From a virus, in the IMG/VR virus record IMGVR_UViG_3300027969_000061, positions 1 through 64,000 of that record: a DNA stretch of 64,000 nt; one strand, given 5' to 3'. Numbering within the stretch: the first letter of the stretch is position 1; the number at the start of each line of letters is the position of its first letter. The notes under the pieces were generated by a model, which did not search any database, was not told where the DNA came from, and saw only the letters and a program-made list of their open reading frames with translations. Made by a program: the position numbers and the translations under genes. Below, piece by piece: positions 1 to 64,000 of the stretch.

Positions 1-1
1 C

Positions 2-97
2 AGGTCGGTATTATATGATAATTATACTGAAGCGTATAATCGTTATATTTCACTGGTTAATGATGGTTTTAGTAATGCTCGTATTGAAAGGATATAA
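2..97 (+). CDS. C-terminal end of a gene cut by the window edge
   Basis: An open frame enters from the left edge and reads 31 codons (ending ...NARIERI) to TAA at 95-97. The next gene starts two bases later inside the same ATATAATATG string, the tight spacing seen throughout this region. Function unknown; only the tail is visible. I prefer this frame to a longer overlapping frame that would start at 15, because it explains the DNA before the well-placed ATG at 99. Confidence 0.5.
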   Translation, partial: RSVLYDNYTEAYNRYISLVNDGFSNARIERI

Positions 98-98
98 T

Positions 99-302
99 AT
101 GAAGTTTATTGCAGATAATACACGGGTGATTGGTTTATTTAAAAATGAAGCGATTATCGGTACAGTAGAATCCAGTAGAATATATGGTAAGCGTATTGTA
201 TATACGGTTAATCTGGATACTCCAATATCATTAAGGTGGCGCTCCGATCCAGTATATACCATATTAATGGGACATAATGAGATTAAAGCGGCGCCGTTGT
301 AA
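99..302 (+). CDS. small hypothetical protein, 67 aa
   Basis: Unknown function. ATG at 99 follows AAAGGATATAAT, a good ribosome-binding site. In-frame upstream ATGs exist but would overlap the preceding partial gene. The product looks like a small beta-rich domain (GLFKNEAIIGTVESS near the start, then YTVNLDTPISLRW). Last gene before the first recognisable promoter, so it probably belongs to an upstream transcription unit. Confidence 0.5.
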   Translation: MKFIADNTRVIGLFKNEAIIGTVESSRIYGKRIVYTVNLDTPISLRWRSDPVYTILMGHNEIKAAPL

Positions 303-350
303 GGATACAACAGAAAAGTAGTGGTTAGTGATTATTCGCCAAGAATAGTC

Positions 351-387
351 ATTAGAATATGCCATATTGCTTGTGGTCTATTCTAAT
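351..387. repeat. inverted repeat flanking a promoter -35 box
   Basis: ATTAGAAT at 351-358 and its exact reverse complement ATTCTAAT at 380-387 lie on either side of the -35 box (371-376). Placement suggests an operator or a cruciform/hairpin that could affect the promoter at 371-398. The other copies of this promoter lack the repeat. Confidence 0.35.
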
Positions 388-398
388 GCCTGTATAAT
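371..398 (+). promoter_or_regulatory. sigma70-like early promoter (copy 1 of 5)
   Basis: TTGTGG at 371-376, 16-nt spacer, TATAAT at 393-398 in the context CTGTATAATGG. Same -35 context (gcTTGTGGT), spacer and -10 context as at 1872 and 4202. Drives the GP88-like gene at 451. Confidence 0.7.
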
Positions 399-450
399 GG
401 TTTTTTAAATACGGCATTACTCGATTGTAAATTTTGAGAATAGGAAATAT

Positions 451-1224
451 ATGAAATTATTATCGGTCGGCAATCCCAAGACCTTAAAGGGAATGAAGCA
501 AGGTTATAATACCTATATTCTTCATTTAGCACCATATACATTATCTGGTCATAATACCTGCCCTAAAGCAACCATTGGTTGTATTGATTCCTGCCTTAAT
601 ACGGCAGGTCGTGGTGGTATGTTTAAAAAAGGCGAGAATACTAATACTATTCAAAAGGCGAGAATTCGTAAAACTCAATTATTCTATGATAATCGGGAAG
701 AGTTTATGTCTTTATTAGTAAAAGATATTCTACTTGCCATTAAGCAATCTGAGAAAAAAGGTCTTATTCCTGTATTCAGATTAAATGGCACCTCTGATTT
801 ATCATGGGAAAAGTATTCAGCAAAATTAGGTAATGTAGTATATACTAACATATTCGAGGCATTCCCTAATATTCAGTTTTATGATTATACCAAGGTGCTC
901 GGTCGTAAAGTAAAAGGCATTACTAATTATCACCTTACATTCTCTATGGCAGATGGTAATTACTTGGATTGTAAACAGGCGGTTATTGAAGGTCTTAATA
1001 TTGCGGTTGTATTTGGTATTAAGAAAGGCACCAAAATGCCTGAGAAATTCTTTAATTCTAATATGACCGTATTTAATGGTGATGAGTCTGATTTACGCTT
1101 TCTTGATCCAAAGAATAGTGTTATCGGTCTATATGCCAAAGGTAAGGCAAAGAAGGATATTAGCGGTTTCGTAAAATATCCAGTAGGTAATGATTATCAG
1201 TATACGATTAAGATTGCCGCTTAA
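451..1224 (+). CDS. GP88-family phage protein
   Basis: 257 aa. The N-terminal third has the pattern I associate with the GP88 family (mycobacteriophage gene product 88): LSVGNPKTLKGMKQGYNTYILHL, then a Cys cluster CPKATIGCIDSC at about residues 38-49 and a Gly-rich segment. The four Cys suggest a metal or cluster site, but the family has no established biochemical role. The start has AATAGGAAATAT upstream. First gene behind early promoter 1, so expression early in infection is likely. Family assignment from memory of motifs, moderately sure; function unknown. Confidence 0.65.
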   Translation: MKLLSVGNPKTLKGMKQGYNTYILHLAPYTLSGHNTCPKATIGCIDSCLNTAGRGGMFKKGENTNTIQKARIRKTQLFYDNREEFMSLLVKDILLAIKQSEKKGLIPVFRLNGTSDLSWEKYSAKLGNVVYTNIFEAFPNIQFYDYTKVLGRKVKGITNYHLTFSMADGNYLDCKQAVIEGLNIAVVFGIKKGTKMPEKFFNSNMTVFNGDESDLRFLDPKNSVIGLYAKGKAKKDISGFVKYPVGNDYQYTIKIAA

Positions 1225-1232
1225 TAGTTTTA

Positions 1233-1262
1233 TAGTAACCACTAACAATATAGTGGTTATTA
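1233..1262 (+). terminator. 12-bp hairpin after the GP88-like gene (terminator-like, no T-run)
   Basis: Arms 1233-1244 and 1251-1262 are complementary (nine perfect pairs TAACCACTA/TAGTGGTTA plus three more including one G-U), with a 6-nt loop. It lies between the stop at 1224 and the next ribosome-binding site. No U-tract follows, so it could be an mRNA-end stabiliser or processing site rather than an intrinsic terminator. The string TAGTGGTTAG also occurs at 319-328. Confidence 0.45.
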
Positions 1263-1286
1263 GTAAGATTATTATAAGGAGGTAGT

Positions 1287-1406
1287 ATGAAAACTGTATA
1301 TTGCTGTGGTGGTGAAGAATGGGAGAGTTTAGAATTGGCAATTCAATACGCCAACCATGTTTATATGACCCAAGGCATTATCCTTGGTATTGAAAAGGTA
1401 GAATAA
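1287..1406 (+). CDS. small hypothetical protein, 39 aa
   Basis: ATG at 1287 has one of the best ribosome-binding sites in the window (AAGGAGG, 6 nt upstream), and the stop abuts the next ATG at 1408. The peptide starts MKTVYCCGGEEWESL with a Cys pair and has no membrane segment. Function unknown. Confidence 0.6.
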   Translation: MKTVYCCGGEEWESLELAIQYANHVYMTQGIILGIEKVE

Positions 1407-1407
1407 T

Positions 1408-1707
1408 ATGGACTTATTTGAATTAATTGATGAGGTGACAGAAATCACCGATAATTATGTTGCTCAAATGTGGCAAGTGCCGGCAAAACAATTAGGTCTT
1501 GACCATCGGTGCGGTAAACTGTTTGCAAATGCAGATTGTATTGCTGTATATAAAGCAAATGACCGTGCCTTACAGTATTATGGTGGTTTTGAATATGTTG
1601 ATTCTGAATATCGGCATGAAATGGGTGAATTTGTATTCTATTCGGCTGAAGATGATAGAGTCCAAGGTCATTTGCAAGATTATTTAAATAAAGTAGAGGC
1701 AGAATAA
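1408..1707 (+). CDS. hypothetical protein, 99 aa
   Basis: Acidic 99-aa protein of unknown function; N-terminus MDLFELIDEVTEIT is probably helical. It begins two bases after the preceding 39-aa gene and ends one base before the next, so it is the middle gene of an early three-gene unit. Confidence 0.65.
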   Translation: MDLFELIDEVTEITDNYVAQMWQVPAKQLGLDHRCGKLFANADCIAVYKANDRALQYYGGFEYVDSEYRHEMGEFVFYSAEDDRVQGHLQDYLNKVEAE

Positions 1708-1708
1708 A

Positions 1709-1858
1709 ATGAATACATGGCAATTTGTGGTAAGTGAATTAAAATCACTCCAACAAGGTTTTAATGATGACCAAGCGATTGCGGAATTGTTTGTGGAACA
1801 GAAGCTGTTGCGTGGATACAACATAACCAAAAGTAAAGACCAAGTATACCATGCCTAA
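1709..1858 (+). CDS. small hypothetical protein, 49 aa
   Basis: ATG at 1709 follows the previous stop by one base; 49 codons to TAA at 1856-1858. Begins MNTWQFVVSELKSLQQGF. Function unknown. Last gene before early promoter 2. Confidence 0.5.
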   Translation: MNTWQFVVSELKSLQQGFNDDQAIAELFVEQKLLRGYNITKSKDQVYHA

Positions 1859-1871
1859 CATGACAAAACGC

Positions 1872-1899
1872 TTGTGGTATTCATTGGTACCTGTATAAT
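1872..1899 (+). promoter_or_regulatory. sigma70-like early promoter (copy 2 of 5)
   Basis: TTGTGG at 1872-1877, 16-nt spacer, TATAAT at 1894-1899. The -10 context GGTACCTGTATAATGG is shared exactly with the copy at 8251. Drives the block of small genes from 1927 to 4198. Confidence 0.75.
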
Positions 1900-1926
1900 G
1901 GTTTTATTAATTGATTAGGAGATTAT

Positions 1927-2208
1927 ATGTTGAAATTTGAAGGTATTGCAAAAGTTGGTGATATTATTCGTGCATACGATTTTAAACCAATGGCAGGTCG
2001 TGATGATGCTTTTATTGAAGGTGTTGTAATTGATGCTAATAGTAATGAATCGGGTTTTAGTTCTTATAAGATAAAAGTTACGGTCGATAAGTTTAAAAAA
2101 TACGAAACCAAAGTTTCTGCTAGAAACCGTGTTGAGCAGATTGCTTTTGTACCACACCAAACCAGTTTTATGGAATTTGATTTTCGTGTAATCAATTTAA
2201 GTGAGTGA
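1927..2208 (+). CDS. conserved T4-like phage hypothetical protein, 93 aa
   Basis: Unknown function. The segment GDIIRAYDFKPMAGRDDAF (about residues 10-28) recalls small proteins I associate with T4-like phages of aquatic bacteria; the fold is probably beta-rich. ATG at 1927 is preceded by TTAGGAGA. First gene behind early promoter 2. Confidence 0.7.
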   Translation: MLKFEGIAKVGDIIRAYDFKPMAGRDDAFIEGVVIDANSNESGFSSYKIKVTVDKFKKYETKVSARNRVEQIAFVPHQTSFMEFDFRVINLSE

Positions 2209-2218
2209 GAGGTTACTA

Positions 2219-2413
2219 ATGAGTAGAAAAATCAATCATTTTATTACTGAATTGGTTGCTGAAGATGTCAAAGATATTAAAAAGCTGAAAAAGGCGGAGT
2301 TGTTTACTTTGACGGTTCAGTTATTAGAGAATAATTATCGTGAATTGCATAATGATACTATTGTAGAATTGTATGAAAATGTTTTTCACACTTATGTAAG
2401 GAATGCAGGATGA
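2219..2413 (+). CDS. small hypothetical protein, 64 aa
   Basis: Start taken at ATG 2219 (ribosome-binding site GAGAGG) rather than the in-frame GTG at 2201 inside the previous gene. Lys-rich middle followed by an acidic helical C-terminus; unknown function. Its stop overlaps the next start (ATGA), indicating translational coupling. Confidence 0.6.
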   Translation: MSRKINHFITELVAEDVKDIKKLKKAELFTLTVQLLENNYRELHNDTIVELYENVFHTYVRNAG

Positions 2414-2727
2414 ATACAATGAATTTTCGTTTAAAAGAAATAGCGATGTGCCAAGCATTAGAGAGTTATCAGGCACCAGCCAATTTTCGTTCCACTTATA
2501 AGGCAGTACCAATTGCTTTATATGAAGAAGTGAAACGGTTTATTGATTTTACCAAGTATTATGTTTGTTTTCGTGGTCCCCGCTTTAATGGTAGTTATTC
2601 TACCCGTAAGCGTGATGCTTATGCTTTTGATGTATACCAGCGTAGCGACCGTGATACCAGAGAAATTCGTATTGAGCGTGATGCCTTTAATCGTGGTGTC
2701 CGTTGGGCAAATAATAGGAGTCATTAA
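2410..2727 (+). CDS. hypothetical protein, 105 aa
   Basis: Basic protein rich in Arg, Tyr and Phe in its C-terminal half (YSTRKRDAYAFDVYQRSDRD). Unknown function; the charge pattern would suit a nucleic-acid or host-protein binder but nothing proves it. Overlaps the previous gene by four bases. Confidence 0.65.
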   Translation: MNTMNFRLKEIAMCQALESYQAPANFRSTYKAVPIALYEEVKRFIDFTKYYVCFRGPRFNGSYSTRKRDAYAFDVYQRSDRDTREIRIERDAFNRGVRWANNRSH

Positions 2728-2729
2728 TT

Positions 2730-2918
2730 ATGACACAAAGCGAATTGATTAAAAAGTTAGAACAGGCACAAAGCCTGCTTTCGGATGTTTATCATTGGGC
2801 AGATACCAAAGGTGCTGGTGAATTGAAGGTAAGTGCTCATGTTGCATCTTTGATGAGTTGTGCTGATGACTGTATTATTGAAACGATTGACTATTTAACA
2901 GGTGAAAATGATGAATAA
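2730..2918 (+). CDS. small hypothetical protein, 62 aa
   Basis: Probably an all-helical protein (MTQSELIKKLEQAQSLLSDV at the N-terminus). GGAGT ribosome-binding site upstream. Unknown function; member of the early unit behind promoter 2. Confidence 0.6.
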   Translation: MTQSELIKKLEQAQSLLSDVYHWADTKGAGELKVSAHVASLMSCADDCIIETIDYLTGENDE

Positions 2919-3102
2919 TGTATATATTGTAAAATCTGGTCAATTGGTAGATTTTAGTGGATGGGAATGGTTGAATCTCCGAGCTTTTACTGATTATGAT
3001 AAGGCAGAAGAATTTATGTGGTCAGTTGAAAAACAGATTAAACCAGAAGATTTAGGTGAAAAAGAAGATGTGCATATTGAAACATTAACATTAGAGGTGT
3101 AA
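2911..3102 (+). CDS. small hypothetical protein, 63 aa
   Basis: Start taken at ATG 2911 (AGGTGA five bases upstream); ATG 2908 and GTG 2902 are in-frame alternatives. Overlaps the previous gene by eight bases. Starts MNNVYIVKSGQLVDFSGWEW and has an acidic C-terminus. Unknown function. Confidence 0.6.
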   Translation: MNNVYIVKSGQLVDFSGWEWLNLRAFTDYDKAEEFMWSVEKQIKPEDLGEKEDVHIETLTLEV

Positions 3103-3103
3103 T

Positions 3104-3349
3104 ATGAGTGGTAATCATTTTGATGGTATGAGTGTGGACGAATTACAATCGTATTTCTCCGATTTCTATAAAGATTATTATGGTTTTCGTCCTCGTTTTG
3201 CAACACCAGAACAATGGATTAATCGTGAGTGGTTGATACAAAGCATTAATGGCATCCATGATGCTTTTGATGCTATGAAGAAAACGGCAAGTGGTCGTGA
3301 ACAGTTGCGTGCTGAAGGTTGGCAAATTGATGAAAGTGAGTTTGTATGA
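3104..3349 (+). CDS. conserved phage hypothetical protein, 81 aa
   Basis: Pattern MSVDELQSYFSDFYKDYYGFRPR followed by a Trp-rich helix (WINREWLIQSINGIHDAFD) resembles small proteins found in T4-like phages of aquatic bacteria. No function known. Starts one base after the previous stop and overlaps the next start. Confidence 0.65.
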   Translation: MSGNHFDGMSVDELQSYFSDFYKDYYGFRPRFATPEQWINREWLIQSINGIHDAFDAMKKTASGREQLRAEGWQIDESEFV

Positions 3350-3519
3350 GTTATGATTCAGATTTCGAAAGAGTTTACATGGTTGAATTTCAATCGGGTA
3401 GGGTTATTCATATTGGCCAATATACGGTTCAAGATGTATTGGAATATTGTGCTGATGAGCATGAAGGTGAAGTTATTAAATCAATCTATGAAGAAGTTTA
3501 TAGTAAGTGGGAAGAATAA
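3346..3519 (+). CDS. small hypothetical protein, 57 aa
   Basis: ATGAGTTATG at 3346 overlaps the previous stop, and TAA at 3517-3519 overlaps the next ATG. The frame fills what would otherwise be a gap in a gapless operon. Acidic product ending in EEVYSKWEE. Unknown function. Confidence 0.6.
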   Translation: MSYDSDFERVYMVEFQSGRVIHIGQYTVQDVLEYCADEHEGEVIKSIYEEVYSKWEE

Positions 3520-3809
3520 TGGCAATTAGATATTCTACCAATTGGATGGGACCAATCAGTAAACAATGGTACAATGATAGAGACCTTGAATTGTGGACTT
3601 ATTCCGCAGGTCGTATTGATTGTCGTGGTGAAGGATTGGGACCATACGGTGAAGAATTATATTTGGCACCAATGCTTACCGAAGATTGGGTCAGATTTAC
3701 TAAATGGTTGAATACATTTGAAACTGATGCAATGTGGAATTTAAAAGATTTGGTTGAATTGTATGAAAGAGTAAATCCAAAAATTACTTGGGCTGAAGGA
3801 TATGAATAA
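3519..3809 (+). CDS. hypothetical protein, 96 aa
   Basis: Start taken at ATG 3519, which overlaps the preceding TAA, rather than the upstream in-frame GTG at 3507. Trp- and Tyr-rich N-terminus (MAIRYSTNWMGPISKQWYND). Unknown function. Confidence 0.65.
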   Translation: MAIRYSTNWMGPISKQWYNDRDLELWTYSAGRIDCRGEGLGPYGEELYLAPMLTEDWVRFTKWLNTFETDAMWNLKDLVELYERVNPKITWAEGYE

Positions 3810-4198
3810 TGGGTATTAGTGCATATAAAGAAGTTACAGAATGGGATAATTCGGAGTTTGTGGTGCCGAACCATACTTATTTGTTTGATGGCAAATCCAA
3901 TATTCTGGCATATGCCAAGGCGAGCAATGATGAGTTGGTGATAATGAATAAACCAATGAAGATTGATACCCGTAGGCGTAAGTTTGAGAAGGTCAGACAC
4001 CGTGCCTTGGAAGCGTTTGGTAAAACATTGGAGAGCGTGCAGGAGGCGCCCGAAGGCATTGCTGTGAAGTCCGATAGTGGTAAGACTTACTATATTACGG
4101 AAAGTAATGGAAACTATCGGTGTAATTGCGTGGGGTTTGGTTATCGTGGAAAGTGTAAGCATATAGATGTTGCTAGGAAACAACAGTCTGGTAAATAA
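3809..4198 (+). CDS. SWIM-type zinc-finger-like protein, 129 aa
   Basis: Residues about 107-122 read YRCNCVGFGYRGKCKHI, matching the CxCx(n)CxH signature of SWIM zinc fingers, which bind nucleic acid or protein partners. A basic stretch (IDTRRRKFEKVRHRALEAFG) precedes it, consistent with nucleic-acid binding. Last gene of the unit behind promoter 2, four bases before the next promoter box. Motif seen directly; role inferred. Confidence 0.7.
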   Translation: MGISAYKEVTEWDNSEFVVPNHTYLFDGKSNILAYAKASNDELVIMNKPMKIDTRRRKFEKVRHRALEAFGKTLESVQEAPEGIAVKSDSGKTYYITESNGNYRCNCVGFGYRGKCKHIDVARKQQSGK

Positions 4199-4201
4199 TG
4201 C

Positions 4202-4229
4202 TTGTGGTATTCTGTGGTTCGTGTATAAT
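4202..4229 (+). promoter_or_regulatory. sigma70-like early promoter (copy 3 of 5)
   Basis: TTGTGG at 4202-4207, 16-nt spacer, TATAAT at 4224-4229 (GTGTATAATGG). Drives the AAA ATPase at 4256. Confidence 0.7.
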
Positions 4230-4255
4230 GGTTGTTTTAGTGAGTGAGGAATAAT

Positions 4256-5128
4256 ATGTCAGAAATTAAATATGTTAATGGAAAATACACCGCCACAATT
4301 AATGGCAAAACCGTGAAGCGTAGCAATTTGAAGCATTTAGAATATGTCCTCAAAAAAGCAGGCAAACAATCTGTATCAGAACCAACACAATCAAAATTTA
4401 CAATCAACCAACGATTTGGTTTTTTATCTGATATGATTGTAATGCTTGCCAAAGGTGACCAACCCTCCGTTGTAGTAACGGGACCTGGTGGTTTGGGCAA
4501 ATCTCATACAGTTACCACTACATTGAGAAAAGCTGGACTCAAAGATATGTCCATTCTTGATGACTATGAGATTGGCGCCCAAGTACCAAAAAATGCGTTT
4601 GTTGTAATTAAAGGTTATTCTACACCTAAAGGTTTGTATCGTACCTTGTATGAGAACCGTAATTCAATTATTGTATTTGATGATTGTGATTCAGTATTAA
4701 AAGATCCTGTATCATTGAACATATTGAAAGGTGCTTTAGATTCTTACTCAAAGCGTATCATTTCATGGCGTGCAGATATTAAAGATGAAGATTTACCGAC
4801 CTCATTTGAATTTAAAGGTCGTGTGGTGTTTATCTCTAATATGTCCTCATCACAATTAGACCAAGCAATCATTTCACGGTCTATGTCAGTTGATGTGACA
4901 ATGACAGCAACACAAAAAGTAGAGCGTATGCGTTTCTTGGTGAAAGAAAAAGATTTCATGCCTGATTTTGATTTGGTTGCAAAGAATGATGCTTTGAATT
5001 TGATTGCCAAGTTGGTTGACAATGTAAAAGAATTATCTTTGCGGACTTTGATTCAAGTAACCAAGATTCGTAAATCTAATCCTAATAATAATTGGAAAGA
5101 ATTGGCAGAATATGCCATTTGTGGATAA
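4256..5128 (+). CDS. AAA-family ATPase
   Basis: 290 aa. Walker A GPGGLGKS at about residues 76-83, Walker B IIVFDDCD at about 138-145, and a sensor-like VVFISNMSS segment, so this is an AAA P-loop ATPase. The N-terminal 50 residues form a small basic domain. Start taken at ATG 4256 behind GAGTGAGGA; an in-frame start at 4244 lacks a site. Paired one gene apart with the CobS-like AAA ATPase at 5485, each with its own early promoter, so the two may act together. Partner and substrate unknown. Confidence 0.8.
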   Translation: MSEIKYVNGKYTATINGKTVKRSNLKHLEYVLKKAGKQSVSEPTQSKFTINQRFGFLSDMIVMLAKGDQPSVVVTGPGGLGKSHTVTTTLRKAGLKDMSILDDYEIGAQVPKNAFVVIKGYSTPKGLYRTLYENRNSIIVFDDCDSVLKDPVSLNILKGALDSYSKRIISWRADIKDEDLPTSFEFKGRVVFISNMSSSQLDQAIISRSMSVDVTMTATQKVERMRFLVKEKDFMPDFDLVAKNDALNLIAKLVDNVKELSLRTLIQVTKIRKSNPNNNWKELAEYAICG

Positions 5129-5129
5129 T

Positions 5130-5399
5130 ATGAAAACTAGAAAATACTCAAAGACTGTAAAAGATTGGTTTAATAATTTCAAATCTTGTTATGGCAATCC
5201 GTCTATTAAAGATGAAGCAGAAAGTTTTTATAATGCTGGGTTCGATGATGGTGCAGGTTGTATGTGTAGTGCCATGAGAGAAGCAGGAGTACCATTAGAT
5301 AAAATCATTGAGGTGTATTCAAAGTTTGATCCTAAAGGTGAATCGATTAGTTATGGTATGATTATGGAAGATTGGGCAGATGAGGAATGTGTTGCTTGA
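5130..5399 (+). CDS. hypothetical protein, 89 aa
   Basis: Helical, acidic protein with a small Cys cluster (DDGAGCMCSAM). Start at ATG 5130, one base after the previous stop; only a weak GGA site. Lies between the two AAA ATPase genes and is cotranscribed with the first, so it might be an adaptor; that is inference. Confidence 0.6.
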   Translation: MKTRKYSKTVKDWFNNFKSCYGNPSIKDEAESFYNAGFDDGAGCMCSAMREAGVPLDKIIEVYSKFDPKGESISYGMIMEDWADEECVA

Positions 5400-5422
5400 A
5401 AACAACGGACTGAAAATATTTC

Positions 5423-5450
5423 TTGACTTATGGTGCGGTACCTGTATAAT
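5423..5450 (+). promoter_or_regulatory. sigma70-like early promoter (copy 4 of 5)
   Basis: TTGACT at 5423-5428, 16-nt spacer, TATAAT at 5445-5450 in CGGTACCTGTATAATGG. Best -35 of the five copies. Drives the CobS-like gene at 5485. Confidence 0.75.
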
Positions 5451-5484
5451 GGTACATTAAATATGATTATTGTGAAAGGCGTAT

Positions 5485-6651
5485 ATGGCAGATTTAAATA
5501 AAAACGGCATTGCTTTTGTGCAGGCTGCTGAAAAGATTTTTGGTGTTGGTGCAGTATTGACCAGAGATGGTATCGCTCACGTGGTGAGTGAAACTGGCGT
5601 ACCATATCCATATTGGTTTGTTACCAAAACAGAATATCGTAATGGTCCCCGTGGTGAGTATTTGTTGCCTAATATTGGCACCAAGAAAACAGCCAAAGCA
5701 TCGGCACCTGTAGTAGAAGAAGAATTAGAAGTTGCGCTTCAGGCTCAAGTGTTAGAATTCCGTCAACCAAAAATGATTGATGAATCTGATTCTGCCGTGC
5801 CTGCTAAATGGCCTGATTATGTGCCATTTGGTTTCTATAAAGATATGAAGAATATCATTAATAGCAAGGCATTCTATCCTGTATTCGTTACTGGTTTATC
5901 AGGCAACGGCAAGACCTTGATGGTTGAGCAAGTGTGTGCTGAATTGAATCGTGAGTGTATTCGTGTGAATATCTCCATTGAAACAGATGAAACCGACCTA
6001 CTTGGTGGTCCTACTCTTATCAATGGTAATGTGGTCAATCGTGATGGTCCGGTTCTTCAGGCGATGAAGAAAGGTGCCGTATTGTTGATTGACGAAGTAG
6101 ACCGTGGTTCTAATAAGTTGATGTGTTTGCAAGGCATTCTTGAAGGCAAACCATACTACAATAAGAAAACTGGTGAAGTGGTAACACCTGCCAATGGTTT
6201 CACAGTAGTAGCAACGGCAAATACCAAAGGTCGTGGTAGTGAAGAAGGTCGTTATCTATCGCAAGTGCTTGACGATGCTTTCTTAGAAAGATTCCCAATC
6301 ACCGTAGAACAGGAATATCCTGATGCCAAAACTGAGAAGAAAATTCTTACACCGTTAATTGACGATAAAGAATTTGTTGAGAACCTTTGCCAATGGGCAG
6401 ATGTGGTTCGCCAGACTTTTGACCAAGGTGCTACTGACGAGATTATCTCTACTCGCCGATTGGTACATATTGCCAAAGCGTATGGAATTTTCAAAGACCG
6501 CATGAAAGCAATTACATTGTGCGTGAATCGTTTTGATGCCGAAACAAAAATGGCATTTTTAGATTTGTATTCAAAAGTGGATGCTACTGTCGAATCACCA
6601 GCGAATACAAGTACCACAGTTGCAAGTGCCGAAACACCGGTACAACAATAG
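5485..6651 (+). CDS. cobS: CobS-like AAA ATPase
   Basis: 388 aa. Walker A GLSGNGKT at about residues 137-144, Walker B LLIDEVD at about 200-206, followed by VVATANTKG and an arginine-containing ERFPITVE segment: the MoxR/CobS branch of AAA ATPases. Such proteins are widespread in T4-like phages of aquatic bacteria and annotated as cobalt-chelatase subunit CobS. No CobT or CobN partner is visible here, so a role in cobalamin synthesis is doubtful and a protein-remodelling role is as likely. The first 60 residues are a separate Tyr-rich domain. Own promoter at 5423. Confidence 0.8.
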   Translation: MADLNKNGIAFVQAAEKIFGVGAVLTRDGIAHVVSETGVPYPYWFVTKTEYRNGPRGEYLLPNIGTKKTAKASAPVVEEELEVALQAQVLEFRQPKMIDESDSAVPAKWPDYVPFGFYKDMKNIINSKAFYPVFVTGLSGNGKTLMVEQVCAELNRECIRVNISIETDETDLLGGPTLINGNVVNRDGPVLQAMKKGAVLLIDEVDRGSNKLMCLQGILEGKPYYNKKTGEVVTPANGFTVVATANTKGRGSEEGRYLSQVLDDAFLERFPITVEQEYPDAKTEKKILTPLIDDKEFVENLCQWADVVRQTFDQGATDEIISTRRLVHIAKAYGIFKDRMKAITLCVNRFDAETKMAFLDLYSKVDATVESPANTSTTVASAETPVQQ

Positions 6652-6662
6652 TGGTAAACAAC

Positions 6663-6692
6663 CAAGGACTGGTTGCCAACCAACCGTCCTTG
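6663..6692 (+). terminator. strong hairpin after cobS (no T-run)
   Basis: CAAGGAC 6663-6669 pairs with GTCCTTG 6686-6692, and inside it GGTTG 6671-6675 pairs with CAACC 6681-6685; one bulged T and a 5-nt loop. It lies 11 bases past the cobS stop. No U-tract follows. It overlaps the -35 and spacer of a candidate promoter (6673-6701), so it could instead be an operator. Confidence 0.45.
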
Positions 6693-6701
6693 TGTTACAA
6701 T
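6673..6701 (+). promoter_or_regulatory. candidate promoter for the gene at 6756
   Basis: TTGCCA 6673-6678, 17-nt spacer, TACAAT 6696-6701. The -10 context TGTGTTACAAT recurs at 13734-13744. It overlaps the hairpin at 6663-6692, so the call is tentative. Confidence 0.4.
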
Positions 6702-6755
6702 GGCAGTTCAAGTAGTATTTTATATTATGTTTAATTTGATTAGGAGTATTATACA

Positions 6756-7097
6756 ATGGCATTAACAGTTCGCAAAGGCAAAATCAACCGTCATGAAAAA
6801 ATTACCCAAGTATTATTGAGTGGTAAGCCTGTTTCACCAGACGAAATCATGGCTGTGTTTAAAGGCACAGACCAAGAGAGCGTGCTGTACCGCCTCTCGA
6901 CCAACATCTATAACATTCGTAAAGATGGTGGTATTGTGAAAGTTATTAAATCTGGCCGTAAGGTGACAGGTTATCAGTTGGTTAACTTCACAGAGTTCGA
7001 CAAGAACGGCCGTTACCAAGGCAAAACAGTTGCTAAGGCATCACCTGCACCTGTTGCTTCAGTAAAACCCGCAACAGTCCAACCTGTTACAGCGTAA
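6756..7097 (+). CDS. hypothetical protein with possible winged-helix domain, 113 aa
   Basis: The N-terminal 80 residues look like a small helix-turn-helix or winged-helix unit: KINRHEKITQVLLSG, then SPDEIMAVFKG, then YRLSTNIYNIRKDGGIVK and a hairpin RKVTGYQLV. The last 30 residues are an Ala/Pro/Val-rich linker-like tail. DNA binding is inferred from this pattern only. Strong ribosome-binding site AGGAGT. It stands alone between a hairpin/promoter region and the structured RNA at 7106. Confidence 0.6.
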   Translation: MALTVRKGKINRHEKITQVLLSGKPVSPDEIMAVFKGTDQESVLYRLSTNIYNIRKDGGIVKVIKSGRKVTGYQLVNFTEFDKNGRYQGKTVAKASPAPVASVKPATVQPVTA

Positions 7098-7105
7098 GAA
7101 GTAAA

Positions 7106-7211
7106 ATATGGCCCCTCGGGAGAGGCCGCCATATTGAAGCATTTACCCGAACCGATTATTCTGGTAGCAAGGCGAAACGCCGGTAAGTGCTTCAATATGG
7201 TGTGTACCATA
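7106..7211 (+). ncRNA. structured RNA with mutually exclusive helices upstream of the HNH gene
   Basis: Helix A: ATATGGC 7106-7112 with GCCATAT 7128-7134, enclosing a GAGG/CCTC hairpin. Helix B: 7129-7147 with 7182-7200, 19 bp (13 perfect, one G-U, five more), enclosing GGCG-AAA-CGCC at 7171-7181. Helix C: TATGGT 7196-7201 with ACCATA 7206-7211, loop GTGT. The right arm of A is the left arm of B, and the right arm of B overlaps the left arm of C, so the RNA forms either A plus C or B. No protein frame of note lies here (7098-7245). No match to tRNA or to hammerhead consensus by eye. Confidence 0.7.
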
Positions 7212-7245
7212 GTGTGAGTATTATATTTTATATTATGAGGATGTT

Positions 7246-7722
7246 ATGAAGAAATCTCAAGTCAAACGTATTACAGGTTTTTCTGATTATGGTGTTACTA
7301 AAGATGGTCAAGTTATTTCTTATCGTAGAAATTCTGAAGGTGTTGCTCTAACACCATCCACAAGCAATGGTTACGAAAAGGTATCTTTGCAAGGCAAGAA
7401 AGGCAAAGGAAACTTTCAGGTGCACCGATTGGTTGCTATGATGTTCTTGCGTAAGAAAAAGAATTGCAATATTGTCAATCACATTGATGGTGATAAGTTA
7501 AACAATAAATTCAGCAATTTGGAATGGACTACTCGTAGTGGTAACGCACAACATTATGAAAAGACTATTGCACCAAAATACAAAGCAGACCGAAAGCAGA
7601 AAAAACATGATGACTTGACAACAAGATTATCTATCATTTCTTATGCTCAAAGTGCTTGCACATCCAATCCTGAATTGTTCCAATCTATCGTTGCAACAGC
7701 TTTACATGGCGTAAAGTTTTAA
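7246..7722 (+). CDS. HNH homing endonuclease (NUMOD4 + HNH)
   Basis: 158 aa. N-terminal NUMOD4-like segment (ITGFSDYGVTKDGQVISYRR, residues about 9-28), then an HNH nuclease core: VHRLVAMMF at about 59-67 and NHIDGDKLNNKFSNLEWTT at about 78-96, with the conserved His, Asp and Asn residues. Nicks or cuts DNA to spread its own gene. Good site GAGGATGTT. Free-standing insertion; no split gene is visible on either side, but a structured RNA lies directly upstream. Confidence 0.85.
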   Translation: MKKSQVKRITGFSDYGVTKDGQVISYRRNSEGVALTPSTSNGYEKVSLQGKKGKGNFQVHRLVAMMFLRKKKNCNIVNHIDGDKLNNKFSNLEWTTRSGNAQHYEKTIAPKYKADRKQKKHDDLTTRLSIISYAQSACTSNPELFQSIVATALHGVKF

Positions 7723-7724
7723 TC

Positions 7725-7943
7725 ATGGACTGGATTCTAGTTTTTTACCTCAATACTCCATTGAATTATCAAGTCCATTCGGACTATAAATTGAGAGAAG
7801 ATTGCCTTTCTAAGGCAATTTACTACAATGGAGTTTTCAATACAGTTGATACAAAATTGGTTGCAGTTTGTAAACCAAAAGAGTTCAAACAGTATGCAAA
7901 GAATCAAAACAAATTAATATATAAAACATATACGGTGAGATAA
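7725..7943 (+). CDS. small hypothetical protein, 72 aa
   Basis: Unknown. Begins MDWILVFYLNTPLNYQVHSD, a small alpha/beta-looking protein. Starts two bases after the HNH gene and overlaps the next ATG; its own ribosome-binding site is weak, so translation may be coupled. Confidence 0.55.
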   Translation: MDWILVFYLNTPLNYQVHSDYKLREDCLSKAIYYNGVFNTVDTKLVAVCKPKEFKQYAKNQNKLIYKTYTVR

Positions 7944-8032
7944 TGAAAACTTTTATTGTTGGTATTATTATAATTGCCATTATTGCTTTTTTAGCATGGA
8001 CTTCAATGAAGCTCAATCAATCAGGAAAATAG
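7943..8032 (+). CDS. 29-aa single-pass membrane peptide
   Basis: ATG at 7943 overlaps the previous stop (TAATG) and has GGTGAGA upstream. Residues 4-20 (FIVGIIIIAIIAFLAW) form one transmembrane helix. Very short but in a gapless operon and with a good start site. Function unknown. Confidence 0.5.
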   Translation: MKTFIVGIIIIAIIAFLAWTSMKLNQSGK

Positions 8033-8034
8033 TA

Positions 8035-8214
8035 GTGTCCATTATTCTTTTAATATTCTGTATTGCTTGTGCCTTTGGAGCTGGTCGTGAGTATGAGTCC
8101 AAAGGCACCTTAGAACACTCACCAGGAGCGCTTGGATTGCTTCTGGTTTGTTCTTTGGTACTAGGTCTCATCGTCATTGGTATACTCTCTCCTACAACGA
8201 TTTGGTTAGACTAA
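8035..8214 (+). CDS. small two-helix membrane protein, 59 aa
   Basis: Two hydrophobic helices (about residues 1-16 and 32-51) joined by a charged loop. GTG at 8035 with AGGA eight bases upstream fits better than an in-frame ATG at 7996 that would overlap the 29-aa membrane peptide. Function unknown; a holin-like role is possible but unsupported. Confidence 0.5.
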   Translation: MSIILLIFCIACAFGAGREYESKGTLEHSPGALGLLLVCSLVLGLIVIGILSPTTIWLD

Positions 8215-8250
8215 ACCTGTTGTATCCATGCAACAAACATCAAATAACGC

Positions 8251-8278
8251 TTGCAATCCACCGTGGTACCTGTATAAT
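8251..8278 (+). promoter_or_regulatory. sigma70-like early promoter (copy 5 of 5)
   Basis: TTGCAA 8251-8256, 16-nt spacer, TATAAT 8273-8278, in GTGGTACCTGTATAATGG. Predicted start of transcription is about 8285, four bases before the first helix of the structured leader. Confidence 0.7.
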
Positions 8279-8285
8279 GGTATTT

Positions 8286-8390
8286 TAAAGGTTGTAATAG
8301 GGACGGGCGTTCCTTCTGGCACCATGAGACCAGTAAAACCTGCATGAGTTTTTGCTAGTGATACTCTTGAAACAAAACTAGCATTTTTTT
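8286..8390 (+). promoter_or_regulatory. riboswitch- or attenuator-like leader RNA
   Basis: Predicted three-way junction: P1 AGGTT 8289-8293 with AACCT 8337-8341; P2 GGGAC 8300-8304 with GTTCC 8309-8313 (loop GGGC); P3 CTGG 8316-8319 with CCAG 8330-8333 (10-nt loop). It is followed at once by an intrinsic terminator (8353-8390). GAGT 8346-8349 can pair with ACTC 8363-8366, which would compete with the terminator stem. P1 starts about four bases after the predicted transcript start, as in many riboswitches. I do not recognise the ligand class. Helices are short, so this rests on the whole arrangement. Confidence 0.55.
8353..8390 (+). terminator. intrinsic terminator within the leader
   Basis: TGCTAGT 8353-8359 and ACTAGCA 8377-8383 are perfectly complementary; a run of seven T follows at 8384-8390. 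The downstream start codon is only 16 bases away, so read-through must be regulated or partial for the next gene to be made. Confidence 0.7.
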
Positions 8391-8405
8391 ATTATGGAGA
8401 ATATT

Positions 8406-9137
8406 ATGGGAACTAGGTCACTTACATTTGTTTATGAAAAATACGGCGAAGTGCAAAAACCTGTGTGTAATATGTATCGTCAATTCGATGGCTATCCTAC
8501 GGGACATGGTGCCGAGTTAGTTGAGTTTTTAAATGGTGGTCGTTTGGTGAATGGATTGATTTACACCGAAACAGTTGAAGAAATAGTTTTCAACGGCATG
8601 GGTTGTTTGGCAGCAAGCATGGTTGCTCACTTTAAAGAATCGCCTGGCGGATTCTATATTCATCCAACCGATGTAACCGATTGTGGTCAAGATTATGAAT
8701 ATCACATCTACAATAAAGATGGACTGTATATTGAAGTATATAATTGTGGTTGTAATTTCTTTGGTATGAGTGGTGATAAAAAAGAATTGGAATTTGGTGG
8801 TTATTTAAAAGATTTTGCTAAATTTTGTTCTGATAAAGATGAATCAATAACCACTACACAAAAGAATGTGTTTGATGGAAGTAAGATTGGTAAAGATTGG
8901 TTAAAATCTGTATTGCGTGATGGTGTAGCAGTCGTAAAGTTTGAAAAGAATGATGGCACAGAGCGTGTAATGAAATGCACACTAAAGCGAGATTTGGTGC
9001 CACAAGAACCTATTGTTGAGGGTGCAATAAAGAAAACGAAAACACATTCACCTGATGTATTGCCTGTTTATGATGTTGAAGTAAATGGTTGGCGGTCATT
9101 CCGCTGGGATTCAATTAAAAGTGTGGAGATTTCATGA
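8406..9137 (+). CDS. conserved phage protein with C-terminal SH3-like (DUF2693-type) domain
   Basis: 243 aa. N-terminal half begins MGTRSLTFVYEKYGEV and contains NMYRQFDGYPTGHGAELVEF, a conserved hypothetical family of phages and bacteria. The C-terminal 80 residues carry VVKFEKNDGTERVMKCTL and VYDVEVNGWRSFRWDSIKS, the pattern of the small SH3-like barrel (DUF2693-type) proteins. Start at ATG 8406 behind TATGGAGA. Controlled by the leader and terminator at 8286-8390. Function unknown; fusion of two domains usually seen alone as far as I recall. Confidence 0.75.
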   Translation: MGTRSLTFVYEKYGEVQKPVCNMYRQFDGYPTGHGAELVEFLNGGRLVNGLIYTETVEEIVFNGMGCLAASMVAHFKESPGGFYIHPTDVTDCGQDYEYHIYNKDGLYIEVYNCGCNFFGMSGDKKELEFGGYLKDFAKFCSDKDESITTTQKNVFDGSKIGKDWLKSVLRDGVAVVKFEKNDGTERVMKCTLKRDLVPQEPIVEGAIKKTKTHSPDVLPVYDVEVNGWRSFRWDSIKSVEIS

Positions 9138-9424
9138 GTGATAGATTTGATTTCGAACAGCAAATAGTTAAATGTTGGAGTGTAGTGGACGATTTAAAAG
9201 ACCTCGATGAAGGTATTTTTGAGGAGTGGTTAAGTTTTAATAAAGATGAGATATCAACCCAAATTCTTGGTATTGCCAATTCGTATGATGTAAGATTCCA
9301 TAAACTATGGTATTTGTTTGAAGAAGTGCATATGAATTTGGTTCGTGATAACAAATTCTTGAATGAAGAATGTACCGCATTGCGTGAACAACTGGCAGAA
9401 AAAGAAAAAGGTAAAAAGAAATGA
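9134..9424 (+). CDS. conserved T4-like phage hypothetical protein, 96 aa
   Basis: Acidic helical protein starting MSDRFDFEQQIVKCW, with a Lys/Glu-rich coiled C-terminus (ECTALREQLAEKEKGKKK). Similar small proteins occur in T4-like phages of aquatic bacteria; role unknown. Overlaps both neighbours by four bases. Confidence 0.7.
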   Translation: MSDRFDFEQQIVKCWSVVDDLKDLDEGIFEEWLSFNKDEISTQILGIANSYDVRFHKLWYLFEEVHMNLVRDNKFLNEECTALREQLAEKEKGKKK

Positions 9425-9600
9425 ATCATTCACCAAGACAAATGTTATATGCCATAAATGTTCGGAATTTAAAAGATATTATGATTACCTTACATTTAAA
9501 CCATTTACACCAAACTCAGCTTGACATGATTGATGAAGCTGTGTTAAAGTCGGATATGGCTGAATCAAAAACTGTTCTTAAACATATTATGGAGAAATAA
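9421..9600 (+). CDS. small hypothetical protein, 59 aa
   Basis: ATGA overlap with the preceding gene; TAA at 9598-9600 lies one base before the next ATG. Helical product (NLKDIMITLHLNHLHQTQLD). Unknown function. Confidence 0.55.
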   Translation: MNHSPRQMLYAINVRNLKDIMITLHLNHLHQTQLDMIDEAVLKSDMAESKTVLKHIMEK

Positions 9601-9601
9601 A

Positions 9602-10372
9602 ATGCCTAATTGGTGTCAAAATGTGGCTTACATTAACCACGAAGATAATGATAAGATTGATTACATTGTAGAAGAATTGGGTAAGAAAGAACCTCAATTA
9701 TTCAATTCGCTTTGCCCACGACCAGCCGAACACGAAGAAGATTGGTATGGTTGGAACACTTCTAATTGGGGAACTAAATGGGATGCATCCGTATATGACC
9801 ACCACATGGAAGAAGATGGTAGATTGTATATCTCATTCGATACGGCATGGGGACCTCCAATTGGTTTCTATGAGTTTCTATATCAAAATGGTTACGATGT
9901 AGAAGCTTTCTACAATGAAGAAGGTATGGCATTCGCTGGTTGGTTTATCGATGGTGAAGATAACAACTACAATTACGCTGATATGTCTGCTGATGAAATT
10001 GAAGATGAATTGCCATCTCGATTGGATGAAATGTTTAATATTGCTCAATACAAGCGTGATTGGGAAGATGAGAACGAAGAAGATTCTGATGATGAAGAAG
10101 ATGAAGAACCAGAATATGAAATGACAGAATGGTTTGATGTTAAAACTAAACCTGTTCATACTGGTTTGTATGATATTCAATATGATAAACCAAATGCGTG
10201 GCCTTTCCCATCAAGACTTACATGGACCGGTGAGAAATGGTTAAATGACCAAGGCGAAGAACGCAAAGATGTTGGTAAGTGGCGTGGTATTACTCAGGCT
10301 GAACATGAGTCATTTTTGAAATTGGAAGAATTGAAAAAAGAATTAGATGCTTTGATTGTAGAGGAGAATTAA
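9602..10372 (+). CDS. Api92/YubB-like (DUF1281-type) phage protein
   Basis: 256 aa. N-terminus MPNWCQNVAYIN and the segment DTAWGPPIGFYEFL match the ferredoxin-like domain of Api92-like proteins. A strongly acidic linker (about residues 155-177, nearly all Asp/Glu) separates a C-terminal domain with Trp-rich strands (YDKPNAWPFPSRLTWTGEKW). Biochemical function unknown. Starts one base after the preceding gene. Confidence 0.75.
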   Translation: MPNWCQNVAYINHEDNDKIDYIVEELGKKEPQLFNSLCPRPAEHEEDWYGWNTSNWGTKWDASVYDHHMEEDGRLYISFDTAWGPPIGFYEFLYQNGYDVEAFYNEEGMAFAGWFIDGEDNNYNYADMSADEIEDELPSRLDEMFNIAQYKRDWEDENEEDSDDEEDEEPEYEMTEWFDVKTKPVHTGLYDIQYDKPNAWPFPSRLTWTGEKWLNDQGEERKDVGKWRGITQAEHESFLKLEELKKELDALIVEEN

Positions 10373-10373
10373 A

Positions 10374-10607
10374 ATGGCCTCATCACAAGAAGATTCTATG
10401 TTAGCTGAACTATCAGAAGAAATTGATACAGCATTAATAAAATGGATAAGTGAATATAAAGTTCCACCATTAAATATTACTGCCGTCATCTTAGCAAGAT
10501 TAACATGGTTAGCAAAACAAACGGACTGTAAAGAAGATTTTATTTCATTGCTTCAAGCACCAAGAGAAATTTTGGAATCAGAAGAAGAACATAAACAGGT
10601 ACATTAA
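10374..10607 (+). CDS. hypothetical protein, 77 aa
   Basis: Acidic, mostly helical (MLAELSEEIDTALIKWISEY). Unknown function. Stop overlaps the next start (TAATG). Confidence 0.6.
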   Translation: MASSQEDSMLAELSEEIDTALIKWISEYKVPPLNITAVILARLTWLAKQTDCKEDFISLLQAPREILESEEEHKQVH

Positions 10608-10891
10608 TGAAAATTGTAATTAATTCTTGCCATGGTGGTTTTGGCCTAAGTGTAGAAGCGGAAGAAGTCTATCGGACTAAAAAAGGAATTACCAGTGATG
10701 ATTCTTGGTGGAGTAGAATGATTCCCCGTGATGACCCTATTTTGGTAGATATTGTGGAAACAATGGGTGAAAAGTCTTTTGGTAGTTTTGCTGAATTGAA
10801 AGTAGTTGAAATTCCAAATGATGTAGAATGGCAGATTGATGAATATGATGGTGCTGAATGGGTAGCAGAAAAACATAGAACTTGGACATAA
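10607..10891 (+). CDS. conserved phage hypothetical protein, 94 aa
   Basis: Starts MKIVINSCHGGFGLSVEAEE and ends DEYDGAEWVAEKHRTW; this compact family is frequent in phages and some bacteria, always unnamed. The N-terminal strand plus CHGGFGLS loop suggests a small alpha/beta fold. Overlaps the upstream gene by one base. Confidence 0.7.
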   Translation: MKIVINSCHGGFGLSVEAEEVYRTKKGITSDDSWWSRMIPRDDPILVDIVETMGEKSFGSFAELKVVEIPNDVEWQIDEYDGAEWVAEKHRTWT

Positions 10892-10892
10892 A

Positions 10893-11708
10893 ATGAAAAT
10901 TGCTTTAGCATCAGACATCCACTTGGAGTTTGGTGACTTGATATTGAAGAATGAAAAAAATGCCGAAGTATTAATACTGAGCGGCGATATCTGCACAGCT
11001 AAAGTTTTTAAACACAAACCAAAAGAAAGAGCAATGGTTAAGGATTTCTTTCGCCGTTGTTCATTTCAATTTCCTCATGTTGTATATGTAATGGGTAACC
11101 ATGAGCATTATGATTTTGATATTGCTAAGACATATGACAGACTAAAAGCAGAGTTGGCCGATTTGCCAAACATTCATTTTCTTGAAAAAGAAACATGGGA
11201 ACATGATGACATTACCTTTGTTGGTGGTACATTGTGGACTAATATGAACAAAGGTGATTCTTTGACTTTATGGCATACTGGTCAAAGAATGAATGACTTT
11301 CAGTTAATCAAGAATGGCAATCGTGGCATTTCGGGTGGCGGTTATGCTTCTCGTTGGTCGCCAGAAGATTCTGTGGAAGACCATAATAAGATGTTGGACT
11401 ACATAAAGATTGCTACTGCTGATTATGGTGGTACACCCAAGAAGTTTGTGGTCGTAACTCATCATGCACCAACAACATTAAGTATTGCGGAATGGTTCAA
11501 ACATGATAATTTAATGAATGGTGCCTTTGCATCCGATTTAACTGATTTCATTTTAGATAGACCACAGATTAAATTGTGGACTCATGGTCATATGCACAAT
11601 GTATCAGATTACATGATTGGTGAAACTAGAGTTGTTTGTAATCCAAGAGGTTATATTGGCCATGAACAACAAGCACTTAGCTTTGAATTAAAGTATATGG
11701 AGATTTAA
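10893..11708 (+). CDS. calcineurin-like metallophosphoesterase
   Basis: 271 aa. All metal-binding motifs are present in order: SDIH (residues 7-10), GD (31-32), GNHE (about 68-71), VTHHAPT (about 190-196) and HGHMHN (about 229-234). It hydrolyses a phosphodiester or phosphomonoester; the substrate cannot be told. Starts one base after the preceding gene and is followed directly by the next ATG. Confidence 0.85.
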   Translation: MKIALASDIHLEFGDLILKNEKNAEVLILSGDICTAKVFKHKPKERAMVKDFFRRCSFQFPHVVYVMGNHEHYDFDIAKTYDRLKAELADLPNIHFLEKETWEHDDITFVGGTLWTNMNKGDSLTLWHTGQRMNDFQLIKNGNRGISGGGYASRWSPEDSVEDHNKMLDYIKIATADYGGTPKKFVVVTHHAPTTLSIAEWFKHDNLMNGAFASDLTDFILDRPQIKLWTHGHMHNVSDYMIGETRVVCNPRGYIGHEQQALSFELKYMEI

Positions 11709-12059
11709 ATGGGAATGTTTGATTATATACATTATGAAGGAAGGGAGTATCAGACAAAAGATACTCCTGCTCAATCATTGGATGATTATAAGATTGAACA
11801 CGACCAAGATTCTGGTCACCAATACTTATGGCATTCAGAATATGATTCTGAGTGGGTTGATGATGAAGGCCTTTTTGGTGGTAGTGTAAAACAATACAAT
11901 CAACGCTGGGTGTGTTGTCATGAGTTTGATGGTAACATTCGATTCTATCGGCCTGCATTGGAAGATAAACATGAATCATGGAAACAGGACGCATGGATAG
12001 AATATTCTGCCTTGTTTATGGATGGTAAATTATTAAGAATCAAAGAAATTAAAAAATGA
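11709..12059 (+). CDS. conserved MGMFDY-type phage protein, 116 aa
   Basis: N-terminus MGMFDYIHYEGREYQTKDTPAQSLDDYKI is characteristic of a common small phage family, usually with a beta-strand-rich domain. Unknown function. Overlaps the epimerase gene by four bases. Confidence 0.7.
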   Translation: MGMFDYIHYEGREYQTKDTPAQSLDDYKIEHDQDSGHQYLWHSEYDSEWVDDEGLFGGSVKQYNQRWVCCHEFDGNIRFYRPALEDKHESWKQDAWIEYSALFMDGKLLRIKEIKK

Positions 12060-12904
12060 AAAAAGTATTGGTGACAGGAAGTTCCGGTTATATCGGCCAA
12101 CACCTTGTAAAACTCCTTAGAAAGGAAAGATACGAGGTCTTTGGTATTGATAAATCTCGAGCATGGAATGATTATCTACACCGTGATAATTTTTTGCAAT
12201 TTGATATTCGTTATGATTTACCACAATGGATGTTTACATTGAATGATTGGTCATATGAGTATGATGCTGTTGTTCATTTGGCTGCATTGGTGCGAGTGAA
12301 TGAATCAGTAGAGAAACCAACAGAATACTATACAACCAATTTAAACGGCACCATCAATGTATTGGAAGATATTTCATGTAAGAACTTCATCTTTGCTTCA
12401 ACTGGTGCGGCCGCCAATCCTGTGGTGTCCTATTCGTTATCTAAACGATGTGCAGAAGATGTTGTAAAAGAATGGAGAAAAGATAAAGACTATACAATCT
12501 TCCGTTTTTATAATGTGATTGGTACTGATGGTGTATCACCAACCAATCCCGATGGTTTGTTTTCTAATCTAATGAACGCAGAAAAAACAGGCACATTTAA
12601 CCTGTTTGGTAATGATTACAATACACCTGATGGTACTTGTGTTAGAGATTATGTCCATGTTATGGAAATATGCCGTGCAATTCAGTTGGCAATCGAAACA
12701 CCAGCCAATAGTTTACAGAATCTAGGTCATGGTGTTGGTCATTCGGTATTGGAGATGGCAACCACATACCAAGAGGTAAACAATTGTAAATTTGATATAA
12801 ACTATTGCCAAAGGCGTGATGGTGATTTAGAATGTAGTGTGTTGGACAATGTATCATCCTATATGAAAGAGTTGTATAACTTTAAGGAACTAATGAAACG
12901 ATGA
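12056..12904 (+). CDS. NAD-dependent epimerase/dehydratase (extended SDR)
   Basis: 282 aa. Rossmann motif GSSGYIG at residues 8-14, STG near 115, and catalytic YSLSK at 126-130 (YxxxK), followed by FRFYNVIG and a late DYVHV segment: a GalE-like nucleotide-sugar epimerase or dehydratase. It could supply a sugar nucleotide for glycosylation; the phage's own glycosyltransferase is at 61220. The substrate is not deducible. Confidence 0.85.
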   Translation: MKKVLVTGSSGYIGQHLVKLLRKERYEVFGIDKSRAWNDYLHRDNFLQFDIRYDLPQWMFTLNDWSYEYDAVVHLAALVRVNESVEKPTEYYTTNLNGTINVLEDISCKNFIFASTGAAANPVVSYSLSKRCAEDVVKEWRKDKDYTIFRFYNVIGTDGVSPTNPDGLFSNLMNAEKTGTFNLFGNDYNTPDGTCVRDYVHVMEICRAIQLAIETPANSLQNLGHGVGHSVLEMATTYQEVNNCKFDINYCQRRDGDLECSVLDNVSSYMKELYNFKELMKR

Positions 12905-13542
12905 AAGTTTATTTAAGTAATTACCGTAACCATTGGTTATCACCTTATGTCATTCTCAAAACAATTTGTTTTTGGGAAAAAGATGAAGATAGAATTTATA
13001 ATCTAAATGATGATGTGAATAATCCATATGAGAAGTGGGTTAACTTTTTAAATCCTATTTGTGAAGTGTGGCAGAAGTTCTTAGACTTCATTCATCCAAG
13101 ATTTAACTATGTAAAAATTGACCGATGGGATACATGGTCAATGGACCACACCTTGGCCTATATTATCCATCCAATGCTAGTTCAATTAAATAAAACTAAA
13201 CACGGTGCACCTTATACTGATGACGAAGATGTGCCAGAATACTTGCGTAGCCACATGGCACAACCAAAAGAGAATGAGTGGGATACCGACAGTTTACATT
13301 TCATGCGTTGGGATTGGATTCTCAATGAAATGATTTGGGCATTTGAACAAGAACTCAAAGATGATGATGAATCACAATTCTTTGACGATTCGGAATGTGG
13401 TGACGAAAAGTTTCCATGGAATAAAGATGGCCAGTATGTAAGTAAATTGAAACTGGATACAGAAGGTTTAGAATCACACCAAAAGCGAAAGGCAAATGGT
13501 TTTAGATTATTTGGTAGATACTACCAAAACTTGTGGGATTAA
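12901..13542 (+). CDS. conserved T4-like phage protein, 213 aa
   Basis: Trp-rich protein with KIDRWDTWSMDHTLAYIIHPML and a nearby KHGAPYTDDEDVPEYL segment that recur in T4-like phages of aquatic bacteria. No function assigned. Acidic stretch around residues 155-170. Overlaps the epimerase gene by four bases. Confidence 0.75.
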   Translation: MKVYLSNYRNHWLSPYVILKTICFWEKDEDRIYNLNDDVNNPYEKWVNFLNPICEVWQKFLDFIHPRFNYVKIDRWDTWSMDHTLAYIIHPMLVQLNKTKHGAPYTDDEDVPEYLRSHMAQPKENEWDTDSLHFMRWDWILNEMIWAFEQELKDDDESQFFDDSECGDEKFPWNKDGQYVSKLKLDTEGLESHQKRKANGFRLFGRYYQNLWD

Positions 13543-13544
13543 TT

Positions 13545-13781
13545 ATGATACCGTATATTGGATATGTTCAGGCTAAGAAGTCTTTGGCATTGGCAAAAGA
13601 AACAATTAAGTTAATGGATGACCCTAACAATTATATGTTAGAGGCACAGAAAGATATGCTTGAATTAGAAGTGGAACATTTCCGTGAACTATCAGTAAAG
13701 TTTACCATAGTTCTATTGACTGTGGTTGTGTTTTGTGTTACAATAGTATATCTATTCAATAAAGGAATATTCCATGTTTGA
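13545..13781 (+). CDS. small single-pass membrane protein, 78 aa
   Basis: Start at ATG 13545 (GGGA upstream). N-terminal 50 residues are helical and charged; residues about 53-72 (FTIVLLTVVVFCVTIVYLF) form a C-terminal membrane anchor. Function unknown. A promoter-like sequence lies inside its 3' part. Confidence 0.6.
   Translation: MIPYIGYVQAKKSLALAKETIKLMDDPNNYMLEAQKDMLELEVEHFRELSVKFTIVLLTVVVFCVTIVYLFNKGIFHV
13716..13744 (+). promoter_or_regulatory. candidate promoter inside a coding region
   Basis: TTGACT 13716-13721, 17-nt spacer, TACAAT 13739-13744. The -10 context TGTGTTACAAT matches that at 6691-6701. Would drive the small-gene run from 13774. Confidence 0.4.
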
Positions 13782-14025
13782 TAAATTACACGATTGGGCT
13801 GTTAAGAATACAATTAACATTCTTATTTTTTTAATATTAGCATCTGCTATTATTACGGTTTATAATTTGGTTGATGTGGTTCGTAAACCTGCAACTATCA
13901 ATATTATTGAAGGTAGTATTCAACATCGATTAGTTTGGTCAGCTAAAGGTGAATGTTTTTTTGTCAGACCATTTTCAAATGAAACTGTATATTTAATCCG
14001 TGTTAATGATTGTGATAAGAAATGA
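13774..14025 (+). CDS. small membrane-anchored protein, 83 aa
   Basis: Residues about 13-31 (TINILIFLILASAIITVYN) form one transmembrane helix near the N-terminus; the remainder is predicted outside the cytoplasm with two Cys. Overlaps the preceding gene by eight bases. Function unknown. Confidence 0.6.
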   Translation: MFDKLHDWAVKNTINILIFLILASAIITVYNLVDVVRKPATINIIEGSIQHRLVWSAKGECFFVRPFSNETVYLIRVNDCDKK

Positions 14026-14183
14026 AACCAAATAAAGATTTTAAATTAAGTAAATCAGCAAAGCGACGTTTAGCTACCATGTCATCAAGTGTTCGTGGTT
14101 TATGGAAGAAACTATATATTGAAGCAGAGTTGGCTGAGAAACAAGCAAAGTTTGCAAAAATTCGTGAACCTAAAGGAGAGTAA
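14022..14183 (+). CDS. small basic hypothetical protein, 53 aa
   Basis: ATG overlaps the previous TGA; TAA at 14181-14183. Lys/Arg-rich (KLSKSAKRRLATMSSSVRGLW) and helical. Unknown function; may bind nucleic acid. Confidence 0.6.
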   Translation: MKPNKDFKLSKSAKRRLATMSSSVRGLWKKLYIEAELAEKQAKFAKIREPKGE

Positions 14184-14185
14184 TG

Positions 14186-14455
14186 ATGAGTTTATTTGTT
14201 GAAGTGTTTTCTGTTGAAAAACAATGTATGGTGATTGTCAATTTAGATACAGTTATTGAGATTGCACCCTTAGCAATTGGTGGTTGTGCAATTTTCTTTG
14301 CTGATGGTACTGGCGGTAAAGTATCAATGCGTGTAAAAGAAGATTATAACCTCTTCAAACAGTTTGTTTTACAAACAGTATCAACGGAAGATATTGAAAA
14401 GAAGTTTGGTAAAACAAAAATCAAAGATTTAACAATGGATATTCCTAAGTTGTAA
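14186..14455 (+). CDS. hypothetical protein, 89 aa
   Basis: ATG 14186 preferred over ATG 14183 because GGAGAG then sits five bases upstream. Beta-rich N-terminus (SLFVEVFSVEKQCMVIVNLD), helical C-terminus. Unknown function. Confidence 0.6.
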   Translation: MSLFVEVFSVEKQCMVIVNLDTVIEIAPLAIGGCAIFFADGTGGKVSMRVKEDYNLFKQFVLQTVSTEDIEKKFGKTKIKDLTMDIPKL

Positions 14456-14739
14456 TGAACGATTTATTATATAATGTATTTGATTGGATTCGTGATGATT
14501 GGAAGTCAGGTAAGGTTAGGTTCGTTGTTGAGATATTGGCATGGGCAATCTCCATTGGTTGCTCTATTACAATGGCTCTCACCGTTCCTCACCCACCGTT
14601 ACTCATACTATATCCAATTTGGATTCTCGGTTGTGCTTTGTATTTGTGGGCTGCTTTTACTCGCAAATCTTTTGGGATGGTTGCTAATTACTTGTTACTT
14701 ACTACTATTGATACAATCGGCTTAATAAGAATGTTATGA
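14455..14739 (+). CDS. multi-pass small membrane protein, 94 aa
   Basis: Three hydrophobic segments at about residues 23-42, 47-67 and 73-91. The size and three-helix layout resemble half-transporter (SemiSWEET/PQ-loop-size) proteins, but no diagnostic motif is seen. Overlaps the genes on both sides. Confidence 0.6.
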   Translation: MNDLLYNVFDWIRDDWKSGKVRFVVEILAWAISIGCSITMALTVPHPPLLILYPIWILGCALYLWAAFTRKSFGMVANYLLLTTIDTIGLIRML

Positions 14740-15338
14740 ATATTTTTTACCTTGATAATGATCCTGTGAAGTGTGCAGAAATGCACGTTGATAAACATTG
14801 CATAAAGATGATACTTGAATATGCTCAATTACTTTCTACCGCACACCGTGTTCTTGACGGTGTTCTTACTGATGGTGTATCTCAGTCTGGTCGCAAACGG
14901 AAGCTATATGTTCTCAAAGATAGCCGTGATACGATATTGTATTCTGCCACCCATATTAATCATCCTTCTGCTGTATGGTGTAGACAATCTGATTCAAATT
15001 ATATTTGGTTAGCCAATCTATTGCGTGAGTTGTGTAAAGAATATACCTATCGTTATGGTAAAACTCATAAAGTAGAATCTGATGGTTTGTTAAAAGCATT
15101 ATATTGGAATTTACCAAACAATATACCAAAAGCCGTCAATTTTACACAACCCACACCTGCTATGCCTGATGAATGTAAAGTACCTGGTGATGCCTTACAA
15201 TCATATCGTAACTATTATGTTATGAACAAACAACATCTATGGTCATGGAAAGGCAAGATAAATAGTAGAACACCACCACCGTGGTTTAAAGAGTGGACAC
15301 AAAAAGTTCTCGAATCACTTTCTTATGGATATAGTTAA
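14736..15338 (+). CDS. conserved phage protein, 200 aa
   Basis: N-terminus MNIFYLDNDPVKCAEMHVDKH followed by KMILEYAQLLSTAHRVLDG is a family common in aquatic T4-like phages, sometimes labelled as related to pyrimidine-dimer DNA glycosylase. The conserved His and Cys (CAEMHVDKHCIK) could bind metal. Enzymatic role not established. Overlaps the upstream gene by four bases. Confidence 0.7.
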   Translation: MNIFYLDNDPVKCAEMHVDKHCIKMILEYAQLLSTAHRVLDGVLTDGVSQSGRKRKLYVLKDSRDTILYSATHINHPSAVWCRQSDSNYIWLANLLRELCKEYTYRYGKTHKVESDGLLKALYWNLPNNIPKAVNFTQPTPAMPDECKVPGDALQSYRNYYVMNKQHLWSWKGKINSRTPPPWFKEWTQKVLESLSYGYS

Positions 15339-15616
15339 TGCCTGCATATGAATTCTTAAATAAAGATACAAATGAAATTGAAACTCACATAATGAGTTAT
15401 ACTGTATATGACCAATTCAAAGTGGATAATCCACACCTAGAACGATTTATCTCAGCGAAAAATCTTCCAGTCTTTGGTGATGGTTCTCGTATGTCAGTAC
15501 CAGGAATTGGACAGCCTCACGCCGCTTTCGAAACTGGTGTAATTCAAAGAATGAAAGAAACGATTCCTGGTAATACAATGTCTGGTCACAAGACTAAAAA
15601 GCCAAGAGAATGGTAA
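15338..15616 (+). CDS. FmdB-like small phage protein lacking the zinc ribbon, 92 aa
   Basis: Begins MPAYEFLNKDTNEIETHIMS, the opening pattern of FmdB-type regulators, but the CxxC pairs of a zinc ribbon are absent; ends in a basic tail (HKTKKPREW). T4-like phages often carry this form. Function unknown. Confidence 0.6.
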   Translation: MPAYEFLNKDTNEIETHIMSYTVYDQFKVDNPHLERFISAKNLPVFGDGSRMSVPGIGQPHAAFETGVIQRMKETIPGNTMSGHKTKKPREW

Positions 15617-15816
15617 TCAATAATCTACCTGCCTTACTAATCTACAAAGGAGTTAAACTTGAAAATAAAGTTGCCCCCGTAGTTAAAGCTCAAAAACTAT
15701 CCGATGATAACAATAATAAGAGGAATTTTGATGAGCAAAAAAAGAGGAATGTCCAAACAACAGCGGCTATATTACGAGTATCAAAACAAGGACAAAGTAA
15801 GGCAAGAATTGGTTGA
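15610..15816 (+). CDS. possible small protein, 68 aa, overlapping the next gene
   Basis: ATG 15610 overlaps the previous stop and has AAGAGA upstream. Its first 40 codons fill an otherwise empty gap (15617-15730); its last 29 codons overlap the 15731 gene in another frame. Either both are real or one frame contains an error. Unknown function. Confidence 0.45.
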   Translation: MVINNLPALLIYKGVKLENKVAPVVKAQKLSDDNNNKRNFDEQKKRNVQTTAAILRVSKQGQSKARIG

Positions 15817-15895
15817 GTTTGTTAAACAAGAAAAAGCAAGAGAAAAAAGTAGTCTAAAATCATATAATCCACACGAAAGCTCGTATTTCACATAA
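15731..15895 (+). CDS. small basic protein, 54 aa
   Basis: ATG 15731 with AGAGGA upstream. Lys/Arg/Glu-rich helical protein (MSKKRGMSKQQRLYYEYQNK). Unknown function. Conflicts in part with the frame at 15610. Confidence 0.5.
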   Translation: MSKKRGMSKQQRLYYEYQNKDKVRQELVEFVKQEKAREKSSLKSYNPHESSYFT

Positions 15896-15897
15896 TT

Positions 15898-16491
15898 ATG
15901 AACCTAGATGATGTAAAGAAATATAAATGTGAAAATGAAAATTTATACGAGAATCCAATACTAGCATCAAGTATTAATCTATTACTAGATTTACCTGATG
16001 TTGTTTGTCGGATTCAAGGAACAAAATATGATTCTGCTCACGGTGAAATATTGACATCTGTGGGTAACGAATATTCAAATGTATTAACTTTGCCTGGTGC
16101 AGAACAATTGATGATATGGATTACTTCAAGAATTCAAGAATCTGCACCACCAGGTAAATCAGTAGATTATATAAAATCTTGGGCTAATAAGATGTTTTAT
16201 GGCAGTCAAGGTTTGGTCCATGCACATACACATCCAGATTTTAAAAATTCTGAGTCGGATTTTGTTGCAATATTTTATGTCCACATTCCCGAAAATAGTG
16301 GTCAATTAGTTTTTATTGATGGTGGTGAGTTTAATAAGAAGTATACTGAATATGATGAATCCAAAATGACAATTATGCAATGTGAATCTGGTGACCTAGT
16401 AATACACCCTCCTACAATTCCCCATGCAGTAACAGTTCATAATAGTCATGTACCTAGATTGTGTTTGGTGTTTGAGGGAATATATAAATAG
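15898..16491 (+). CDS. 2OG-Fe(II)-oxygenase-like or cupin-fold protein
   Basis: 197 aa. HAHTHPDF at about residue 110 and a later LVIHPPTIPHAVTVHN segment followed by PRLCLVFEG form a jelly-roll with candidate iron-binding His and Asp, as in the putative 2OG-Fe(II) oxygenase family that also includes the genes at 19050 and 19580. It differs more from those two than they do from each other. It sits upstream of the late promoter at 16483, so it may be expressed on its own, but its stop overlaps that promoter and it borders the Cys-rich cassette. Confidence 0.6.
   Translation: MNLDDVKKYKCENENLYENPILASSINLLLDLPDVVCRIQGTKYDSAHGEILTSVGNEYSNVLTLPGAEQLMIWITSRIQESAPPGKSVDYIKSWANKMFYGSQGLVHAHTHPDFKNSESDFVAIFYVHIPENSGQLVFIDGGEFNKKYTEYDESKMTIMQCESGDLVIHPPTIPHAVTVHNSHVPRLCLVFEGIYK
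16483..16490 (+). promoter_or_regulatory. T4-type late promoter for the Cys-rich cassette
   Basis: Exact T4 late consensus TATAAATA, 29 bases before the start codon of the Cys-rich gene and overlapping the stop of the preceding gene. The only exact TATAAATA I noticed near a gene start in the window; it argues that the cassette is expressed with virion genes. Confidence 0.6.
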
Positions 16492-16519
16492 TCAATATAT
16501 TTGAAAAAAAGAGATTAAA

Positions 16520-16918
16520 ATGACATTACCTTCTTCTGGACCATTAACAATTAATGATGTGAATATCGAAACCGGCCGTGGTTCAGGTACGGCAACTGGC
16601 CTTGATTGGATACGAGATAATACAAAAGATAATGCCACAGCACTAGGTCAATTATATGATAGGGCTTATTATCAAAGAAATGTTGATGGCAACTGTAATA
16701 ATGGAAACTGCACTTCCAATTGTAATTGTGGTAATATTCAATGTAATAATTGTTTGATTGCTGCTACTGTAAACTGTACCAATTGTGATGCACAATCTTG
16801 GTTACAAGGAAACTGTAACTGTGCTTGTACCTATAATTGCACAACATCAGAAACCTCATACAATTGTAACTGCGCTTGTGCTTGTGCCTGTTTCGTTTGC
16901 GCTTGTGCTTGCTGGTAA
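16520..16918 (+). CDS. Cys-rich protein with virion-like N-terminus: candidate RiPP-type precursor
   Basis: 132 aa in two parts. Residues 1-55 (LPSSGPLTINDVNIETGRG, then GQLYDRAYY) resemble the N-terminal domain of phage structural and tail-fibre proteins. Residues 56-132 contain 20 Cys (59, 64, 68, 70, 75, 78, 86, 89, 99, 101, 103, 107, 116, 118, 120, 122, 124, 127, 129, 131), mostly as NC or AC steps, ending in CACACW. This is followed by radical SAM, oxygenase, halogenase and methyltransferase genes, as in a RiPP cluster. The first part may be a recognition leader or virion anchor, the second the modified core. Site AGAGA before ATG. Alternative: an unmodified disulfide- or metal-rich virion tip. 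Confidence 0.7.
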   Translation: MTLPSSGPLTINDVNIETGRGSGTATGLDWIRDNTKDNATALGQLYDRAYYQRNVDGNCNNGNCTSNCNCGNIQCNNCLIAATVNCTNCDAQSWLQGNCNCACTYNCTTSETSYNCNCACACACFVCACACW

Positions 16919-16942
16919 TTATTTTATAAAATTAGGATTAAT

Positions 16943-18385
16943 ATGATATTTGAAATTTTGGCTGAAAAAATTGGCGGCGACAAGGCCACATTTTATTATG
17001 ATAACGAATTTAATATTCTCAAAGACTCCAATGGAAATGTATTTGAATATCCAGAAGAAAAGAGAATGAAACAGGACAAACAACCTGTAGTTCCGTTTGA
17101 CAAAAACTCTCCACTTAAAAAATCCAAAGCAATTAAATTACTAAAGATTCAGTTAGGTCTCTCTTGTAATTATTCCTGTGATTATTGTTCTCAAAAATTT
17201 GTTGAAAGAGCACCAGAAACCAGTAAAAAAGATATTGATGATTTCTTGACCAAGTTTGATAAAATGGAATTTAGTGAAGAAAAAGGTCTAAAGATTGAAT
17301 TTTGGGGTGGTGAACCATTTGTTTATTGGAAAACATTAAAACCTTTGGCAGAAGCTTTGCGTGAGAAATTTAGCCATTGGCAAAAAGAACCGGTATTTTC
17401 TGTTATCACCAATGGTTCTATTCTTAATAAAGAAATCTGTGCTTGGTTGTATTACATGGGATTTCAAGTGTCTATTTCACACGATGGTCCAGGTCAAGCA
17501 GTTCGTGGTCCAGATCCATTTGATGATCCAGACCAAAAGAAAATTATTCTCGACTTCTATAAGATTATGAATAAGCAGAAAAGAATTAGTTTTAATTCTA
17601 TGATGAATAATAAAAATAGAAGTCGTAAAGAAGTTCATGATTGGTTTATCAAACTCACCGGTGATCCTAATGTTCCTTTGGGTGAAGGCACCATTGTTGA
17701 TGCATACGATGAAGATGGCCTAACAAATTCATTAGATTCATATCAGGATCATTTTGAATATCGTAAACTGGCTTTCAATGACATTCATGCAAACAACGGC
17801 AACATTGGTTTTGGTATGATTATATCTAAGATTGATGAGTTCACAACTAATGTATTATCACATTCTGAATCTAAATATTTGGGTCAAAAATGTGGCATGG
17901 ATGATGTTGATGTCATGGCAGTTGACTTGCGTGGTAATGTAATGACTTGTCAGAATGTGAGTCCATTAGAAATAGCCAAGAATGGTGAAAGTCATTTTGG
18001 CGGCACATTAGATAACATTGATGATATCGAAATCAAATCAGCCACACATTGGATGAATCGTGCTGATTGTGCAAGTTGTCCTGTATTGCACATCTGTAAA
18101 GGTTCATGTATGTTCCTCGATGATAAGTATTGGGAAACATCATGTAATAATGCTTACTCTGATGCTGTTGCTTTGTTTGCTTTGTCATTCCAAAAAATGA
18201 CAGGTTATGTACCTGTTCTAATTAAGAATGATAGATTACCAAAGGATCGTCAAGATATTTGGGGAACAATGTTGCAACACCAAGAAAAAACTAAAAGAAA
18301 AATTATTCCAATCAAAGTGATTTCGGAAGTAGTGGGTAAAATTGATGAAATTGAAGTTTATGGTAAATCTAAAGTAGAGGCATAA
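16943..18385 (+). CDS. radical SAM/SPASM peptide-modifying enzyme
   Basis: 480 aa. CNYSCDYC at residues 75-82 is the CxxxCxxC cluster site; EFWGGEP near 115 is the SAM-binding GGEP motif. The C-terminal part has a SPASM-type pattern: CGMDDVDVMAVDLRGNVMTC, then CASCPVLHICKGSC, then a later SC. SPASM enzymes install thioether or C-C bonds in peptides or act as sulfatase-maturating enzymes. Gene starts 24 bases after the Cys-rich gene with a TTAGGAT site. No precursor-binding (RRE) domain is obvious, but the first 60 residues are a separate small beta-rich region. Confidence 0.85.
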   Translation: MIFEILAEKIGGDKATFYYDNEFNILKDSNGNVFEYPEEKRMKQDKQPVVPFDKNSPLKKSKAIKLLKIQLGLSCNYSCDYCSQKFVERAPETSKKDIDDFLTKFDKMEFSEEKGLKIEFWGGEPFVYWKTLKPLAEALREKFSHWQKEPVFSVITNGSILNKEICAWLYYMGFQVSISHDGPGQAVRGPDPFDDPDQKKIILDFYKIMNKQKRISFNSMMNNKNRSRKEVHDWFIKLTGDPNVPLGEGTIVDAYDEDGLTNSLDSYQDHFEYRKLAFNDIHANNGNIGFGMIISKIDEFTTNVLSHSESKYLGQKCGMDDVDVMAVDLRGNVMTCQNVSPLEIAKNGESHFGGTLDNIDDIEIKSATHWMNRADCASCPVLHICKGSCMFLDDKYWETSCNNAYSDAVALFALSFQKMTGYVPVLIKNDRLPKDRQDIWGTMLQHQEKTKRKIIPIKVISEVVGKIDEIEVYGKSKVEA

Positions 18386-19060
18386 ATGTCGTTAACTATA
18401 TCACCACAATTACAAAAAGCACTAGAGATAGCTTCATCTATTGATGAGGTTATTTCTGTTCAGGCTATCGAACCACCACAAAACATACTAGACCAAATCG
18501 AAAATAAAGATAGTGTGTATTTGGATTTTGTAATTCAAACCAAATCTGGTGAAATGCCTTTTGCTATTGTAGTACCAAAAGTTTTAGTTGATGATGTTGA
18601 TGATTCACTACATATTCCTATTAAAGATTTGTTATCATGCGGTTGCACTCAGGTTGAAGATGGTATTGGTCATATGTGTGGTTATAGTGTATTTGATAAC
18701 ATTGGTAAAATGACATATTATGTTCGTGAGTCCGACCAATACTTGGTAAAACTAATTGATGCCGAAGCACCTTCTATTTTTGAACAAACAGAAAATTTAA
18801 AGAAGTTAATAACAAAACTTGAATCGGTAGATGGTGTAAAACGAATTGTTATTGAAGAAATTGTTGATGATAGTCTAAAACAAAGTTTAGAAGCAGAACG
18901 ACCAGTAATTGTCAAAGCATATATTGATGTTAATAGTGATAAAATTATTGACCATTTTGTTTCATTTGCTGTAACAGAATTAGTTTATGATATTGAAACT
19001 AGTCATGAGTGGGCTGTAAATAATCTTATGGATATGATTGAAAAAAATAATGCACAATGA
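18386..19060 (+). CDS. unknown protein of the Cys-rich cassette, 224 aa
   Basis: Begins right after the radical SAM stop. Acidic; two similar-looking halves each with a strand-rich segment (VISVQAIEPPQNIL..., VKRIVIEEIVDDSLKQSL...), suggesting an internal duplication. A CGC pair and a further Cys lie near residue 88. No family recognised. By position it could be a partner, chaperone or recognition protein for the modification enzymes. Confidence 0.65.
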   Translation: MSLTISPQLQKALEIASSIDEVISVQAIEPPQNILDQIENKDSVYLDFVIQTKSGEMPFAIVVPKVLVDDVDDSLHIPIKDLLSCGCTQVEDGIGHMCGYSVFDNIGKMTYYVRESDQYLVKLIDAEAPSIFEQTENLKKLITKLESVDGVKRIVIEEIVDDSLKQSLEAERPVIVKAYIDVNSDKIIDHFVSFAVTELVYDIETSHEWAVNNLMDMIEKNNAQ

Positions 19061-19583
19061 GAAAATATTATTTGGTACACCGGTTTGGATTCACGATTTA
19101 GATATATCAAATAGTAAACTGGAAGAAGAAGGTCGACCATATAAAACTGGTAACTACTTTGACCTCAATACACCAGAAATCAACAAATTAAAATACACAG
19201 TAAAATCTTACTGTGACCAAATAGCCGAACAATATCATTGGAATAAAAAAGCCACTTATATTGTTGGTCGGCAAAATCCAATATTTCCAGGAGAAAATGA
19301 TACGCCCCATGGTCATCACCATGCAATGATGGTTGCCGTCTATTATCTTCAAGTGCCAGAAAAATCAGGTGACATCATATTGAACGATCCTCGTGGTATG
19401 GTATTTTGGGTTGATCCACAAGTTGTCAATGATGGACCACATAAGAGTTGTCGGTCATATCATCGTATCACACCAAAACCAGGAATGTTGTTGATGTTCC
19501 CAAATTATTTAATTCACTCCGTTGAAACCAATATGAGTAATGAAATGAGATTGTCTATTATGATGGAAATTTATAATCTATGA
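19050..19583 (+). CDS. putative 2OG-Fe(II) oxygenase 1
   Basis: 177 aa. Starts MHNEKILFGTPVWIHDLD; then GRQNPIFPGENDTPHGHHH, VYYLQVPEKSGDIILNDPRG and PGMLLMFPNYLIHSVETN followed by MRLSIMM: the jelly-roll with HxH/D...H and Arg of the phage 2OG-Fe(II) oxygenase family. Such enzymes hydroxylate protein, nucleic acid or small molecules. Start at ATG 19050; an in-frame TTG at 19038 is less likely. Overlaps the upstream gene by 11 bases and the next by four. Tandem paralogue of the next gene. Confidence 0.8.
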   Translation: MHNEKILFGTPVWIHDLDISNSKLEEEGRPYKTGNYFDLNTPEINKLKYTVKSYCDQIAEQYHWNKKATYIVGRQNPIFPGENDTPHGHHHAMMVAVYYLQVPEKSGDIILNDPRGMVFWVDPQVVNDGPHKSCRSYHRITPKPGMLLMFPNYLIHSVETNMSNEMRLSIMMEIYNL

Positions 19584-20116
19584 GTAGAATCAATTTATTT
19601 TCCACACCTGTTTGGACAATAAAGTTAAATGATGATGAATTAAATTCTAACTTATTTTCAATTGCAGGCAACTATAAAGTTGGCACCGATTATTTTGAAC
19701 AGAATAACGAGTCGGTGTTACAATTAAAAAGTCAAATTCAATCCGCTCTATCTGATGTGGCAACAGAATGTGGTTTCTCTACCAATTTTAAATTTACTGG
19801 TCGTCAGAACCCAATGATGCCAGGAAAAAACAATTCACCACACCATCATCCTGATTGTAAGTTAGTTGCTGTGTATTATGTTAAGGTGCCAGAAAAATCA
19901 GGAGATATTTTACTACATGACCCAAGAGGTTCTATATTGTGGTCAGACCCACAAGCAAGAACTGATGTTGCTTGGGAATCACACAGACCTTACCATAAGA
20001 TTACACCGACACCAGGTACATTATTAATATTTCCTGGTTATGTAATACATTCGGTTGAAACAAATCTAAGTAATGAAATCAGAATATCAATTGCAATATC
20101 TACGAGGTTCGAATGA
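19580..20116 (+). CDS. putative 2OG-Fe(II) oxygenase 2
   Basis: 178 aa, clearly paralogous to the preceding gene: FSTPVWTIKLN, GRQNPMMPGKNNSPHHHPD, VYYVKVPEKSGDILLHDPRG, PGTLLIFPGYVIHSVETNLSNE, RISIAIS. Iron ligands His (HHHPD region) and the distal His (IHSVE) are kept, with the Arg for 2-oxoglutarate. Tandem duplication suggests two related substrates or sites. ATGA overlap on both sides. Confidence 0.82.
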   Translation: MSRINLFSTPVWTIKLNDDELNSNLFSIAGNYKVGTDYFEQNNESVLQLKSQIQSALSDVATECGFSTNFKFTGRQNPMMPGKNNSPHHHPDCKLVAVYYVKVPEKSGDILLHDPRGSILWSDPQARTDVAWESHRPYHKITPTPGTLLIFPGYVIHSVETNLSNEIRISIAISTRFE

Positions 20117-21258
20117 AATATACAATTTTAGGTGGCGGCACAGCAGGTTGGTTGACCGCACTATTTGTTAATAAACATTATCCAAACGATGATGTTACTG
20201 TAATAGCCAGTTCCGAAATTGGAATATTAGGTGCAGGTGAAGGCACCACTCCACACTTTATAAATTTTCTTAATCAGTTGGGTATCGATGAAAAAGATAT
20301 CTATGAAAACTGTAAGGCAACCATTAAAACAGGAATTAAATTCACTAATTGGAATGGCGAAGGTGATGAATACTATCACAACTTTAACTGTATAGGTCCT
20401 GATTTACACGCTTTGCATTTTGATGCCAGTTTATTGGCCAAATACTTTCAATCGTTGGCTATCTCCCGTGGTGTGAAACTAATTGATGATGAAGTGGTAG
20501 ATATAAAGTGTAAAGAGAATAAAGATGTGGAAAGTTTTATTCTGAAGTCTGGTAATGTGGAACATACCGATTTTGTTTTTGATTGTTCTGGATTTAGGAG
20601 ATTAATTATCGGAGGGCTTTACAAATCAGAATGGATAGAGTATAATATGCCTTGTAGGAGGGCAATACCATTCTTTTTACCGAATGATAATACCAATCTG
20701 CCTCAGTATACCGAATCAGTTGCAATGAAGTATGGATGGATATGGAAGATTCCTGTTCAAGGTCGATATGGTTGTGGTTATGTGTTTGATTGCACAAAGA
20801 CTACAGATGAAGAAGCCAAACAAGAGATAAGAGATTATCTCGGACACGATTTTGTATCACCCAAGACATTCAACTTTAATGCTGGTTCTTATAAAGATGT
20901 TTGGATTAACAATTGTTTAGGTGTAGGTTTATCTTCTGGTTTTATTGAACCACTAGAAGCTACATCAATATGGATTCAGATTATAACATTGAATACTTTT
21001 ATTGAATGTGATGGCAATAAAGAAAAATTGAACCACGACATGAAAGAAATGAATGAAGATATTTTAGGTTTCTTATACTATCATTACATGACAAAAAGAA
21101 CTGATAGTAAATTTTGGTCAGAGTTTCAAAAAGATAATAAGATGCCTGAAAAATTAAAAATGAGATTAGAAAATAAGTTGATTACAAATAATTTTAGTAT
21201 GTTTACCGAAGAAAGTTGGCAGACAATTAAAGAAGGAATAAATTATGTTAATTCCTAA
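20113..21258 (+). CDS. flavin-dependent tryptophan halogenase
   Basis: 381 aa. FAD-binding GGGTAGW at residues 7-13; lysine in ATIKTGIKF (residue 72) at the place of the catalytic Lys; the diagnostic WIWKIP at 209-214; GFIEPLEATS further on. All hallmark motifs of FADH2-dependent tryptophan halogenases are kept, so chlorination or bromination of an indole is likely. At 381 aa it is shorter than the usual 500 or more, lacking much of the C-terminal part. The Cys-rich protein two kilobases upstream ends in Trp, a possible substrate. A flavin reductase is not encoded nearby; the host may provide it. Confidence 0.85.
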   Translation: MKYTILGGGTAGWLTALFVNKHYPNDDVTVIASSEIGILGAGEGTTPHFINFLNQLGIDEKDIYENCKATIKTGIKFTNWNGEGDEYYHNFNCIGPDLHALHFDASLLAKYFQSLAISRGVKLIDDEVVDIKCKENKDVESFILKSGNVEHTDFVFDCSGFRRLIIGGLYKSEWIEYNMPCRRAIPFFLPNDNTNLPQYTESVAMKYGWIWKIPVQGRYGCGYVFDCTKTTDEEAKQEIRDYLGHDFVSPKTFNFNAGSYKDVWINNCLGVGLSSGFIEPLEATSIWIQIITLNTFIECDGNKEKLNHDMKEMNEDILGFLYYHYMTKRTDSKFWSEFQKDNKMPEKLKMRLENKLITNNFSMFTEESWQTIKEGINYVNS

Positions 21259-21859
21259 ATGCATTGATGGTAAGTTTGAAATAATTGATGTGCTTGATCC
21301 TTGGGATTGCATTAATAATAAGTTGCTTTGGGATATAGGTTCAGTTGATAAAAATTTGATTGATTGGTTTAATATGCAAAAAATTAAACCAAAAACTGTG
21401 TTAGAATTAGGATGTGGTTCGGGAATCAATTCTATTTGGTTATCCAAACAAGGTTGTGATGTTACTGCGATAGATTTTCATGATTCAGCTTTATCAAAAA
21501 CAAAACAAATATCAGAAGAAAATAAAATAAAAATTGATTTATTAAAAATAGACTTGATTAAAGAAAAATGGCCAAAAAAAAAGTTTGATTTTATTTTTGA
21601 CCGAGGTTGTTTTCATATCTTTAATGAATTAGAATGTGAAATTTATACCTCTAAATTGATTGAGTGTTTGACATCTAGTGGAGTTTGGTTAAGTTTGATT
21701 GGAAGTAAAGAACAGTTTGAATGGTTTTGGTCGGCAACAAAAATAATCAATATGGTTGAGCCAAAATTAAAAATTTTAAGTTTAAACAAAACAACACTAG
21801 AAACAATAGATGGCCATGATGTGAAAGCGTGGGCACTATTAACCAAAAGAAAAATATAA
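21245..21859 (+). CDS. class I SAM-dependent methyltransferase
   Basis: 204 aa. VLELGCGSGINSIWLSKQGC (motif I) followed by VTAIDFHDSAL (motif II) and FDFIFDRGCFH (motif III): a small Rossmann methyltransferase of the thiopurine/tellurite-resistance-like group. Overlaps the halogenase by 14 bases and is the last gene of the cassette. Substrate unknown; the cassette context suggests the Cys-rich protein or a product derived from it. Confidence 0.8.
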   Translation: MLIPKCIDGKFEIIDVLDPWDCINNKLLWDIGSVDKNLIDWFNMQKIKPKTVLELGCGSGINSIWLSKQGCDVTAIDFHDSALSKTKQISEENKIKIDLLKIDLIKEKWPKKKFDFIFDRGCFHIFNELECEIYTSKLIECLTSSGVWLSLIGSKEQFEWFWSATKIINMVEPKLKILSLNKTTLETIDGHDVKAWALLTKRKI

Positions 21860-21860
21860 T

Positions 21861-22529
21861 ATGACATTTAATTACTGCCCACCTAAATCATTGCCAGACT
21901 TAAAATCTGAAACCTTTCCTGACGGCAAGAGATACTATACATTGGAAGATGGTACAAAACTTCCATCAGTTACTACTGTGCTTGGCGCCCAAAAGAAGGC
22001 AGGTATTATGGCATGGCGTAAGAAGGTGGGTGAAGAAGAAGCTAACCGAGTATCGAGAATTGCAACAGGTCGTGGTACCGCAGTCCATACATTATGTGAG
22101 AATTATTTAAACAATAATGATTTAGGTTCTGCAATGCCAGATGCACTTGAAATGTTCCTATCTCTCAAGCCATTACTTAATCGTATCAACAACATACATT
22201 ACCAAGAGTGTGCATTGTGGTCCAAACAATTGGAGATGGCGGGTAGGGTCGATTGTATTGCTGAGTTCGATGGCAAGTTATCTGTGATTGACTTTAAAAC
22301 CTCCAAGCGTGCCAAGACAGAGGCACACATTGAGGATTACTTCTGGCAAACAACCGCATATGCCTTGATGTATGAGGAGATGATTGGTACACCTATTGAT
22401 GATATCATTATTATTATGGCTGTGGAGAATGACCTGCCATTAATATTTAAACAGAAAACCGCTGACCACATACCTGGATTGGTGAAAGCAATAAATTATT
22501 ACAAAGAGAGTTCTACAAAGCATAAATAA
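21861..22529 (+). CDS. PD-(D/E)XK exonuclease, MGME1-like
   Basis: 222 aa. TGRGTAVHTLCENYL, then AGRVDCIAEFDGKLSVIDFKTSK (Asp, Asp-x-Lys catalytic motif) and QTTAYALMYEE: the RecB/MGME1-type nuclease fold acting on single-strand DNA ends. Typical T4-like phage gene of DNA metabolism. Its start follows the methyltransferase stop by one base, so it can be co-transcribed with the cassette. Confidence 0.8.
   Translation: MTFNYCPPKSLPDLKSETFPDGKRYYTLEDGTKLPSVTTVLGAQKKAGIMAWRKKVGEEEANRVSRIATGRGTAVHTLCENYLNNNDLGSAMPDALEMFLSLKPLLNRINNIHYQECALWSKQLEMAGRVDCIAEFDGKLSVIDFKTSKRAKTEAHIEDYFWQTTAYALMYEEMIGTPIDDIIIIMAVENDLPLIFKQKTADHIPGLVKAINYYKESSTKHK
22521..22528 (+). promoter_or_regulatory. candidate late promoter
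   Basis: CATAAATA (seven of eight match to TATAAATA), overlapping the nuclease stop codon and 58 bases before the next gene. Predicted transcripts would start at about the hairpin 22533-22556. Confidence 0.4.
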
Positions 22530-22532
22530 AAC

Positions 22533-22556
22533 ACCAGCAACACACAAACCGCTGGT
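22533..22556 (+). promoter_or_regulatory. leader hairpin
   Basis: ACCAGC 22533-22538 pairs with GCTGGT 22551-22556, 12-nt A/C-rich loop; no U-tract. Sits at the expected 5' end of the late transcript and upstream of a strong ribosome-binding site (AAAGGAG). Confidence 0.4.
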
Positions 22557-22585
22557 ATACACACAACACACAAAGGAGTAACAAT

Positions 22586-22858
22586 ATGACACCCTATGAA
22601 ATTCGCCTAGAATTATTAAAAATGGCGCAAGGTTTAGTATCTGATGAGTATTCATACAGCAGAAGCGCTAAACTAGAACAATGGCACACACAGGTCGAAG
22701 CCGCAAAGATTGCCGGTTTAGAATCACCTGATATTCCCGAATTGCCAAATTTCCCAACAGAAGCAGATATAGTTAAGAAGGCAGAAGCCCTCAATCTATT
22801 CGTTTCGCAAACCCCTCCACAACCTGAAGTTAAAATAAAATCGAAAACAAATTCGTAA
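22586..22858 (+). CDS. conserved T4-like phage protein, 90 aa
   Basis: Starts MTPYEIRLELLKMAQGLV; helical N-terminal half, Pro-rich tail. I associate this family with T4-like phages of aquatic bacteria, where it lies near late-transcription genes. Function unknown. Strong site AAAGGAG. Confidence 0.7.
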   Translation: MTPYEIRLELLKMAQGLVSDEYSYSRSAKLEQWHTQVEAAKIAGLESPDIPELPNFPTEADIVKKAEALNLFVSQTPPQPEVKIKSKTNS

Positions 22859-22869
22859 TTGGAGACCAA

Positions 22870-22891
22870 GGCGGTCAGATGTTTGGCCGCC
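22870..22891 (+). promoter_or_regulatory. 8-bp hairpin before the wall-hydrolase gene
   Basis: 22870-22877 pairs with 22884-22891 (GGCGGTCA/TGGCCGCC, one G-U), 6-nt loop. It lies 11 bases past the preceding stop and about 10 bases before the AAGGAAG ribosome-binding site; possibly an mRNA-stability or translation-control element. Confidence 0.4.
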
Positions 22892-22911
22892 GTAATCAAA
22901 AAGGAAGAAAG

Positions 22912-23463
22912 ATGTATTTCAACAAAAAAATAACAAACAAGTTTTTAATCGGCACATCAATATTTTTAATTGTAATTAATTTATTGGTACCTGCTGCCCA
23001 AGCGTATGCACAAAATATCGAAACCTCATCTGAGGTCGTTAGTGCCCATTTCAATTCAGAACTACAATGTCTTGCTGAAAATGTTTACTATGAATCATCC
23101 AAAGAATCATTCGAAGGTAAACTAGCAGTAGCACAGGTCACAATGAACCGTGTAGACTCTGGTAAATTTCCATCCACAATTTGTGGTGTGGTAAAACAAA
23201 AGAGCGTCATCAATGGTGTAATGGTATGCCAGTTCTCTTGGTTTTGTAATCAAGCATATATCAAACTGGTTCGTAACCCATACCAATGGGAAGAATCTTT
23301 GGTGGTTGCGAGAAAAGCCTTGACATCCGCCATTGCCCATGATACACTATATCATTCGAAAGCAATGTATTTCCATGCCAATTATGTTAATCCCAATTGG
23401 AACTTGACAAAGGTTACACAGATTGGTAACCATATATTTTACAAAGAGAAGAATAGAATTTAA
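22912..23463 (+). CDS. SleB/CwlJ-type cell-wall hydrolase
   Basis: 183 aa. N-terminal signal anchor (FLIGTSIFLIVINLLVPAAQA), then CLAENVYYESSKESFEGKLAVAQVTMNRV, the opening of the Hydrolase_2 (SleB-type) catalytic domain with its conserved Glu. Expected to cleave peptidoglycan from the periplasmic side and help lysis. Start at ATG 22912 behind AAGGAAG; an in-frame ATG at 22879 falls within the hairpin and lacks a site. Confidence 0.8.
   Translation: MYFNKKITNKFLIGTSIFLIVINLLVPAAQAYAQNIETSSEVVSAHFNSELQCLAENVYYESSKESFEGKLAVAQVTMNRVDSGKFPSTICGVVKQKSVINGVMVCQFSWFCNQAYIKLVRNPYQWEESLVVARKALTSAIAHDTLYHSKAMYFHANYVNPNWNLTKVTQIGNHIFYKEKNRI
23320..23348 (+). promoter_or_regulatory. candidate promoter inside the wall-hydrolase gene
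   Basis: TTGACA 23320-23325, 17-nt spacer, TACACT 23343-23348. Would serve the gp33-like gene at 23465. Weak -10, so tentative. Confidence 0.3.
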
Positions 23464-23464
23464 T

Positions 23465-23686
23465 ATGCCAACTAAAGATGAGATCCGTGATTTTAGTATA
23501 TTAGTAGAAGAACTTTCAACCAGATATCGTTGCAATAGAATGGACGCAATACTACAACATTGTAAAGATACTGGTTTGGAAGTTGAAGTGGCATCCACAT
23601 TAATTTCTTCTGCATTGAAAGCAAAGATTAAAGAAGAAGCACAAGAATTAAATTTGATTAAGAAAAGTTCAAAGCTACCTATATGA
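23465..23686 (+). CDS. 33: gp33-like late-transcription accessory protein
   Basis: 73 aa. The segment RMDAILQHCKDTGLEVEVAST, then SALKAKIKEEAQELNLIKKS lines up with the core of T4 gp33, which joins RNA polymerase to the sliding clamp during late transcription. Size and the neighbouring gp59 and gp32 genes (T4 order 33-59-32) support this. Start at ATG 23465. Its presence fits the TATAAATA-type promoters in this window; gene 55 (late sigma) is not in the window. Confidence 0.65.
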   Translation: MPTKDEIRDFSILVEELSTRYRCNRMDAILQHCKDTGLEVEVASTLISSALKAKIKEEAQELNLIKKSSKLPI

Positions 23687-24258
23687 TTGAATTGGTACAA
23701 GTTACCACACAAGAACAAAAGAATATTGTCAAAGAAATAATTGAAACTCATCACTCTTATGTGGCATCCAATTCATCGGTTGGTCGCAGAATAGATTGGC
23801 TGATTTATATTGATGATGGTATGTTGGGTGAGTGTATTGGTATGATTGGTGTTGGTTCATCTGTCTACCCACCACCCAAAGACATACTGAATTATCTTGG
23901 TGTATCAAAATTCCAATACAAAGACCAGTTCAATAATATCGCCAACAACTGGAGGTTCTGTTTCTCCAAATCGATTAAGAACGCAGGCACACAAGTATTA
24001 AAACAACTACGGCAGAAGGCACCAATCGCCTGGAAACAAAAGTATGGTGATGATTTAAAACACATCATTACATTTGTTGGTGCAGGTAAGAATGGTGCAG
24101 TATACTTGGCAGATAATTGGAAGAAGATTGGTGAAACGGCAGGATTGCCGGCACACAAAAGCAGTTCTATGAAATGGCATGATAATGCTGAATTGAAAAA
24201 GTTATTTGTCAAGCCAACAGGCGAAAACAAAAAGATTATATTGATTAAATCGTTATGA
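23683..24258 (+). CDS. DUF4338/DruA-like protein
   Basis: 191 aa. Motifs in order: HHSYVAS (near residue 23), RRIDWLIYIDDGMLGECIG, IANNWRFCFS, GTQVLKQL with a following W..KYGDDL, ITFVGAGKNGAVYLADNW and IGETAG. This order matches the DUF4338 pattern known from DruA of the Druantia defence system, though it is shorter. T4-like phages often carry such a gene; a DNA-modifying (Mom-like) role is another possibility. Located between gp33 and gp59, overlapping both by four bases. Confidence 0.5.
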   Translation: MIELVQVTTQEQKNIVKEIIETHHSYVASNSSVGRRIDWLIYIDDGMLGECIGMIGVGSSVYPPPKDILNYLGVSKFQYKDQFNNIANNWRFCFSKSIKNAGTQVLKQLRQKAPIAWKQKYGDDLKHIITFVGAGKNGAVYLADNWKKIGETAGLPAHKSSSMKWHDNAELKKLFVKPTGENKKIILIKSL

Positions 24259-24875
24259 CAGAAAATACAGGTTTTGCGGCATACTCTTTGTGGAATGCTT
24301 TAAAGTTACATTTTACTTCCGATTCTTATGATTACTTTAAGTATAACGGAAAAACAAATGTATCTAAGCAGACATTTACCACCAACAAATCAAAATACCA
24401 ATTCTATAAATTATCTCGTAAATACGATTTGGAAGAATTAAAGAATTTCTATATTGCCAACTTTATAAAGGGCAATGGTGATTGGGTAGGTGACCTATTG
24501 CAAGATGGTGATGAGAACTATGCCAAGTGGCAAAAAACCCAACAGAGCTTGACATATACCTTTGAAAATGATATAATCTATATGTTTGATAGTGTTGATG
24601 GCGCTGAGTTCTGGCACATTGATGATTACTTCAAACCCATCGATGGTGGTTGGCCAATGTTAATTACCAAGATGATGCACGAAAAGATTTCATTAGAAAC
24701 AGTTTGTATGTTAGTTGATATACTTGGTTGTATGCCAAAATGGGAAAAACAAATTACCGAAGATATTATTTGGCCGACACACCGAAGAATTATAAAGAAA
24801 TATACACCGTTTATACAATACGATAAAGAAAAGTGTAAACAAATGTTAAAAGAGAAGATTAAACAATATGCCTGA
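24255..24875 (+). CDS. 59: gp59-like helicase loader
   Basis: 206 aa. FAAYSLWNALKLHFTSDSYDYFKYNGKTN and KLSRKYDLEELKNFYIANF match the T4 gp59 family, which loads the gp41 helicase onto gp32-covered single strands. Lies between gp33 and gp32 as in T4. Overlaps genes on both sides. A consensus promoter lies inside it. Confidence 0.85.
   Translation: MTENTGFAAYSLWNALKLHFTSDSYDYFKYNGKTNVSKQTFTTNKSKYQFYKLSRKYDLEELKNFYIANFIKGNGDWVGDLLQDGDENYAKWQKTQQSLTYTFENDIIYMFDSVDGAEFWHIDDYFKPIDGGWPMLITKMMHEKISLETVCMLVDILGCMPKWEKQITEDIIWPTHRRIIKKYTPFIQYDKEKCKQMLKEKIKQYA
24549..24577 (+). promoter_or_regulatory. perfect sigma70 consensus promoter inside gp59
   Basis: TTGACA 24549-24554, 17-nt spacer, TATAAT 24572-24577: a full match in both boxes at the optimal spacing. 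Reads toward the nucleotidase gene and gp32. Confidence 0.6.
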
Positions 24876-25359
24876 AGTTAAGATTACTAAGATTTACCTA
24901 GACATGGACGGTGTGATTGCCGACTTTGACAAAAGGTACAAAGCTCGGTATAAAATGGAACCAAGAGAGGCAGAACAACACAAAGAGTTTGATAAGTTCT
25001 TTACGCAGTTCATTAATGATGAAGAATTTGCAACATTGGATTTAATGCCTGATGCCATGGAACTAATCAATTATTTGAGAAGTCTAAAAGTACCAACCGA
25101 GATTCTATCATCTAGTGCCTCAGAGAAAAGAGATCCACAGATTCGACCACAAAAGATGGAATGGTTGAAGAAACACAACATTGAGTTTCCTGCCATCATT
25201 GTACCAGGTAAAAGGCACAAGAAGGAATACTCAAACAAAAATACCCTATTGATTGATGATACTCCGGTAAATATCGACCAATGGCGTAGAGAAGGTGGTA
25301 TTGGTATACTTCATACCGATGCACAAACAACCATTAATATTTTGAAGATGTATGTTTGA
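24868..25359 (+). CDS. 5'(3')-deoxyribonucleotidase-like HAD phosphatase
   Basis: 163 aa. DMDGVIADFDKR near residues 12-23 is the HAD nucleophile motif; SSSASEKR and LLIDDTPVNI are the later HAD motifs. Likely dephosphorylates a nucleotide, fitting nucleotide-pool control during replication. Overlaps gp59 by eight bases. Confidence 0.8.
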   Translation: MPEVKITKIYLDMDGVIADFDKRYKARYKMEPREAEQHKEFDKFFTQFINDEEFATLDLMPDAMELINYLRSLKVPTEILSSSASEKRDPQIRPQKMEWLKKHNIEFPAIIVPGKRHKKEYSNKNTLLIDDTPVNIDQWRREGGIGILHTDAQTTINILKMYV

Positions 25360-25384
25360 CAATGGATAAATATTATGATATAGT
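25356..25384 (+). promoter_or_regulatory. sigma70-type promoter for gp32
   Basis: TTGACA 25356-25361, 17-nt spacer, TATAGT 25379-25384. Overlaps the end of the nucleotidase gene and a late-promoter motif, so gp32 may be read in two phases, as in T4. Confidence 0.5.
25365..25372 (+). promoter_or_regulatory. candidate late promoter for gp32
   Basis: GATAAATA, one mismatch to TATAAATA, inside the spacer of the sigma70-type promoter at 25356-25384. Confidence 0.4.
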
Positions 25385-25421
25385 AGTTGATTATGAGCAG
25401 TAATTTGAAAGTAGTTTATAT

Positions 25422-25444
25422 TCCGTTAATACTCCGTTTAATAC
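25422..25444 (+). repeat. tandem repeat in the gp32 leader
   Basis: TCCGTTAATAC at 25422-25432 is followed directly by TCCGTTTAATAC at 25433-25444, 14 bases before the gp32 start. T4 gp32 controls its own translation by binding an unstructured leader beside a pseudoknot; this short A/T-rich repeat could be an equivalent operator. Inference only. Confidence 0.4.
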
Positions 25445-25457
25445 GAAAGGCAACATC

Positions 25458-26348
25458 ATGAGTTTTGCAAATCTAAAACGCCAATCTGGCAATCTCGATA
25501 AATTATCTAAAGCAATCGAGGCACTCTCCCAAACATCCGAAGGCAGTTCAGAGAAATCTGATAACTTTTGGCGTCCAGAAGTAGACAAAGCAGGTAATGG
25601 CATGGCCACTATCCGTTTTCTTCCAGCATCCGAAAAAGATGGTGAAGATGGTCTACCTTGGGTAAAAATCTTCTCACATGGTTTTCAAGGACCTGGTGGT
25701 TGGTTAATTGATAATTGTTTGACAACAAAGAATCAACAATGTCCTGTGTGTGAACACAACTCTACATTATGGAATTCAGGCATCGAAGCGAACAAAGATG
25801 TAGTTCGTAAACAAAAGCGTAAATTGAATTACATCGCCAATGTGTATATTGTTTCTGACCCTAAGCATCCAGAAAACGAAGGCAAAATCAAACTGTTTAA
25901 GTTTGGTAAGAAAATCTTTGATAAGGTTACTGAAGCCATGAATCCACAGTTTGAAGATGAAACACCAATCAATCCATTTGATTTATGGAAAGGTGCTAAC
26001 TTCAAGTTGAAGATTCGTAAGGTAGAAGGTTATCAGAACTATGATAAGTCTGAGTTTGATTCACCATCTGCATTATCTGATGATGATGGTAAGTTGGAAC
26101 AAATCTGGAAGGATTCTTTCTCACTTAAAGAATTGACTGATGACAAAGAGTTTAAGTCTTATGATGTTTTGAAGCAACGCCTTGACAAGGTACTCGGTTT
26201 GAATGGTGAAGCACCAAAGACAACTGTAGAACAAGTTAAAGCAAAAACCTTTGATGCACCTAAGGCAAAAGCAGAAGATTCACCATTCAAAGAATCATCC
26301 GAAGATGATGATATGGCTTACTTTGCGAAGTTGGCTGAAGAAGATTAA
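25458..26348 (+). CDS. 32: gp32 single-stranded DNA-binding protein
   Basis: 296 aa. Core domain with zinc ligands H74, C87, C95 and C98 (T4: His64, Cys77, Cys87, Cys90; similar spacing). Basic N-terminal segment (NLKRQSGNLDKL) for cooperative binding and an acidic C-terminal tail ending EDDDMAYFAKLAEED, which recruits replication partners. Coats single strands in replication and recombination. AAAGG site upstream; last gene before a terminator. Confidence 0.9.
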   Translation: MSFANLKRQSGNLDKLSKAIEALSQTSEGSSEKSDNFWRPEVDKAGNGMATIRFLPASEKDGEDGLPWVKIFSHGFQGPGGWLIDNCLTTKNQQCPVCEHNSTLWNSGIEANKDVVRKQKRKLNYIANVYIVSDPKHPENEGKIKLFKFGKKIFDKVTEAMNPQFEDETPINPFDLWKGANFKLKIRKVEGYQNYDKSEFDSPSALSDDDGKLEQIWKDSFSLKELTDDKEFKSYDVLKQRLDKVLGLNGEAPKTTVEQVKAKTFDAPKAKAEDSPFKESSEDDDMAYFAKLAEED

Positions 26349-26380
26349 ACCATAACTCCTTTCCTTAGAAGTTGGTTTAG

Positions 26381-26403
26381 ACCCACCGAAAGGTGGGTTT
26401 TTT
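26381..26403 (+). terminator. intrinsic terminator after gp32
   Basis: ACCCACC 26381-26387, GAAA tetraloop, GGTGGGT 26392-26398, then T-run to 26403. Ends the rightward transcript just before the end of the convergent leftward unit at 26409. The opposite strand lacks a U-tract after the stem, so it acts mainly in the rightward direction. Confidence 0.85.
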
Positions 26404-26408
26404 ATTGG

Positions 26409-27680
26409 TTAAACTACTCTGGTGCTGAATAATATCATACTCTGAAATGTCGGTTCTTGATTTCTAACGGATGGCATAGAAATTTTTGTACCAGTCTTAT
26501 CGTAACTCTTGACTGAATTATTATTTACAACAGTAGTAGGATCAGTTTTACTTTGTGGTATACTCAAGTCTAAGTTTTGATTTTGTGCAACATTTAGTGC
26601 TTGACCTGTAGATGAACTCTCAACTGCTGGTGGTTCACCCATAGGAGCACTTGGTGCTGGTGCAGAACTTGGAGATGATGTGATTGGTTCTGGTGTCTTT
26701 ACACCAGAAATTTTTTCGTAAGTATCTCTTTGTTTTTTATAATCTTCAACGGCTTCTAAAGCACCAGGTCCTCGTTTAGCAAAGCCTTGTAGTTGTTGGT
26801 CGTTAAGTTTATCACCTTCATTTTGATATTGCTGAAAATCTTGAATTTCAGCCATCGTTCTTTCATATTCTGGCATCTTCTTGCGTGCTGCAGCTTCATC
26901 TTTAACACCAGCCAAACCACCAACACTTTCAGCTTGTTTTAGTCCCATACTTAACTCTGAATTGGCATCTTCATAACCACTCTTATCAGAGAATAGTTTC
27001 CAAAATAAAACACCTAATGCAACAGAACCTAATATGGCTAATCCCACAGGACTAAATGCAAAGAATTTGGCTACAGTAGCCAATGTTGTAAATGCGGTTT
27101 TAGCTAAAGATAAACCTCCGAATACCGATAACACATCATCTAAAAAATTATTTCTGTTTTCTTCAACTTTTTCAGCTGTTGGCTTTTCTTTAACTCCAAT
27201 AGGTTTACCTGTAATTGCAGCAATCAAAGCCTTATGTTGCCTATCTTTTTCTAATTTGTTTTCTTCAGCAAAAGAATTTTCAGAATCTCTCTGTTTAATC
27301 TTTTCTTCATTTGATTTTTGCATAAACTCATAAATTTTCATTAGAATATCTAATGTTTCATTCTCACCTTCCAGTTTTCCTATTTTTGTTGCTGTGCTGC
27401 CACTATCATCTCTTAATTTTGATCCTGAGAATCGAGCAATATCTTCTTTACTACGACCAAACAATTTGCCTAATGCTGCTGGTGCAAAATTAGATCCACC
27501 AGTTACAAACTTGGCAATATTCAAAGGATCAAATTTCTCTTTGAATCCTTTCATTCTTGCTTGACTTTTTAATGAAATGGTTTTTTTAAGTGATTTACCA
27601 AAACCACCTTCCTGTTCACCTAAAAGAGAACCAAAAGATTTCTTCCTAATTCCTTCAGCCTGTTGATAATTCATATCCAT
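26409..27680 (-). CDS. virion-associated protein, paralogue of the neighbouring GH19 protein
   Basis: 423 aa. Residues 4-75 (IRKKSFGSLLGEQEGGFGKSL, then KEKFDPLNIAKFVTGG) match the N-terminus of the next gene, so the two arose by duplication. Here the rest holds a charged coiled region, a hydrophobic segment (FFAFSPVGLAILGSVALGVLFWKLF, about 210-234) and a Pro/Ser/Ala-rich linker with an Asn-rich end. No lysozyme domain. Probably a baseplate or tail-associated protein that could cross a membrane on injection; inference. Start M1 or M3 both possible. Confidence 0.65.
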   Translation of the reverse strand: MDMNYQQAEGIRKKSFGSLLGEQEGGFGKSLKKTISLKSQARMKGFKEKFDPLNIAKFVTGGSNFAPAALGKLFGRSKEDIARFSGSKLRDDSGSTATKIGKLEGENETLDILMKIYEFMQKSNEEKIKQRDSENSFAEENKLEKDRQHKALIAAITGKPIGVKEKPTAEKVEENRNNFLDDVLSVFGGLSLAKTAFTTLATVAKFFAFSPVGLAILGSVALGVLFWKLFSDKSGYEDANSELSMGLKQAESVGGLAGVKDEAAARKKMPEYERTMAEIQDFQQYQNEGDKLNDQQLQGFAKRGPGALEAVEDYKKQRDTYEKISGVKTPEPITSSPSSAPAPSAPMGEPPAVESSSTGQALNVAQNQNLDLSIPQSKTDPTTVVNNNSVKSYDKTGTKISMPSVRNQEPTFQSMILFSTRVV

Positions 27681-27683
27681 TTT

Positions 27684-29171
27684 TTATCCTTGAACTTTCT
27701 TTTGATATGCACTTTTATCATCACCACTTTGTGGTCTTGGTATTGTTTTGGTTGTTTGTTGTGTATTGGTGTTATTATTAATTATGACTGGAGGTTCACT
27801 ATCATTTGATTTAACTTTTAAATCTTTGTTTTCTTTTGAAACGGAATCAATTTGTGAACCTACATCGACATTAGATAAAGCCTGTAAATCTTGTGATTGA
27901 ATTTGTTCGGCCATTTCAGCACGTTTGATTGCTTTTGAACCATCTGTATCGGCAAAACCTACCGCTTTATTTACTTCGGAAATATTCTCTAATTGCTCAG
28001 GTTTCTTGTTCTTATATTTTAAAAAGAACCAAGGAATAGCCTTTGCAGCAACTGCTGGATCATTTAATAAATCAGGATTACTAACAACATCTATACCAGT
28101 ATATTTTTTAATTGATTCGTATTGGTTTTTGCCTGTATGTTGTAAAAATCCACGACCTCTGTATTTCCATCCGTCACCCGGTTGTGAATTTCCATCTGTC
28201 TTTGCGTAAACATGATTAGCCAAAGCTTCAGGATTCTTAACAAGGGTTTGTGCAAACTCCAATGACGGTATACGATTCTTACCAAAAGTTTTTTGTATAG
28301 CCTCAGGAGTAGAATAGTTTAAATTTTCACTTCTTGGTATAAAATTAGATTCGGCTTGAACCTGAGATAATATGTTGGCCTGTGCCTTACTTGATAATCC
28401 AGCGGCAACCAAAGCAGAAACAACTGTACCAGCACCGCTTGGTAATTTACCTATCTTAGGTGCTTGAGTAACTTTACTTGGTGCTTTTACTGCTGGAGGT
28501 TTTGCAGGTGTTGGTGCTGCAACCTCTGGTGCCTTTTCGACCTTAGGTTTTACTTCTGGTGCTTTTTCTGCTTTAGGTTTTACTTCTGGTGCTTTAGTTG
28601 GTGCTTTTGGTGTTTCTTTAGCTGGTGCTTTGCCTTTACCTGATGGTATTGCAGGTTTTTCTGCTTCAGGTTTCTTTTCTTTAATCTTTTCTTTTTTGGC
28701 AGCTGGTTTTTTTCTACCAGTAAGAGCTCGTATCAGCTGTTCGTTGCGGTCTTTTTCTTCTTTGAATTCTTCTTCTTTTTGATTGCGTTTCAGTTGGTCT
28801 TGTAGTTTTTCATCTTCTGCATTTCGCATCATCATTCTATAAATTAAACCAAGAGCATCCGAAACGGAAGAACTCGCACCACCTTGTTCTATTCCACCAA
28901 GACCGGTGGTTCTTTTTTTTCTGACATCAGCAAATCTTTCCATCGAAGCCTGGTCTCGACCAAATACTTTACCATAAATGGCTGCACCAGTTTTACCACC
29001 AACTGCACGTGCAATATTCATTGGATCAAATTTCTCTTTGATTCCAGTCATTTTAGCTTGTGTTTTTTGAGAGATTGCAGATTTTAAAGATGCGCCAAGG
29101 CCACCTTCTTGTTCACCTAGAAGTGAACCGAAGGACTGTTTACGGATCTTTTCAGCCTTTTCGTAATCCAT
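27684..29171 (-). CDS. tail-associated lysozyme with GH19 (chitinase-like) domain
   Basis: 495 aa. N-terminus IRKQSFGSLLGEQEGGLGASL shared with the gene at 26409; a long Lys/Pro/Ala linker (about 150-235); then a GH19-type muramidase/chitinase domain (about 245-430) with QAESNF carrying the catalytic Glu and WKYRGRGFLQHTGKNQYE. Cuts peptidoglycan. T4 has its lysozyme inside gp5; here the gp5 homologue lacks one and this protein is a likely replacement at the baseplate hub. Starts three bases after the frameshift extension ends. Confidence 0.75.
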   Translation of the reverse strand: MDYEKAEKIRKQSFGSLLGEQEGGLGASLKSAISQKTQAKMTGIKEKFDPMNIARAVGGKTGAAIYGKVFGRDQASMERFADVRKKRTTGLGGIEQGGASSSVSDALGLIYRMMMRNAEDEKLQDQLKRNQKEEEFKEEKDRNEQLIRALTGRKKPAAKKEKIKEKKPEAEKPAIPSGKGKAPAKETPKAPTKAPEVKPKAEKAPEVKPKVEKAPEVAAPTPAKPPAVKAPSKVTQAPKIGKLPSGAGTVVSALVAAGLSSKAQANILSQVQAESNFIPRSENLNYSTPEAIQKTFGKNRIPSLEFAQTLVKNPEALANHVYAKTDGNSQPGDGWKYRGRGFLQHTGKNQYESIKKYTGIDVVSNPDLLNDPAVAAKAIPWFFLKYKNKKPEQLENISEVNKAVGFADTDGSKAIKRAEMAEQIQSQDLQALSNVDVGSQIDSVSKENKDLKVKSNDSEPPVIINNNTNTQQTTKTIPRPQSGDDKSAYQKKVQG

Positions 29172-29174
29172 TTA

Positions 29175-29363
29175 CTATTTCTTTTGTCTTTCTCTTATCT
29201 TTTGATTTTCTTCTTCAATATACGAAATCAACAAGGAAATGTAAATGTCCCTTTCCCAAGGTATCATGTTTTCAAGTTCGGTCAAGCTATACTTATGGTG
29301 TTGCATCAACGAAAAATTCGTTTTATAGTAATTCTTTAAATTGTCATGACGAAATGTTAACCG
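29175..29363 (-). CDS. gp26 -1 frameshift extension / small tail-assembly protein
   Basis: Leftward frame of 62 codons continuing from the end of gp26 in the -1 frame, to TAG at 29175-29177. The only ATG is internal at 29306, giving 43 aa. It contains HHKYSLTELENMIPWERDIYISLL and a Glu/Lys-rich end, a pattern like tail-assembly chaperone C-terminal parts. The missing start codon and the slippery heptamer at 29363-29369 suggest it is made as a gp26 fusion, as lambda G-GT. Free translation from 29306 remains possible. Confidence 0.6.
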   Translation of the reverse strand, partial: RLTFRHDNLKNYYKTNFSLMQHHKYSLTELENMIPWERDIYISLLISYIEEENQKIRERQKK

Positions 29364-30082
29364 AAAAAACTTTCAAGTCCTTCTACTTCAATTTTATGTT
29401 GAAAACCACATTTACCACATTTAATATCCAATGTTTCTTTTAACTTTGGTAGTTTATTAAAGAATTCTTCTACTTTAGCAAACTGTTCTTGATTCATACC
29501 TTCAACAAACTCTAACATCTCACCCGGTTGTGCTTCATGACCATAATAGAACTGTTCGCCATCATAAATGTATTCGATACTATTAGCAATCATGTTGAAT
29601 GTAATATCAGTAATATCTTCATACTTTAATGAATCTTGTACCATACCAAACTCAGGATATTTCATTTTGATTGATACGGTGTTAGTTAGTTTAATTTCAG
29701 GATTAACAGAAGGATCAATCTGCACCTTTAGTTCTAACAGATTGATATCTTTTTCCATGATGTTGCCGCACTCTTTATCATCCACCTCATTGTTGCAACG
29801 ATATCGGGATTGTACCGATTCACCCACCGATTTGGCACGAAGATTGATAAAGTAGTATTCTACATCAATGATAGGCAGTTTATCAATATCAACACCTTCT
29901 GTCAAGGTGCAGTTGTAAAGAATATCTCTCACATTCTGTTGAATTGTATTTGATTCATTTGATTCGACTGCCATCAAAAGATTCTTTTGTTCTTTTACAA
30001 GAAAAGGTCTATATTTGATTCTTTTCTTTGATATTGGCAATTCTATTTCATATGTTGGGACGTCTAACTTGGGTAAAGCCAT
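29357..30082 (-). CDS. 26: gp26-like baseplate hub / tail-assembly protein
   Basis: 241 aa. ELPISKKRIKYRPFLVKEQKNLLMA in the N-terminus and the general layout match the T4 gp26-type baseplate family. Two Cys pairs (CNNEVDDKEC and CGKCGF) may bind zinc. GGAGTG site before the start. Its last sense codons AGT-TTT-TTC-GGT form the slippery sequence that joins the -1 frame extension. Belongs to the leftward hub unit with gp54 and the GH19 protein. Confidence 0.75.
   Translation of the reverse strand: MALPKLDVPTYEIELPISKKRIKYRPFLVKEQKNLLMAVESNESNTIQQNVRDILYNCTLTEGVDIDKLPIIDVEYYFINLRAKSVGESVQSRYRCNNEVDDKECGNIMEKDINLLELKVQIDPSVNPEIKLTNTVSIKMKYPEFGMVQDSLKYEDITDITFNMIANSIEYIYDGEQFYYGHEAQPGEMLEFVEGMNQEQFAKVEEFFNKLPKLKETLDIKCGKCGFQHKIEVEGLESFFG
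29363..29369 (-). promoter_or_regulatory. U_UUU_UUC programmed -1 frameshift site
   Basis: On the minus strand the heptamer T_TTT_TTC stands in the gp26 frame (AGT TTT TTC) four codons from the stop (TTC, GGT, then TAA). Slippage by -1 leads into 62 more sense codons. Canonical X_XXY_YYZ form. I did not establish a stimulatory structure downstream. Confidence 0.6.
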
Positions 30083-30105
30083 TTTATTTTCACTCCATTT
30101 TAAAA

Positions 30106-30771
30106 TTATCTACGGAAAGTAGATGCTACATCATTTATAAGATTATTTACTCCAGTGCCAGCAGCACCAACAGCATTACCACCAAGACCACCAATAATAT
30201 TGTTGACTGCGTTGATACCAGCATCGACCAACTCCATACCAAGTGCTTGTAGAGAATTGTTCTGCCAATAGGTATATGCAAAAGTTACATTGAGTTTATG
30301 GTAACCATCAGACGACCAATCTAAATCCATTTGATTTATCGAAATAGGATAAGCATCATAAAGATTAACAGAATAAGATATTTGATTGGTGACATCATAT
30401 TGATTGACCGTGATGACTGTTGAATAATCACCTTTGTATCGCATATTGTTGTTATATAAAGGATTGATATAGTTTAACCATGCATCAAAGAAAATCTTTT
30501 GTGTCATGTCATCATCAACGATAAATGTCATATCAATATCACCATAGGTGTTTAGATATGGATACTTTTCAATTGGTCCGTATGTTTTTTGTTCAGCTGT
30601 AGCAAATGTTCTACCAGGTAATTGTGCATTTTCACAACGATAGTTAAGAGATTTAGCCGATTTAATGTATGGTATCAATGTCAAAGGAATAGGAATATTC
30701 ACATCAAATTTATGTGGACGAGATAAATCTTTTTGAAAACTGGATTTAAAATCGTTAATATTACCAGCCAT
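30106..30771 (-). CDS. 54: gp54-like tail-tube initiator / baseplate protein
   Basis: 221 aa. RPHKFDVNIPIP, then CENAQLPGRTF, YPYLNTYGDIDMTFIVDDDMTQKIFFDAWLNYI and VTFAYTYWQNN: the tail-tube fold shared by T4 gp54 and gp19. The Gly/Asn-rich C-terminal end (about 185-221) extends the fold. gp54 starts tube polymerisation on the baseplate. Part of the leftward hub unit. gp19 itself is not in the window, so this could be a related tube-like paralogue. Confidence 0.7.
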   Translation of the reverse strand: MAGNINDFKSSFQKDLSRPHKFDVNIPIPLTLIPYIKSAKSLNYRCENAQLPGRTFATAEQKTYGPIEKYPYLNTYGDIDMTFIVDDDMTQKIFFDAWLNYINPLYNNNMRYKGDYSTVITVNQYDVTNQISYSVNLYDAYPISINQMDLDWSSDGYHKLNVTFAYTYWQNNSLQALGMELVDAGINAVNNIIGGLGGNAVGAAGTGVNNLINDVASTFRR

Positions 30772-30780
30772 TTTAGTTCC

Positions 30781-31365
30781 TTATCGTATCTGTTCTAGTG
30801 ATTCTTGCCATACTTTAGCAGCGGTAGCTTTCCTAAACTGTTGTATTGGCAAGAATGCCGCTATGTCCCACTCATTTGGCTGCACGGCAAGTATTTTTGA
30901 TTGAACATGGTTCATCAAATACTTTTTAAAGCATGGTTTAAACTCTTTAAACCGTCTGGAGGCGTTTAATATGTCATAGGTCACATTCATACGCTGAATA
31001 TCTTTATTGCCGTCAACCACCGCAAAATCCATCAATTTATCCAAAAAGGCGACTCGATACTGAATTGGTAAATAATGTAGGTTCAGACCAGTAAATCCAT
31101 CTGCCTCAATGTTTAATACCAATACCAAAGGGAATCGGTCATAATATGGTAAATCTGATTTTGTCTTTGGATCATAATAGAAGAAATATAATCCGCCATT
31201 ATAAAAATGATTACCTCTATTCTCCCGAGCAATCGTAGAAGCGATTCCTGTAGGATTACTAAGGTCACCAATCTTTTTGGTCATCCAACGATAAGAGTCA
31301 CGGCTCATCGTTTGAAGTTCCGAAGCAGTTTTTTGTTTTGCGAGTTGTGTTAGTTTAGATGCCAT
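30781..31365 (-). CDS. conserved T4-like virion or DNA-end protein, 194 aa
   Basis: Contains YNGGLYFFYYDPKTKSDLPYYD, then RFPLVLVLNIEADGFTGLNLHYLP, a combination I recall from many T4-like phages. Position next to gp4 suggests a head-completion or DNA-end protein (gp2-like), but the sequence does not prove it. Basic N-terminus. Starts 11 bases after gp4. Confidence 0.6.
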   Translation of the reverse strand: MASKLTQLAKQKTASELQTMSRDSYRWMTKKIGDLSNPTGIASTIARENRGNHFYNGGLYFFYYDPKTKSDLPYYDRFPLVLVLNIEADGFTGLNLHYLPIQYRVAFLDKLMDFAVVDGNKDIQRMNVTYDILNASRRFKEFKPCFKKYLMNHVQSKILAVQPNEWDIAAFLPIQQFRKATAAKVWQESLEQIR

Positions 31366-31376
31366 TTATTATTTAG

Positions 31377-31811
31377 TTACAGTCCTAGATGGTCTTCCGT
31401 AAGAACTTGAAACTCCCACCCACGGTCCAAACAGAACTCGGTGGCTGCTTTCCATTTAGATTGATTGACACCCCAAGTGGCCACCTCTTGAATGTATTGT
31501 TTAGTGATTCGTTTGCGTGGTTCTGGTGGTTGTGATTGTTTCTTTGGTTTGACCTCTATCATCATTGTTTTCAGTTTACCATCTCTGGTTTTCATTTTTA
31601 CAATGAAGTCTGGAAAGTAACGATGCCAACGACCATCAACAGGTGAAAGATAAGGAACAATCAATTCTTCAGATGCCCACGAGATAATACTTGGATTTTT
31701 GTCGAGCCAATTCATCACCTTTGCTTCCCATGATGAGCGGTAGATGATATTGTTATAATCCCCAATGTATTTTTGAGGGTTGGAGGGTGTAAATCGTCCG
31801 GAATACGCCAT
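31377..31811 (-). CDS. 4: gp4-like head-completion protein
   Basis: 144 aa. NIIYRSSWEAKVMNWLDKNP, then ELIVPYLSPVDGRWHRYFPDF and IEVKPKK: the T4 gp4 (50/65) family with a PD-(D/E)XK nuclease-like core (Asp in FPDF, Glu-x-Lys in IEVK). Needed to finish DNA-filled heads before tail joining. First gene of the leftward unit; diverges from gp48. Confidence 0.85.
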   Translation of the reverse strand: MAYSGRFTPSNPQKYIGDYNNIIYRSSWEAKVMNWLDKNPSIISWASEELIVPYLSPVDGRWHRYFPDFIVKMKTRDGKLKTMMIEVKPKKQSQPPEPRKRITKQYIQEVATWGVNQSKWKAATEFCLDRGWEFQVLTEDHLGL

Positions 31812-31816
31812 AAATA
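31809..31816 (+). promoter_or_regulatory. candidate late promoter for the baseplate operon
   Basis: CATAAATA, one mismatch to TATAAATA, 34 bases before gp48 and overlapping the first codon of the divergent gp4. The right distance for a late transcript start near 31823. Confidence 0.5.
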
Positions 31817-31850
31817 TATTATTATGTATCTTTCTTTTTAGGACAACCTA

Positions 31851-32780
31851 ATGGCTATCATTTCTATACCAACATCCATCGGTGGTGTATCAATACCAGG
31901 TAATATCATTAATGGTCCCCTTGGAGCATTGTTTGGTAATAAATTTCGTTCAAACAGTTATCAATATCCTAGAGATTTAGGTTCAGCAACAAAAGGTCAT
32001 ATTGTTCAATTTTCAGTTAATGAAATTGACCCCATTACTTATGAAGAAGCCAAAACATTTATTAATAAATCAACATCAATTGAAGGCGTAAAAGAACAAT
32101 TTAATTCCATTAAAAACTTTTTTAGTGGTGATGCACAAAAGACTTTAAATTTCAAACCAAAGAAGAAACGAAAAGTTGCAACCATTTCTCTATATATTCC
32201 CGATACCTTAAATTTTCAATATACTTCTGGTTATGGTAATTTAAGTTTAGTAGAAGTAGCAAATGAAGTGGCTGGTGTTGTATCAAATGTACCAGTAGTA
32301 GGCACTTTAGGTAAAATAGCCAGTCTTGGACTAACAGTTGCACAATCTAATGCAGCCAAACTTGCACTCTCTACACAAGGCCTTGCAATTAATCCACAAC
32401 AACAATTATTATTTGAGGGTATTGATTTTAGAACCTATCAAATGGCATTTACTTTCACACCATATTCACGCCAAGAAGCTGAAACTGTGAAAGAAATTAT
32501 CAAACTGTTCCGTTATCATGCTGCACCACAAATCACAACGGCAGCTGCTGGTATGTTTTTTGTACCACCATCAACATTTGATTTGGACTTTTTGTTTAAT
32601 GGCCAAAGAAACAATAATGTAACAAGAGTTGCAGAAAGCGTCATTGAAAATATTGATGTGAACTATGCACCTAATGGTTGGGCTGCACACGATGATGGTG
32701 CTCCGGTACAAACAACACTAACAATCAATTTTAAAGAAATCGAACTCATCGACAAAGATAAAATTAAGGCAGGATATTAA
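31851..32780 (+). CDS. 48: gp48-like baseplate tail-tube cap
   Basis: 309 aa. YQYPRDLGSATKGHIVQFSVNEI at the N-terminus, KRKVATISLYIPDTLNF and a C-terminal tube-type fold (FRTYQMAFTFTPYSRQEAETVKEI) match T4 gp48, which tops the baseplate and starts the tail tube with gp54. First gene of the long rightward baseplate operon; overlaps gp53 by one base. Confidence 0.85.
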   Translation: MAIISIPTSIGGVSIPGNIINGPLGALFGNKFRSNSYQYPRDLGSATKGHIVQFSVNEIDPITYEEAKTFINKSTSIEGVKEQFNSIKNFFSGDAQKTLNFKPKKKRKVATISLYIPDTLNFQYTSGYGNLSLVEVANEVAGVVSNVPVVGTLGKIASLGLTVAQSNAAKLALSTQGLAINPQQQLLFEGIDFRTYQMAFTFTPYSRQEAETVKEIIKLFRYHAAPQITTAAAGMFFVPPSTFDLDFLFNGQRNNNVTRVAESVIENIDVNYAPNGWAAHDDGAPVQTTLTINFKEIELIDKDKIKAGY

Positions 32781-33379
32781 TGCAATATTTTGATACTTTA
32801 CCAAAAATAATTGAAACCGACAATGTTGGAGTTTCAAGGGTATTCACCAATATTATGGCACGAGCCAGTATTATACCTGATGTATTAAAGAATCCTCTTG
32901 TTTACTACTCATATGATATACAAGAAGGTGATACACCAGAAATCATTGCATACAAATACTATGGTGATTCTTATCGGTATTGGATTGTTCTATTTGCAAA
33001 TGAACTATTAGACCCACAATGGTCATGGCCAATGGATTCTACAGTATTTGATAACTACATGGCAGAAAAATATCCGTCTGGTAATACAACAACTACAGTT
33101 TACAGTTATGAAAAGAAATTAACTCAAACAGATAATTCTACCAATACAGTAACAATTAACACAATTGATGTAAATCAAACAGAATACAATACCATTGTTG
33201 AAAATACACAAACATATTCTATCGGTAATTCTACTGTGACTGTTGCAACCACAAAAAGAATCATTACTATCTATGATTATGAGTATGAGTTAAACGAATC
33301 AAAAAGAAAGATAAACATATTGAACTCGGTCTATGTTGACCAAATGGAATCACAATTTAAATCATTGATGTCACAATAA
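32780..33379 (+). CDS. 53: gp53-like baseplate wedge protein
   Basis: 199 aa. MQYFDTLPKII start, then YDIQEGDTPEIIAYKYYGDSYRYWIVLFAN, the LysM-like core of T4 gp53, and ...DPQWSWPM. gp53 completes the wedge and lets wedges join around the hub. In T4 it is encoded next to gene 5, here next to gp48 and the gp27-like gene. Confidence 0.85.
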   Translation: MQYFDTLPKIIETDNVGVSRVFTNIMARASIIPDVLKNPLVYYSYDIQEGDTPEIIAYKYYGDSYRYWIVLFANELLDPQWSWPMDSTVFDNYMAEKYPSGNTTTTVYSYEKKLTQTDNSTNTVTINTIDVNQTEYNTIVENTQTYSIGNSTVTVATTKRIITIYDYEYELNESKRKINILNSVYVDQMESQFKSLMSQ

Positions 33380-33380
33380 T

Positions 33381-34769
33381 ATGGAAAATAATCAACAAGT
33401 TCCAGTAGTTGAATCTCCTGGTGCTTATTACCCTCAAGACTTTTCGATACAGACACTCAATCTGTTGACCGCTAGTGGCCAACGATTTGAGTTAAAGAAA
33501 CTAATGGTTGAACTGTCATATTTTGAGGACATTTACAGTTTTGTTACTTCTGGTTATATTACATTGGTTGATGCACAAGGATTCTTAGAACTCTTTCAGT
33601 TAACCGGTAATGAATATATTGAAATCAACTTTGGTAAAATACGAACAGGTGACAACTCGACCGACCAATTGTTTAGAATCTATAAAACTAGTGATAGAAA
33701 ACCTAGTGGTAACATGAATAGTGAGGTATACACTCTTTACTTCTGTTCTGAAGAATTGTTACTATCGGAACAAACTAAAATCAGTAAATCATATACTGGC
33801 ACAGAAATATCCAAAATCATTGAAAATATTTTGGTTGAAAAATTAAAAGTAAAGAAGAAAAATATACAGGTAATAGAACAGACAATTGGTATGTATGACT
33901 TTGTTCTGCCTCGTTTAAAACCATTTGAAGCTATTAGTTGGTTGTCCACTTATGCAAGGCCAAAGATAACAGGCACAATAGGTGCTGATATGTTATTTTT
34001 TGAAACCAAGAATGGTTTTAATTACAGGTCATTACAGTCCATGTTCAAAGAACCAATTTATAGTACCTATCGATATCAGGCCAAGAACATTGAAGATTCA
34101 ATACAGGACTTTCAAGAAAAGACTATCACAGTATTGGATTATGAATTTGTCAAAACCTATGATGCACTAGAAGATATTAATTCTGGTACATTTGCCAATA
34201 AATTAATTTCAATTGACCCATTGGCAAGAACATATAAAACCATCGAGTTCAATTATAGTGATTATTTTGAAAAGAAAAAAACATCTTCTCTTAATAAAAA
34301 TGATGTATTGGTGCCATTAAAAAATAGATTAGGTAAAACACAAAACGAATCTTATGATTCTCGTATCAAAGTATCAACTTCTAATGCTTCACAGAATCAA
34401 TTACAATATGTTAAAAATATTCCTGGTTCTGTTGCAAAAGATATTGCCGTTGAAAATTATATACCTTTAAGAACAGCACAACTTGGTCTGGCGAATTATA
34501 CTGTAGTTAAGATTACCATACCAGGTGATCCTGGTATTACTGCTGGTCGAACTATTAATTTCAATCTATTGACATTGAAACCTTCAAGCAACAAAAAAGA
34601 GTTGGATAGATACTATTCAGGAACATATTTGGTGAGTGCTGTAAGACATATTATTAGTTCTGGTGGTGCATATCAAACAGTTTTAGAAATTACTAAAGAC
34701 AGTTCACCAACAGCGTATTCACAGATTAATAATAATAGTCCAGAATTTAGGAAAGCGGTAGATGAATAA
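33381..34769 (+). CDS. 27: gp27-like baseplate hub protein
   Basis: 462 aa. Hub features: ELSYFEDIYSFVTSGYITLVDAQG near the N-terminus, a tube-like second domain (FVLPRLKPFEAISWLSTYARP) and YSGTYLVSAVRHIISSGG near the end, as in gp27/hub proteins of contractile machines. Longer than T4 gp27 (about 390 aa). Followed with an 8-base overlap by the gp5-like protein, its usual partner. Confidence 0.75.
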   Translation: MENNQQVPVVESPGAYYPQDFSIQTLNLLTASGQRFELKKLMVELSYFEDIYSFVTSGYITLVDAQGFLELFQLTGNEYIEINFGKIRTGDNSTDQLFRIYKTSDRKPSGNMNSEVYTLYFCSEELLLSEQTKISKSYTGTEISKIIENILVEKLKVKKKNIQVIEQTIGMYDFVLPRLKPFEAISWLSTYARPKITGTIGADMLFFETKNGFNYRSLQSMFKEPIYSTYRYQAKNIEDSIQDFQEKTITVLDYEFVKTYDALEDINSGTFANKLISIDPLARTYKTIEFNYSDYFEKKKTSSLNKNDVLVPLKNRLGKTQNESYDSRIKVSTSNASQNQLQYVKNIPGSVAKDIAVENYIPLRTAQLGLANYTVVKITIPGDPGITAGRTINFNLLTLKPSSNKKELDRYYSGTYLVSAVRHIISSGGAYQTVLEITKDSSPTAYSQINNNSPEFRKAVDE

Positions 34770-35838
34770 TTTTTTAGGTAAAGACGGATTTAATTGGTGG
34801 TATGGTGTCGTTGAGGACAATGCTGATCCTTTAAAGGCTGGTCGTGTGCGTGTTCGTATATTTGGTTATCATAGTGACAACCTACAAGAACTACCCACTA
34901 AAGATTTACCATGGGCTCAGCCATCATTATCACCTAGTAATTCAAAGACATTTAGTCCACCACGATTAGGTGATTATGTCATGGGATTCTTTTCTGATGG
35001 AGAGTCAGCACAGGCACCAGTCATTATGGGCGTGTTTCCTGGTTTTGAAGCATCTTATGATAAATCAAAAGGTTTCTCACCTCAAAGTAATTTAAAACAA
35101 GCAACACCGCCAGCAGGTCAAATACAATATCAAGTGGGTCAACCAACATTGGCACCGTTGGCACGAGGTGTTGTGGCAAATACAGCCATTTCACAAGCCA
35201 ACGACAATTTAGCTCATGTGTGTGATTTTGTGGGTGATATGCAAAAAAATATTAATCTTAAAAAATACACTAAAGCTATAGCTCAACAAATTAGAAAAGC
35301 CATTCGTGCCGTTTTAAGAGCATTAGGTCTAGGAGATGCTACAGGACAAACTTCTTGGTTATTAAATACACTCAAATCAATTAAACGAGAAGTTGATTAT
35401 ATTAATAAACAAATTTTACAACCTATTTTGGATTTTCAGAAGTATGTTGTGGCTTATATTGCAAAATTGAGAGAAATTTTACAATGGATTTTAAGTTTGC
35501 CTGCTAAATTTTTAGCATTGTTACAAGATTGTTTGGCAAGAATAATTAAAGCTATTGGAAATGTTTTTAAAGATATTGGTGCTGGTCTTTCAGATGGTTT
35601 ACAAAGTTCTGGTGACTTTGATGCAATACTTAAAGAGGCTAAATCTTTGGCAACTACTGTCGGAGATACAGTAAAATTAACTGCGGCTGTAGGAGCTGGC
35701 ACAGTTGCAATAGTGGGTTCAGCAACAGCAGGACTTTTAGTACCAACCAGTCAAGCAGAATTGGATGCGGCTAATGCGACCATTGCAGCATATGAAGCTC
35801 CAGCACAACCAAAAATTATACAAGATTCGGCACCTTAA
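34762..35838 (+). CDS. 5: gp5-like hub protein, OB-fold domain without lysozyme
   Basis: 358 aa. FNWWYGVVEDNADPLKAGRVRVRIFGYHSD, PWAQPSLSPSN and GDYVMGFFSDGESAQAPVIMGVFPG: the gp5 N-terminal OB fold that sits on gp27. After it come helical, Lys-rich segments (about 165-260) and an Ala-rich tail instead of the T4 lysozyme domain. The beta-helix needle is encoded by the next gene. Thus gp5 is split in two here. Confidence 0.8.
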   Translation: MNNFLGKDGFNWWYGVVEDNADPLKAGRVRVRIFGYHSDNLQELPTKDLPWAQPSLSPSNSKTFSPPRLGDYVMGFFSDGESAQAPVIMGVFPGFEASYDKSKGFSPQSNLKQATPPAGQIQYQVGQPTLAPLARGVVANTAISQANDNLAHVCDFVGDMQKNINLKKYTKAIAQQIRKAIRAVLRALGLGDATGQTSWLLNTLKSIKREVDYINKQILQPILDFQKYVVAYIAKLREILQWILSLPAKFLALLQDCLARIIKAIGNVFKDIGAGLSDGLQSSGDFDAILKEAKSLATTVGDTVKLTAAVGAGTVAIVGSATAGLLVPTSQAELDAANATIAAYEAPAQPKIIQDSAP

Positions 35839-35840
35839 TT

Positions 35841-36614
35841 ATGGCAACTATACCACAATCACCATCTGACAATCTTTGGACCGAGCCAGAATCGGCCGCA
35901 ACAGTTGAAAACCCACCAATTTATCCATATAATACTATACAACAAACGGAGTCTGGTCATTCCTTTGAGATGGATGACACTCCAACGAGAGAACGAGTAA
36001 GATTACAACACCGTTCAGGTACTTTTTTAGAAATGCATCCTAATGGTGATGAAGTGCATAAGGTGTATGGTACTGGTTACGAAATACATCTAAAAGGCAA
36101 AAATGTTCTGATTAAAGGTACTTGTAATATTACTGTTGAAGGTCATGCCAATATGGATGTTAAAGGTGATTATAATTTACAGGTGGCAGGTGATTACAAT
36201 GTATTAGTGGGTGGTAAAACCAATCATCGGTCTGTGCGTGATATATCTTTATCGTGTGATGATGACATATCGATTGCGGCCAATGAAAACTTTGGAGGTT
36301 CAGTTCGTATAGCGGCATCTGACCATGTTCTTGTTGATTCTGATTTGGTGGTAGCTGGCTCTGTTGCAGCCGATTTAGTTACGGCTGAAAGTCGTATCAA
36401 TGCTGGTACTGGTGTATATGCAGGTCCTTTAGGAGTTTATTCTTTAGGTCCTATTACATCATTAACTTTGGTGACATCACCTCTTGCACAATTTGGTATT
36501 ATGAATGCCGTATTAATGTCTGATATTATTAATAAAGGTATTTACAATACACATATACACAATTCACCAAAAGGACCGACCAGTCCACCTTTGACACCTT
36601 TTTTTGGAGTTTAG
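35841..36614 (+). CDS. gp5 C-terminal-type beta-helix spike
   Basis: 257 aa. ERVRLQHRSGTFLEMHPNGDEVHKVYGTGYEI then repeating short strands (KGTCNITVEGHANMDVKGDYNLQVAGDYNVLV) typical of the triple-stranded beta-helix needle of gp5 and VgrG. The C-terminal NTHIHNSPKGPTSPP carries an HxH motif, which in P2-type spikes binds iron at the tip. Pierces the outer membrane. Starts two bases after the OB-fold gene. Confidence 0.8.
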   Translation: MATIPQSPSDNLWTEPESAATVENPPIYPYNTIQQTESGHSFEMDDTPTRERVRLQHRSGTFLEMHPNGDEVHKVYGTGYEIHLKGKNVLIKGTCNITVEGHANMDVKGDYNLQVAGDYNVLVGGKTNHRSVRDISLSCDDDISIAANENFGGSVRIAASDHVLVDSDLVVAGSVAADLVTAESRINAGTGVYAGPLGVYSLGPITSLTLVTSPLAQFGIMNAVLMSDIINKGIYNTHIHNSPKGPTSPPLTPFFGV

Positions 36615-36617
36615 ATA

Positions 36618-37424
36618 ATGGCATCAGTTAATAATGCAACAGGAGTATTTGCAACACTAGGTTATAATTTTAGTGACCCAAATAGTGATGTAATAAATCT
36701 CTCTGCAAACACCGTGGCTCATCTTAATTCGATGCCGGCGTTTATTGAAACATGGCAGGCTCAAGACATAGCTAACAACACAGTTGGTGGTTATTATCAA
36801 AATCCTGTGAATTCCAATACCAGTTCAATCATTACAATTTCACAAACCATGATAATTGTGGCAAATACTGGTGCCAGTCAAAACATTGCAAATTGTAATT
36901 TAATTATTACAGCTGCAAATGGTTTGTATAATAACACGAGTTCTTTTTTAGCTCACACCAATAGAATATCAGGAGTTACACCATTTGTAGGACAAGATGT
37001 TGTGAATCCATATTATGATACGGCTATGGGATTAGGTAAAACTGCCTTGTATATTACCAATCAAACTGACAATATAACCAATACTTCACCCATTTTAGGT
37101 AGTTTCACTAGTATATTGATTGGACCACAAATAGGTTCAGCAAATGTTACTTTATCCAACAATCTTGTAACTTTGACGAATGGTGTAACGGCCAACAATT
37201 TAACAGAGGCACAGATATCACAGATTCTATCTGATATATCAAATACTAACACACTTTTGGTAACCAGACAAAATGCTGATGTAACCTATTATACTAATTT
37301 GCGTAGTTTTGTAGACAACTACAATTCCGTCAAAAAATTCAGTAATATGGGTGAAACGGAGACCTATTTGGTCAACAATTTTGTTGGTACTGACAAAATA
37401 AAAGAAAGAATAAATCCTCAATAA
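36618..37424 (+). CDS. unknown virion protein of the baseplate operon, 268 aa
   Basis: Asn/Thr-rich, few charges, no obvious fold. The C-terminal 70 residues are helical (ISQILSDISNTNTLLVTRQN). Lies between the spike and gp25, where phages of this group often encode a small structural protein. Followed by intergenic repeat copy 1. Confidence 0.6.
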   Translation: MASVNNATGVFATLGYNFSDPNSDVINLSANTVAHLNSMPAFIETWQAQDIANNTVGGYYQNPVNSNTSSIITISQTMIIVANTGASQNIANCNLIITAANGLYNNTSSFLAHTNRISGVTPFVGQDVVNPYYDTAMGLGKTALYITNQTDNITNTSPILGSFTSILIGPQIGSANVTLSNNLVTLTNGVTANNLTEAQISQILSDISNTNTLLVTRQNADVTYYTNLRSFVDNYNSVKKFSNMGETETYLVNNFVGTDKIKERINPQ

Positions 37425-37427
37425 AGC

Positions 37428-37508
37428 AAAATTTGATTTTTTGTGTTCCGGCCTCGAATTTTTTTGTCGTCAATTCAAATACTAAAAAAAGCAATTTTAC
37501 TCCTAGAG
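37428..37508 (+). repeat. 80-nt intergenic element, copy 1
   Basis: Shares about three quarters of its positions with 54713-54793. Best kept: GTTCCGGCCTC followed by an A/T run, ATTCAAA in the middle and ATTTTACTCC at the end. It fills the 100-base gap before gp25, where no protein frame is seen. A motif AATAAATA at 37512-37519 follows, only five bases before the gp25 start. Confidence 0.7.
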
Positions 37509-37524
37509 CAGAATAAATAAGAAG

Positions 37525-37920
37525 ATGGCACTAACAATAACAAAAATATACTCCGATATCGATTTCACTTTTACCAAGAAACCGGTAACGGCCGATGTAG
37601 CCCTTAGTTACGATGACCAAGCGGTCATTCGTTCTATCCGTAACCTATTGTTGACGAATCACTTTGAAAGACCTTTTAATCCAGATTTAGGTTCAAATCT
37701 TAATGCCTTACTGTTTGAAATGGTATCACCTCTAACGGCCGCATCGTTGGAAAGAGAAATCAATACGATGATTGACAATTATGAACCAAGAGCCAGAGTA
37801 AATCAAGTGATTGTGACTCCTCTTCCAGACAATAATGCTTATAATGTCTATCTCAGTTTCTATATTGAGAATGCCACATTACCGACAACAGTAACCCTAC
37901 TTTTAGAGAGAAATAGATAA
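37525..37920 (+). CDS. 25: gp25-like baseplate wedge protein
   Basis: 131 aa. SYDDQAVIRSIRNLLLTNHFERPFNPDLGSNLNALLFE and TASSLEREI-like continuation match the gp25/lysozyme-fold family of contractile baseplates, which anchors the sheath to the wedge. AAGAAG site before the start. One base before gp6, the usual order. Confidence 0.9.
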   Translation: MALTITKIYSDIDFTFTKKPVTADVALSYDDQAVIRSIRNLLLTNHFERPFNPDLGSNLNALLFEMVSPLTAASLEREINTMIDNYEPRARVNQVIVTPLPDNNAYNVYLSFYIENATLPTTVTLLLERNR

Positions 37921-37921
37921 A

Positions 37922-39997
37922 ATGGCAGGTGCTAATTCCAACATCCAAATGACCGATTTGGATTTCAATACAATTAAGAATAATCTAAAGACATACTTAC
38001 AATCGCAAGATGTATTAAAAGATTATAACTATGAAGGTTCTGCACTTTCTACTTTATTAGATATTCTTGCTTATAATACACAATATAGTGCATATTATTT
38101 GAATCAAGTGGGTAATGAGATGTTTTTGGACACAGCCATCCAAAGAGGATCAGTCATTTCTCATGCCAAACTATTAAACTATACACCACGGTCAGCCATT
38201 GCACCTACAGCCATAATTGATTTACAAGTAAACCAGGTAACTGGATCTTCATTGACATTACCAAAGTTTACTCAGTTTATGTCAGAAGCCATTGAAGGTG
38301 TAAATTATAACTTTGTTACTGCTGATTCATACACAGAAAATACTTCTGGTGGTGTGGTCAATTTTAATAATATTACTTTGAAACAAGGTTTGGCAACAAC
38401 ATTAAACTTTACTGTTGATTCTATCAATAACCCATCGTATACATTTGAAATACCTGATGAGAGTGTAGATACATCAACAATTACTGTTACAGTTCAACAA
38501 TCATCTTCAAATGCTGCCTCTGAAGTATATATTTTGGCCACTAATTTCTTGGCACTCACAGGCGATTCTAAAGTATACTTTTTACAAGAGAGTTTAACAA
38601 ACACCTATCAAATCTATTTTGGTGATGGTATTATTGGTAATAAATTAGTTGATGGTAATATTGTAGTCGTATCGTATGTAGTAACATCAGGCACTTCTGC
38701 GGCTGATGCCAATAATTTTGTATTGATGGATTCAATTTCAGGTTATTCAAATACATCTGTTTTCCCTGTAACAGCAGCAACAGCAGGTAACGATAGAGAA
38801 ACAATTGAATCTATTAAATTTCAGGCACCTAAATCTTATGCAGCACAAAACCGTGCCGTCACTAAAAACGATTATATTACCGCCATTCAACAGAATAGTT
38901 TAGGTATCTCATTTGATGCGGTAAGTGTATGGGGTGGTGAAGAAAATTCTCCTCCTGTATATGGTCAAGTGTTTATTTCTTTAAAGCCAACAGGTGCTTT
39001 TAGTTTAACTCAATCACAGAAACAACAAATTACATCACAAGTTTTAATTCCTATTTCTGTAGTAACAGTTACACCTACAATTGTTGATCCTGATTATACA
39101 TACATTCTTTTAACAGTTAATGTAATATATGATCCAAACAAAACAAATCAAACATCAACACAATTACAGTCAGGTATTAAATCAGCAATACAAGCATTTA
39201 CAAATAATACATTAAATACTTTTAATTCTACATTCAATACTTACGATTTACTGAATACAATTCAAACATACAGTACCTCTGTAATTACTAGTGAATACTC
39301 CATGAAACTGGAGAAAAAGTTTTTACCTAATTTAACTACACCAACAACATATAATCTTTATTATAATACTCCACTTCAAGCAGGTCGTTTCTTGAGTGGT
39401 GTGGGTAGTTCACCTGGAATGAGTTTTAGAGATCCATCCAATTTGGCCAACACCATTGACGGTGTTTACATTGAAGAAGTACCAACATCAACCAATGGAG
39501 TTGAATCGATTTCGATTTTAAATCCTGGTTTTTCTTATCAAAGCGCACCAACAGTTACTATCATGGGTGATGGTACAGGTGCAACAGCAACAGCTGAAAT
39601 ATCTGGTGGTTCTATACAAAGTGTTAAAATTACCAATGCAGGCAATGGATATACCAGTGCAATTGCAATGGTGACACCGGCTGCCGGTGATACAACAGGT
39701 CAATTAGCATCTCTTGTTGTTAATTTGCAAGGCCGTTATGGCACACTTAGAACATATTATTTTGATAGTTCTGGTGTTAAAACTATTTTCAATTCAAATA
39801 TTGGTACAATTGATTATCAAGAAGGTATCATTACATTAAACTCATTTAATCCCCTTACAATCGATAATGATTTTGGTCAACTATCTGTAATGGCCACACC
39901 AACTACAACAATTGTTTCTTCTTCATACAATCGAATTATTACTGTTGATCCTTTTGATCCAACAGCAATAACCGTTAACGTTACCGCCAAATCATGA
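37922..39997 (+). CDS. 6: gp6-like baseplate wedge protein (baseplate J type)
   Basis: 691 aa, close to T4 gp6 (660). LSTLLDILAYNTQYSAYYLNQVGNEMFLDTA at the start and KSYAAQNRAVTKNDYITAI later mark the baseplate-J core that forms the iris around the hub. Residues about 527-590 hold a GxGY/GTGATATA module also present in the next gene, gp8 and the DUF4815 protein. Overlaps the next gene by four bases. Confidence 0.85.
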   Translation: MAGANSNIQMTDLDFNTIKNNLKTYLQSQDVLKDYNYEGSALSTLLDILAYNTQYSAYYLNQVGNEMFLDTAIQRGSVISHAKLLNYTPRSAIAPTAIIDLQVNQVTGSSLTLPKFTQFMSEAIEGVNYNFVTADSYTENTSGGVVNFNNITLKQGLATTLNFTVDSINNPSYTFEIPDESVDTSTITVTVQQSSSNAASEVYILATNFLALTGDSKVYFLQESLTNTYQIYFGDGIIGNKLVDGNIVVVSYVVTSGTSAADANNFVLMDSISGYSNTSVFPVTAATAGNDRETIESIKFQAPKSYAAQNRAVTKNDYITAIQQNSLGISFDAVSVWGGEENSPPVYGQVFISLKPTGAFSLTQSQKQQITSQVLIPISVVTVTPTIVDPDYTYILLTVNVIYDPNKTNQTSTQLQSGIKSAIQAFTNNTLNTFNSTFNTYDLLNTIQTYSTSVITSEYSMKLEKKFLPNLTTPTTYNLYYNTPLQAGRFLSGVGSSPGMSFRDPSNLANTIDGVYIEEVPTSTNGVESISILNPGFSYQSAPTVTIMGDGTGATATAEISGGSIQSVKITNAGNGYTSAIAMVTPAAGDTTGQLASLVVNLQGRYGTLRTYYFDSSGVKTIFNSNIGTIDYQEGIITLNSFNPLTIDNDFGQLSVMATPTTTIVSSSYNRIITVDPFDPTAITVNVTAKS

Positions 39998-42804
39998 CTA
40001 TTGCTAGCGGCCAAAAAACATCACTATTAATACCATCACAGCTTCCCGAATTTGTTCGGGATGACCCGGCGTATGCTAATTTTGTATTATTTCTACAGGC
40101 ATACTATGAATGGTTGGAACAAAATAATAATGTAGAAGATAGAACAAAGAACATTTTAAATTATACCGATATTGACCAAACATCGGCTGAATTTTTAGAT
40201 TATTTTTATGAAGATTTTCTATCTTATTTTCCTGATGAAATTCTAGCAGACAAACAAAAGGTTGCTAAGATTGCAAGAGACCTTTATCAGTCAAAAGGTA
40301 CACAGGCGGCATATCGTTTTCTTTTCAGAACATTATACAATACTGATGTGGAATTCTTTTATACCAAAGATGCCGTTCTTCGTGCATCATCAGGTAAATG
40401 GTACATTGCAAAAAGTTTAAAATTAGATTCAGATAATGTAAACTTCTTAGATTGTGTCAATTATCGAATCTTTGGTGAAACATCTAAGTCTATTGCAACA
40501 ATTGAAAATGCAATTATTTCTGGTAACAAAATAGAATTATTCATTTCTGATATTCAACGACTGTTTCAGTCTGGTGAATTTGTTCGTGTAGTTGATGTTA
40601 ATAATCAAGATATCTTATTTGATGGTCAACCACTCATCGCAAAAATTGTAGGTCAGATTAGTCAAATTCGTATTAACCCAAATTATCGTGGGTTATTATA
40701 CCAACCAGGTGATCCAGTTATTGTATATGGAGGATTGAATTCGGCTAATGGTGAAGGTGCTACGGCTACTGTAGGTGAAACTACTTCTGGATCAATTCAG
40801 CGTATTAAATTAGAAACTGGAGGTTATGGTTATCGTAGTAATCCAAACACCATTATTACAATATCAAATGCTCCTGGTGCCGTTGCAGTTGTTGGAAGTT
40901 TAAGTCCCTCAGCAAATAGTATTGCTAATGTTACTTTTGTACCAACAGATGTTATTTCTTTAAAACGATTAACACAGATAGGTGCAGCAGATTATGCTTT
41001 CTCTAATGTGGCTTTGGCTAATGCGAACACCACATTGGCCAATGCATTTACATATACTGGATTTTCTGCATTTCCTATTTCTTCTGTTTTAGTAGAAAAC
41101 TCTGGTGGAGGAATTTCTTCTATACCATCAATTGATGCTACCTCACAATACACAACCGATGTGTCGGGTAGTTTAGCTAACTTGAAAAATTTAGGTATTT
41201 TGGCACCAATACAAATTATTTCTGCTGGTCGAGGTTATCAAAACAATGATATTATTCTATTTACTGGTGGCTCTGGGCTAGGCGCCAATGCCAAAGTAAG
41301 TTCTGTAGGAAGTAATGGACAAATATTATCCATTCAATACACATACCCATCACAAAGATTAACATATCCATTAGGTGGATTAGGTTATCGTGGTGATGCT
41401 TTGCCATCTGTAACTGTATCATCTGCCAACGTTGCAGCTGCAAATGCTGTATTGGTAGTTCCTGGAATATTAGGTGATGGAGCAACTTTCTCATCAATTG
41501 TGGATCGTGTTGGTTCAATTACATCAATTAATATTTTAAATGCTGGTGAAGATTATGTAGCTACACCAAATGTTTCACTTAAAATTCAAGACATTGTTGT
41601 AGCCAATTTAACAATTAATACTGTGCCTGTTGCTGGTGATATTGTATATCAAGGTGTAACATTAGCTAACTCAACTTATCAGGCCACAGTAGATTCAACT
41701 TCATTATTAACACCTTTTGGCAATCCATTACAATCACTATACCGTTTAAGAGTATATGGTTATACAGCATCTCCTAATCCAAGTCAAGTTATTCGTATTG
41801 CAAATAGTTCAACCATAATGTCTATGACTGGTGCCTATTCAACCATCAATACTGCAACACGATTTGATTCTACAGGTTTAATTACATATGGTGATGGTAC
41901 TGGTCGTGCAGATGCTTCATTCTTAAATGGTCTGGTAATTAGCCAAGGACAATACCTTGATACAACTGGTCAACCAAGTTCATTTGATGTTCTACAAAGT
42001 GAAATCTATAACAATTTTACATATCAAATTACATTAGAAAAAGAAATTGCAAAGTATAGAGATACATTGCTGAACTTACTACATCCAACTGGTATGAAGG
42101 TCATTGGTCGGTATGCAATGAAATCTAATGATGCAATTGATTTGACTACCGTTTCAGCATTAGACACAGGTTTCCCATTAGGTTATTATACTGGAGATCC
42201 TGGTTCTTATGTGACCATGAGTTCAACATGGACGAATTACAGTAATAATATTGTTAACTTTAAATCACTTGTTGGTGCCAACTTACAAAATATTGTATTA
42301 CCAAATAGTAGTTTGGCCATTACATTGACCAATGGATTCCAAATATTCTCTGAAGTGGCTGAGATTTATGGTAACGGAGCCAACAATGTTGTTCTCAAAG
42401 ATAATGTTTGGTTGACCTATGCAAATGTTGCCTATGTGACAGCAAATGCTGGTAGTAACGTCATAAATATAACATCATTGACAGGTTCTTATAACATTGT
42501 TAACGGTGGCGCTTACAGTAATACACAGTATCCACTTAAAGATATCGTGTTTGCTGGTGATAAAGTGCTGGTAGCCAACAATACTGAAAAAACGGTACAA
42601 AGTGTTAACTGGACTGGTGGTACAGTTACTTTGACCAGTAATTTGGCCAACACAGTTAATTCATTGATGTCGGTACAGAGAACAGTTAATACAACAGATG
42701 TCATTATATACGGACCTGTTGGCCAACAATATTCACCTGAGTTAATTACACAGGATGGAGATACAATTGCAACACAAGATAACAACGTCATTACACTAGG
42801 GTAA
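39994..42804 (+). CDS. gp7-position baseplate protein, 936 aa
   Basis: N-terminus LPEFVRDDPAYANFVLFLQAYYEWLEQ then SKGTQAAYRFLFRTLYNTDVEFFY, followed by three or more GxGY modules (near residues 270, 410 and 510). Lies where T4 has gene 7 between 6 and 8; homology to gp7 cannot be judged by eye. Probably a peripheral wedge protein. The C-terminal 200 residues are strand-rich and fibre-like. Confidence 0.65.
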   Translation: MTIASGQKTSLLIPSQLPEFVRDDPAYANFVLFLQAYYEWLEQNNNVEDRTKNILNYTDIDQTSAEFLDYFYEDFLSYFPDEILADKQKVAKIARDLYQSKGTQAAYRFLFRTLYNTDVEFFYTKDAVLRASSGKWYIAKSLKLDSDNVNFLDCVNYRIFGETSKSIATIENAIISGNKIELFISDIQRLFQSGEFVRVVDVNNQDILFDGQPLIAKIVGQISQIRINPNYRGLLYQPGDPVIVYGGLNSANGEGATATVGETTSGSIQRIKLETGGYGYRSNPNTIITISNAPGAVAVVGSLSPSANSIANVTFVPTDVISLKRLTQIGAADYAFSNVALANANTTLANAFTYTGFSAFPISSVLVENSGGGISSIPSIDATSQYTTDVSGSLANLKNLGILAPIQIISAGRGYQNNDIILFTGGSGLGANAKVSSVGSNGQILSIQYTYPSQRLTYPLGGLGYRGDALPSVTVSSANVAAANAVLVVPGILGDGATFSSIVDRVGSITSINILNAGEDYVATPNVSLKIQDIVVANLTINTVPVAGDIVYQGVTLANSTYQATVDSTSLLTPFGNPLQSLYRLRVYGYTASPNPSQVIRIANSSTIMSMTGAYSTINTATRFDSTGLITYGDGTGRADASFLNGLVISQGQYLDTTGQPSSFDVLQSEIYNNFTYQITLEKEIAKYRDTLLNLLHPTGMKVIGRYAMKSNDAIDLTTVSALDTGFPLGYYTGDPGSYVTMSSTWTNYSNNIVNFKSLVGANLQNIVLPNSSLAITLTNGFQIFSEVAEIYGNGANNVVLKDNVWLTYANVAYVTANAGSNVINITSLTGSYNIVNGGAYSNTQYPLKDIVFAGDKVLVANNTEKTVQSVNWTGGTVTLTSNLANTVNSLMSVQRTVNTTDVIIYGPVGQQYSPELITQDGDTIATQDNNVITLG

Positions 42805-42807
42805 CAA

Positions 42808-45384
42808 ATGTCCACAGTAAAAATTACAGACCTGCCAGTCATATCAAGTTTAGATGCCAATACAGGCAACACCATTCTTGTTGGTGTAGATTTATCATCT
42901 GATGTCACAGGAAGAATTTCTGCTACCGTTCTTGCAGACGGCCTGTATGAAAACAAATCTCTTAAAGTTGGTCTACCTGATATTATATTTCCAAATGTGA
43001 TTGCACAATTTGCTGGTTCAGGTAATCCATATCTACAAGTTAATGCACAGAATACTGATAAAAACAGTTCAATAGATTATGTAGCAACTGCTGATATTGG
43101 CACAACTGCCAATAACTTTATTGATATGGGTATGAATAATTCATTATATAATGATCCAAATTTTTCTGCACAAAAAGCCTTAGATGGTTATTTGTATGTT
43201 CACGGTTCAGTCGATTCATCTTCTGATGGTAATTTAATTATTGGTACCGTATCATCTGGTGCCAATGTGGTCTTTGCTGTAGGCGGTCAAAAGTCTGCCA
43301 ATGTTGTGGCTACTATTTCTCGTTATGGTCTTTCAATGAATGGTGCAAGTTACATTAAATTTGCTGATGGTTCTATTCAGTCTGTTGCAGCTGCACCAGC
43401 AAGTTTATCTCAAGGTGCATATAATACCGCCAACTCAGCATCATCTAATACAGTTCTTATTCAAGGTGTCAATGCTACACAGAATACGAACATTACAACA
43501 GCCAACAATCATGCATGGGCAGCATTTACTAAAGCCAATAATGCTTTGGCTAACACATCAGGTACTTTTGCTGGTGATTTAACCATAACTGGCAATTTAA
43601 TAATTAGTAATACTGCAACAATCAACGGAACATTAACTCCGACTCTTAGTGCAAATGGAAATGTATCAGCATACGCATCAAAACATCTTGTAGAATACAA
43701 TCCAACCACAAAAGCACTTACTTACTCTAGCACACCTGATGCATCTAGTCCTTACATAACAGGATATAGTCAAGAAATCCATGTGAGTCCCGTGGCATTT
43801 AATGATAGTGGTAAAGGTACAATTGGTGATCCAGTAAAAACAATTGCTCGAGCAATACAACTAATAGCTCCTGCTTTTGAAACAACATCTGTTAATCAAA
43901 GAAAAACAATTGTTTTACATCCAGGCGATTATGCAGAAAATGTAACAATTAATACTCAGTATACCGTTTTAACCACACATGAGTTAATAGGTAAAAACAC
44001 AACTCTTTCTGGTACTTTAACTCTTACAACAGGTTGTACCGTTGATGGTCTAAAGATGAGCAATCTTGTTATTTCAGGAACTTCTGCAAATGGTTCGGTT
44101 GATATTATTGGTTGCACAGTAACGACTGCGGCAACAAAAACATCATCTGCATATACAAATTTTAGAGGATGTGATTTATCTTCATCTACATTAAGTATTA
44201 CTGGTACTGGTACAGTTGTAATGGTTGGTGGTAATTATTTTAGCGTTACTGTAAATAATGCCGCTGCATCAGTTTTGGCCAAAGCAGTTGTTAGTATGGG
44301 ACCAGTGACGCTGACGGCAGGAACAATGCAGATTTCTGACACGCTGATTTATGCTGCCACTAATATAGCTAATGCCATAACACAAAGTGCTGGATCGGTA
44401 TTAACATTAAATAATAGTCAGACACTAATACCAGACCTTTCAAATGTATCAAGAAACAGTTTTGGTGGATTTTATTCCATACTACATTCTGTTTATGATA
44501 AACCAAACTCTACTTTTGGTGGTACATCACTAAACGCAATTGATTATAGTCAGTATATCAATGCTGATAATTTAAATGTTCAAGGCAACGCAACAGTCAA
44601 TGGCACCGTTGTTCTAGCCAATTCAAACTTCTTAGCAACAGAAGCTGCCTTTAGAATCACCGCATCAGGAAGTTCACAAACTCCAACACAAGCCGGCACA
44701 CTAATGCAATTGACTGGCAAAGCAAACACGCCAGCCAGGATATTGATTGATTCCATTGGTATATCAAATACGGCATATTCTCTTATTGCTGGTAGAACTG
44801 CCAGAGGCACAGTAGGTGCACCAACAGCGACACAGAACAATGATATTCTGTTGCGTATTGCTGGTAACTCATATGGCGATACAGGATATGCACCATTTGG
44901 TGATGCAAGAATCGATTTTGTTGCTACTGAAAATCATTCAGACACAAATCGTGGGTCCAGAATAAGATTTTGGAACACACCAACGGGTTCAAATGTTGTT
45001 AATGAAATTGCTTCATTCAATGGTGATTCTGTAACTTTCACCGGTACTGTGGCACCAGTAAAAGGATTCATTTATACACCAAACATATATCCAAGTGCTC
45101 AAACGGCAGTTACTATAAGCTTTGCAAACGACTCAGTTGTTCGTGCTCAGACTTCAGCAGGCTTGGCTGTAACACTTTCAAATTTTGTTGTAGGTAAATC
45201 AGTTGAAGCTTGGATTACTAATACTGCTGGTGGTGGTCAAACATTTACTCATGGATGTTCTGCAACTAATTCAACAGTTAATTCAACTACATATAGTATT
45301 CCGGCAACATCAACTATTTTTGTAAAATACTGGTGTATGGATGGAACATTAGCAAATACTTTTGTAGCTATTACACACGCTTAA
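42808..45384 (+). CDS. tail-fibre-like protein with right-handed beta-helix
   Basis: 858 aa. KITDLPVISSLDANTGNTILVG N-terminal motif of phage fibre proteins; GVNATQNTNITTANNHAWAAF module shared with 53251 and 59065; then a pectin-lyase-like region introduced by KTIARAIQLIAP and VLHPGDYAENVTI (about 350-370), typical of receptor-binding beta-helices; C-terminal domain with Trp and Cys. Lies between wedge genes. Probably a short or side fibre. Confidence 0.7.
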   Translation: MSTVKITDLPVISSLDANTGNTILVGVDLSSDVTGRISATVLADGLYENKSLKVGLPDIIFPNVIAQFAGSGNPYLQVNAQNTDKNSSIDYVATADIGTTANNFIDMGMNNSLYNDPNFSAQKALDGYLYVHGSVDSSSDGNLIIGTVSSGANVVFAVGGQKSANVVATISRYGLSMNGASYIKFADGSIQSVAAAPASLSQGAYNTANSASSNTVLIQGVNATQNTNITTANNHAWAAFTKANNALANTSGTFAGDLTITGNLIISNTATINGTLTPTLSANGNVSAYASKHLVEYNPTTKALTYSSTPDASSPYITGYSQEIHVSPVAFNDSGKGTIGDPVKTIARAIQLIAPAFETTSVNQRKTIVLHPGDYAENVTINTQYTVLTTHELIGKNTTLSGTLTLTTGCTVDGLKMSNLVISGTSANGSVDIIGCTVTTAATKTSSAYTNFRGCDLSSSTLSITGTGTVVMVGGNYFSVTVNNAAASVLAKAVVSMGPVTLTAGTMQISDTLIYAATNIANAITQSAGSVLTLNNSQTLIPDLSNVSRNSFGGFYSILHSVYDKPNSTFGGTSLNAIDYSQYINADNLNVQGNATVNGTVVLANSNFLATEAAFRITASGSSQTPTQAGTLMQLTGKANTPARILIDSIGISNTAYSLIAGRTARGTVGAPTATQNNDILLRIAGNSYGDTGYAPFGDARIDFVATENHSDTNRGSRIRFWNTPTGSNVVNEIASFNGDSVTFTGTVAPVKGFIYTPNIYPSAQTAVTISFANDSVVRAQTSAGLAVTLSNFVVGKSVEAWITNTAGGGQTFTHGCSATNSTVNSTTYSIPATSTIFVKYWCMDGTLANTFVAITHA

Positions 45385-45396
45385 TAAATACATACT

Positions 45397-46761
45397 ATGG
45401 CAAATAAAGACCTTCTAACATATAATGCAAAAGTAACTCAAGTTGAGCAGGACTATTTTGCTCCTGTGGCCTCGGTTACTGGTACTACCACACCAGTTAG
45501 CACACTCTATTGTTTTATGTCCCGTGTTTTACCATGGACAAATGATATTGATCCGCCACAACCAACTCAAGACCAAAAATCATTAAAGCAAATTTACAAA
45601 AATATATTTGCCGTTAAAAAAATTAATTCATCAGGTATTAGTCCTGTTATTCAAAGGATTGATTGGGATTCTGGTGAAAAATATGATTATTATCAAGATG
45701 ATGTTGATATGTTTGCACTCAATCCATCAGGCACATTGGTAAAACGATTCTATATTCGTAATCGATATGACCAAGTGTTTAAGTGTTTGTGGAATAACAA
45801 TGATGCTGACTCAACCGATGAACCATTTTTCCAACCAGGTACTTACGGCACCAATAACATTTATAAAGGTGCTGATGGTTATAAGTGGAAGTATATGTAT
45901 ACCATTGATGTGGGTCGTAAAACAACATTTATGGATGCAACTTGGATGCCAGTTCCTGTGGTCAAAACAGCACCATCACCAAACGATACATCATCGGGAT
46001 ATGGTGACATTGAAGTAATCAATGTGGTGACTGGTGGTTCTGGATATGATCCAGCAAACTCTGTTGTTAATCTTATTATTACTGGTGATGGAACCGGCAC
46101 CACAGGTACTATCTCAACTTCTAATGGTATCATTACTGATATTGTTGTAACCAATCCAGGATCCGATTACACTTTTGCAAATGTGTCTGTGACTTCAGCA
46201 GCAGGTTCAAACGCAACCTTCATCGCTCCTGTCAGTCCTATTGGCGGTCATGGTTACGATTCTGTATCTGAATTGGGTTGTTCTCATGTAATGGTGACTG
46301 CTGAATTTAATGGCAGTGAAGATGGATTAATACCAACAGACATCGATTTCAGGCAAGTTGGTTTGTTGGTCAATCCTACTGCACTTAGTACCTACCCCAA
46401 TCCAGCCAACGGCAGCATTTATAAGACTTCAACTGACTTTGTAGTGGCACCTGGATTTGGTAGTTATACTTCTGATGAAGTTGTTTATCAAGGTTCTTCT
46501 GCAAATACCGCAACATTTACTGGTACTGTATTAAGCTTTGATGCAGGATCCAATGTATTACGCTTGATAAATACATCAGGTACACAAACACTCAATGCAC
46601 CAATTTTTGGTGCTTCGTCATCAACAGCAAGAACAGTATTAAGTGTTAGCACCCCAGATTTTATTACTTTCTCCGGATTCATGACATATATTGAAAATAG
46701 AGAAAGTATTCAGAGAAGTGCAGACGGAATAGAACAATTTAAATTTGTATTAGGATACTAA
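45397..46761 (+). CDS. 8: gp8-like baseplate wedge protein
   Basis: 454 aa. TYNAKVTQVEQDYFAPVASVTG, DGYKWKYMYTIDVGRKTTFM and the C-terminal LSFD-like and YIENRESIQRSADGIEQFKFVLGY segment match T4 gp8, longer by an inserted GGSGY module (about 210-290). gp8 joins gp7 and gp10 in the wedge. AATAAATA at 45383-45390 is just six bases from the start, too close for a normal leader. Confidence 0.8.
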   Translation: MANKDLLTYNAKVTQVEQDYFAPVASVTGTTTPVSTLYCFMSRVLPWTNDIDPPQPTQDQKSLKQIYKNIFAVKKINSSGISPVIQRIDWDSGEKYDYYQDDVDMFALNPSGTLVKRFYIRNRYDQVFKCLWNNNDADSTDEPFFQPGTYGTNNIYKGADGYKWKYMYTIDVGRKTTFMDATWMPVPVVKTAPSPNDTSSGYGDIEVINVVTGGSGYDPANSVVNLIITGDGTGTTGTISTSNGIITDIVVTNPGSDYTFANVSVTSAAGSNATFIAPVSPIGGHGYDSVSELGCSHVMVTAEFNGSEDGLIPTDIDFRQVGLLVNPTALSTYPNPANGSIYKTSTDFVVAPGFGSYTSDEVVYQGSSANTATFTGTVLSFDAGSNVLRLINTSGTQTLNAPIFGASSSTARTVLSVSTPDFITFSGFMTYIENRESIQRSADGIEQFKFVLGY

Positions 46762-46764
46762 AAA

Positions 46765-49700
46765 ATGCCGCTTAATTTTAATGTTGAACCATATTATGAT
46801 GACTTTGATCCTGCCAAAAATTATCACAGGATCCTATTCAAACCTGGTTTTGCCGTTCAAGCTCGTGAACTAACACAATCACAGACTATTCTACAAGACC
46901 AAGTTACTAAATTTGCTGACAACATTTTTAAACAGAATACACCTGTAACTGGCGGACAATTAACAACCAATTTTCAATGTAGTTATATTAAACTACAAGA
47001 AACTTATAATAATGCAGCCATTAATGTTGATGAATTTAACAATAAAGTTATTCAAAATGCTTCTGGTTCAGTATTAGCCAAAGTTATTGCAGTTGTTGAA
47101 GCCACCGGTACAGGCGGTGCTGGTGATCCACCTACATTAATTGTTTCGTATAAATCAGGTGAACAGTTTCAAAGCAATGATGTTATCTATGACAATGGAT
47201 CCAATCTGGCTGCACAAGCCATCAGCGCTAATGCTACAGGTTTAAGTTCAGCAGTTTCAATTGCACAAGGTGTGTTCTATGTTTCAGACAACTACACAAG
47301 GTCTGATGGTATTACAATTTCTACTGGTGCATTTGTTCAAGTTAATCCTCAAACAATTGTTGTTGACAAATATGACAACACACCAACAAATCGTGTTGGT
47401 TTAAATATTACAGAAACAATTGTTGATTATGTTAATGATCCTTCTTTATTAGATCCTGCTATTGGTGCTTCTAACTATCAGGCGCCTGGTGCTGACCGAT
47501 ATAAAATTACTTTAACATTAGAAAGTCGTTCACTATCATTTGGTGACGATGATAGCTTTATTGAATTACTTCGTGTTGAAAATGGTCAGACTGTCAAGTT
47601 GGTTAATGAAACAGTTTACAATGTAATTGATGATTACTTTGCCAAGCGTACCAATGACACTAATGGTGACTTCATTGTTAATGATTATAATTTGACACCA
47701 AAAGCCAATACAGTTAATTCTGCCGAATATGATTTAGGTATTTCAAAAGGTATTTCTTATGTTCGTGGATATCGTTTAGAAAATCAATCTGATGTAACCC
47801 TAACAAACGACCGAGCAAGATTACAATCTGATGTAACCAACAATCCAACTTTTGTTGACTATGGTAACTATTTCTATGTCAATTCAGCCAATGGTGTATT
47901 TGATGTTACAACTTCGCCTCAAATTGATTTTCACACAGTAGACAAAACAGCTATCGTAACAACAAATCAATCATCATACAATTCTACTCGTGCAGCTACA
48001 GCTTATATTCGTAGCATGGTGTATGATAGCACATCAAACACAGCCAATGGTTCTGCATATGTTTATAAGGCGTATGTTTACAATATTCAAAATCAAACAT
48101 TATCAGCCAATGTTTCACAAATTGCACCAGTCAATGCAAACAATAGTTATATAAGATTGCCTAGTACCAATCAGTTTTCAAATGTGGCCAATGCCTATAC
48201 TGGAGTAACAGTCAGTATTGATTCAGGTACTTCTGCTGGTGATTTCAGAACAATTACAACCTACGATGCAGCTGCTAAAATTGCATATGTTGACCAACCA
48301 TTTACTGTAACATTGGCCAACAACTCGGTGTTTACTCTCCGTTTTGATACTACTGACTTTGAAACAATGATTAAGAGTACCTCTGGTACACCTTATTCTA
48401 TTACAGCCAATGCTGCAATTAATAATTTAAATAAAGTAAACAATGTTGCAGAAGGTGATGTTGTTTTACAAAACCCAAATGCACCAGAACTATTGTTTAC
48501 AATTGGTAACCCTTTTGTATCGTATGCAAACAATTCTTCATACACCACATCACAGGTGTTCCGTAATGTTTCGTTCACAACATCAGGCGGAAACATTGTT
48601 GCTCAACTAACATTTGGTTCTGCACCTACATCAACACTTCGTTTCTTAGGTAACGGCACATTATCATCTGATGCTGTGTCACAAAACTTTCAAATTATTG
48701 TTACTAATCCATTATCAAGTGGATTAAGAGTTGGTCAATTGTTACCATGGAATCAAGGTAGTAGAACTTGTGCAATCACAGGTTCAGGTGGTACAGCTAC
48801 ATTCACAACACCAACATCTGATTTAGGTCCATTCACCGCAACAATCATTGCTAAGGCTTTTGTTAGTAATGGTAATGACACTAACTTTGTATTGAAAGCC
48901 AAAAATCTGGTTGAAGGTAATACAACAGGCGTAAACATTACAGGCACAACTGTTGAAACATATACCAAAGTTGATTTAACAAATGGTCAAGTGTATGTTG
49001 CAAATACTGGAATTGTTGCTCCTGGTCAACCACAAAAACTATACATTACAGATGCAAAACGTATAGTTAAAATTATTGATACAAAATCTCCTGGCACAGC
49101 TGCAACAAATGCCATGTTGACCAATCCAATCTATGATGTTACATCTAGATTCACATTTGATAATGGTCAACGAGATTCATACTATGACTTCGCTAGTATT
49201 ACATTAGGCGTGGGTCAACCACAAATTGATGGTAATTTATTGGTTATATTAGATTACTATTCGACCACTGGTGGTGACGGATACTATTCTGTCATGTCTT
49301 ATTTGTCACCAGTATCATCTGCACCAGAGAGTTATGCTGAGATTCCATCTTACATGGCTTCTAGTGGCAATTACTATCAGTTAAGAGATTCTTTGGACTT
49401 TAGACCATCATTAATTAATGCTCAGAGTTCATTTATAATCCGGACTTCAAGTTCTGGTTCAGGTGCAGCAGGCGCATATATTCCTGTAGATTTAACTGAA
49501 TTTGAATCTGATTATGGATTCTATCTTGGTCGTTTTGACAAATTAGTATTAAGTAAAGACCGTGCATTTGAAATTGTTCAAGGCACACCATCGACCAATC
49601 CAATTCTACCAATTGAACCAGATGGTTCGTTGGTGATTGCAAATCTTTACCACGACCCATACACCGCATATATTCCAGGTGAAGCCACAGGTGTATTGCC

Positions 49701-52700
49701 AAGTTTATCTATTGAGCGTGTTAAACACAAGCGTTGGTTGATGCGTGATATTTCTGATTTAGAAACTCGTGTTAACAATATTGAATACTACACAGCACTC
49801 AATATGTTAGAAAAAGGTGCATCTTCTTTACAGATTCCTGATGGTAACGGATTAAATCGTTTCAAAAATGGTATTTTAGTTGATGACTTCTCTAGTTATG
49901 CTGCAGCTGATACTGCTAGTTCCGATTATTTGGCAACAATCAATCGTAGAACAAAACAGATGACTGCATCACAAGATGTGCAAAACTTCCCATTGCAATC
50001 ATTGTCACTAGTATATAATATGGGCCAGTTGGATGCTACAAGTGCAAACAATCTTGGTTATAATATTTCTCAGAGCTCTACATCAAACTTCTTTACATTA
50101 CCATACTCCACATCTAATGTGGTAACACAAAGAATTGCTTCACGCACAGTTAATTTAAACCCATTCTCTGTATCATTGAATTCTGGTGTATTAACACTCA
50201 GTCCTCCAATGGACAATTGGGTTGATACACAAAAATCACCTGACCTGTTGATTGTAGATCCAAATTTACAAGTATATCGTGCAAGTGACCAAGTTAATGT
50301 GTTACAAGTAGGTGATTGGAAAACAACTGTTGCAACATCAACCGATAATGTGGTTGCGGCTGGTCGTAACTGGCGTGTCAATCAGGTTACCACATATACA
50401 ACAGAACAACAAAAGGTTGTGTTAGGTAACTACGACAAACTTAATTCGAGTTATGTTGAAACTGCTGGTTTCATTACTGATGTTAGTATTTTGCCATATA
50501 TCCGTTCACAATTCTTATTCTTTAACACTTATGGTCTAACAGTTAATACCAATGTTAATGCGTATTTTGATGGTGTAAGTGTTAATAAGTATGTTCGCAA
50601 ACCAAATATCATTGAATTGACCGGTGTAACTGGTTCATTTAAAGACGGTGATATTATTGGTTATTATTCTGCTGGTAATTTTAGACCTGCTGCCAAAGTT
50701 GTTTCTTACTATGTTAATCCAGCTGCCAATACAACTGCTCGCCTCTATGTTGTTGGTGATATTGTTGGTCAAACATTTACTGCGGGTGGCGTATTACAAA
50801 ATGCTCAATTTAATGCTGCTGGTCAATATCAGTCAACTACAGCACAAGGAACCATTGCATCGTTTAGACATAACTCTGGTCAAGTCGTTAATGCCAATAC
50901 ATCAACATCTATTACATTAGGTGCCACAGCATCTACAACTGATATCTATACAGGTAACACAATTTATATTATTAATGGCACGGGTGTTGGCCAATCTGCA
51001 ACTATTACTGCATACAATGGTGCAACTAAGTTGGCAAACCTAAGTTCTTCTATTACAACTGCCAATGGCGACATCTATTCAATTGGTACAATGAAAACCA
51101 ATGAAGCGGGTATGATTTCGGGTATCTTTGCATTACCAGGCGGAGTATTCCATACAGGTCAAAGAACATTTAGAGTTGATAACTCAATTGGTGGTAATAT
51201 TAGTTCTGCACAGACTTTTGCAGAGGCCACATTCTATGCTTCTGGTTTACAACAGACTAAACAAGGTGTAAACTATGCATCTTCAATTGACTCTGCCAAG
51301 AATACTTTCACACAAAGTAATGAAAGAACCAACATCACTTCTTATACTTACACAACAGTATGGGATCCAGTTGCACAAACATTTATTATTGATAAAGAAA
51401 ACTATCCAAATGGTGTCTTTGTTGATTCAATTAAATTATTCTTTGCAACAAAAGCTGATGAGTTCTCACCAGTAACATTGTCTATTGTTGGTACACTAAA
51501 CGGATATCCAAATGGTGAAACATTGGATAATTCTCAAGTTACATTGACATCAGAGAATATTAATGTATCAAGCAATCCACATTATTTGGATCCTACCACA
51601 TATACTGTGTTTAAGTTCCCAGCACCAGTATATTTGGAATCTAACAAATTATATGCTGTTATTGTAAAATGTCCAACATCTAATGATTACACAATTTATA
51701 CTGCACAAAATGGTGACACAGCAATTTCATCTTCTGTTAAGAATTTGCCAAGTGACCCAACACCAACAACAATAACAAAGATTAACTCTGCACCATATGT
51801 TGGTTCATTATTCTTATCACAGAATTCACAAACATGGACTGCGGATCAAAACGAATCAATGATGTTTACAATGGATCGTTGTGTGTTCTCTGTTGGCACT
51901 CAACCTACATTACAGTTTGTAGTGCCAAATCGTTTACCATATCGTAAATTAACAGAACAAGATATTTCATACTATCTAAGTCCAAACACGATTAATACAT
52001 CCATCTCCTCGGCAGCCAATACTAATGTGGTCGTTGATGCATTTAATATTTCAACATCTGACTTTGTGCCGGGTAGCACATCACTCAGTTACACATATGG
52101 TGCCACATTAAATTCAACTAAGACAGCTGCACCAACACAGTCAGTTACTCCTGGTAAATATGGTACACCAATGTATGATGACATCTATCTAAATGATGGA
52201 TTAGGTGAGCGTGTATTGGCAGCTAACTCTAATACATCATTCTCATTGTATGCTAACATGACCACAGTAGATGATGCTGTGTCACCAATGATTTCAGATG
52301 ATGGATTAGGTGTATATACTATCACATGGAACATTAATAACTTAGAGTTATCTAATAGTATGATTACTGTGGCCAATGGTGGTTCTGGTTACAATGTCAA
52401 TACAACTTCCGTAACCATTACATCTAATACAGGTACTGGTGCAACAGCAACTGCCAATGTAGTTGGTGGAATAATTAAGAACATTTATATTACAAATGGT
52501 GGTTCTGGTTATGCAACAACACCAGTGATTACAGTTGCAGATGCCAACTCCTCACCAGGAATTGGTGCAACAGTTACAGTAGCAGGCGAAACATCACCAG
52601 CTGGTGGTAACGGCCAAACACGATACATTACTAAGAAAGTTATTTTGGATCAAGGATTTGATTCAGGTGATTTACGAGTATACTTTACTGCTTATCGTCC

Positions 52701-53028
52701 AGTCAATACAAACATCTATGTTTACTATAAGATTCTTTCTAGAAGTGATACACAGACATTTGATTCAGGCAACTGGCAGTTAATGTCGTTAATTAATAAC
52801 ACTAGTTCATTGTATTCACCAACAAGAGATAGCACTTATGAATTTGTAGCTGCACCTGGTGCTGATGGTGTTGCACAGAACTATGTTGAATATACTAGTG
52901 GTGTAACAGGTCAAACATACAACAATTTTAGTCAGTTTGCAATCAAGATTGTATTGGCAACATCTGATAAGACAGCAGTACCATTCTTATCAGATATTCG
53001 TGCAATCGCTTTACCATCGGCGGTGTAA
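46765..53028 (+). CDS. giant DUF4815-type baseplate/tail protein, 2,087 aa
   Basis: N-terminus NVEPYYDDFDPAKNYHRILFKPGFAVQARELTQSQT is the hallmark of the DUF4815 family, found in T4-like phages where it likely takes the place of the gp10-type wedge protein. Beta-rich, low-charge sequence throughout; no catalytic motif seen. Two GGSGY modules lie near residues 1,872-1,945. The C-terminal region (TYNNFSQFAIKIVL, FLSDIRAIAL) resembles carbohydrate-binding or fibre-attachment domains. Largest gene of the window. Confidence 0.75.
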   Translation: MPLNFNVEPYYDDFDPAKNYHRILFKPGFAVQARELTQSQTILQDQVTKFADNIFKQNTPVTGGQLTTNFQCSYIKLQETYNNAAINVDEFNNKVIQNASGSVLAKVIAVVEATGTGGAGDPPTLIVSYKSGEQFQSNDVIYDNGSNLAAQAISANATGLSSAVSIAQGVFYVSDNYTRSDGITISTGAFVQVNPQTIVVDKYDNTPTNRVGLNITETIVDYVNDPSLLDPAIGASNYQAPGADRYKITLTLESRSLSFGDDDSFIELLRVENGQTVKLVNETVYNVIDDYFAKRTNDTNGDFIVNDYNLTPKANTVNSAEYDLGISKGISYVRGYRLENQSDVTLTNDRARLQSDVTNNPTFVDYGNYFYVNSANGVFDVTTSPQIDFHTVDKTAIVTTNQSSYNSTRAATAYIRSMVYDSTSNTANGSAYVYKAYVYNIQNQTLSANVSQIAPVNANNSYIRLPSTNQFSNVANAYTGVTVSIDSGTSAGDFRTITTYDAAAKIAYVDQPFTVTLANNSVFTLRFDTTDFETMIKSTSGTPYSITANAAINNLNKVNNVAEGDVVLQNPNAPELLFTIGNPFVSYANNSSYTTSQVFRNVSFTTSGGNIVAQLTFGSAPTSTLRFLGNGTLSSDAVSQNFQIIVTNPLSSGLRVGQLLPWNQGSRTCAITGSGGTATFTTPTSDLGPFTATIIAKAFVSNGNDTNFVLKAKNLVEGNTTGVNITGTTVETYTKVDLTNGQVYVANTGIVAPGQPQKLYITDAKRIVKIIDTKSPGTAATNAMLTNPIYDVTSRFTFDNGQRDSYYDFASITLGVGQPQIDGNLLVILDYYSTTGGDGYYSVMSYLSPVSSAPESYAEIPSYMASSGNYYQLRDSLDFRPSLINAQSSFIIRTSSSGSGAAGAYIPVDLTEFESDYGFYLGRFDKLVLSKDRAFEIVQGTPSTNPILPIEPDGSLVIANLYHDPYTAYIPGEATGVLPSLSIERVKHKRWLMRDISDLETRVNNIEYYTALNMLEKGASSLQIPDGNGLNRFKNGILVDDFSSYAAADTASSDYLATINRRTKQMTASQDVQNFPLQSLSLVYNMGQLDATSANNLGYNISQSSTSNFFTLPYSTSNVVTQRIASRTVNLNPFSVSLNSGVLTLSPPMDNWVDTQKSPDLLIVDPNLQVYRASDQVNVLQVGDWKTTVATSTDNVVAAGRNWRVNQVTTYTTEQQKVVLGNYDKLNSSYVETAGFITDVSILPYIRSQFLFFNTYGLTVNTNVNAYFDGVSVNKYVRKPNIIELTGVTGSFKDGDIIGYYSAGNFRPAAKVVSYYVNPAANTTARLYVVGDIVGQTFTAGGVLQNAQFNAAGQYQSTTAQGTIASFRHNSGQVVNANTSTSITLGATASTTDIYTGNTIYIINGTGVGQSATITAYNGATKLANLSSSITTANGDIYSIGTMKTNEAGMISGIFALPGGVFHTGQRTFRVDNSIGGNISSAQTFAEATFYASGLQQTKQGVNYASSIDSAKNTFTQSNERTNITSYTYTTVWDPVAQTFIIDKENYPNGVFVDSIKLFFATKADEFSPVTLSIVGTLNGYPNGETLDNSQVTLTSENINVSSNPHYLDPTTYTVFKFPAPVYLESNKLYAVIVKCPTSNDYTIYTAQNGDTAISSSVKNLPSDPTPTTITKINSAPYVGSLFLSQNSQTWTADQNESMMFTMDRCVFSVGTQPTLQFVVPNRLPYRKLTEQDISYYLSPNTINTSISSAANTNVVVDAFNISTSDFVPGSTSLSYTYGATLNSTKTAAPTQSVTPGKYGTPMYDDIYLNDGLGERVLAANSNTSFSLYANMTTVDDAVSPMISDDGLGVYTITWNINNLELSNSMITVANGGSGYNVNTTSVTITSNTGTGATATANVVGGIIKNIYITNGGSGYATTPVITVADANSSPGIGATVTVAGETSPAGGNGQTRYITKKVILDQGFDSGDLRVYFTAYRPVNTNIYVYYKILSRSDTQTFDSGNWQLMSLINNTSSLYSPTRDSTYEFVAAPGADGVAQNYVEYTSGVTGQTYNNFSQFAIKIVLATSDKTAVPFLSDIRAIALPSAV

Positions 53029-53029
53029 T

Positions 53030-53251
53030 ATGGCAATTGTAAAAATACCTGGCACAACTTATGTAAGGGATACAAATACTATGGCTCTTATTAACACCGA
53101 TGTTGCTGGATTAGAAGATTATAGAATGAAATCGACTCTGATTAATAACCAAAAATCAGAAATAAATAAAGTAAAAAATGAAATCAATGAAATCCGAGGT
53201 GATGTAAAAGTTATCAAAGAATTATTGATGCAATTATCTGGAAAACAATAA
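53030..53251 (+). CDS. small coiled-coil virion protein, 73 aa
   Basis: Start at ATG 53030, one base after the giant gene. IVKIPGTTYVRDTNTMALINTD at the N-terminus, then a heptad-like helix (LINNQKSEINKVKNEINEIR). Recurs beside DUF4815 genes in aquatic T4-like phages; a linker or trimerisation factor by position. Its stop overlaps the next start. Confidence 0.65.
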   Translation: MAIVKIPGTTYVRDTNTMALINTDVAGLEDYRMKSTLINNQKSEINKVKNEINEIRGDVKVIKELLMQLSGKQ

Positions 53252-54714
53252 TGGCTAATACAGTTTCTTATCTAAGTTTTGCTAATACATTTGGTGATTG
53301 GGTCGTTGTAACGAATTCTCTGGCACGAGAGAGTAACGACTTTGCGGCCAATAATTATGTTAAGCCAACAGGTACACTCTTTTTAAATTCACCTTCATTA
53401 GGCTTACAAGTAGCAAATAATGCCATTGTTGCTGGTCAATTACAGGTACAAGGTACTGGTTCTGGTGCTTATGTTCAAAACAACTTGCGAGTTGATGGCC
53501 AAGTTACTTTTCAAAATACTACATTAGGATTAACCAATACTGGTGATATGGTAGTAGGTGGTAGTTTATCTGTTGGTGGAAACTTTATTATTACAGGTAG
53601 TACCATCAATAGTTCTAATAGTTTTACATTAAATGCAAATAATATTGTTGGTAGTAATACAACATTCAATGTGTATCGTGGTTCATCTGGTGCCAATGCT
53701 TCTATTTTATGGAACGAAAGTGTTGACCAATGGCAAATTTTAAATCTTACAGATTCAACATACTATAAGATTTTAACAACTAGTGATGTAACATCGTCAT
53801 TATTATCTACAAGTTCTAATACAGCGGCTTCAGCATCAGCAGCTAATACATTGAACACTTCAATTGCAACACAAAATATTGCATTGCAGAGCATTATTAC
53901 TACTGCAAACACTTCTATGAAGTCGTATGTAGATAATGCCAACACATCCATGAAATCTTATGTGGATTCCAATTTTGGTTTAATTTCTGGCATTAATGCA
54001 ACACAGAACTCATCAATCATTATTGCACAAGGTGTAGATAATACTCAAAATACACAGATTTCTGGTATTCAAGGTGTGGATGACACACAAAATACTCGCA
54101 TGAGTATCATTGAAGGTGTGAATGTCACTCAAAACACTAATATTACTTCTGTTAATAACTTTGCTGGTGGTGCTTATACAACTGCTAATGGTGCAAATGG
54201 TCTGGCCGCAGGTGCTTTTGCAGCTGCTAACACCAAAGTCGCTTCAATTACTGGTACAACCAATCAGGTTACTGTAACCGGCACAACTACACCAACATTA
54301 TCTTTACCGCAAAGTATTAATACTGGTGCATCCGTTCAGTTTGGTTCATTTGGCGTAGGTACAGCTGCATCCGGCACAACTGGTGAAATCCGTGCTACCA
54401 ATAACATTACTGCTTACTACTCAGATGATAGACTTAAAACCAAATTAGGCAATATTGAGAGTGCATTAGATAAAGTGTTGTCATTAAATGGTTTCTACCA
54501 TGAAGCCAATGAAACAGCACAAGCATTAGGTTATCAAGTAGTTCGTGAGGTCGGTGTGTCAGCACAAGAGGTCAATGCAGTTCTACCAGAGGTTGTGGCG
54601 CCTGCACCAATTGATCCTCAGTATATGACAGTTCGGTATGAAAGATTAGTTCCTTTGTTAATTGAAGCAATCAAGGAATTGAAGTCGGAGATAGATGGTT
54701 TGAAGAAATCCTAA
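53251..54714 (+). CDS. tail-fibre protein with C-terminal S74 chaperone domain
   Basis: 487 aa. Beta-rich shaft, repeats of GV(D/N)xTQNTxI, then from about residue 390 SDDRLKTKLGNIESALDKVLSL and GVSAQEVNAVLPEVV, YERLVPLLIEAIKEL: the peptidase S74 intramolecular chaperone that cuts itself off after trimer folding (Ser of SDDRLK). Likely a trimeric fibre or side spike. Followed by intergenic repeat copy 2. Confidence 0.85.
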   Translation: MANTVSYLSFANTFGDWVVVTNSLARESNDFAANNYVKPTGTLFLNSPSLGLQVANNAIVAGQLQVQGTGSGAYVQNNLRVDGQVTFQNTTLGLTNTGDMVVGGSLSVGGNFIITGSTINSSNSFTLNANNIVGSNTTFNVYRGSSGANASILWNESVDQWQILNLTDSTYYKILTTSDVTSSLLSTSSNTAASASAANTLNTSIATQNIALQSIITTANTSMKSYVDNANTSMKSYVDSNFGLISGINATQNSSIIIAQGVDNTQNTQISGIQGVDDTQNTRMSIIEGVNVTQNTNITSVNNFAGGAYTTANGANGLAAGAFAAANTKVASITGTTNQVTVTGTTTPTLSLPQSINTGASVQFGSFGVGTAASGTTGEIRATNNITAYYSDDRLKTKLGNIESALDKVLSLNGFYHEANETAQALGYQVVREVGVSAQEVNAVLPEVVAPAPIDPQYMTVRYERLVPLLIEAIKELKSEIDGLKKS

Positions 54715-54793
54715 AATTCGAAATTTTGCGTTCCGGCCTCAAAATTTTTTGCCGCTGATTCAAAGTTCCAAAAAGCGATTTTACTCCATGGAG
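54713..54793 (+). repeat. 80-nt intergenic element, copy 2
   Basis: Begins at the stop codon of the S74 fibre gene; related to 37428-37508 (GTTCCGGCCTC, A/T run, ATTCAAA, ATTTTACTCC). CGGC and GCCG inside can pair around the A/T run. The rest of the 54794-54838 gap holds ACTAAATA, a weak late-promoter-like string, and an AGGATA site for the next gene. Confidence 0.7.
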
Positions 54794-54838
54794 TTAGACT
54801 AACTAAATACCTAAGAAACATTATATACAGGATATAAG

Positions 54839-55180
54839 ATGGCAGCAGCATATCAAGAACTATTTCTAGAACAAGGTACAACATTTACCACCAATATCAC
54901 ACTAGATGATATTGATGGACTCCCTTTCAATTTGACTGATGTTATCGCTAAAAGTCAGATTCGTAAGTCATACTATTCGGCCAATGTAACCGCTCAGTTT
55001 ACTACCACTATTAATTCTCCTAATACAGGAGTTATTCTATTGTCTTTATCAGCACCAGTCACAGCCAATATTGCGGCTGGCCGATATGTATATGATGTAG
55101 CAATTAAAGATACCGCTAATACTGTAACTAGAGTATTAGAAGGAGTCGTGAATGTTATTCCTCAAGTCACTAAGTTTTAA
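54839..55180 (+). CDS. small virion protein, 113 aa
   Basis: MAAAYQELFLEQGTTFTTNITLDDIDG and the following strands (KSQIRKSYYSANVTAQF) resemble small beta-sandwich attachment proteins of phage tails (BppU-like N-terminal domain). First gene of the tail-fibre cluster. Role inferred from position. Confidence 0.6.
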   Translation: MAAAYQELFLEQGTTFTTNITLDDIDGLPFNLTDVIAKSQIRKSYYSANVTAQFTTTINSPNTGVILLSLSAPVTANIAAGRYVYDVAIKDTANTVTRVLEGVVNVIPQVTKF

Positions 55181-55189
55181 GGAACTTTC

Positions 55190-55411
55190 ATGCCAGGACA
55201 AGTAATCGGAACAGTTAATGTTCAAGTAAACAAACAACAAAACCAGACTGTTCGTCAGTTAAATTATGGTATACGGTCATTACAAGGTTCTACAGACCTT
55301 TCGTTGGTCAACGTTCAAAACGATGATGTGATTGCTTATCAAGCAAATACGAATAGTTTTATTGTTAAATCCGTTCAAGATGCTGTGGACTTAGATGCAG
55401 GATTCTTCTAA
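55190..55411 (+). CDS. small virion protein, 73 aa
   Basis: Basic/Gln-rich N-terminus (VNVQVNKQQNQTVRQLNYG) and an acidic end VQDAVDLDAGFF. Unknown; ends on the ATG of the next gene. The D-A-G-F-F ending is like the ends of the neighbouring 55411, 55651 and 57464 products (GGGF, GGQF, GGSF). Confidence 0.6.
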   Translation: MPGQVIGTVNVQVNKQQNQTVRQLNYGIRSLQGSTDLSLVNVQNDDVIAYQANTNSFIVKSVQDAVDLDAGFF

Positions 55412-55608
55412 TGGCTAATACAGTCGTTCAGATTCTTCGTTCATATGCCAATACAGCACCAAAAAGTTTAGAAGATGGTGAGTTAGCGTATTCCTTTGTT
55501 TCCAATACGCTTTTTATTGGAACAGCGAATAGTCAAATCATTCAAATAGGCGGTCCAAATTATATTGCCAACGTCACCATTAATACGGTAGACGGTGGTG
55601 GATTTTAA
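55411..55608 (+). CDS. short tail-fibre N-domain protein, 65 aa
   Basis: QILRSYANTAPKSLEDGELAYSFVSNTLFIG matches the fibre N-terminal unit of the genes at 55651 and 57990 but stops right after it (VDGGGF). It is a stand-alone copy of the domain that in the others is fused to long shafts; it may cap or nucleate fibres. Confidence 0.7.
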   Translation: MANTVVQILRSYANTAPKSLEDGELAYSFVSNTLFIGTANSQIIQIGGPNYIANVTINTVDGGGF

Positions 55609-55614
55609 TAAATA
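55607..55614 (+). promoter_or_regulatory. candidate late promoter
   Basis: AATAAATA (context TTAATAAATAG), one mismatch to TATAAATA, overlapping the preceding stop and 36 bases before the 55651 gene. Confidence 0.4.
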
Positions 55615-55650
55615 GAACTGATGGTACCATAATAATAAGAGAGAAAATAG

Positions 55651-57426
55651 ATGGCCAATACTAATATTTTAATTAAACGCTCGACCACAACTGGCGTTCC
55701 CGTCAGTTTACAAGCTGGTGAGTTAGCGTATTCATACCTATCCAATACAATCTTTATTGGAACACCAGGTGGAAATGGTGTTGTTAACGTTGGAGGTCAA
55801 TATTATACTTCTCAAGTTGATGCAGCTACCAGTTCAAATACTGCTAGCACATTAGTCAAGCGTAATGCGAATGGTCAATTCTCTGGTCGGTTAGATGGTA
55901 TTGCTGGTAAAGCTGATGTAATTACCAATGCAAGAAACTTCTCTATTTCTGGTGGTGATATCACTGCCTCAGCACAAAGTTTTGATGGTTCGGCCGCTGT
56001 CACTTTAAGTGCTTCTCTTAATGCAGTACCTTCTCTCGGTGCTGGTACTTACGGTTCTCAAACACAGATTCCAATCATTCAAGTGGCGGCCAATGGTCGT
56101 GTAATGAATGTTACAACTTCAACCATTTCTACAACTCTCTCTACTGCTGCTGATTCTGGAACTGGTTCTGTTAATCTATTAAACGATACATTAAGATTTG
56201 TTGGTGCTGAAGGTATTACAACATCAGACTCTAGCAATACAGTCACATTTAATGTTGATGATACAGTTGTTCGTTCTAATGCCTTTACTGGTGGCACACA
56301 GACAATCAACACCAATTTAACGATTGGTTCAGGAAAAGATTTAACTGTTACGGGTAACTTAATCGTTACAGGTAACGTAGTATCAGAAAACGTTACGCAA
56401 TTTGCTATTCAAGATCCATTACTTGTTCTTGGTATTGGTAACTATTTTTCTGATACAAAAGATATTGGTTTCGCAGCACACTATAATGATGGTTCGAATG
56501 CTCACACCGGTTTGATTCGTGATTCTAATGCTAGTAAAGAATATTATTTCTTTGAAGGTTATATACCCGACCTTGATGCAAACAACAACGTAAATATTAC
56601 CGACCCATCATTTAGAAAATCAAATGTTCATGTTAACTACCTTAAAGGTAATGTAGTTGCAAACACAATATCAACCGATACAATCACCACAACAGGTAAT
56701 GTAACAATTGGTGGTAATTTAGTAGTTGCTCAAGACATTGTAATTGATGACCTACAAGTTGATGTAATTACTGCAAATACATTAACACTCACCAATGCTC
56801 TTACAGTACCAAATGGTGGTACAGGTAAAACATCATTCACTTCTGGTCAAATTATTATTGGTTCTGGTGTAAATGGTCTTACACAGATTGCTAACTCAAC
56901 TGTTGCTGTTGGTCAAACTTTTGGATCCGCATCTTCTGTTGCTGCATTTCAAACTGATGTATATGGTCGTGTAGTTTCTGTAACGAATACTGCAATCAGT
57001 ATCGATACATCACAGATTACTTCTGGTACATTACCTTATACTCGTGGTGGTACAGGTTCCACAACTTACACAACAGGTGGTTTGTTAATTGCTGGTCCTT
57101 CTGGATTTGCATCACTCGCAAATACAACTTATACATTAACTGGTGCTCTTGCTTCCAATAATACAATCACAAGTATTACTGTTGATGCATATGGAAGATT
57201 CACTGCTGCAACCGGTTCTGCAATTTCTGGTTTAACTGTAGGTCAAGGTGGTACAGGACTCTCAACGATTACACAAAACGGTATCACATATGGTAACGGA
57301 ACAGGAAATCTAGGTGTAACATCAGCTGCAGGTGGCGCAGACCAAACTTGGTCAAATCAAATACTGACAGTTACTAATGCTGGTGTGCCTGTATGGACAA
57401 CTGCTTTAGACGGAGGCCAGTTCTAA
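55651..57426 (+). CDS. tail-fibre protein, 591 aa
   Basis: N-domain NILIKRSTTTGVPVSLQAGELAYSYLSNTIFIG as in 55411. Middle part (about 250-335) has DPLLVLGIGNYFSDTKDIGFAAHYNDG and later FEGYIPDLDANNNVNITDPSF, a module repeated in the 59065 fibre. C-terminal half has repeated GGTG(K/S)T(S/T)xTxG units. A trimeric beta-structured fibre is likely. Preceded by AGAGA-type site. Confidence 0.75.
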   Translation: MANTNILIKRSTTTGVPVSLQAGELAYSYLSNTIFIGTPGGNGVVNVGGQYYTSQVDAATSSNTASTLVKRNANGQFSGRLDGIAGKADVITNARNFSISGGDITASAQSFDGSAAVTLSASLNAVPSLGAGTYGSQTQIPIIQVAANGRVMNVTTSTISTTLSTAADSGTGSVNLLNDTLRFVGAEGITTSDSSNTVTFNVDDTVVRSNAFTGGTQTINTNLTIGSGKDLTVTGNLIVTGNVVSENVTQFAIQDPLLVLGIGNYFSDTKDIGFAAHYNDGSNAHTGLIRDSNASKEYYFFEGYIPDLDANNNVNITDPSFRKSNVHVNYLKGNVVANTISTDTITTTGNVTIGGNLVVAQDIVIDDLQVDVITANTLTLTNALTVPNGGTGKTSFTSGQIIIGSGVNGLTQIANSTVAVGQTFGSASSVAAFQTDVYGRVVSVTNTAISIDTSQITSGTLPYTRGGTGSTTYTTGGLLIAGPSGFASLANTTYTLTGALASNNTITSITVDAYGRFTAATGSAISGLTVGQGGTGLSTITQNGITYGNGTGNLGVTSAAGGADQTWSNQILTVTNAGVPVWTTALDGGQF

Positions 57427-57463
57427 ATAGTAACTATATAATTTTTTATGATAGGAGTTTGAG

Positions 57464-57985
57464 ATGGATAACCAAAAGTATTTGAATTATTATGTTGAAA
57501 TAATGACTGGCACAATGACTGATGCCGTGATTAGAAATATTTCATTACAGGCTAATGCAAGAGTTACTGAAGAAGTAATTGATGAACAATCAAAAACAAT
57601 TGAGAAATTAAAAAATGATTTGGAAAATGTTAATTCTGGTAAAGACGGTACAATTAAAGGTCATTTAGATACTATTAATAGTTTAAATAATCAGCTGTCT
57701 GAACTAAACAAAATGAAAGGTGATTACGAAACTGTCAAACATCAAGTTGACCATGTAAATACTTTTAGAAGTGAATTGGTTAAAGAACGAGCAGAGCATT
57801 TAAAAACTCGTAAAGAATATGAAAACACTATTAAAGGATTGAATGAACAAATTGAATACTTGCAATTAACTCCTGCCAAGCGTAAAAAGATTGACGAAGA
57901 AAAAAATAAAGTGGTAGAAGTAATAGAACAATCTTCTGTTTTACCTATCATAGATGACCTAACAAAAGATGGCGGAAGTTTTTAA
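57464..57985 (+). CDS. coiled-coil protein in the fibre cluster, 173 aa
   Basis: Long predicted coiled coil from about residue 40 to 130 (EEVIDEQSKTIEKLKNDLEN, SELNKMKGDYETVKHQVDHV). Ends LTKDGGSF, like the fibre-gene products around it. AGGAGT site. Could be a structural rod or an assembly chaperone; no family recognised. Confidence 0.7.
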   Translation: MDNQKYLNYYVEIMTGTMTDAVIRNISLQANARVTEEVIDEQSKTIEKLKNDLENVNSGKDGTIKGHLDTINSLNNQLSELNKMKGDYETVKHQVDHVNTFRSELVKERAEHLKTRKEYENTIKGLNEQIEYLQLTPAKRKKIDEEKNKVVEVIEQSSVLPIIDDLTKDGGSF

Positions 57986-57989
57986 ATAG

Positions 57990-59024
57990 ATGGCAAATAC
58001 AACTTTACAGTTAAAAAAATCAGGCGCAACAGGTAATGTACCATCATCACTATCATATGGTGAGTTGGCGTTAAACTACGCTGATGGAAAACTGTATTAT
58101 AAGGCCGCTAATGGCACCATCACTTATATTCAAAGTGGTACATCAACAGATTCGTTTGCAACAATCAATGCAAACAGTTCTTTAATTCTTGCTACATCAC
58201 CTACTGATACACTTTCGATACGTCCTGGTAATAATATTACCATATCGACAGATACAGTTGGTAAATCAATTACAATTAATTCTACTGCTACTGGTGGTAG
58301 TGGTGATGGTACCGACCAGTTTGCTCGCAATACAGCTAACGCAGCCTTCAATCAAGCCAATGCGGCGATTGACTTAGCACAGTCTGCTTATAATTATGCA
58401 AATACAATTCCAGGTGGTGGCGGTGGTACATTAACAGTTTCAAATGATACTACATCTAACACAGCAAGATTTATTAACTTCACAAGTAATACTTCTGGTG
58501 CAATCAGCACCATTAATACTTCTAGTAATAATTTAACTTATGTTCCAGAAACAGGAACATTAAAAACTTTAGCATTAAATGTAACAGCCAATACCAATAT
58601 CTCAGCGAATAGTGCAACTGTGGTTGGTACCAGTCAACAAGTCTTGGATAGTTTTTCCACAGAACTGTATCGTGGTGCGTTCTATCAGATTCAGATGGAA
58701 ACACCAGGTGGTTTTCAAGTTTTAAATATTAGTATTGTTAACTCCGAAAGTAGTGCTCAAGTTACTACCTTTGGTGATGCATATAATGCCTCAGTTTTGG
58801 CAACTTTTGATGCAAGTGTTTCGGGTGGTTTAGTTCAACTCAAAATTACTCCAACACAATCATCTACAACAGTATCATATTTAAGACACGCATTAGTCAA
58901 ACTAACGGCAGGTATTCCTACTGGTGACATGGGTTTCGTTGCGGATCCAACCACAGCAACCTTTGATGCCGGATTTGACTTAGATGCAACCACTTCTACT
59001 TACGATTACGGTTTTGTGAGCTGA
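57990..59024 (+). CDS. tail-fibre protein, 344 aa
   Basis: N-domain TLQLKKSGATGNVPSSLSYGELALNYADGKLYYK, like 55411 and 55651 (Mtd-N-like). Then ARNTANAAFNQANAAIDLAQSAYNYANT, a helical fibre repeat, and a C-terminal beta domain (LYRGAFYQIQMETPGGFQVL). That C-terminal domain resembles the end of the 59065 protein (TYRSAKYFVQISSGTDFHII). ATG four bases after the coiled-coil gene. Confidence 0.75.
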   Translation: MANTTLQLKKSGATGNVPSSLSYGELALNYADGKLYYKAANGTITYIQSGTSTDSFATINANSSLILATSPTDTLSIRPGNNITISTDTVGKSITINSTATGGSGDGTDQFARNTANAAFNQANAAIDLAQSAYNYANTIPGGGGGTLTVSNDTTSNTARFINFTSNTSGAISTINTSSNNLTYVPETGTLKTLALNVTANTNISANSATVVGTSQQVLDSFSTELYRGAFYQIQMETPGGFQVLNISIVNSESSAQVTTFGDAYNASVLATFDASVSGGLVQLKITPTQSSTTVSYLRHALVKLTAGIPTGDMGFVADPTTATFDAGFDLDATTSTYDYGFVS

Positions 59025-59030
59025 TAAATA
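59023..59030 (+). promoter_or_regulatory. candidate late promoter
   Basis: GATAAATA, one mismatch to TATAAATA, overlapping the preceding stop codon, 34 bases before the next gene. Confidence 0.45.
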
Positions 59031-59064
59031 CAAGATAATACAGATATTTTAGGATATAATAAAG

Positions 59065-60612
59065 ATGGCCACACAATTACAACTGAGAAAAGGTAATACC
59101 GCACAGACCGCAGTCTTTACAGGTGCAGTCGCTGAGGTTACTGTTGATACTGACCAAGATACCGTTGTTGTCCATGACGGCACAACTGTTGGCGGTAACT
59201 ATATTGTTACTAAAACACAATTACAAAGTAACGTATCGATACTACAAGGTATCAACACTACACAAAATACCAATATTACAGCTGTCAACGGATATGCCGC
59301 TGGTGCTTTCAATGCAGCCAATGGTGCCAATGGTTTAGCTGCCGGTGCTTTTGCAGCTGCCAATACCAACGCCACAAATATTACAATCATTCAAGGTGTA
59401 AACACCACACAAAATACCAACATTACCGCAGTAAACAACTATGCTGTTTCTGCATACAATCAAGCTAACACCAATGCAACCAACATTACAGCAGTAAATG
59501 GTTTTGCTCAGTCAGCATTTAATACTGCCAATGGTGCGAATGGTTTGGCTGCAGGTGCTTTTAATCAGGCAAACTCGGCATATTCTTATACTACACAAGT
59601 AGAAGCTATTGCACAAAATGGATGGAACAAAGCTAATGCTGCTTTTAATTCGTCCAATGCAGTAAATGGTTTTGCCGTATCGGCCTACAATCAGGCAAAC
59701 GCATCTACTCTTTTAGCACAATCAGCCTACGACACAGCCAATCTAAAGTTCAATACTTCTGGTGGTAATATTAATGGTTCAGTTACTATTACAGCTAATA
59801 ATAATTTAACTGTTACTGGTAACTTATATGTTCTAGGAAATACAACATCATTTTCTACACAAACATTTGATGTAGTTGACCCAATGATTCTGTTGGCAAC
59901 AGGAAACTATACAACTGATACATTAGACATTGGTTTTGCAGGACATTATAATAATGGTTCCAATGCTCATACAGGTTTGTTCCGAGATGCAGCAGGCACT
60001 AAAGAGTGGTACCTATTTGAAGGTTATACTCCTGAAGTTACTGGTAATAACAACATTAATGTTGCTGACAGTTCATTTAGAACATCCAATGTAAATGTTA
60101 ATTATGTAAAAGGTAATCTAATTGCTACAACAGCAATTGTTGGTGACCGTAATATACTAAATTATACACAGTCAGCTTTTGATACTGCCAACACGGCCAA
60201 TACAAGAGCATATGCTTCTGTTGCCAAGTCTGGCGATACAATGACTGGTGCATTGACTGGTGTAACAACACTTGGTACAACTACAATTAGTTTATCTCAT
60301 GTAGATGCCACAAGTAATACATTATTAACATCATCTACATCACAAGTTTCTGTTGATGCATGGCCAACAGCCACATATCGTTCTGCCAAATACTTTGTTC
60401 AAATTTCTTCTGGTACTGATTTTCATATTATTGAATTAAATCTACTTCACAATGGTACTACAGTATTCTTGGCACAATATGGTGAAGTATTAACTAGTTC
60501 TTCTTTAGGAACATTTGATGCTGATATTTCTGGTTCAACAGTTCGTCTATTGTTTACTGGTGTAAATGCAGTATCAACAGTCAAACTTTTAAGAACTGTG
60601 GTGGATGCATAA
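59065..60612 (+). CDS. tail-fibre protein with Asn/Ala-rich repeats, 515 aa
   Basis: N-domain TQLQLRKGNTAQTAVFTGAVAEVTVDTDQDTVVVHDG is a Mtd-N-like fibre start. Residues about 55-215 are repeats such as TTQNTNITAVNGYAAGAFNAANGANGLAAGAF. Then the module shared with 55651 (DPMILLATGNYTTDTLDIGFAGHYNNG, about 275-350) and the C-domain shared with 57990. A mosaic of modules present elsewhere in the cluster. Confidence 0.75.
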   Translation: MATQLQLRKGNTAQTAVFTGAVAEVTVDTDQDTVVVHDGTTVGGNYIVTKTQLQSNVSILQGINTTQNTNITAVNGYAAGAFNAANGANGLAAGAFAAANTNATNITIIQGVNTTQNTNITAVNNYAVSAYNQANTNATNITAVNGFAQSAFNTANGANGLAAGAFNQANSAYSYTTQVEAIAQNGWNKANAAFNSSNAVNGFAVSAYNQANASTLLAQSAYDTANLKFNTSGGNINGSVTITANNNLTVTGNLYVLGNTTSFSTQTFDVVDPMILLATGNYTTDTLDIGFAGHYNNGSNAHTGLFRDAAGTKEWYLFEGYTPEVTGNNNINVADSSFRTSNVNVNYVKGNLIATTAIVGDRNILNYTQSAFDTANTANTRAYASVAKSGDTMTGALTGVTTLGTTTISLSHVDATSNTLLTSSTSQVSVDAWPTATYRSAKYFVQISSGTDFHIIELNLLHNGTTVFLAQYGEVLTSSSLGTFDADISGSTVRLLFTGVNAVSTVKLLRTVVDA

Positions 60613-60618
60613 TAAATA
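60611..60618 (+). promoter_or_regulatory. candidate late promoter
   Basis: AATAAATA (GCATAATAAATAG), one mismatch to TATAAATA, at the end of the 59065 gene and 29 bases before the oxygenase gene. Confidence 0.4.
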
Positions 60619-60647
60619 GTTTTATCATGTAAAAAAGTGAGGTTGTT

Positions 60648-61223
60648 ATGAGAGGTGAATGGTGTTATTTTGGGAAGTATTTTACTCCCGAGCAGTGCAG
60701 TAGAATATTAGAAAATGGATTAAAAATACCGGCACAAGACGCCAAGTTAGGCGTTGCCGGTATGAATGATTATAGTAATGATTCGTTCCGCAAATCCAAA
60801 ATCCGTTTTATTCAATCTGATAACCCCGATTTTAAGTGGCTCTTTGATGAGTTATTAAAAATGGGTATGCAGGCCAATAAAGATTGGTTCAATTTTCATA
60901 TTACCAATCTATCATATATTCAATTAGCCGAATACGATGAATCATATCAAGGTGAATACAAGAAACACCATGATGTGTTTTGGGTAAACAATGATAGTTA
61001 CCATCGTAAACTTACCTGTGTAATTCAACTTACAGACCCATCAGAGTATGAGGGTGGTGACCTAGAGTTGTTTGAACTATCTGAATATCCAAACAAAGAC
61101 GAACTACGCCAGCAAGGCACAGCAATCTTCTTCCCGTCTTTTATTCCACATCAAGCACATCCAGTAACAAAAGGTAAACGATATAGTATTGCAGTATGGT
61201 TTGAAGGAGATAAGTGGAAATGA
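60648..61223 (+). CDS. 2OG-Fe(II) oxygenase, prolyl-hydroxylase/PKHD type
   Basis: 191 aa. KKHHDVFW carries HxD, PSFIPHQAHPV the distal His, and KRYSIAVWFEG the 2-oxoglutarate Arg: an intact double-stranded beta-helix dioxygenase of prolyl-4-hydroxylase type. Not close to the two oxygenases at 19050/19580. Overlaps the glycosyltransferase and lies one gene before a collagen-like fibre, so hydroxylation of that fibre is a good hypothesis. Confidence 0.8.
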   Translation: MRGEWCYFGKYFTPEQCSRILENGLKIPAQDAKLGVAGMNDYSNDSFRKSKIRFIQSDNPDFKWLFDELLKMGMQANKDWFNFHITNLSYIQLAEYDESYQGEYKKHHDVFWVNNDSYHRKLTCVIQLTDPSEYEGGDLELFELSEYPNKDELRQQGTAIFFPSFIPHQAHPVTKGKRYSIAVWFEGDKWK

Positions 61224-62356
61224 GATTTCATATTTTAGGATTACCCCATACTGTATCATCAAAAGAATATAATGCGTGTGCATATACTCAGAAAGTGGTT
61301 AAATTTGGTAAGATGATGACTGAAAGAGGTCATGAAGTGATTCATTATGGCCATGAAGAATCGGACTTACCATGCACAGAACACGTTACTGTATTGTCTA
61401 CTGAAGATTGGAAGAAAACATATGGTGACCATGACTGGCGTAAACACTTCTTTAAGTTTGACACCAACGACCATGCATATCAAACTTTCTATCGTAATGC
61501 TATTGAAGAAGTAGGTAAACGCAAACAAAAGAATGACTTTATTCTTCCGTTTTGGGGTTCAGGTACTCGACCAGTCTGTGATGCACATCCAGATTTAATC
61601 TGTGTAGAACCAGGAATTGGTTATGCAGGTGGCCATTGGGCACGATTTAAAATCTTTGAATCTTATGCCATCTATCACGCATACTATGGACTAGATTCAG
61701 TAGGTACTTGTAAGCAAGACTGGTACGATGCAGTTATTCCAAACTACTTTGACCCCGAAGATTTTGTATATACACCAGAGGAGAAAGAAGATTACTTTCT
61801 ATTTCTAGGTCGTGTATATGAGGGTAAAGGAGTTAATATTGCGGTACAGGCAACTGAAGCCATTGGTGCCAAGTTAATTATTGCCGGACAGAACTCACTC
61901 AAAGATATGGGTTACAAAGAAGTACCATCTCATGTTACTGAAATTGGTTATGCGGATGTGGAAACTAGAAAGAAGTTGATGTCCAAAGCCAAAGGTGCAT
62001 TTGTGGCATCGTTATACACCGAACCTTTTGGAGGCGTTCAGGTCGAGTGCCTTTTCTCAGGTACGCCTACGATAACAACTGATTGGGGTTCGTTCACGGA
62101 GAACAATATCCATGGTGTTACGGGGTATAGGTGCAAGACCTTTGAACAGTTTACTTGGGCAGCTAAGAATATTGACAACATTAAACCACAAGCCTGTAGG
62201 GACTTCGCACTAAATAACTTTAGTCTGGATGTGGTAGCACAGAAATATGAAGAATATTTTCAGTCAGTATTAAATGTTTATAATGGTGATGGATGGTATG
62301 AAAAGAATGATAACCGGACCGAATTGGACTGGTTAACCAAATATTATCCTGCCTAA
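61220..62356 (+). CDS. GT4-type glycosyltransferase
   Basis: 378 aa. Start at ATG 61220 (GGAGA nine bases upstream), four-base overlap with the oxygenase. C-terminal Rossmann half: YFLFLGRVYEGKGVNIAVQA, LIIAGQ, and ASLYTEPFGGVQVECLFSGTPTITTDWGS with the E-x7-E signature of retaining GT-B/GT4 enzymes. Moves a sugar from a nucleotide donor to an unknown acceptor. The epimerase at 12056 may supply a donor; acceptors may be the Thr-rich collagen-like fibre next door. Confidence 0.8.
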   Translation: MRFHILGLPHTVSSKEYNACAYTQKVVKFGKMMTERGHEVIHYGHEESDLPCTEHVTVLSTEDWKKTYGDHDWRKHFFKFDTNDHAYQTFYRNAIEEVGKRKQKNDFILPFWGSGTRPVCDAHPDLICVEPGIGYAGGHWARFKIFESYAIYHAYYGLDSVGTCKQDWYDAVIPNYFDPEDFVYTPEEKEDYFLFLGRVYEGKGVNIAVQATEAIGAKLIIAGQNSLKDMGYKEVPSHVTEIGYADVETRKKLMSKAKGAFVASLYTEPFGGVQVECLFSGTPTITTDWGSFTENNIHGVTGYRCKTFEQFTWAAKNIDNIKPQACRDFALNNFSLDVVAQKYEEYFQSVLNVYNGDGWYEKNDNRTELDWLTKYYPA

Positions 62357-62393
62357 ATATAATATAAACCAACCTTGGGGAAAGTGAACCGAA

Positions 62394-63533
62394 TTGGCAA
62401 CCAGCTCAAACTTTGTCGTTAAAAATGGCCTATCCGTAGGCGCAAATGCCGTTATTGCAGCTAACGGTGCGTGGATTGGTGCCAACACAAACCTCATCGG
62501 TGCAACTGGTCCTACAGGTGCCACAGGTCCACAAGGTGCAACTGGTTTTGGTGCTACTGGTGCTACAGGTATTATTGCACCTTGGATTTATATCACATCT
62601 ACAACCTCTGCGGTTGCAAATACTCAATATATCGCCAATACTGTTGGTGGTTCTTTCACTCTCACACTTCCATCTACACCAGTTTTAGGTACAACCATTG
62701 TTGTTACTGATGGTGGAAATTGGGGTAATAATAATCTCACAATCGGTCGTAACGGAAAAACAATTGAAGGTGATGCTTCTGATTTAATCTGTGATGTAGG
62801 TCAGACAACTATTCAGTTAATCTATGATAACATTACATGGCAGACAACTGCAACTATTGGTTCAAAAGGTGCTACTGGTATTACTGGTGCAACTGGTGTG
62901 CCGGCTGCATGGGCATATATCACAGCTAATACAAATGCTGGTGCCAACTCTCAATACATTGCTAATACAACAGGCGGTGCGTTTACATTAACACTACCTG
63001 CAACACCAGTAATTGGCACAACAGTAACAATTACCGATGGTGGTGATTGGGGTGTAAACAATTTAACTATTGCAAGAAATGGTTCTACAATTGAAGGTGT
63101 TGCTGATAATGTGGCGTTGAATCTTCCGTCAACATTAGTATACTTCATATATACTGGTACAACTTGGCAAGTAGTTACGACTGCTGGTTCACAAGGTGCC
63201 ACAGGCGTTACTGGTCCAACAGGACCTTCAGGCACAAATGGTGCCACAGGTTTAACCGGACCAACCGGTCCTACAGGTCCTACCGGTCCAACAGGACCTA
63301 CAGGTGCTACAGGTGCAGGCGCAACAGGTGCCACAGGTCCTGCCGGTCCATCAACAGTATCTTCAGGTGTAATTACTCTTTCAAGTTCTACACCATTTGT
63401 TTTAAATGCCAACACAATTACGGCAGATTACACAATTCCTGGTGGTTACAATGCCTTCAATGCTGGTCCAATGACTATTGCTACTGGTGTGAATGTAACG
63501 ATTGCTACTGATGCTAATTGGGTAATCATTTAA
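62394..63533 (+). CDS. collagen-like tail-fibre protein, 379 aa
   Basis: Read from TTG 62394 (no ATG near); the resulting [16 protein letters not shown] is a common fibre N-terminus. Three Gly-x-y blocks: about residues 36-60, 156-168 and 265-319, the last with [19 protein letters not shown]. Between them lie two related beta domains ([21 protein letters not shown]..., [21 protein letters not shown]...), an internal duplication. Trimeric collagen-type stem expected. Directly follows the hydroxylase and glycosyltransferase genes. CTAAATAT at 62352-62359 could be its late promoter. Confidence 0.75.
63186..63350 (+). repeat. collagen-like (Gly-x-y) coding repeat
   Basis: About 55 codons of Gly-x-y triplets, mostly GPT and GAT, encoded with varied codons (CCT/CCA/CCG, ACA/ACC/ACT, GGT/GGA/GGC), so the protein repeat is held by selection more than by recent DNA slippage. 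One break (GAGATG) in the periodicity. Confidence 0.8.
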
Positions 63534-63542
63534 GGATAAAAT

Positions 63543-63923
63543 ATGGCCGGCACATTAACATTAGACACATTAAAAACAAGCTCAGGAGTTCTTGCAACTC
63601 AGAATGGCATGACTGGTATTGCTAAGGCATGGGTAAATTTTTCTGTTGCAGGATCGGCTTGTTCTGTAGTTTCTTCCTTTAATGTTTCTTCTGTTACATA
63701 CAATTCAGCTGGAAATTTTACTATTAATATGACAACTGCAATGCCAAATGCAAATTATACAGCAATAATAGGATCAGTAAATACTTTTGGAAGTGGTGTT
63801 TATTACGGAACTGGTGTTTTTGGAACCAATACTACAAGTAGTTTTAGTATGAGGATGGTTGGTGGTAATGGCAGTTATATTGATGGATTAAATAACGGTT
63901 ATGCAGCAGTGTTCAGTTCATAA
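63543..63923 (+). CDS. tail-fibre tip-like protein, 126 aa
   Basis: N-terminus MAGTLTLDTLKTSSGVLATQNGMTG is common in phage fibre proteins, followed by a beta-rich domain (AKAWVNFSVAGSACSVVSSFNVSS) of the kind at fibre ends. AAGGATAAAAT site. The next gene starts with nearly the same residues. Confidence 0.75.
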   Translation: MAGTLTLDTLKTSSGVLATQNGMTGIAKAWVNFSVAGSACSVVSSFNVSSVTYNSAGNFTINMTTAMPNANYTAIIGSVNTFGSGVYYGTGVFGTNTTSSFSMRMVGGNGSYIDGLNNGYAAVFSS

Positions 63924-63932
63924 GGATAAACA

Positions 63933-64000
63933 ATGGCAGGCACACTAACTCTCTCAACATTATCTGATGGTACAAATAGTACCTCAGCAACTAATGCCAT
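63933..64000 (+). CDS. start of another MAGTLTL-type fibre gene (cut by window edge)
   Basis: ATG 63933 behind TAAGGATAAACA. The visible 22 residues (MAGTLTLSTLSDGTNSTSAT) copy the start of the preceding gene, so this is a tandem paralogue. Function as above by inference. Confidence 0.65.
   Translation, partial: MAGTLTLSTLSDGTNSTSATNA

Follow-up and report, generated by a model that had tools for sequence, protein, structure and literature searches.

Among the systems closest to the locus described here is the proteusin system SrpE/SrpI, in which SrpI acts as a leader-guided RiPP brominase on a Trp that must be C-terminal; SrpE has a leader of the nitrile-hydratase-like type, and its thiazolines are the work of a YcaO enzyme (PMC10286304). 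In SCIFF/CteB and the ranthipeptide system of PapB an enzyme with a radical SAM core and a 7-Cys SPASM domain is encoded next to a Cys-rich substrate. In the maturation of the bacterial quinohemoprotein amine dehydrogenase, the SPASM enzyme QhpD and the flavin enzyme QhpG share a single structural polypeptide, a subunit of the dehydrogenase, as the target in which they modify Cys and Trp; the flavin enzyme hydroxylates the Trp. T4-like phages carry PF04820-type flavin halogenases as well (VirX1 and those of cyanophages and HTVC008M), and some phage tail fibres end in self-cleaving Peptidase_S74 or Hint domains.

In this study we analysed a window of 64,000 nucleotides (positions 1 to 64,000 of the IMG/VR virus record IMGVR_UViG_3300027969_000061) that contains a cassette around a Cys-rich protein (Table 1). 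As in SrpE/SrpI, a flavin halogenase is predicted to act on the C-terminal Trp of a Cys-rich, enzyme-modified ribosomal precursor, whereas the phage cassette instead encodes 2OG oxygenases besides its radical SAM enzyme, and its precursor is a tail-type protein. It shares with SCIFF/CteB and PapB the radical SAM core, the 7-Cys SPASM domain and the adjoining Cys-rich substrate gene, but the phage enzyme stays under the equivalog cut-offs and gives no RRE-like match, its substrate belongs to a tail-fibre family, and there is no peptidase or exporter. QhpD and QhpG recur as sub-cut-off NCBIfam matches in the cassette (TIGR03906, 2e-17, and NF049967, 6e-8, respectively), although their substrate is unrelated. 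In HTVC008M, P-SSM2 and Syn1, the three phages examined, neither a radical SAM enzyme nor a Cys-rich protein is annotated beside the halogenase. Relatives of the cassette have the C-terminal order of Cys repeat and then self-cleaving domain in common with the Peptidase_S74/Hint tail fibres, but add the Cys comb and a dedicated radical SAM enzyme; the window protein has no such domain and ends at Trp. Our best reading is that a RiPP-like pathway makes a phage tail-tip protein harder and decorates it, putatively by thioethers and a halogenated Trp, and the cassette probably both makes and chemically matures such a virion protein. The observations behind this reading are the gene linkage, the tail-fibre context of the relatives, the strict pairing of a terminal Trp with a halogenase and the late-promoter-like motif; from these we infer every chemical step, the incorporation into the virion and the biological role of the cassette.

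Table 1. Features of the cassette and its 5' flank in the 64,000-nucleotide window
Feature	Position	Strand	Basis or remark
Third 2OG-Fe(II) oxygenase, possible pathway member	15898..16491	+	PF13759 5.5e-9; immediately 5' of cassette
Late-promoter-like motif TATAAATA	16483..16490	+	T4-type; ~30 nt 5' of precursor start codon
Cys-rich substrate protein, 132 aa, 20 Cys	16520..16918	+	ORF; ends ...FVCACACW
Trp132 codon, C-terminal residue, predicted halogenation site	16913..16915	+	Invariant Trp, halogenase match
Radical SAM/SPASM enzyme, 480 aa, predicted Cys-region maturase	16943..18385	+	PF04055 1.9e-7, CNYSCDYC, 7-Cys SPASM
Unknown protein, 224 aa, possible substrate adaptor	18386..19060	+	Family in relatives; AlphaFold
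2OG-Fe(II) oxygenase 1	19050..19583 (ATG 19050, alternative TTG start 19038)	+	PF13759 1e-19
2OG-Fe(II) oxygenase 2, paralogue of oxygenase 1	19580..20116	+	PF13759 2e-20
Flavin-dependent (tryptophan) halogenase, 381 aa, predicted activity	20113..21258	+	PF04820 6e-93
SAM-dependent methyltransferase, accessory	21245..21859	+	PF13649

Pfam matches and motifs agree with the gene inventory of the original prediction, and its tight packing of the six enzyme-side genes holds as well: all five junctions from the radical SAM gene through the methyltransferase gene overlap or abut. The cassette is not a chance arrangement, since its linkage is conserved in other viruses. A PD-(D/E)XK exonuclease gene at 21861 nearly abuts the methyltransferase gene. 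The main tail genes lie ~15 kb away, which we counted against the tail-tip reading.

The Cys-rich protein consists of an N-terminal LPSSGP-type segment (about aa 1–57) and a C-terminal Cys-repeat region (about aa 58–132) with the 20 Cys. Its conservation in many viruses rules out a chance Cys-rich ORF. The N-terminal segment weakly matches phrog_26817 (function unknown; E 0.0036, aa 1–36), a tblastn match to a Vibrio phage tail fibre is weak (E = 1), and the AlphaFold model is uninformative (pLDDT 46). When viral loci were collected with the Cys protein alone, the radical SAM gene was present in 79 of 80, and the sequence of the sole exception stops 159 bp downstream. A blind DNA scan for (Asn-Cys)4, or (NC)4, gave 102 in-frame repeats, 91 of which stop within 20 aa of the C-terminus; where 3.5 kb of downstream sequence was available for such C-terminal repeats, a radical SAM enzyme followed in 59 of 60 loci. 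Cys protein and radical SAM gene are thus almost inseparable, a small encoded precursor being linked to its predicted maturase as in RiPP clusters. The proposed enzyme–substrate link was to fail if homologous Cys-rich genes routinely occurred without the enzymes, and by both counts they do not occur routinely without the radical SAM enzyme. Hundreds of further phages and prophages carry the core of the cassette.

Tail fibres of cultured Achromobacter phages and of many proteobacterial prophages have the Cys repeat as their C-terminal tip. JWF and 2-1, both Achromobacter phages, carry an NC repeat (NCNCDCNCNCSC in JWF) inside a tail-fibre gene located between tail-tip and lysis genes; a Hint domain follows the repeat, and a radical SAM enzyme 42% identical to that of the window is encoded two genes further on. 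At loci L027 and L075–L077 Peptidase_S74 follows the Cys repeat. A Polynucleobacter prophage shows the gene order J, S74-type fibre, Cys protein, radical SAM enzyme and a homologue of the 224-aa protein, and the Cys proteins of further prophages match tail-fibre PHROGs. Homologous Cys repeats are therefore fused to, or found among, tail-fibre proteins in the relatives.

A promoter-like motif points in the same direction. The exact TATAAATA that the original prediction placed ahead of the Cys-rich gene is indeed there, and it is the single exact copy on both strands of the window, where 8.7 would be expected. In all 20 halogenase-clade relatives NATAAATA stands 5' of the precursor gene, mostly at -27 to -37. 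By their sequence both would be T4-type late-promoter motifs, and we call them late-promoter-like. TAAATA occurs 20–45 nt 5' of 10 of the 51 window genes (0.64 expected), six of which belong to the tail region.

The radical SAM enzyme combines a CxxxCxxC motif (C75/C79/C82) with seven SPASM Cys (C317, C336, C376, C379, C385, C389 and C401), all invariant among eight aligned sequences; the 7-Cys pattern is kept by 127 of 128 relatives. It exceeds the cut-off of the SPASM family TIGR04085 (32 bits vs 27) and reaches that of none of the NCBIfam SPASM equivalogs (PapB, SCIFF, geopeptide, HxsB and others), SCIFF giving 51 bits vs 425. An RRE or PqqD-like domain was not found, with Pfam reporting Radical_SAM/Fer4_12 only and the 25 best NCBIfam matches being free of RRE, though a diverged RRE could escape these profiles. 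The first auxiliary cluster aligns more closely with that of the thioether-forming CteB (5wgg) than with that of anSME. An identity as anaerobic sulfatase-maturating enzyme found no support: the extra auxiliary-cluster Cys of anSME (4k37) is missing in 127 of 128 relatives, TIGR03942 reaches 50 vs 349 bits, and the CxPxR-type substrate motif, which we looked for in the precursor, is absent. The oxygen-sensitive clusters of such an enzyme stand against the aerobic state of the infected cells, a point that we counted against tail-tip maturation.

The halogenase scores 312 bits for PF04820 against a gathering score of 21 and has the motifs GGGTAGW, WIWKIP, TIKTGIKF (with the catalytic Lys) and EPLEA. 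Its relatives in the PDB are PrnA, RebH and VirX1 (6qgm), and the HTVC008M halogenase is 40% identical to it. A C-terminal Trp is found in 20 of 20 precursors with a canonical halogenase and in 0 of 108 without one; in two of the 20 the Trp becomes terminal only after predicted S74 self-cleavage. This residue is the sole invariant Trp across these 20 precursors, and we predict from the sequences that Trp132 is the halogenation site. Halogenation at the Trp of the WLQ motif was ruled out, as 8 of the 20 precursors have Y or F there. Because a single evolutionary change, or two, on the tree of the radical SAM enzymes would account for the match, with too few independent pairs for a phylogeny-aware test, it does not amount to many independent observations. 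Three loci (L053, L073 and L084) have a halogenase match without terminal Trp, and the two that were checked encode a divergent homologue lacking the WxWxIP or EPLE motifs.

The 224-aa protein has no match in Pfam, PHROG or NCBIfam, and a fold search against the PDB returned nothing at E<=0.001. In each of the 20 halogenase-clade loci its gene comes after that of the radical SAM enzyme, and its family occurs in 50 loci, either single (106–129 aa) or doubled. With a repeating secondary-structure pattern in the AlphaFold model (pLDDT 76), the protein is apparently a doubled ~110-aa domain. Profile comparison showed no similarity to the 240-aa neighbour in JWF or to a 285-aa prophage family, and both were rejected as equivalents. 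Oxygenases 1 and 2 are 48% identical to each other; oxygenase 1 is missing in L007, while oxygenase 2 is retained in L005–L008. Homologues of the third oxygenase occur near the cluster in many relatives at variable positions. The methyltransferase was detected at two loci, both the same contig, and in L005–L007 the halogenase gene adjoins the exonuclease gene directly. Restricted to this phage, a contig of the same phage included, the methyltransferase was rejected as a conserved step. The original prediction is thus partly supported: its enzyme–substrate link passed the comparison and its virion option is favoured, whereas neither a core role of the methyltransferase nor a general role of the halogenase (confined to one or two lineages) found support.

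As to mechanism, the 132-aa protein would be made late, alongside virion proteins, with its N-terminal segment attaching it to the tail and its C-terminal Asn/Ala/Asp-Cys comb as the exposed tip. The SPASM enzyme, for which the 224-aa protein probably serves as substrate adaptor, would work on this comb and most likely make it rigid by thioether cross-links. One or two of the 2OG oxygenases might hydroxylate the same region, and in the window lineage the halogenase would then halogenate the C-terminal Trp; the methyltransferase may be a recent addition. A likely use would be a stable or reactive tip contacting the host.

The chemistry of the radical SAM enzyme could be of another kind, such as epimerisation to alternating D-residues in a beta-helix, conversion of Cys to formylglycine, or C-C/C-N cross-links. 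Polytheonamide is a beta-helix of alternating D-residues, and the strict X-C-X-C alternation resembles such alternating-residue RiPPs. The enzyme class is also compatible with other radical SAM chemistries, some relatives have a second, B12-type radical SAM enzyme (identified for L009, with similar ORFs in L011, L056, L199 and L214), the JWF enzyme is annotated as anaerobic sulfatase-maturating enzyme, and the PDB entry that aligns over the greatest length is anSME 4k37. However, the missing auxiliary-cluster Cys and CxPxR-type motif speak against this, and the top NCBIfam equivalog score belongs to the thioether enzyme PapB, albeit far under its cut-off (80 vs 340 bits), so that we regard non-thioether chemistry as unlikely. 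It is very unlikely that the comb simply binds a metal (Zn, Cu or Fe-S) at the tail tip, with the radical SAM enzyme making a minor change or acting on another substrate. Iron-binding tips are known from the T4 short fibre and the P2 spike, and 20 Cys per 132 aa would suit a metal; against this stand the near-absolute linkage of repeat and radical SAM enzyme, the absence of a His/Asp ligand pattern and the alternating X-C geometry, which is unusual for metallothioneins.

The original prediction had left open whether the product is a virion part or is released, and the fibre architectures, the tail-gene neighbours and the late motif favour the virion. That the product is a RiPP-like antibacterial or signal, secreted or set free by lysis, appears quite unlikely, although the enzymes are reminiscent of bacterial RiPP clusters, the precursor is short in the window lineage, and its Trp-terminal Cys core is like the SrpE core LCCCW that SrpI brominates (PMC10286304). 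The relatives' repeats tip long tail fibres with self-cleaving domains, precursor and tail genes have the late-promoter-like motif in common, and the cluster lacks genes for an exporter, a leader peptidase and immunity; the sole release-type domains in relatives are the self-cleaving Hint or S74 of the fibre. Finally, the enzymes might have host proteins or unrelated small molecules as their substrates and be neighbours by chance, as cargo of an accessory-gene hot spot rich in 2OG oxygenases. Marine T4-like phages (HTVC008M, P-SSM2, Syn1) do have stand-alone halogenases and oxygenases, and the methyltransferase is phage-specific. Yet the set of precursor, radical SAM enzyme, 224-aa protein, oxygenase and halogenase is kept down to 52% halogenase identity and the C-terminal Trp follows halogenase presence, which makes chance cargo highly improbable.

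In the open-access literature we found no description of SPASM enzymes tied to phage tails or tail-tip maturation; two papers related to JWF do not mention its radical SAM enzyme, nor does a phage-RiPP mining paper mention radical SAM tail systems. The enzyme families are each known, and as far as we found enzymatic tail-tip maturation is new as a system. Cultured phages and prophages allow a direct test of it. We consider the chances about evenly balanced that a dedicated RiPP-like pathway builds the tail tips of at least T4-like myoviruses, siphoviruses and many prophages of proteobacteria. In such a pathway a SPASM enzyme would cross-link an X-Cys comb, which in some cases would be freed by Hint or S74; the comb would be hydroxylated and in one lineage given a halogenated C-terminal Trp, so that a non-canonical tip meets the host surface. 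If so, native substrates would be at hand for the orphan radical SAM enzymes of phages (phrog_1802) and for one or more clades of viral halogenases, and halogenases with genetically encoded protein substrates would be on offer. Tail tips decide which bacteria a phage infects and are generally regarded as plain protein, sometimes metal-bound. The recurrence of the core in hundreds of phages and prophages suggests that chemically modified tail tips are widespread and undescribed, and phages would then finish their host-contacting tips with covalent chemistry so far known mainly from peptide natural products.

Every element named in the original prediction, a phage RiPP-like cassette modifying a Cys-rich protein late in infection, was found where it had been placed. 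All five junctions from the radical SAM gene to the methyltransferase gene overlap or abut. The virus record is 108,197 bases long, and by the tail-tube cap, baseplate wedge and hub proteins at 31-46 kb the phage is a T4-like myovirus, with a long-tail-fibre-type protein at 53 kb of the window.

Genes of the cassette and the gene that follows it
Feature	Position	Match or property
Cys-rich protein	16520-16918	132 aa, 20 Cys, C-terminal end ...NCNCACACACFVCACACW
Radical SAM protein	16943-18385	Pfam
224-aa protein	18386-19060	no match in Pfam, PHROG or NCBIfam
2OG-Fe(II) oxygenase 1	19050-19583	PF13759
2OG-Fe(II) oxygenase 2	19580-20116	PF13759
Trp_halogenase	20113-21258	Pfam, 6e-93
Methyltransferase	21245-21859	Pfam
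Exonuclease gene, next after methyltransferase	starts 21861	

Elsewhere in the window, a 2087-aa protein (46765-53028), flanked by the baseplate-type genes on one side and the fibre-type gene (53251) on the other, matches phrog_358 (function unknown), and next to an endolysin-like gene the minus strand encodes a 422-aa protein without PHROG match (26409-27680). A strong phrog_3408 glycosyltransferase match inside the tail gene region (61214-62356) is possibly another virion-modifying enzyme.

The Cys-rich protein (the precursor) and the radical SAM gene go together. A radical SAM profile search of viral contigs gave 528 confirmed relatives, and most of the 80 kept have Cys-repeat ORFs nearby. 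Conversely, 79 of 80 loci found by Cys-protein alignment alone carry the radical SAM gene; the sole exception ends 159 bp downstream. A third search, a DNA scan for (Asn-Cys)4 coding that was blind to both alignments, returned at least 102 in-frame ORFs, each of at least 60 aa. Among the matches listed, the repeat lies within 20 aa of the C-terminus in 91 of 102, and of the 60 such C-terminal-repeat ORFs followed by 3.5 kb or more of sequence, 59 have the enzyme gene. On these counts related Cys genes do not regularly stand without the radical SAM gene, and the predicted enzyme-substrate link held against the original prediction's own check. In a downstream type of relatives' loci (L016-L085, e.g. 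L017:9483-10382) the Cys-repeat gene follows the radical SAM gene and encodes a long C-terminal domain (CSKIICTKLYEFG...), for which the one protein scanned gave neither a Pfam nor a PHROG match.

In relatives the Cys repeat is a tail-fibre tip. The cultured Achromobacter phages JWF and 2-1 carry a radical SAM gene, 42% identical, two genes after the tail-fibre protein, which in JWF (483 aa) contains NCNCDCNCNCSC and then immediately a Hint domain (CFPAGT..., PF05203, 3e-12); a tail-tip gene lies on one side of the JWF block and lysis genes on the other. Relatives also occur in genomes of Burkholderia, Limnohabitans, Polynucleobacter, Paraburkholderia, Rhodobacterales and others, and those inspected are evidently prophages. 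Here the Cys-tailed proteins adjoin J-type or fibre genes, several match tail-fibre PHROGs, and Polynucleobacter L087 combines J, a fibre, a short window-like precursor and the radical SAM gene with a single-domain form of the 224-aa protein. Hint (intein-like) sequences CFPAGT... stand directly after the fibre Cys repeat in L002, L095, L147, L151, L152, L156 and L157; such sequences suggest self-cleavage freeing the modified tip. Peptidase_S74 comes after the Cys region in L027 and L075-L077; this family cleaves directly before its catalytic Ser (P586-S587 with K592 in MyRF, S911 in endoNF; PMC8326128). The SDDTLK of these members has the Ser/+5 Lys spacing of MyRF, so that the predicted mature chain would end ...CFW.

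Presence of the halogenase matches a C-terminal Trp of the precursor. In the set of deduplicated loci that have 3 kb downstream, a halogenase accompanies all 20 precursors that end in Trp (18 as encoded, the other 2 once the predicted S74 cleavage has taken place) and 2 of the 107 that end otherwise; those 2 carry a divergent homologue lacking both the WxWxIP and the EPLE motif. With canonical halogenases only, deduplicated by radical SAM sequence, the counts are 20/20 and 0/108. Each trait changes only some two times on the tree of radical SAM sequences, so the Fisher p-value from the first comparison overstates the evidence and an independent-pairs test is without power. Across the 20 aligned precursors the C-terminal Trp is invariant, and no other Trp is. 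Chemical precedent comes from the brominase SrpI, whose reaction requires a C-terminal Trp on the Cys-derived core LCCCW (PMC10286304). Divergent halogenase-like flavoproteins at L053:10495-11679, L073:10468-11631 and L084:10409-11617 accompany precursors ending in NCNCNC; the two checked lack WxWxIP and EPLE. Relatives of the halogenase are the stand-alone enzymes of cyanophages and HTVC008M, also VirX1; annotation beside the three stand-alone phage halogenases examined shows neither a Cys protein nor a radical SAM gene.

As to chemistry, the radical SAM enzyme has a CxxxCxxC core, and its seven SPASM Cys are kept in 127 of 128 relatives. In alignment it is without the extra auxiliary-cluster Cys of anSME (4k37) and resembles CteB (5wgg) in the auxiliary-cluster stretch. 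Since that cluster keeps a free site in CteB, our first choice is that the enzyme forms thioethers on the C-terminal X-Cys repeats; epimerisation, formylglycine formation or other links are the rivals. The best NCBIfam match, PapB, is far below its cut-off, which places the enzyme outside described maturase families. The 2OG oxygenases, whose number and position vary among relatives, probably hydroxylate the same region. The 224-aa protein seems to be a duplication of a ~110-aa domain, the single form of which occupies the same place in other loci; a fold search gave no confident PDB fold, and tentatively it would serve as substrate adaptor. A methyltransferase between halogenase and exonuclease occurs in this phage only. 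The halogenase clusters in several relatives hold a second, B12-type radical SAM gene (L009:4980-6476, TIGR04072/PhpK-like matches; similar ORFs in L011, L056, L199 and L214), possibly for C-methylation of the same substrate; none was seen beside the window's cassette. A conserved ~285-330-aa family of unknown function (L090:6483-7337; 58 loci have homologues, e.g. L053:9475-10467) is likely a second partner protein; prophages encode it between the Cys-tailed fibre and the radical SAM gene, some phages after the radical SAM gene.

Upstream of the precursor, TATAAATA at 16483 is a single copy in 64 kb against 8.7 expected. In every halogenase-clade virus whose sequence extends upstream, NATAAATA stands ahead of the precursor gene, in most at -27 to -37 and in two at -11 or -14; the sequence of L007 starts within the gene. 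TAAATA is rarer than expected over window 1-64000 (62 versus 102), yet 10 of the 51 window genes, against 0.64 expected, have it 20-45 nt ahead of them; among these are the baseplate tube cap gene at 31851 and tail-region genes at 55651, 57464, 59065, 60648 and 62394. Overall depletion combined with this upstream enrichment would point to a late-promoter motif that is functional in this phage. Together the motifs fit a putative promoter of the T4 late type and co-expression of the precursor with virion genes.

No RRE was found among the Pfam matches and the 25 best NCBIfam matches of the radical SAM enzyme and no peptidase or exporter among the cassette's genes; with neither of these two defining RiPP features found, the cassette is called RiPP-like and not RiPP. 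A bacterial analogue is QhpD/QhpG, where Cys and Trp residues of a single structural protein are the targets of a SPASM enzyme and a flavin enzyme. A literature search that covered open-access papers and at most a minority of preprints found no description of radical-SAM-modified phage tail tips. Every enzyme family in the cassette is already known and the modifications are all predicted. For a target of this kind, a virion tail tip, we know of no described dedicated maturation pathway of such sort.
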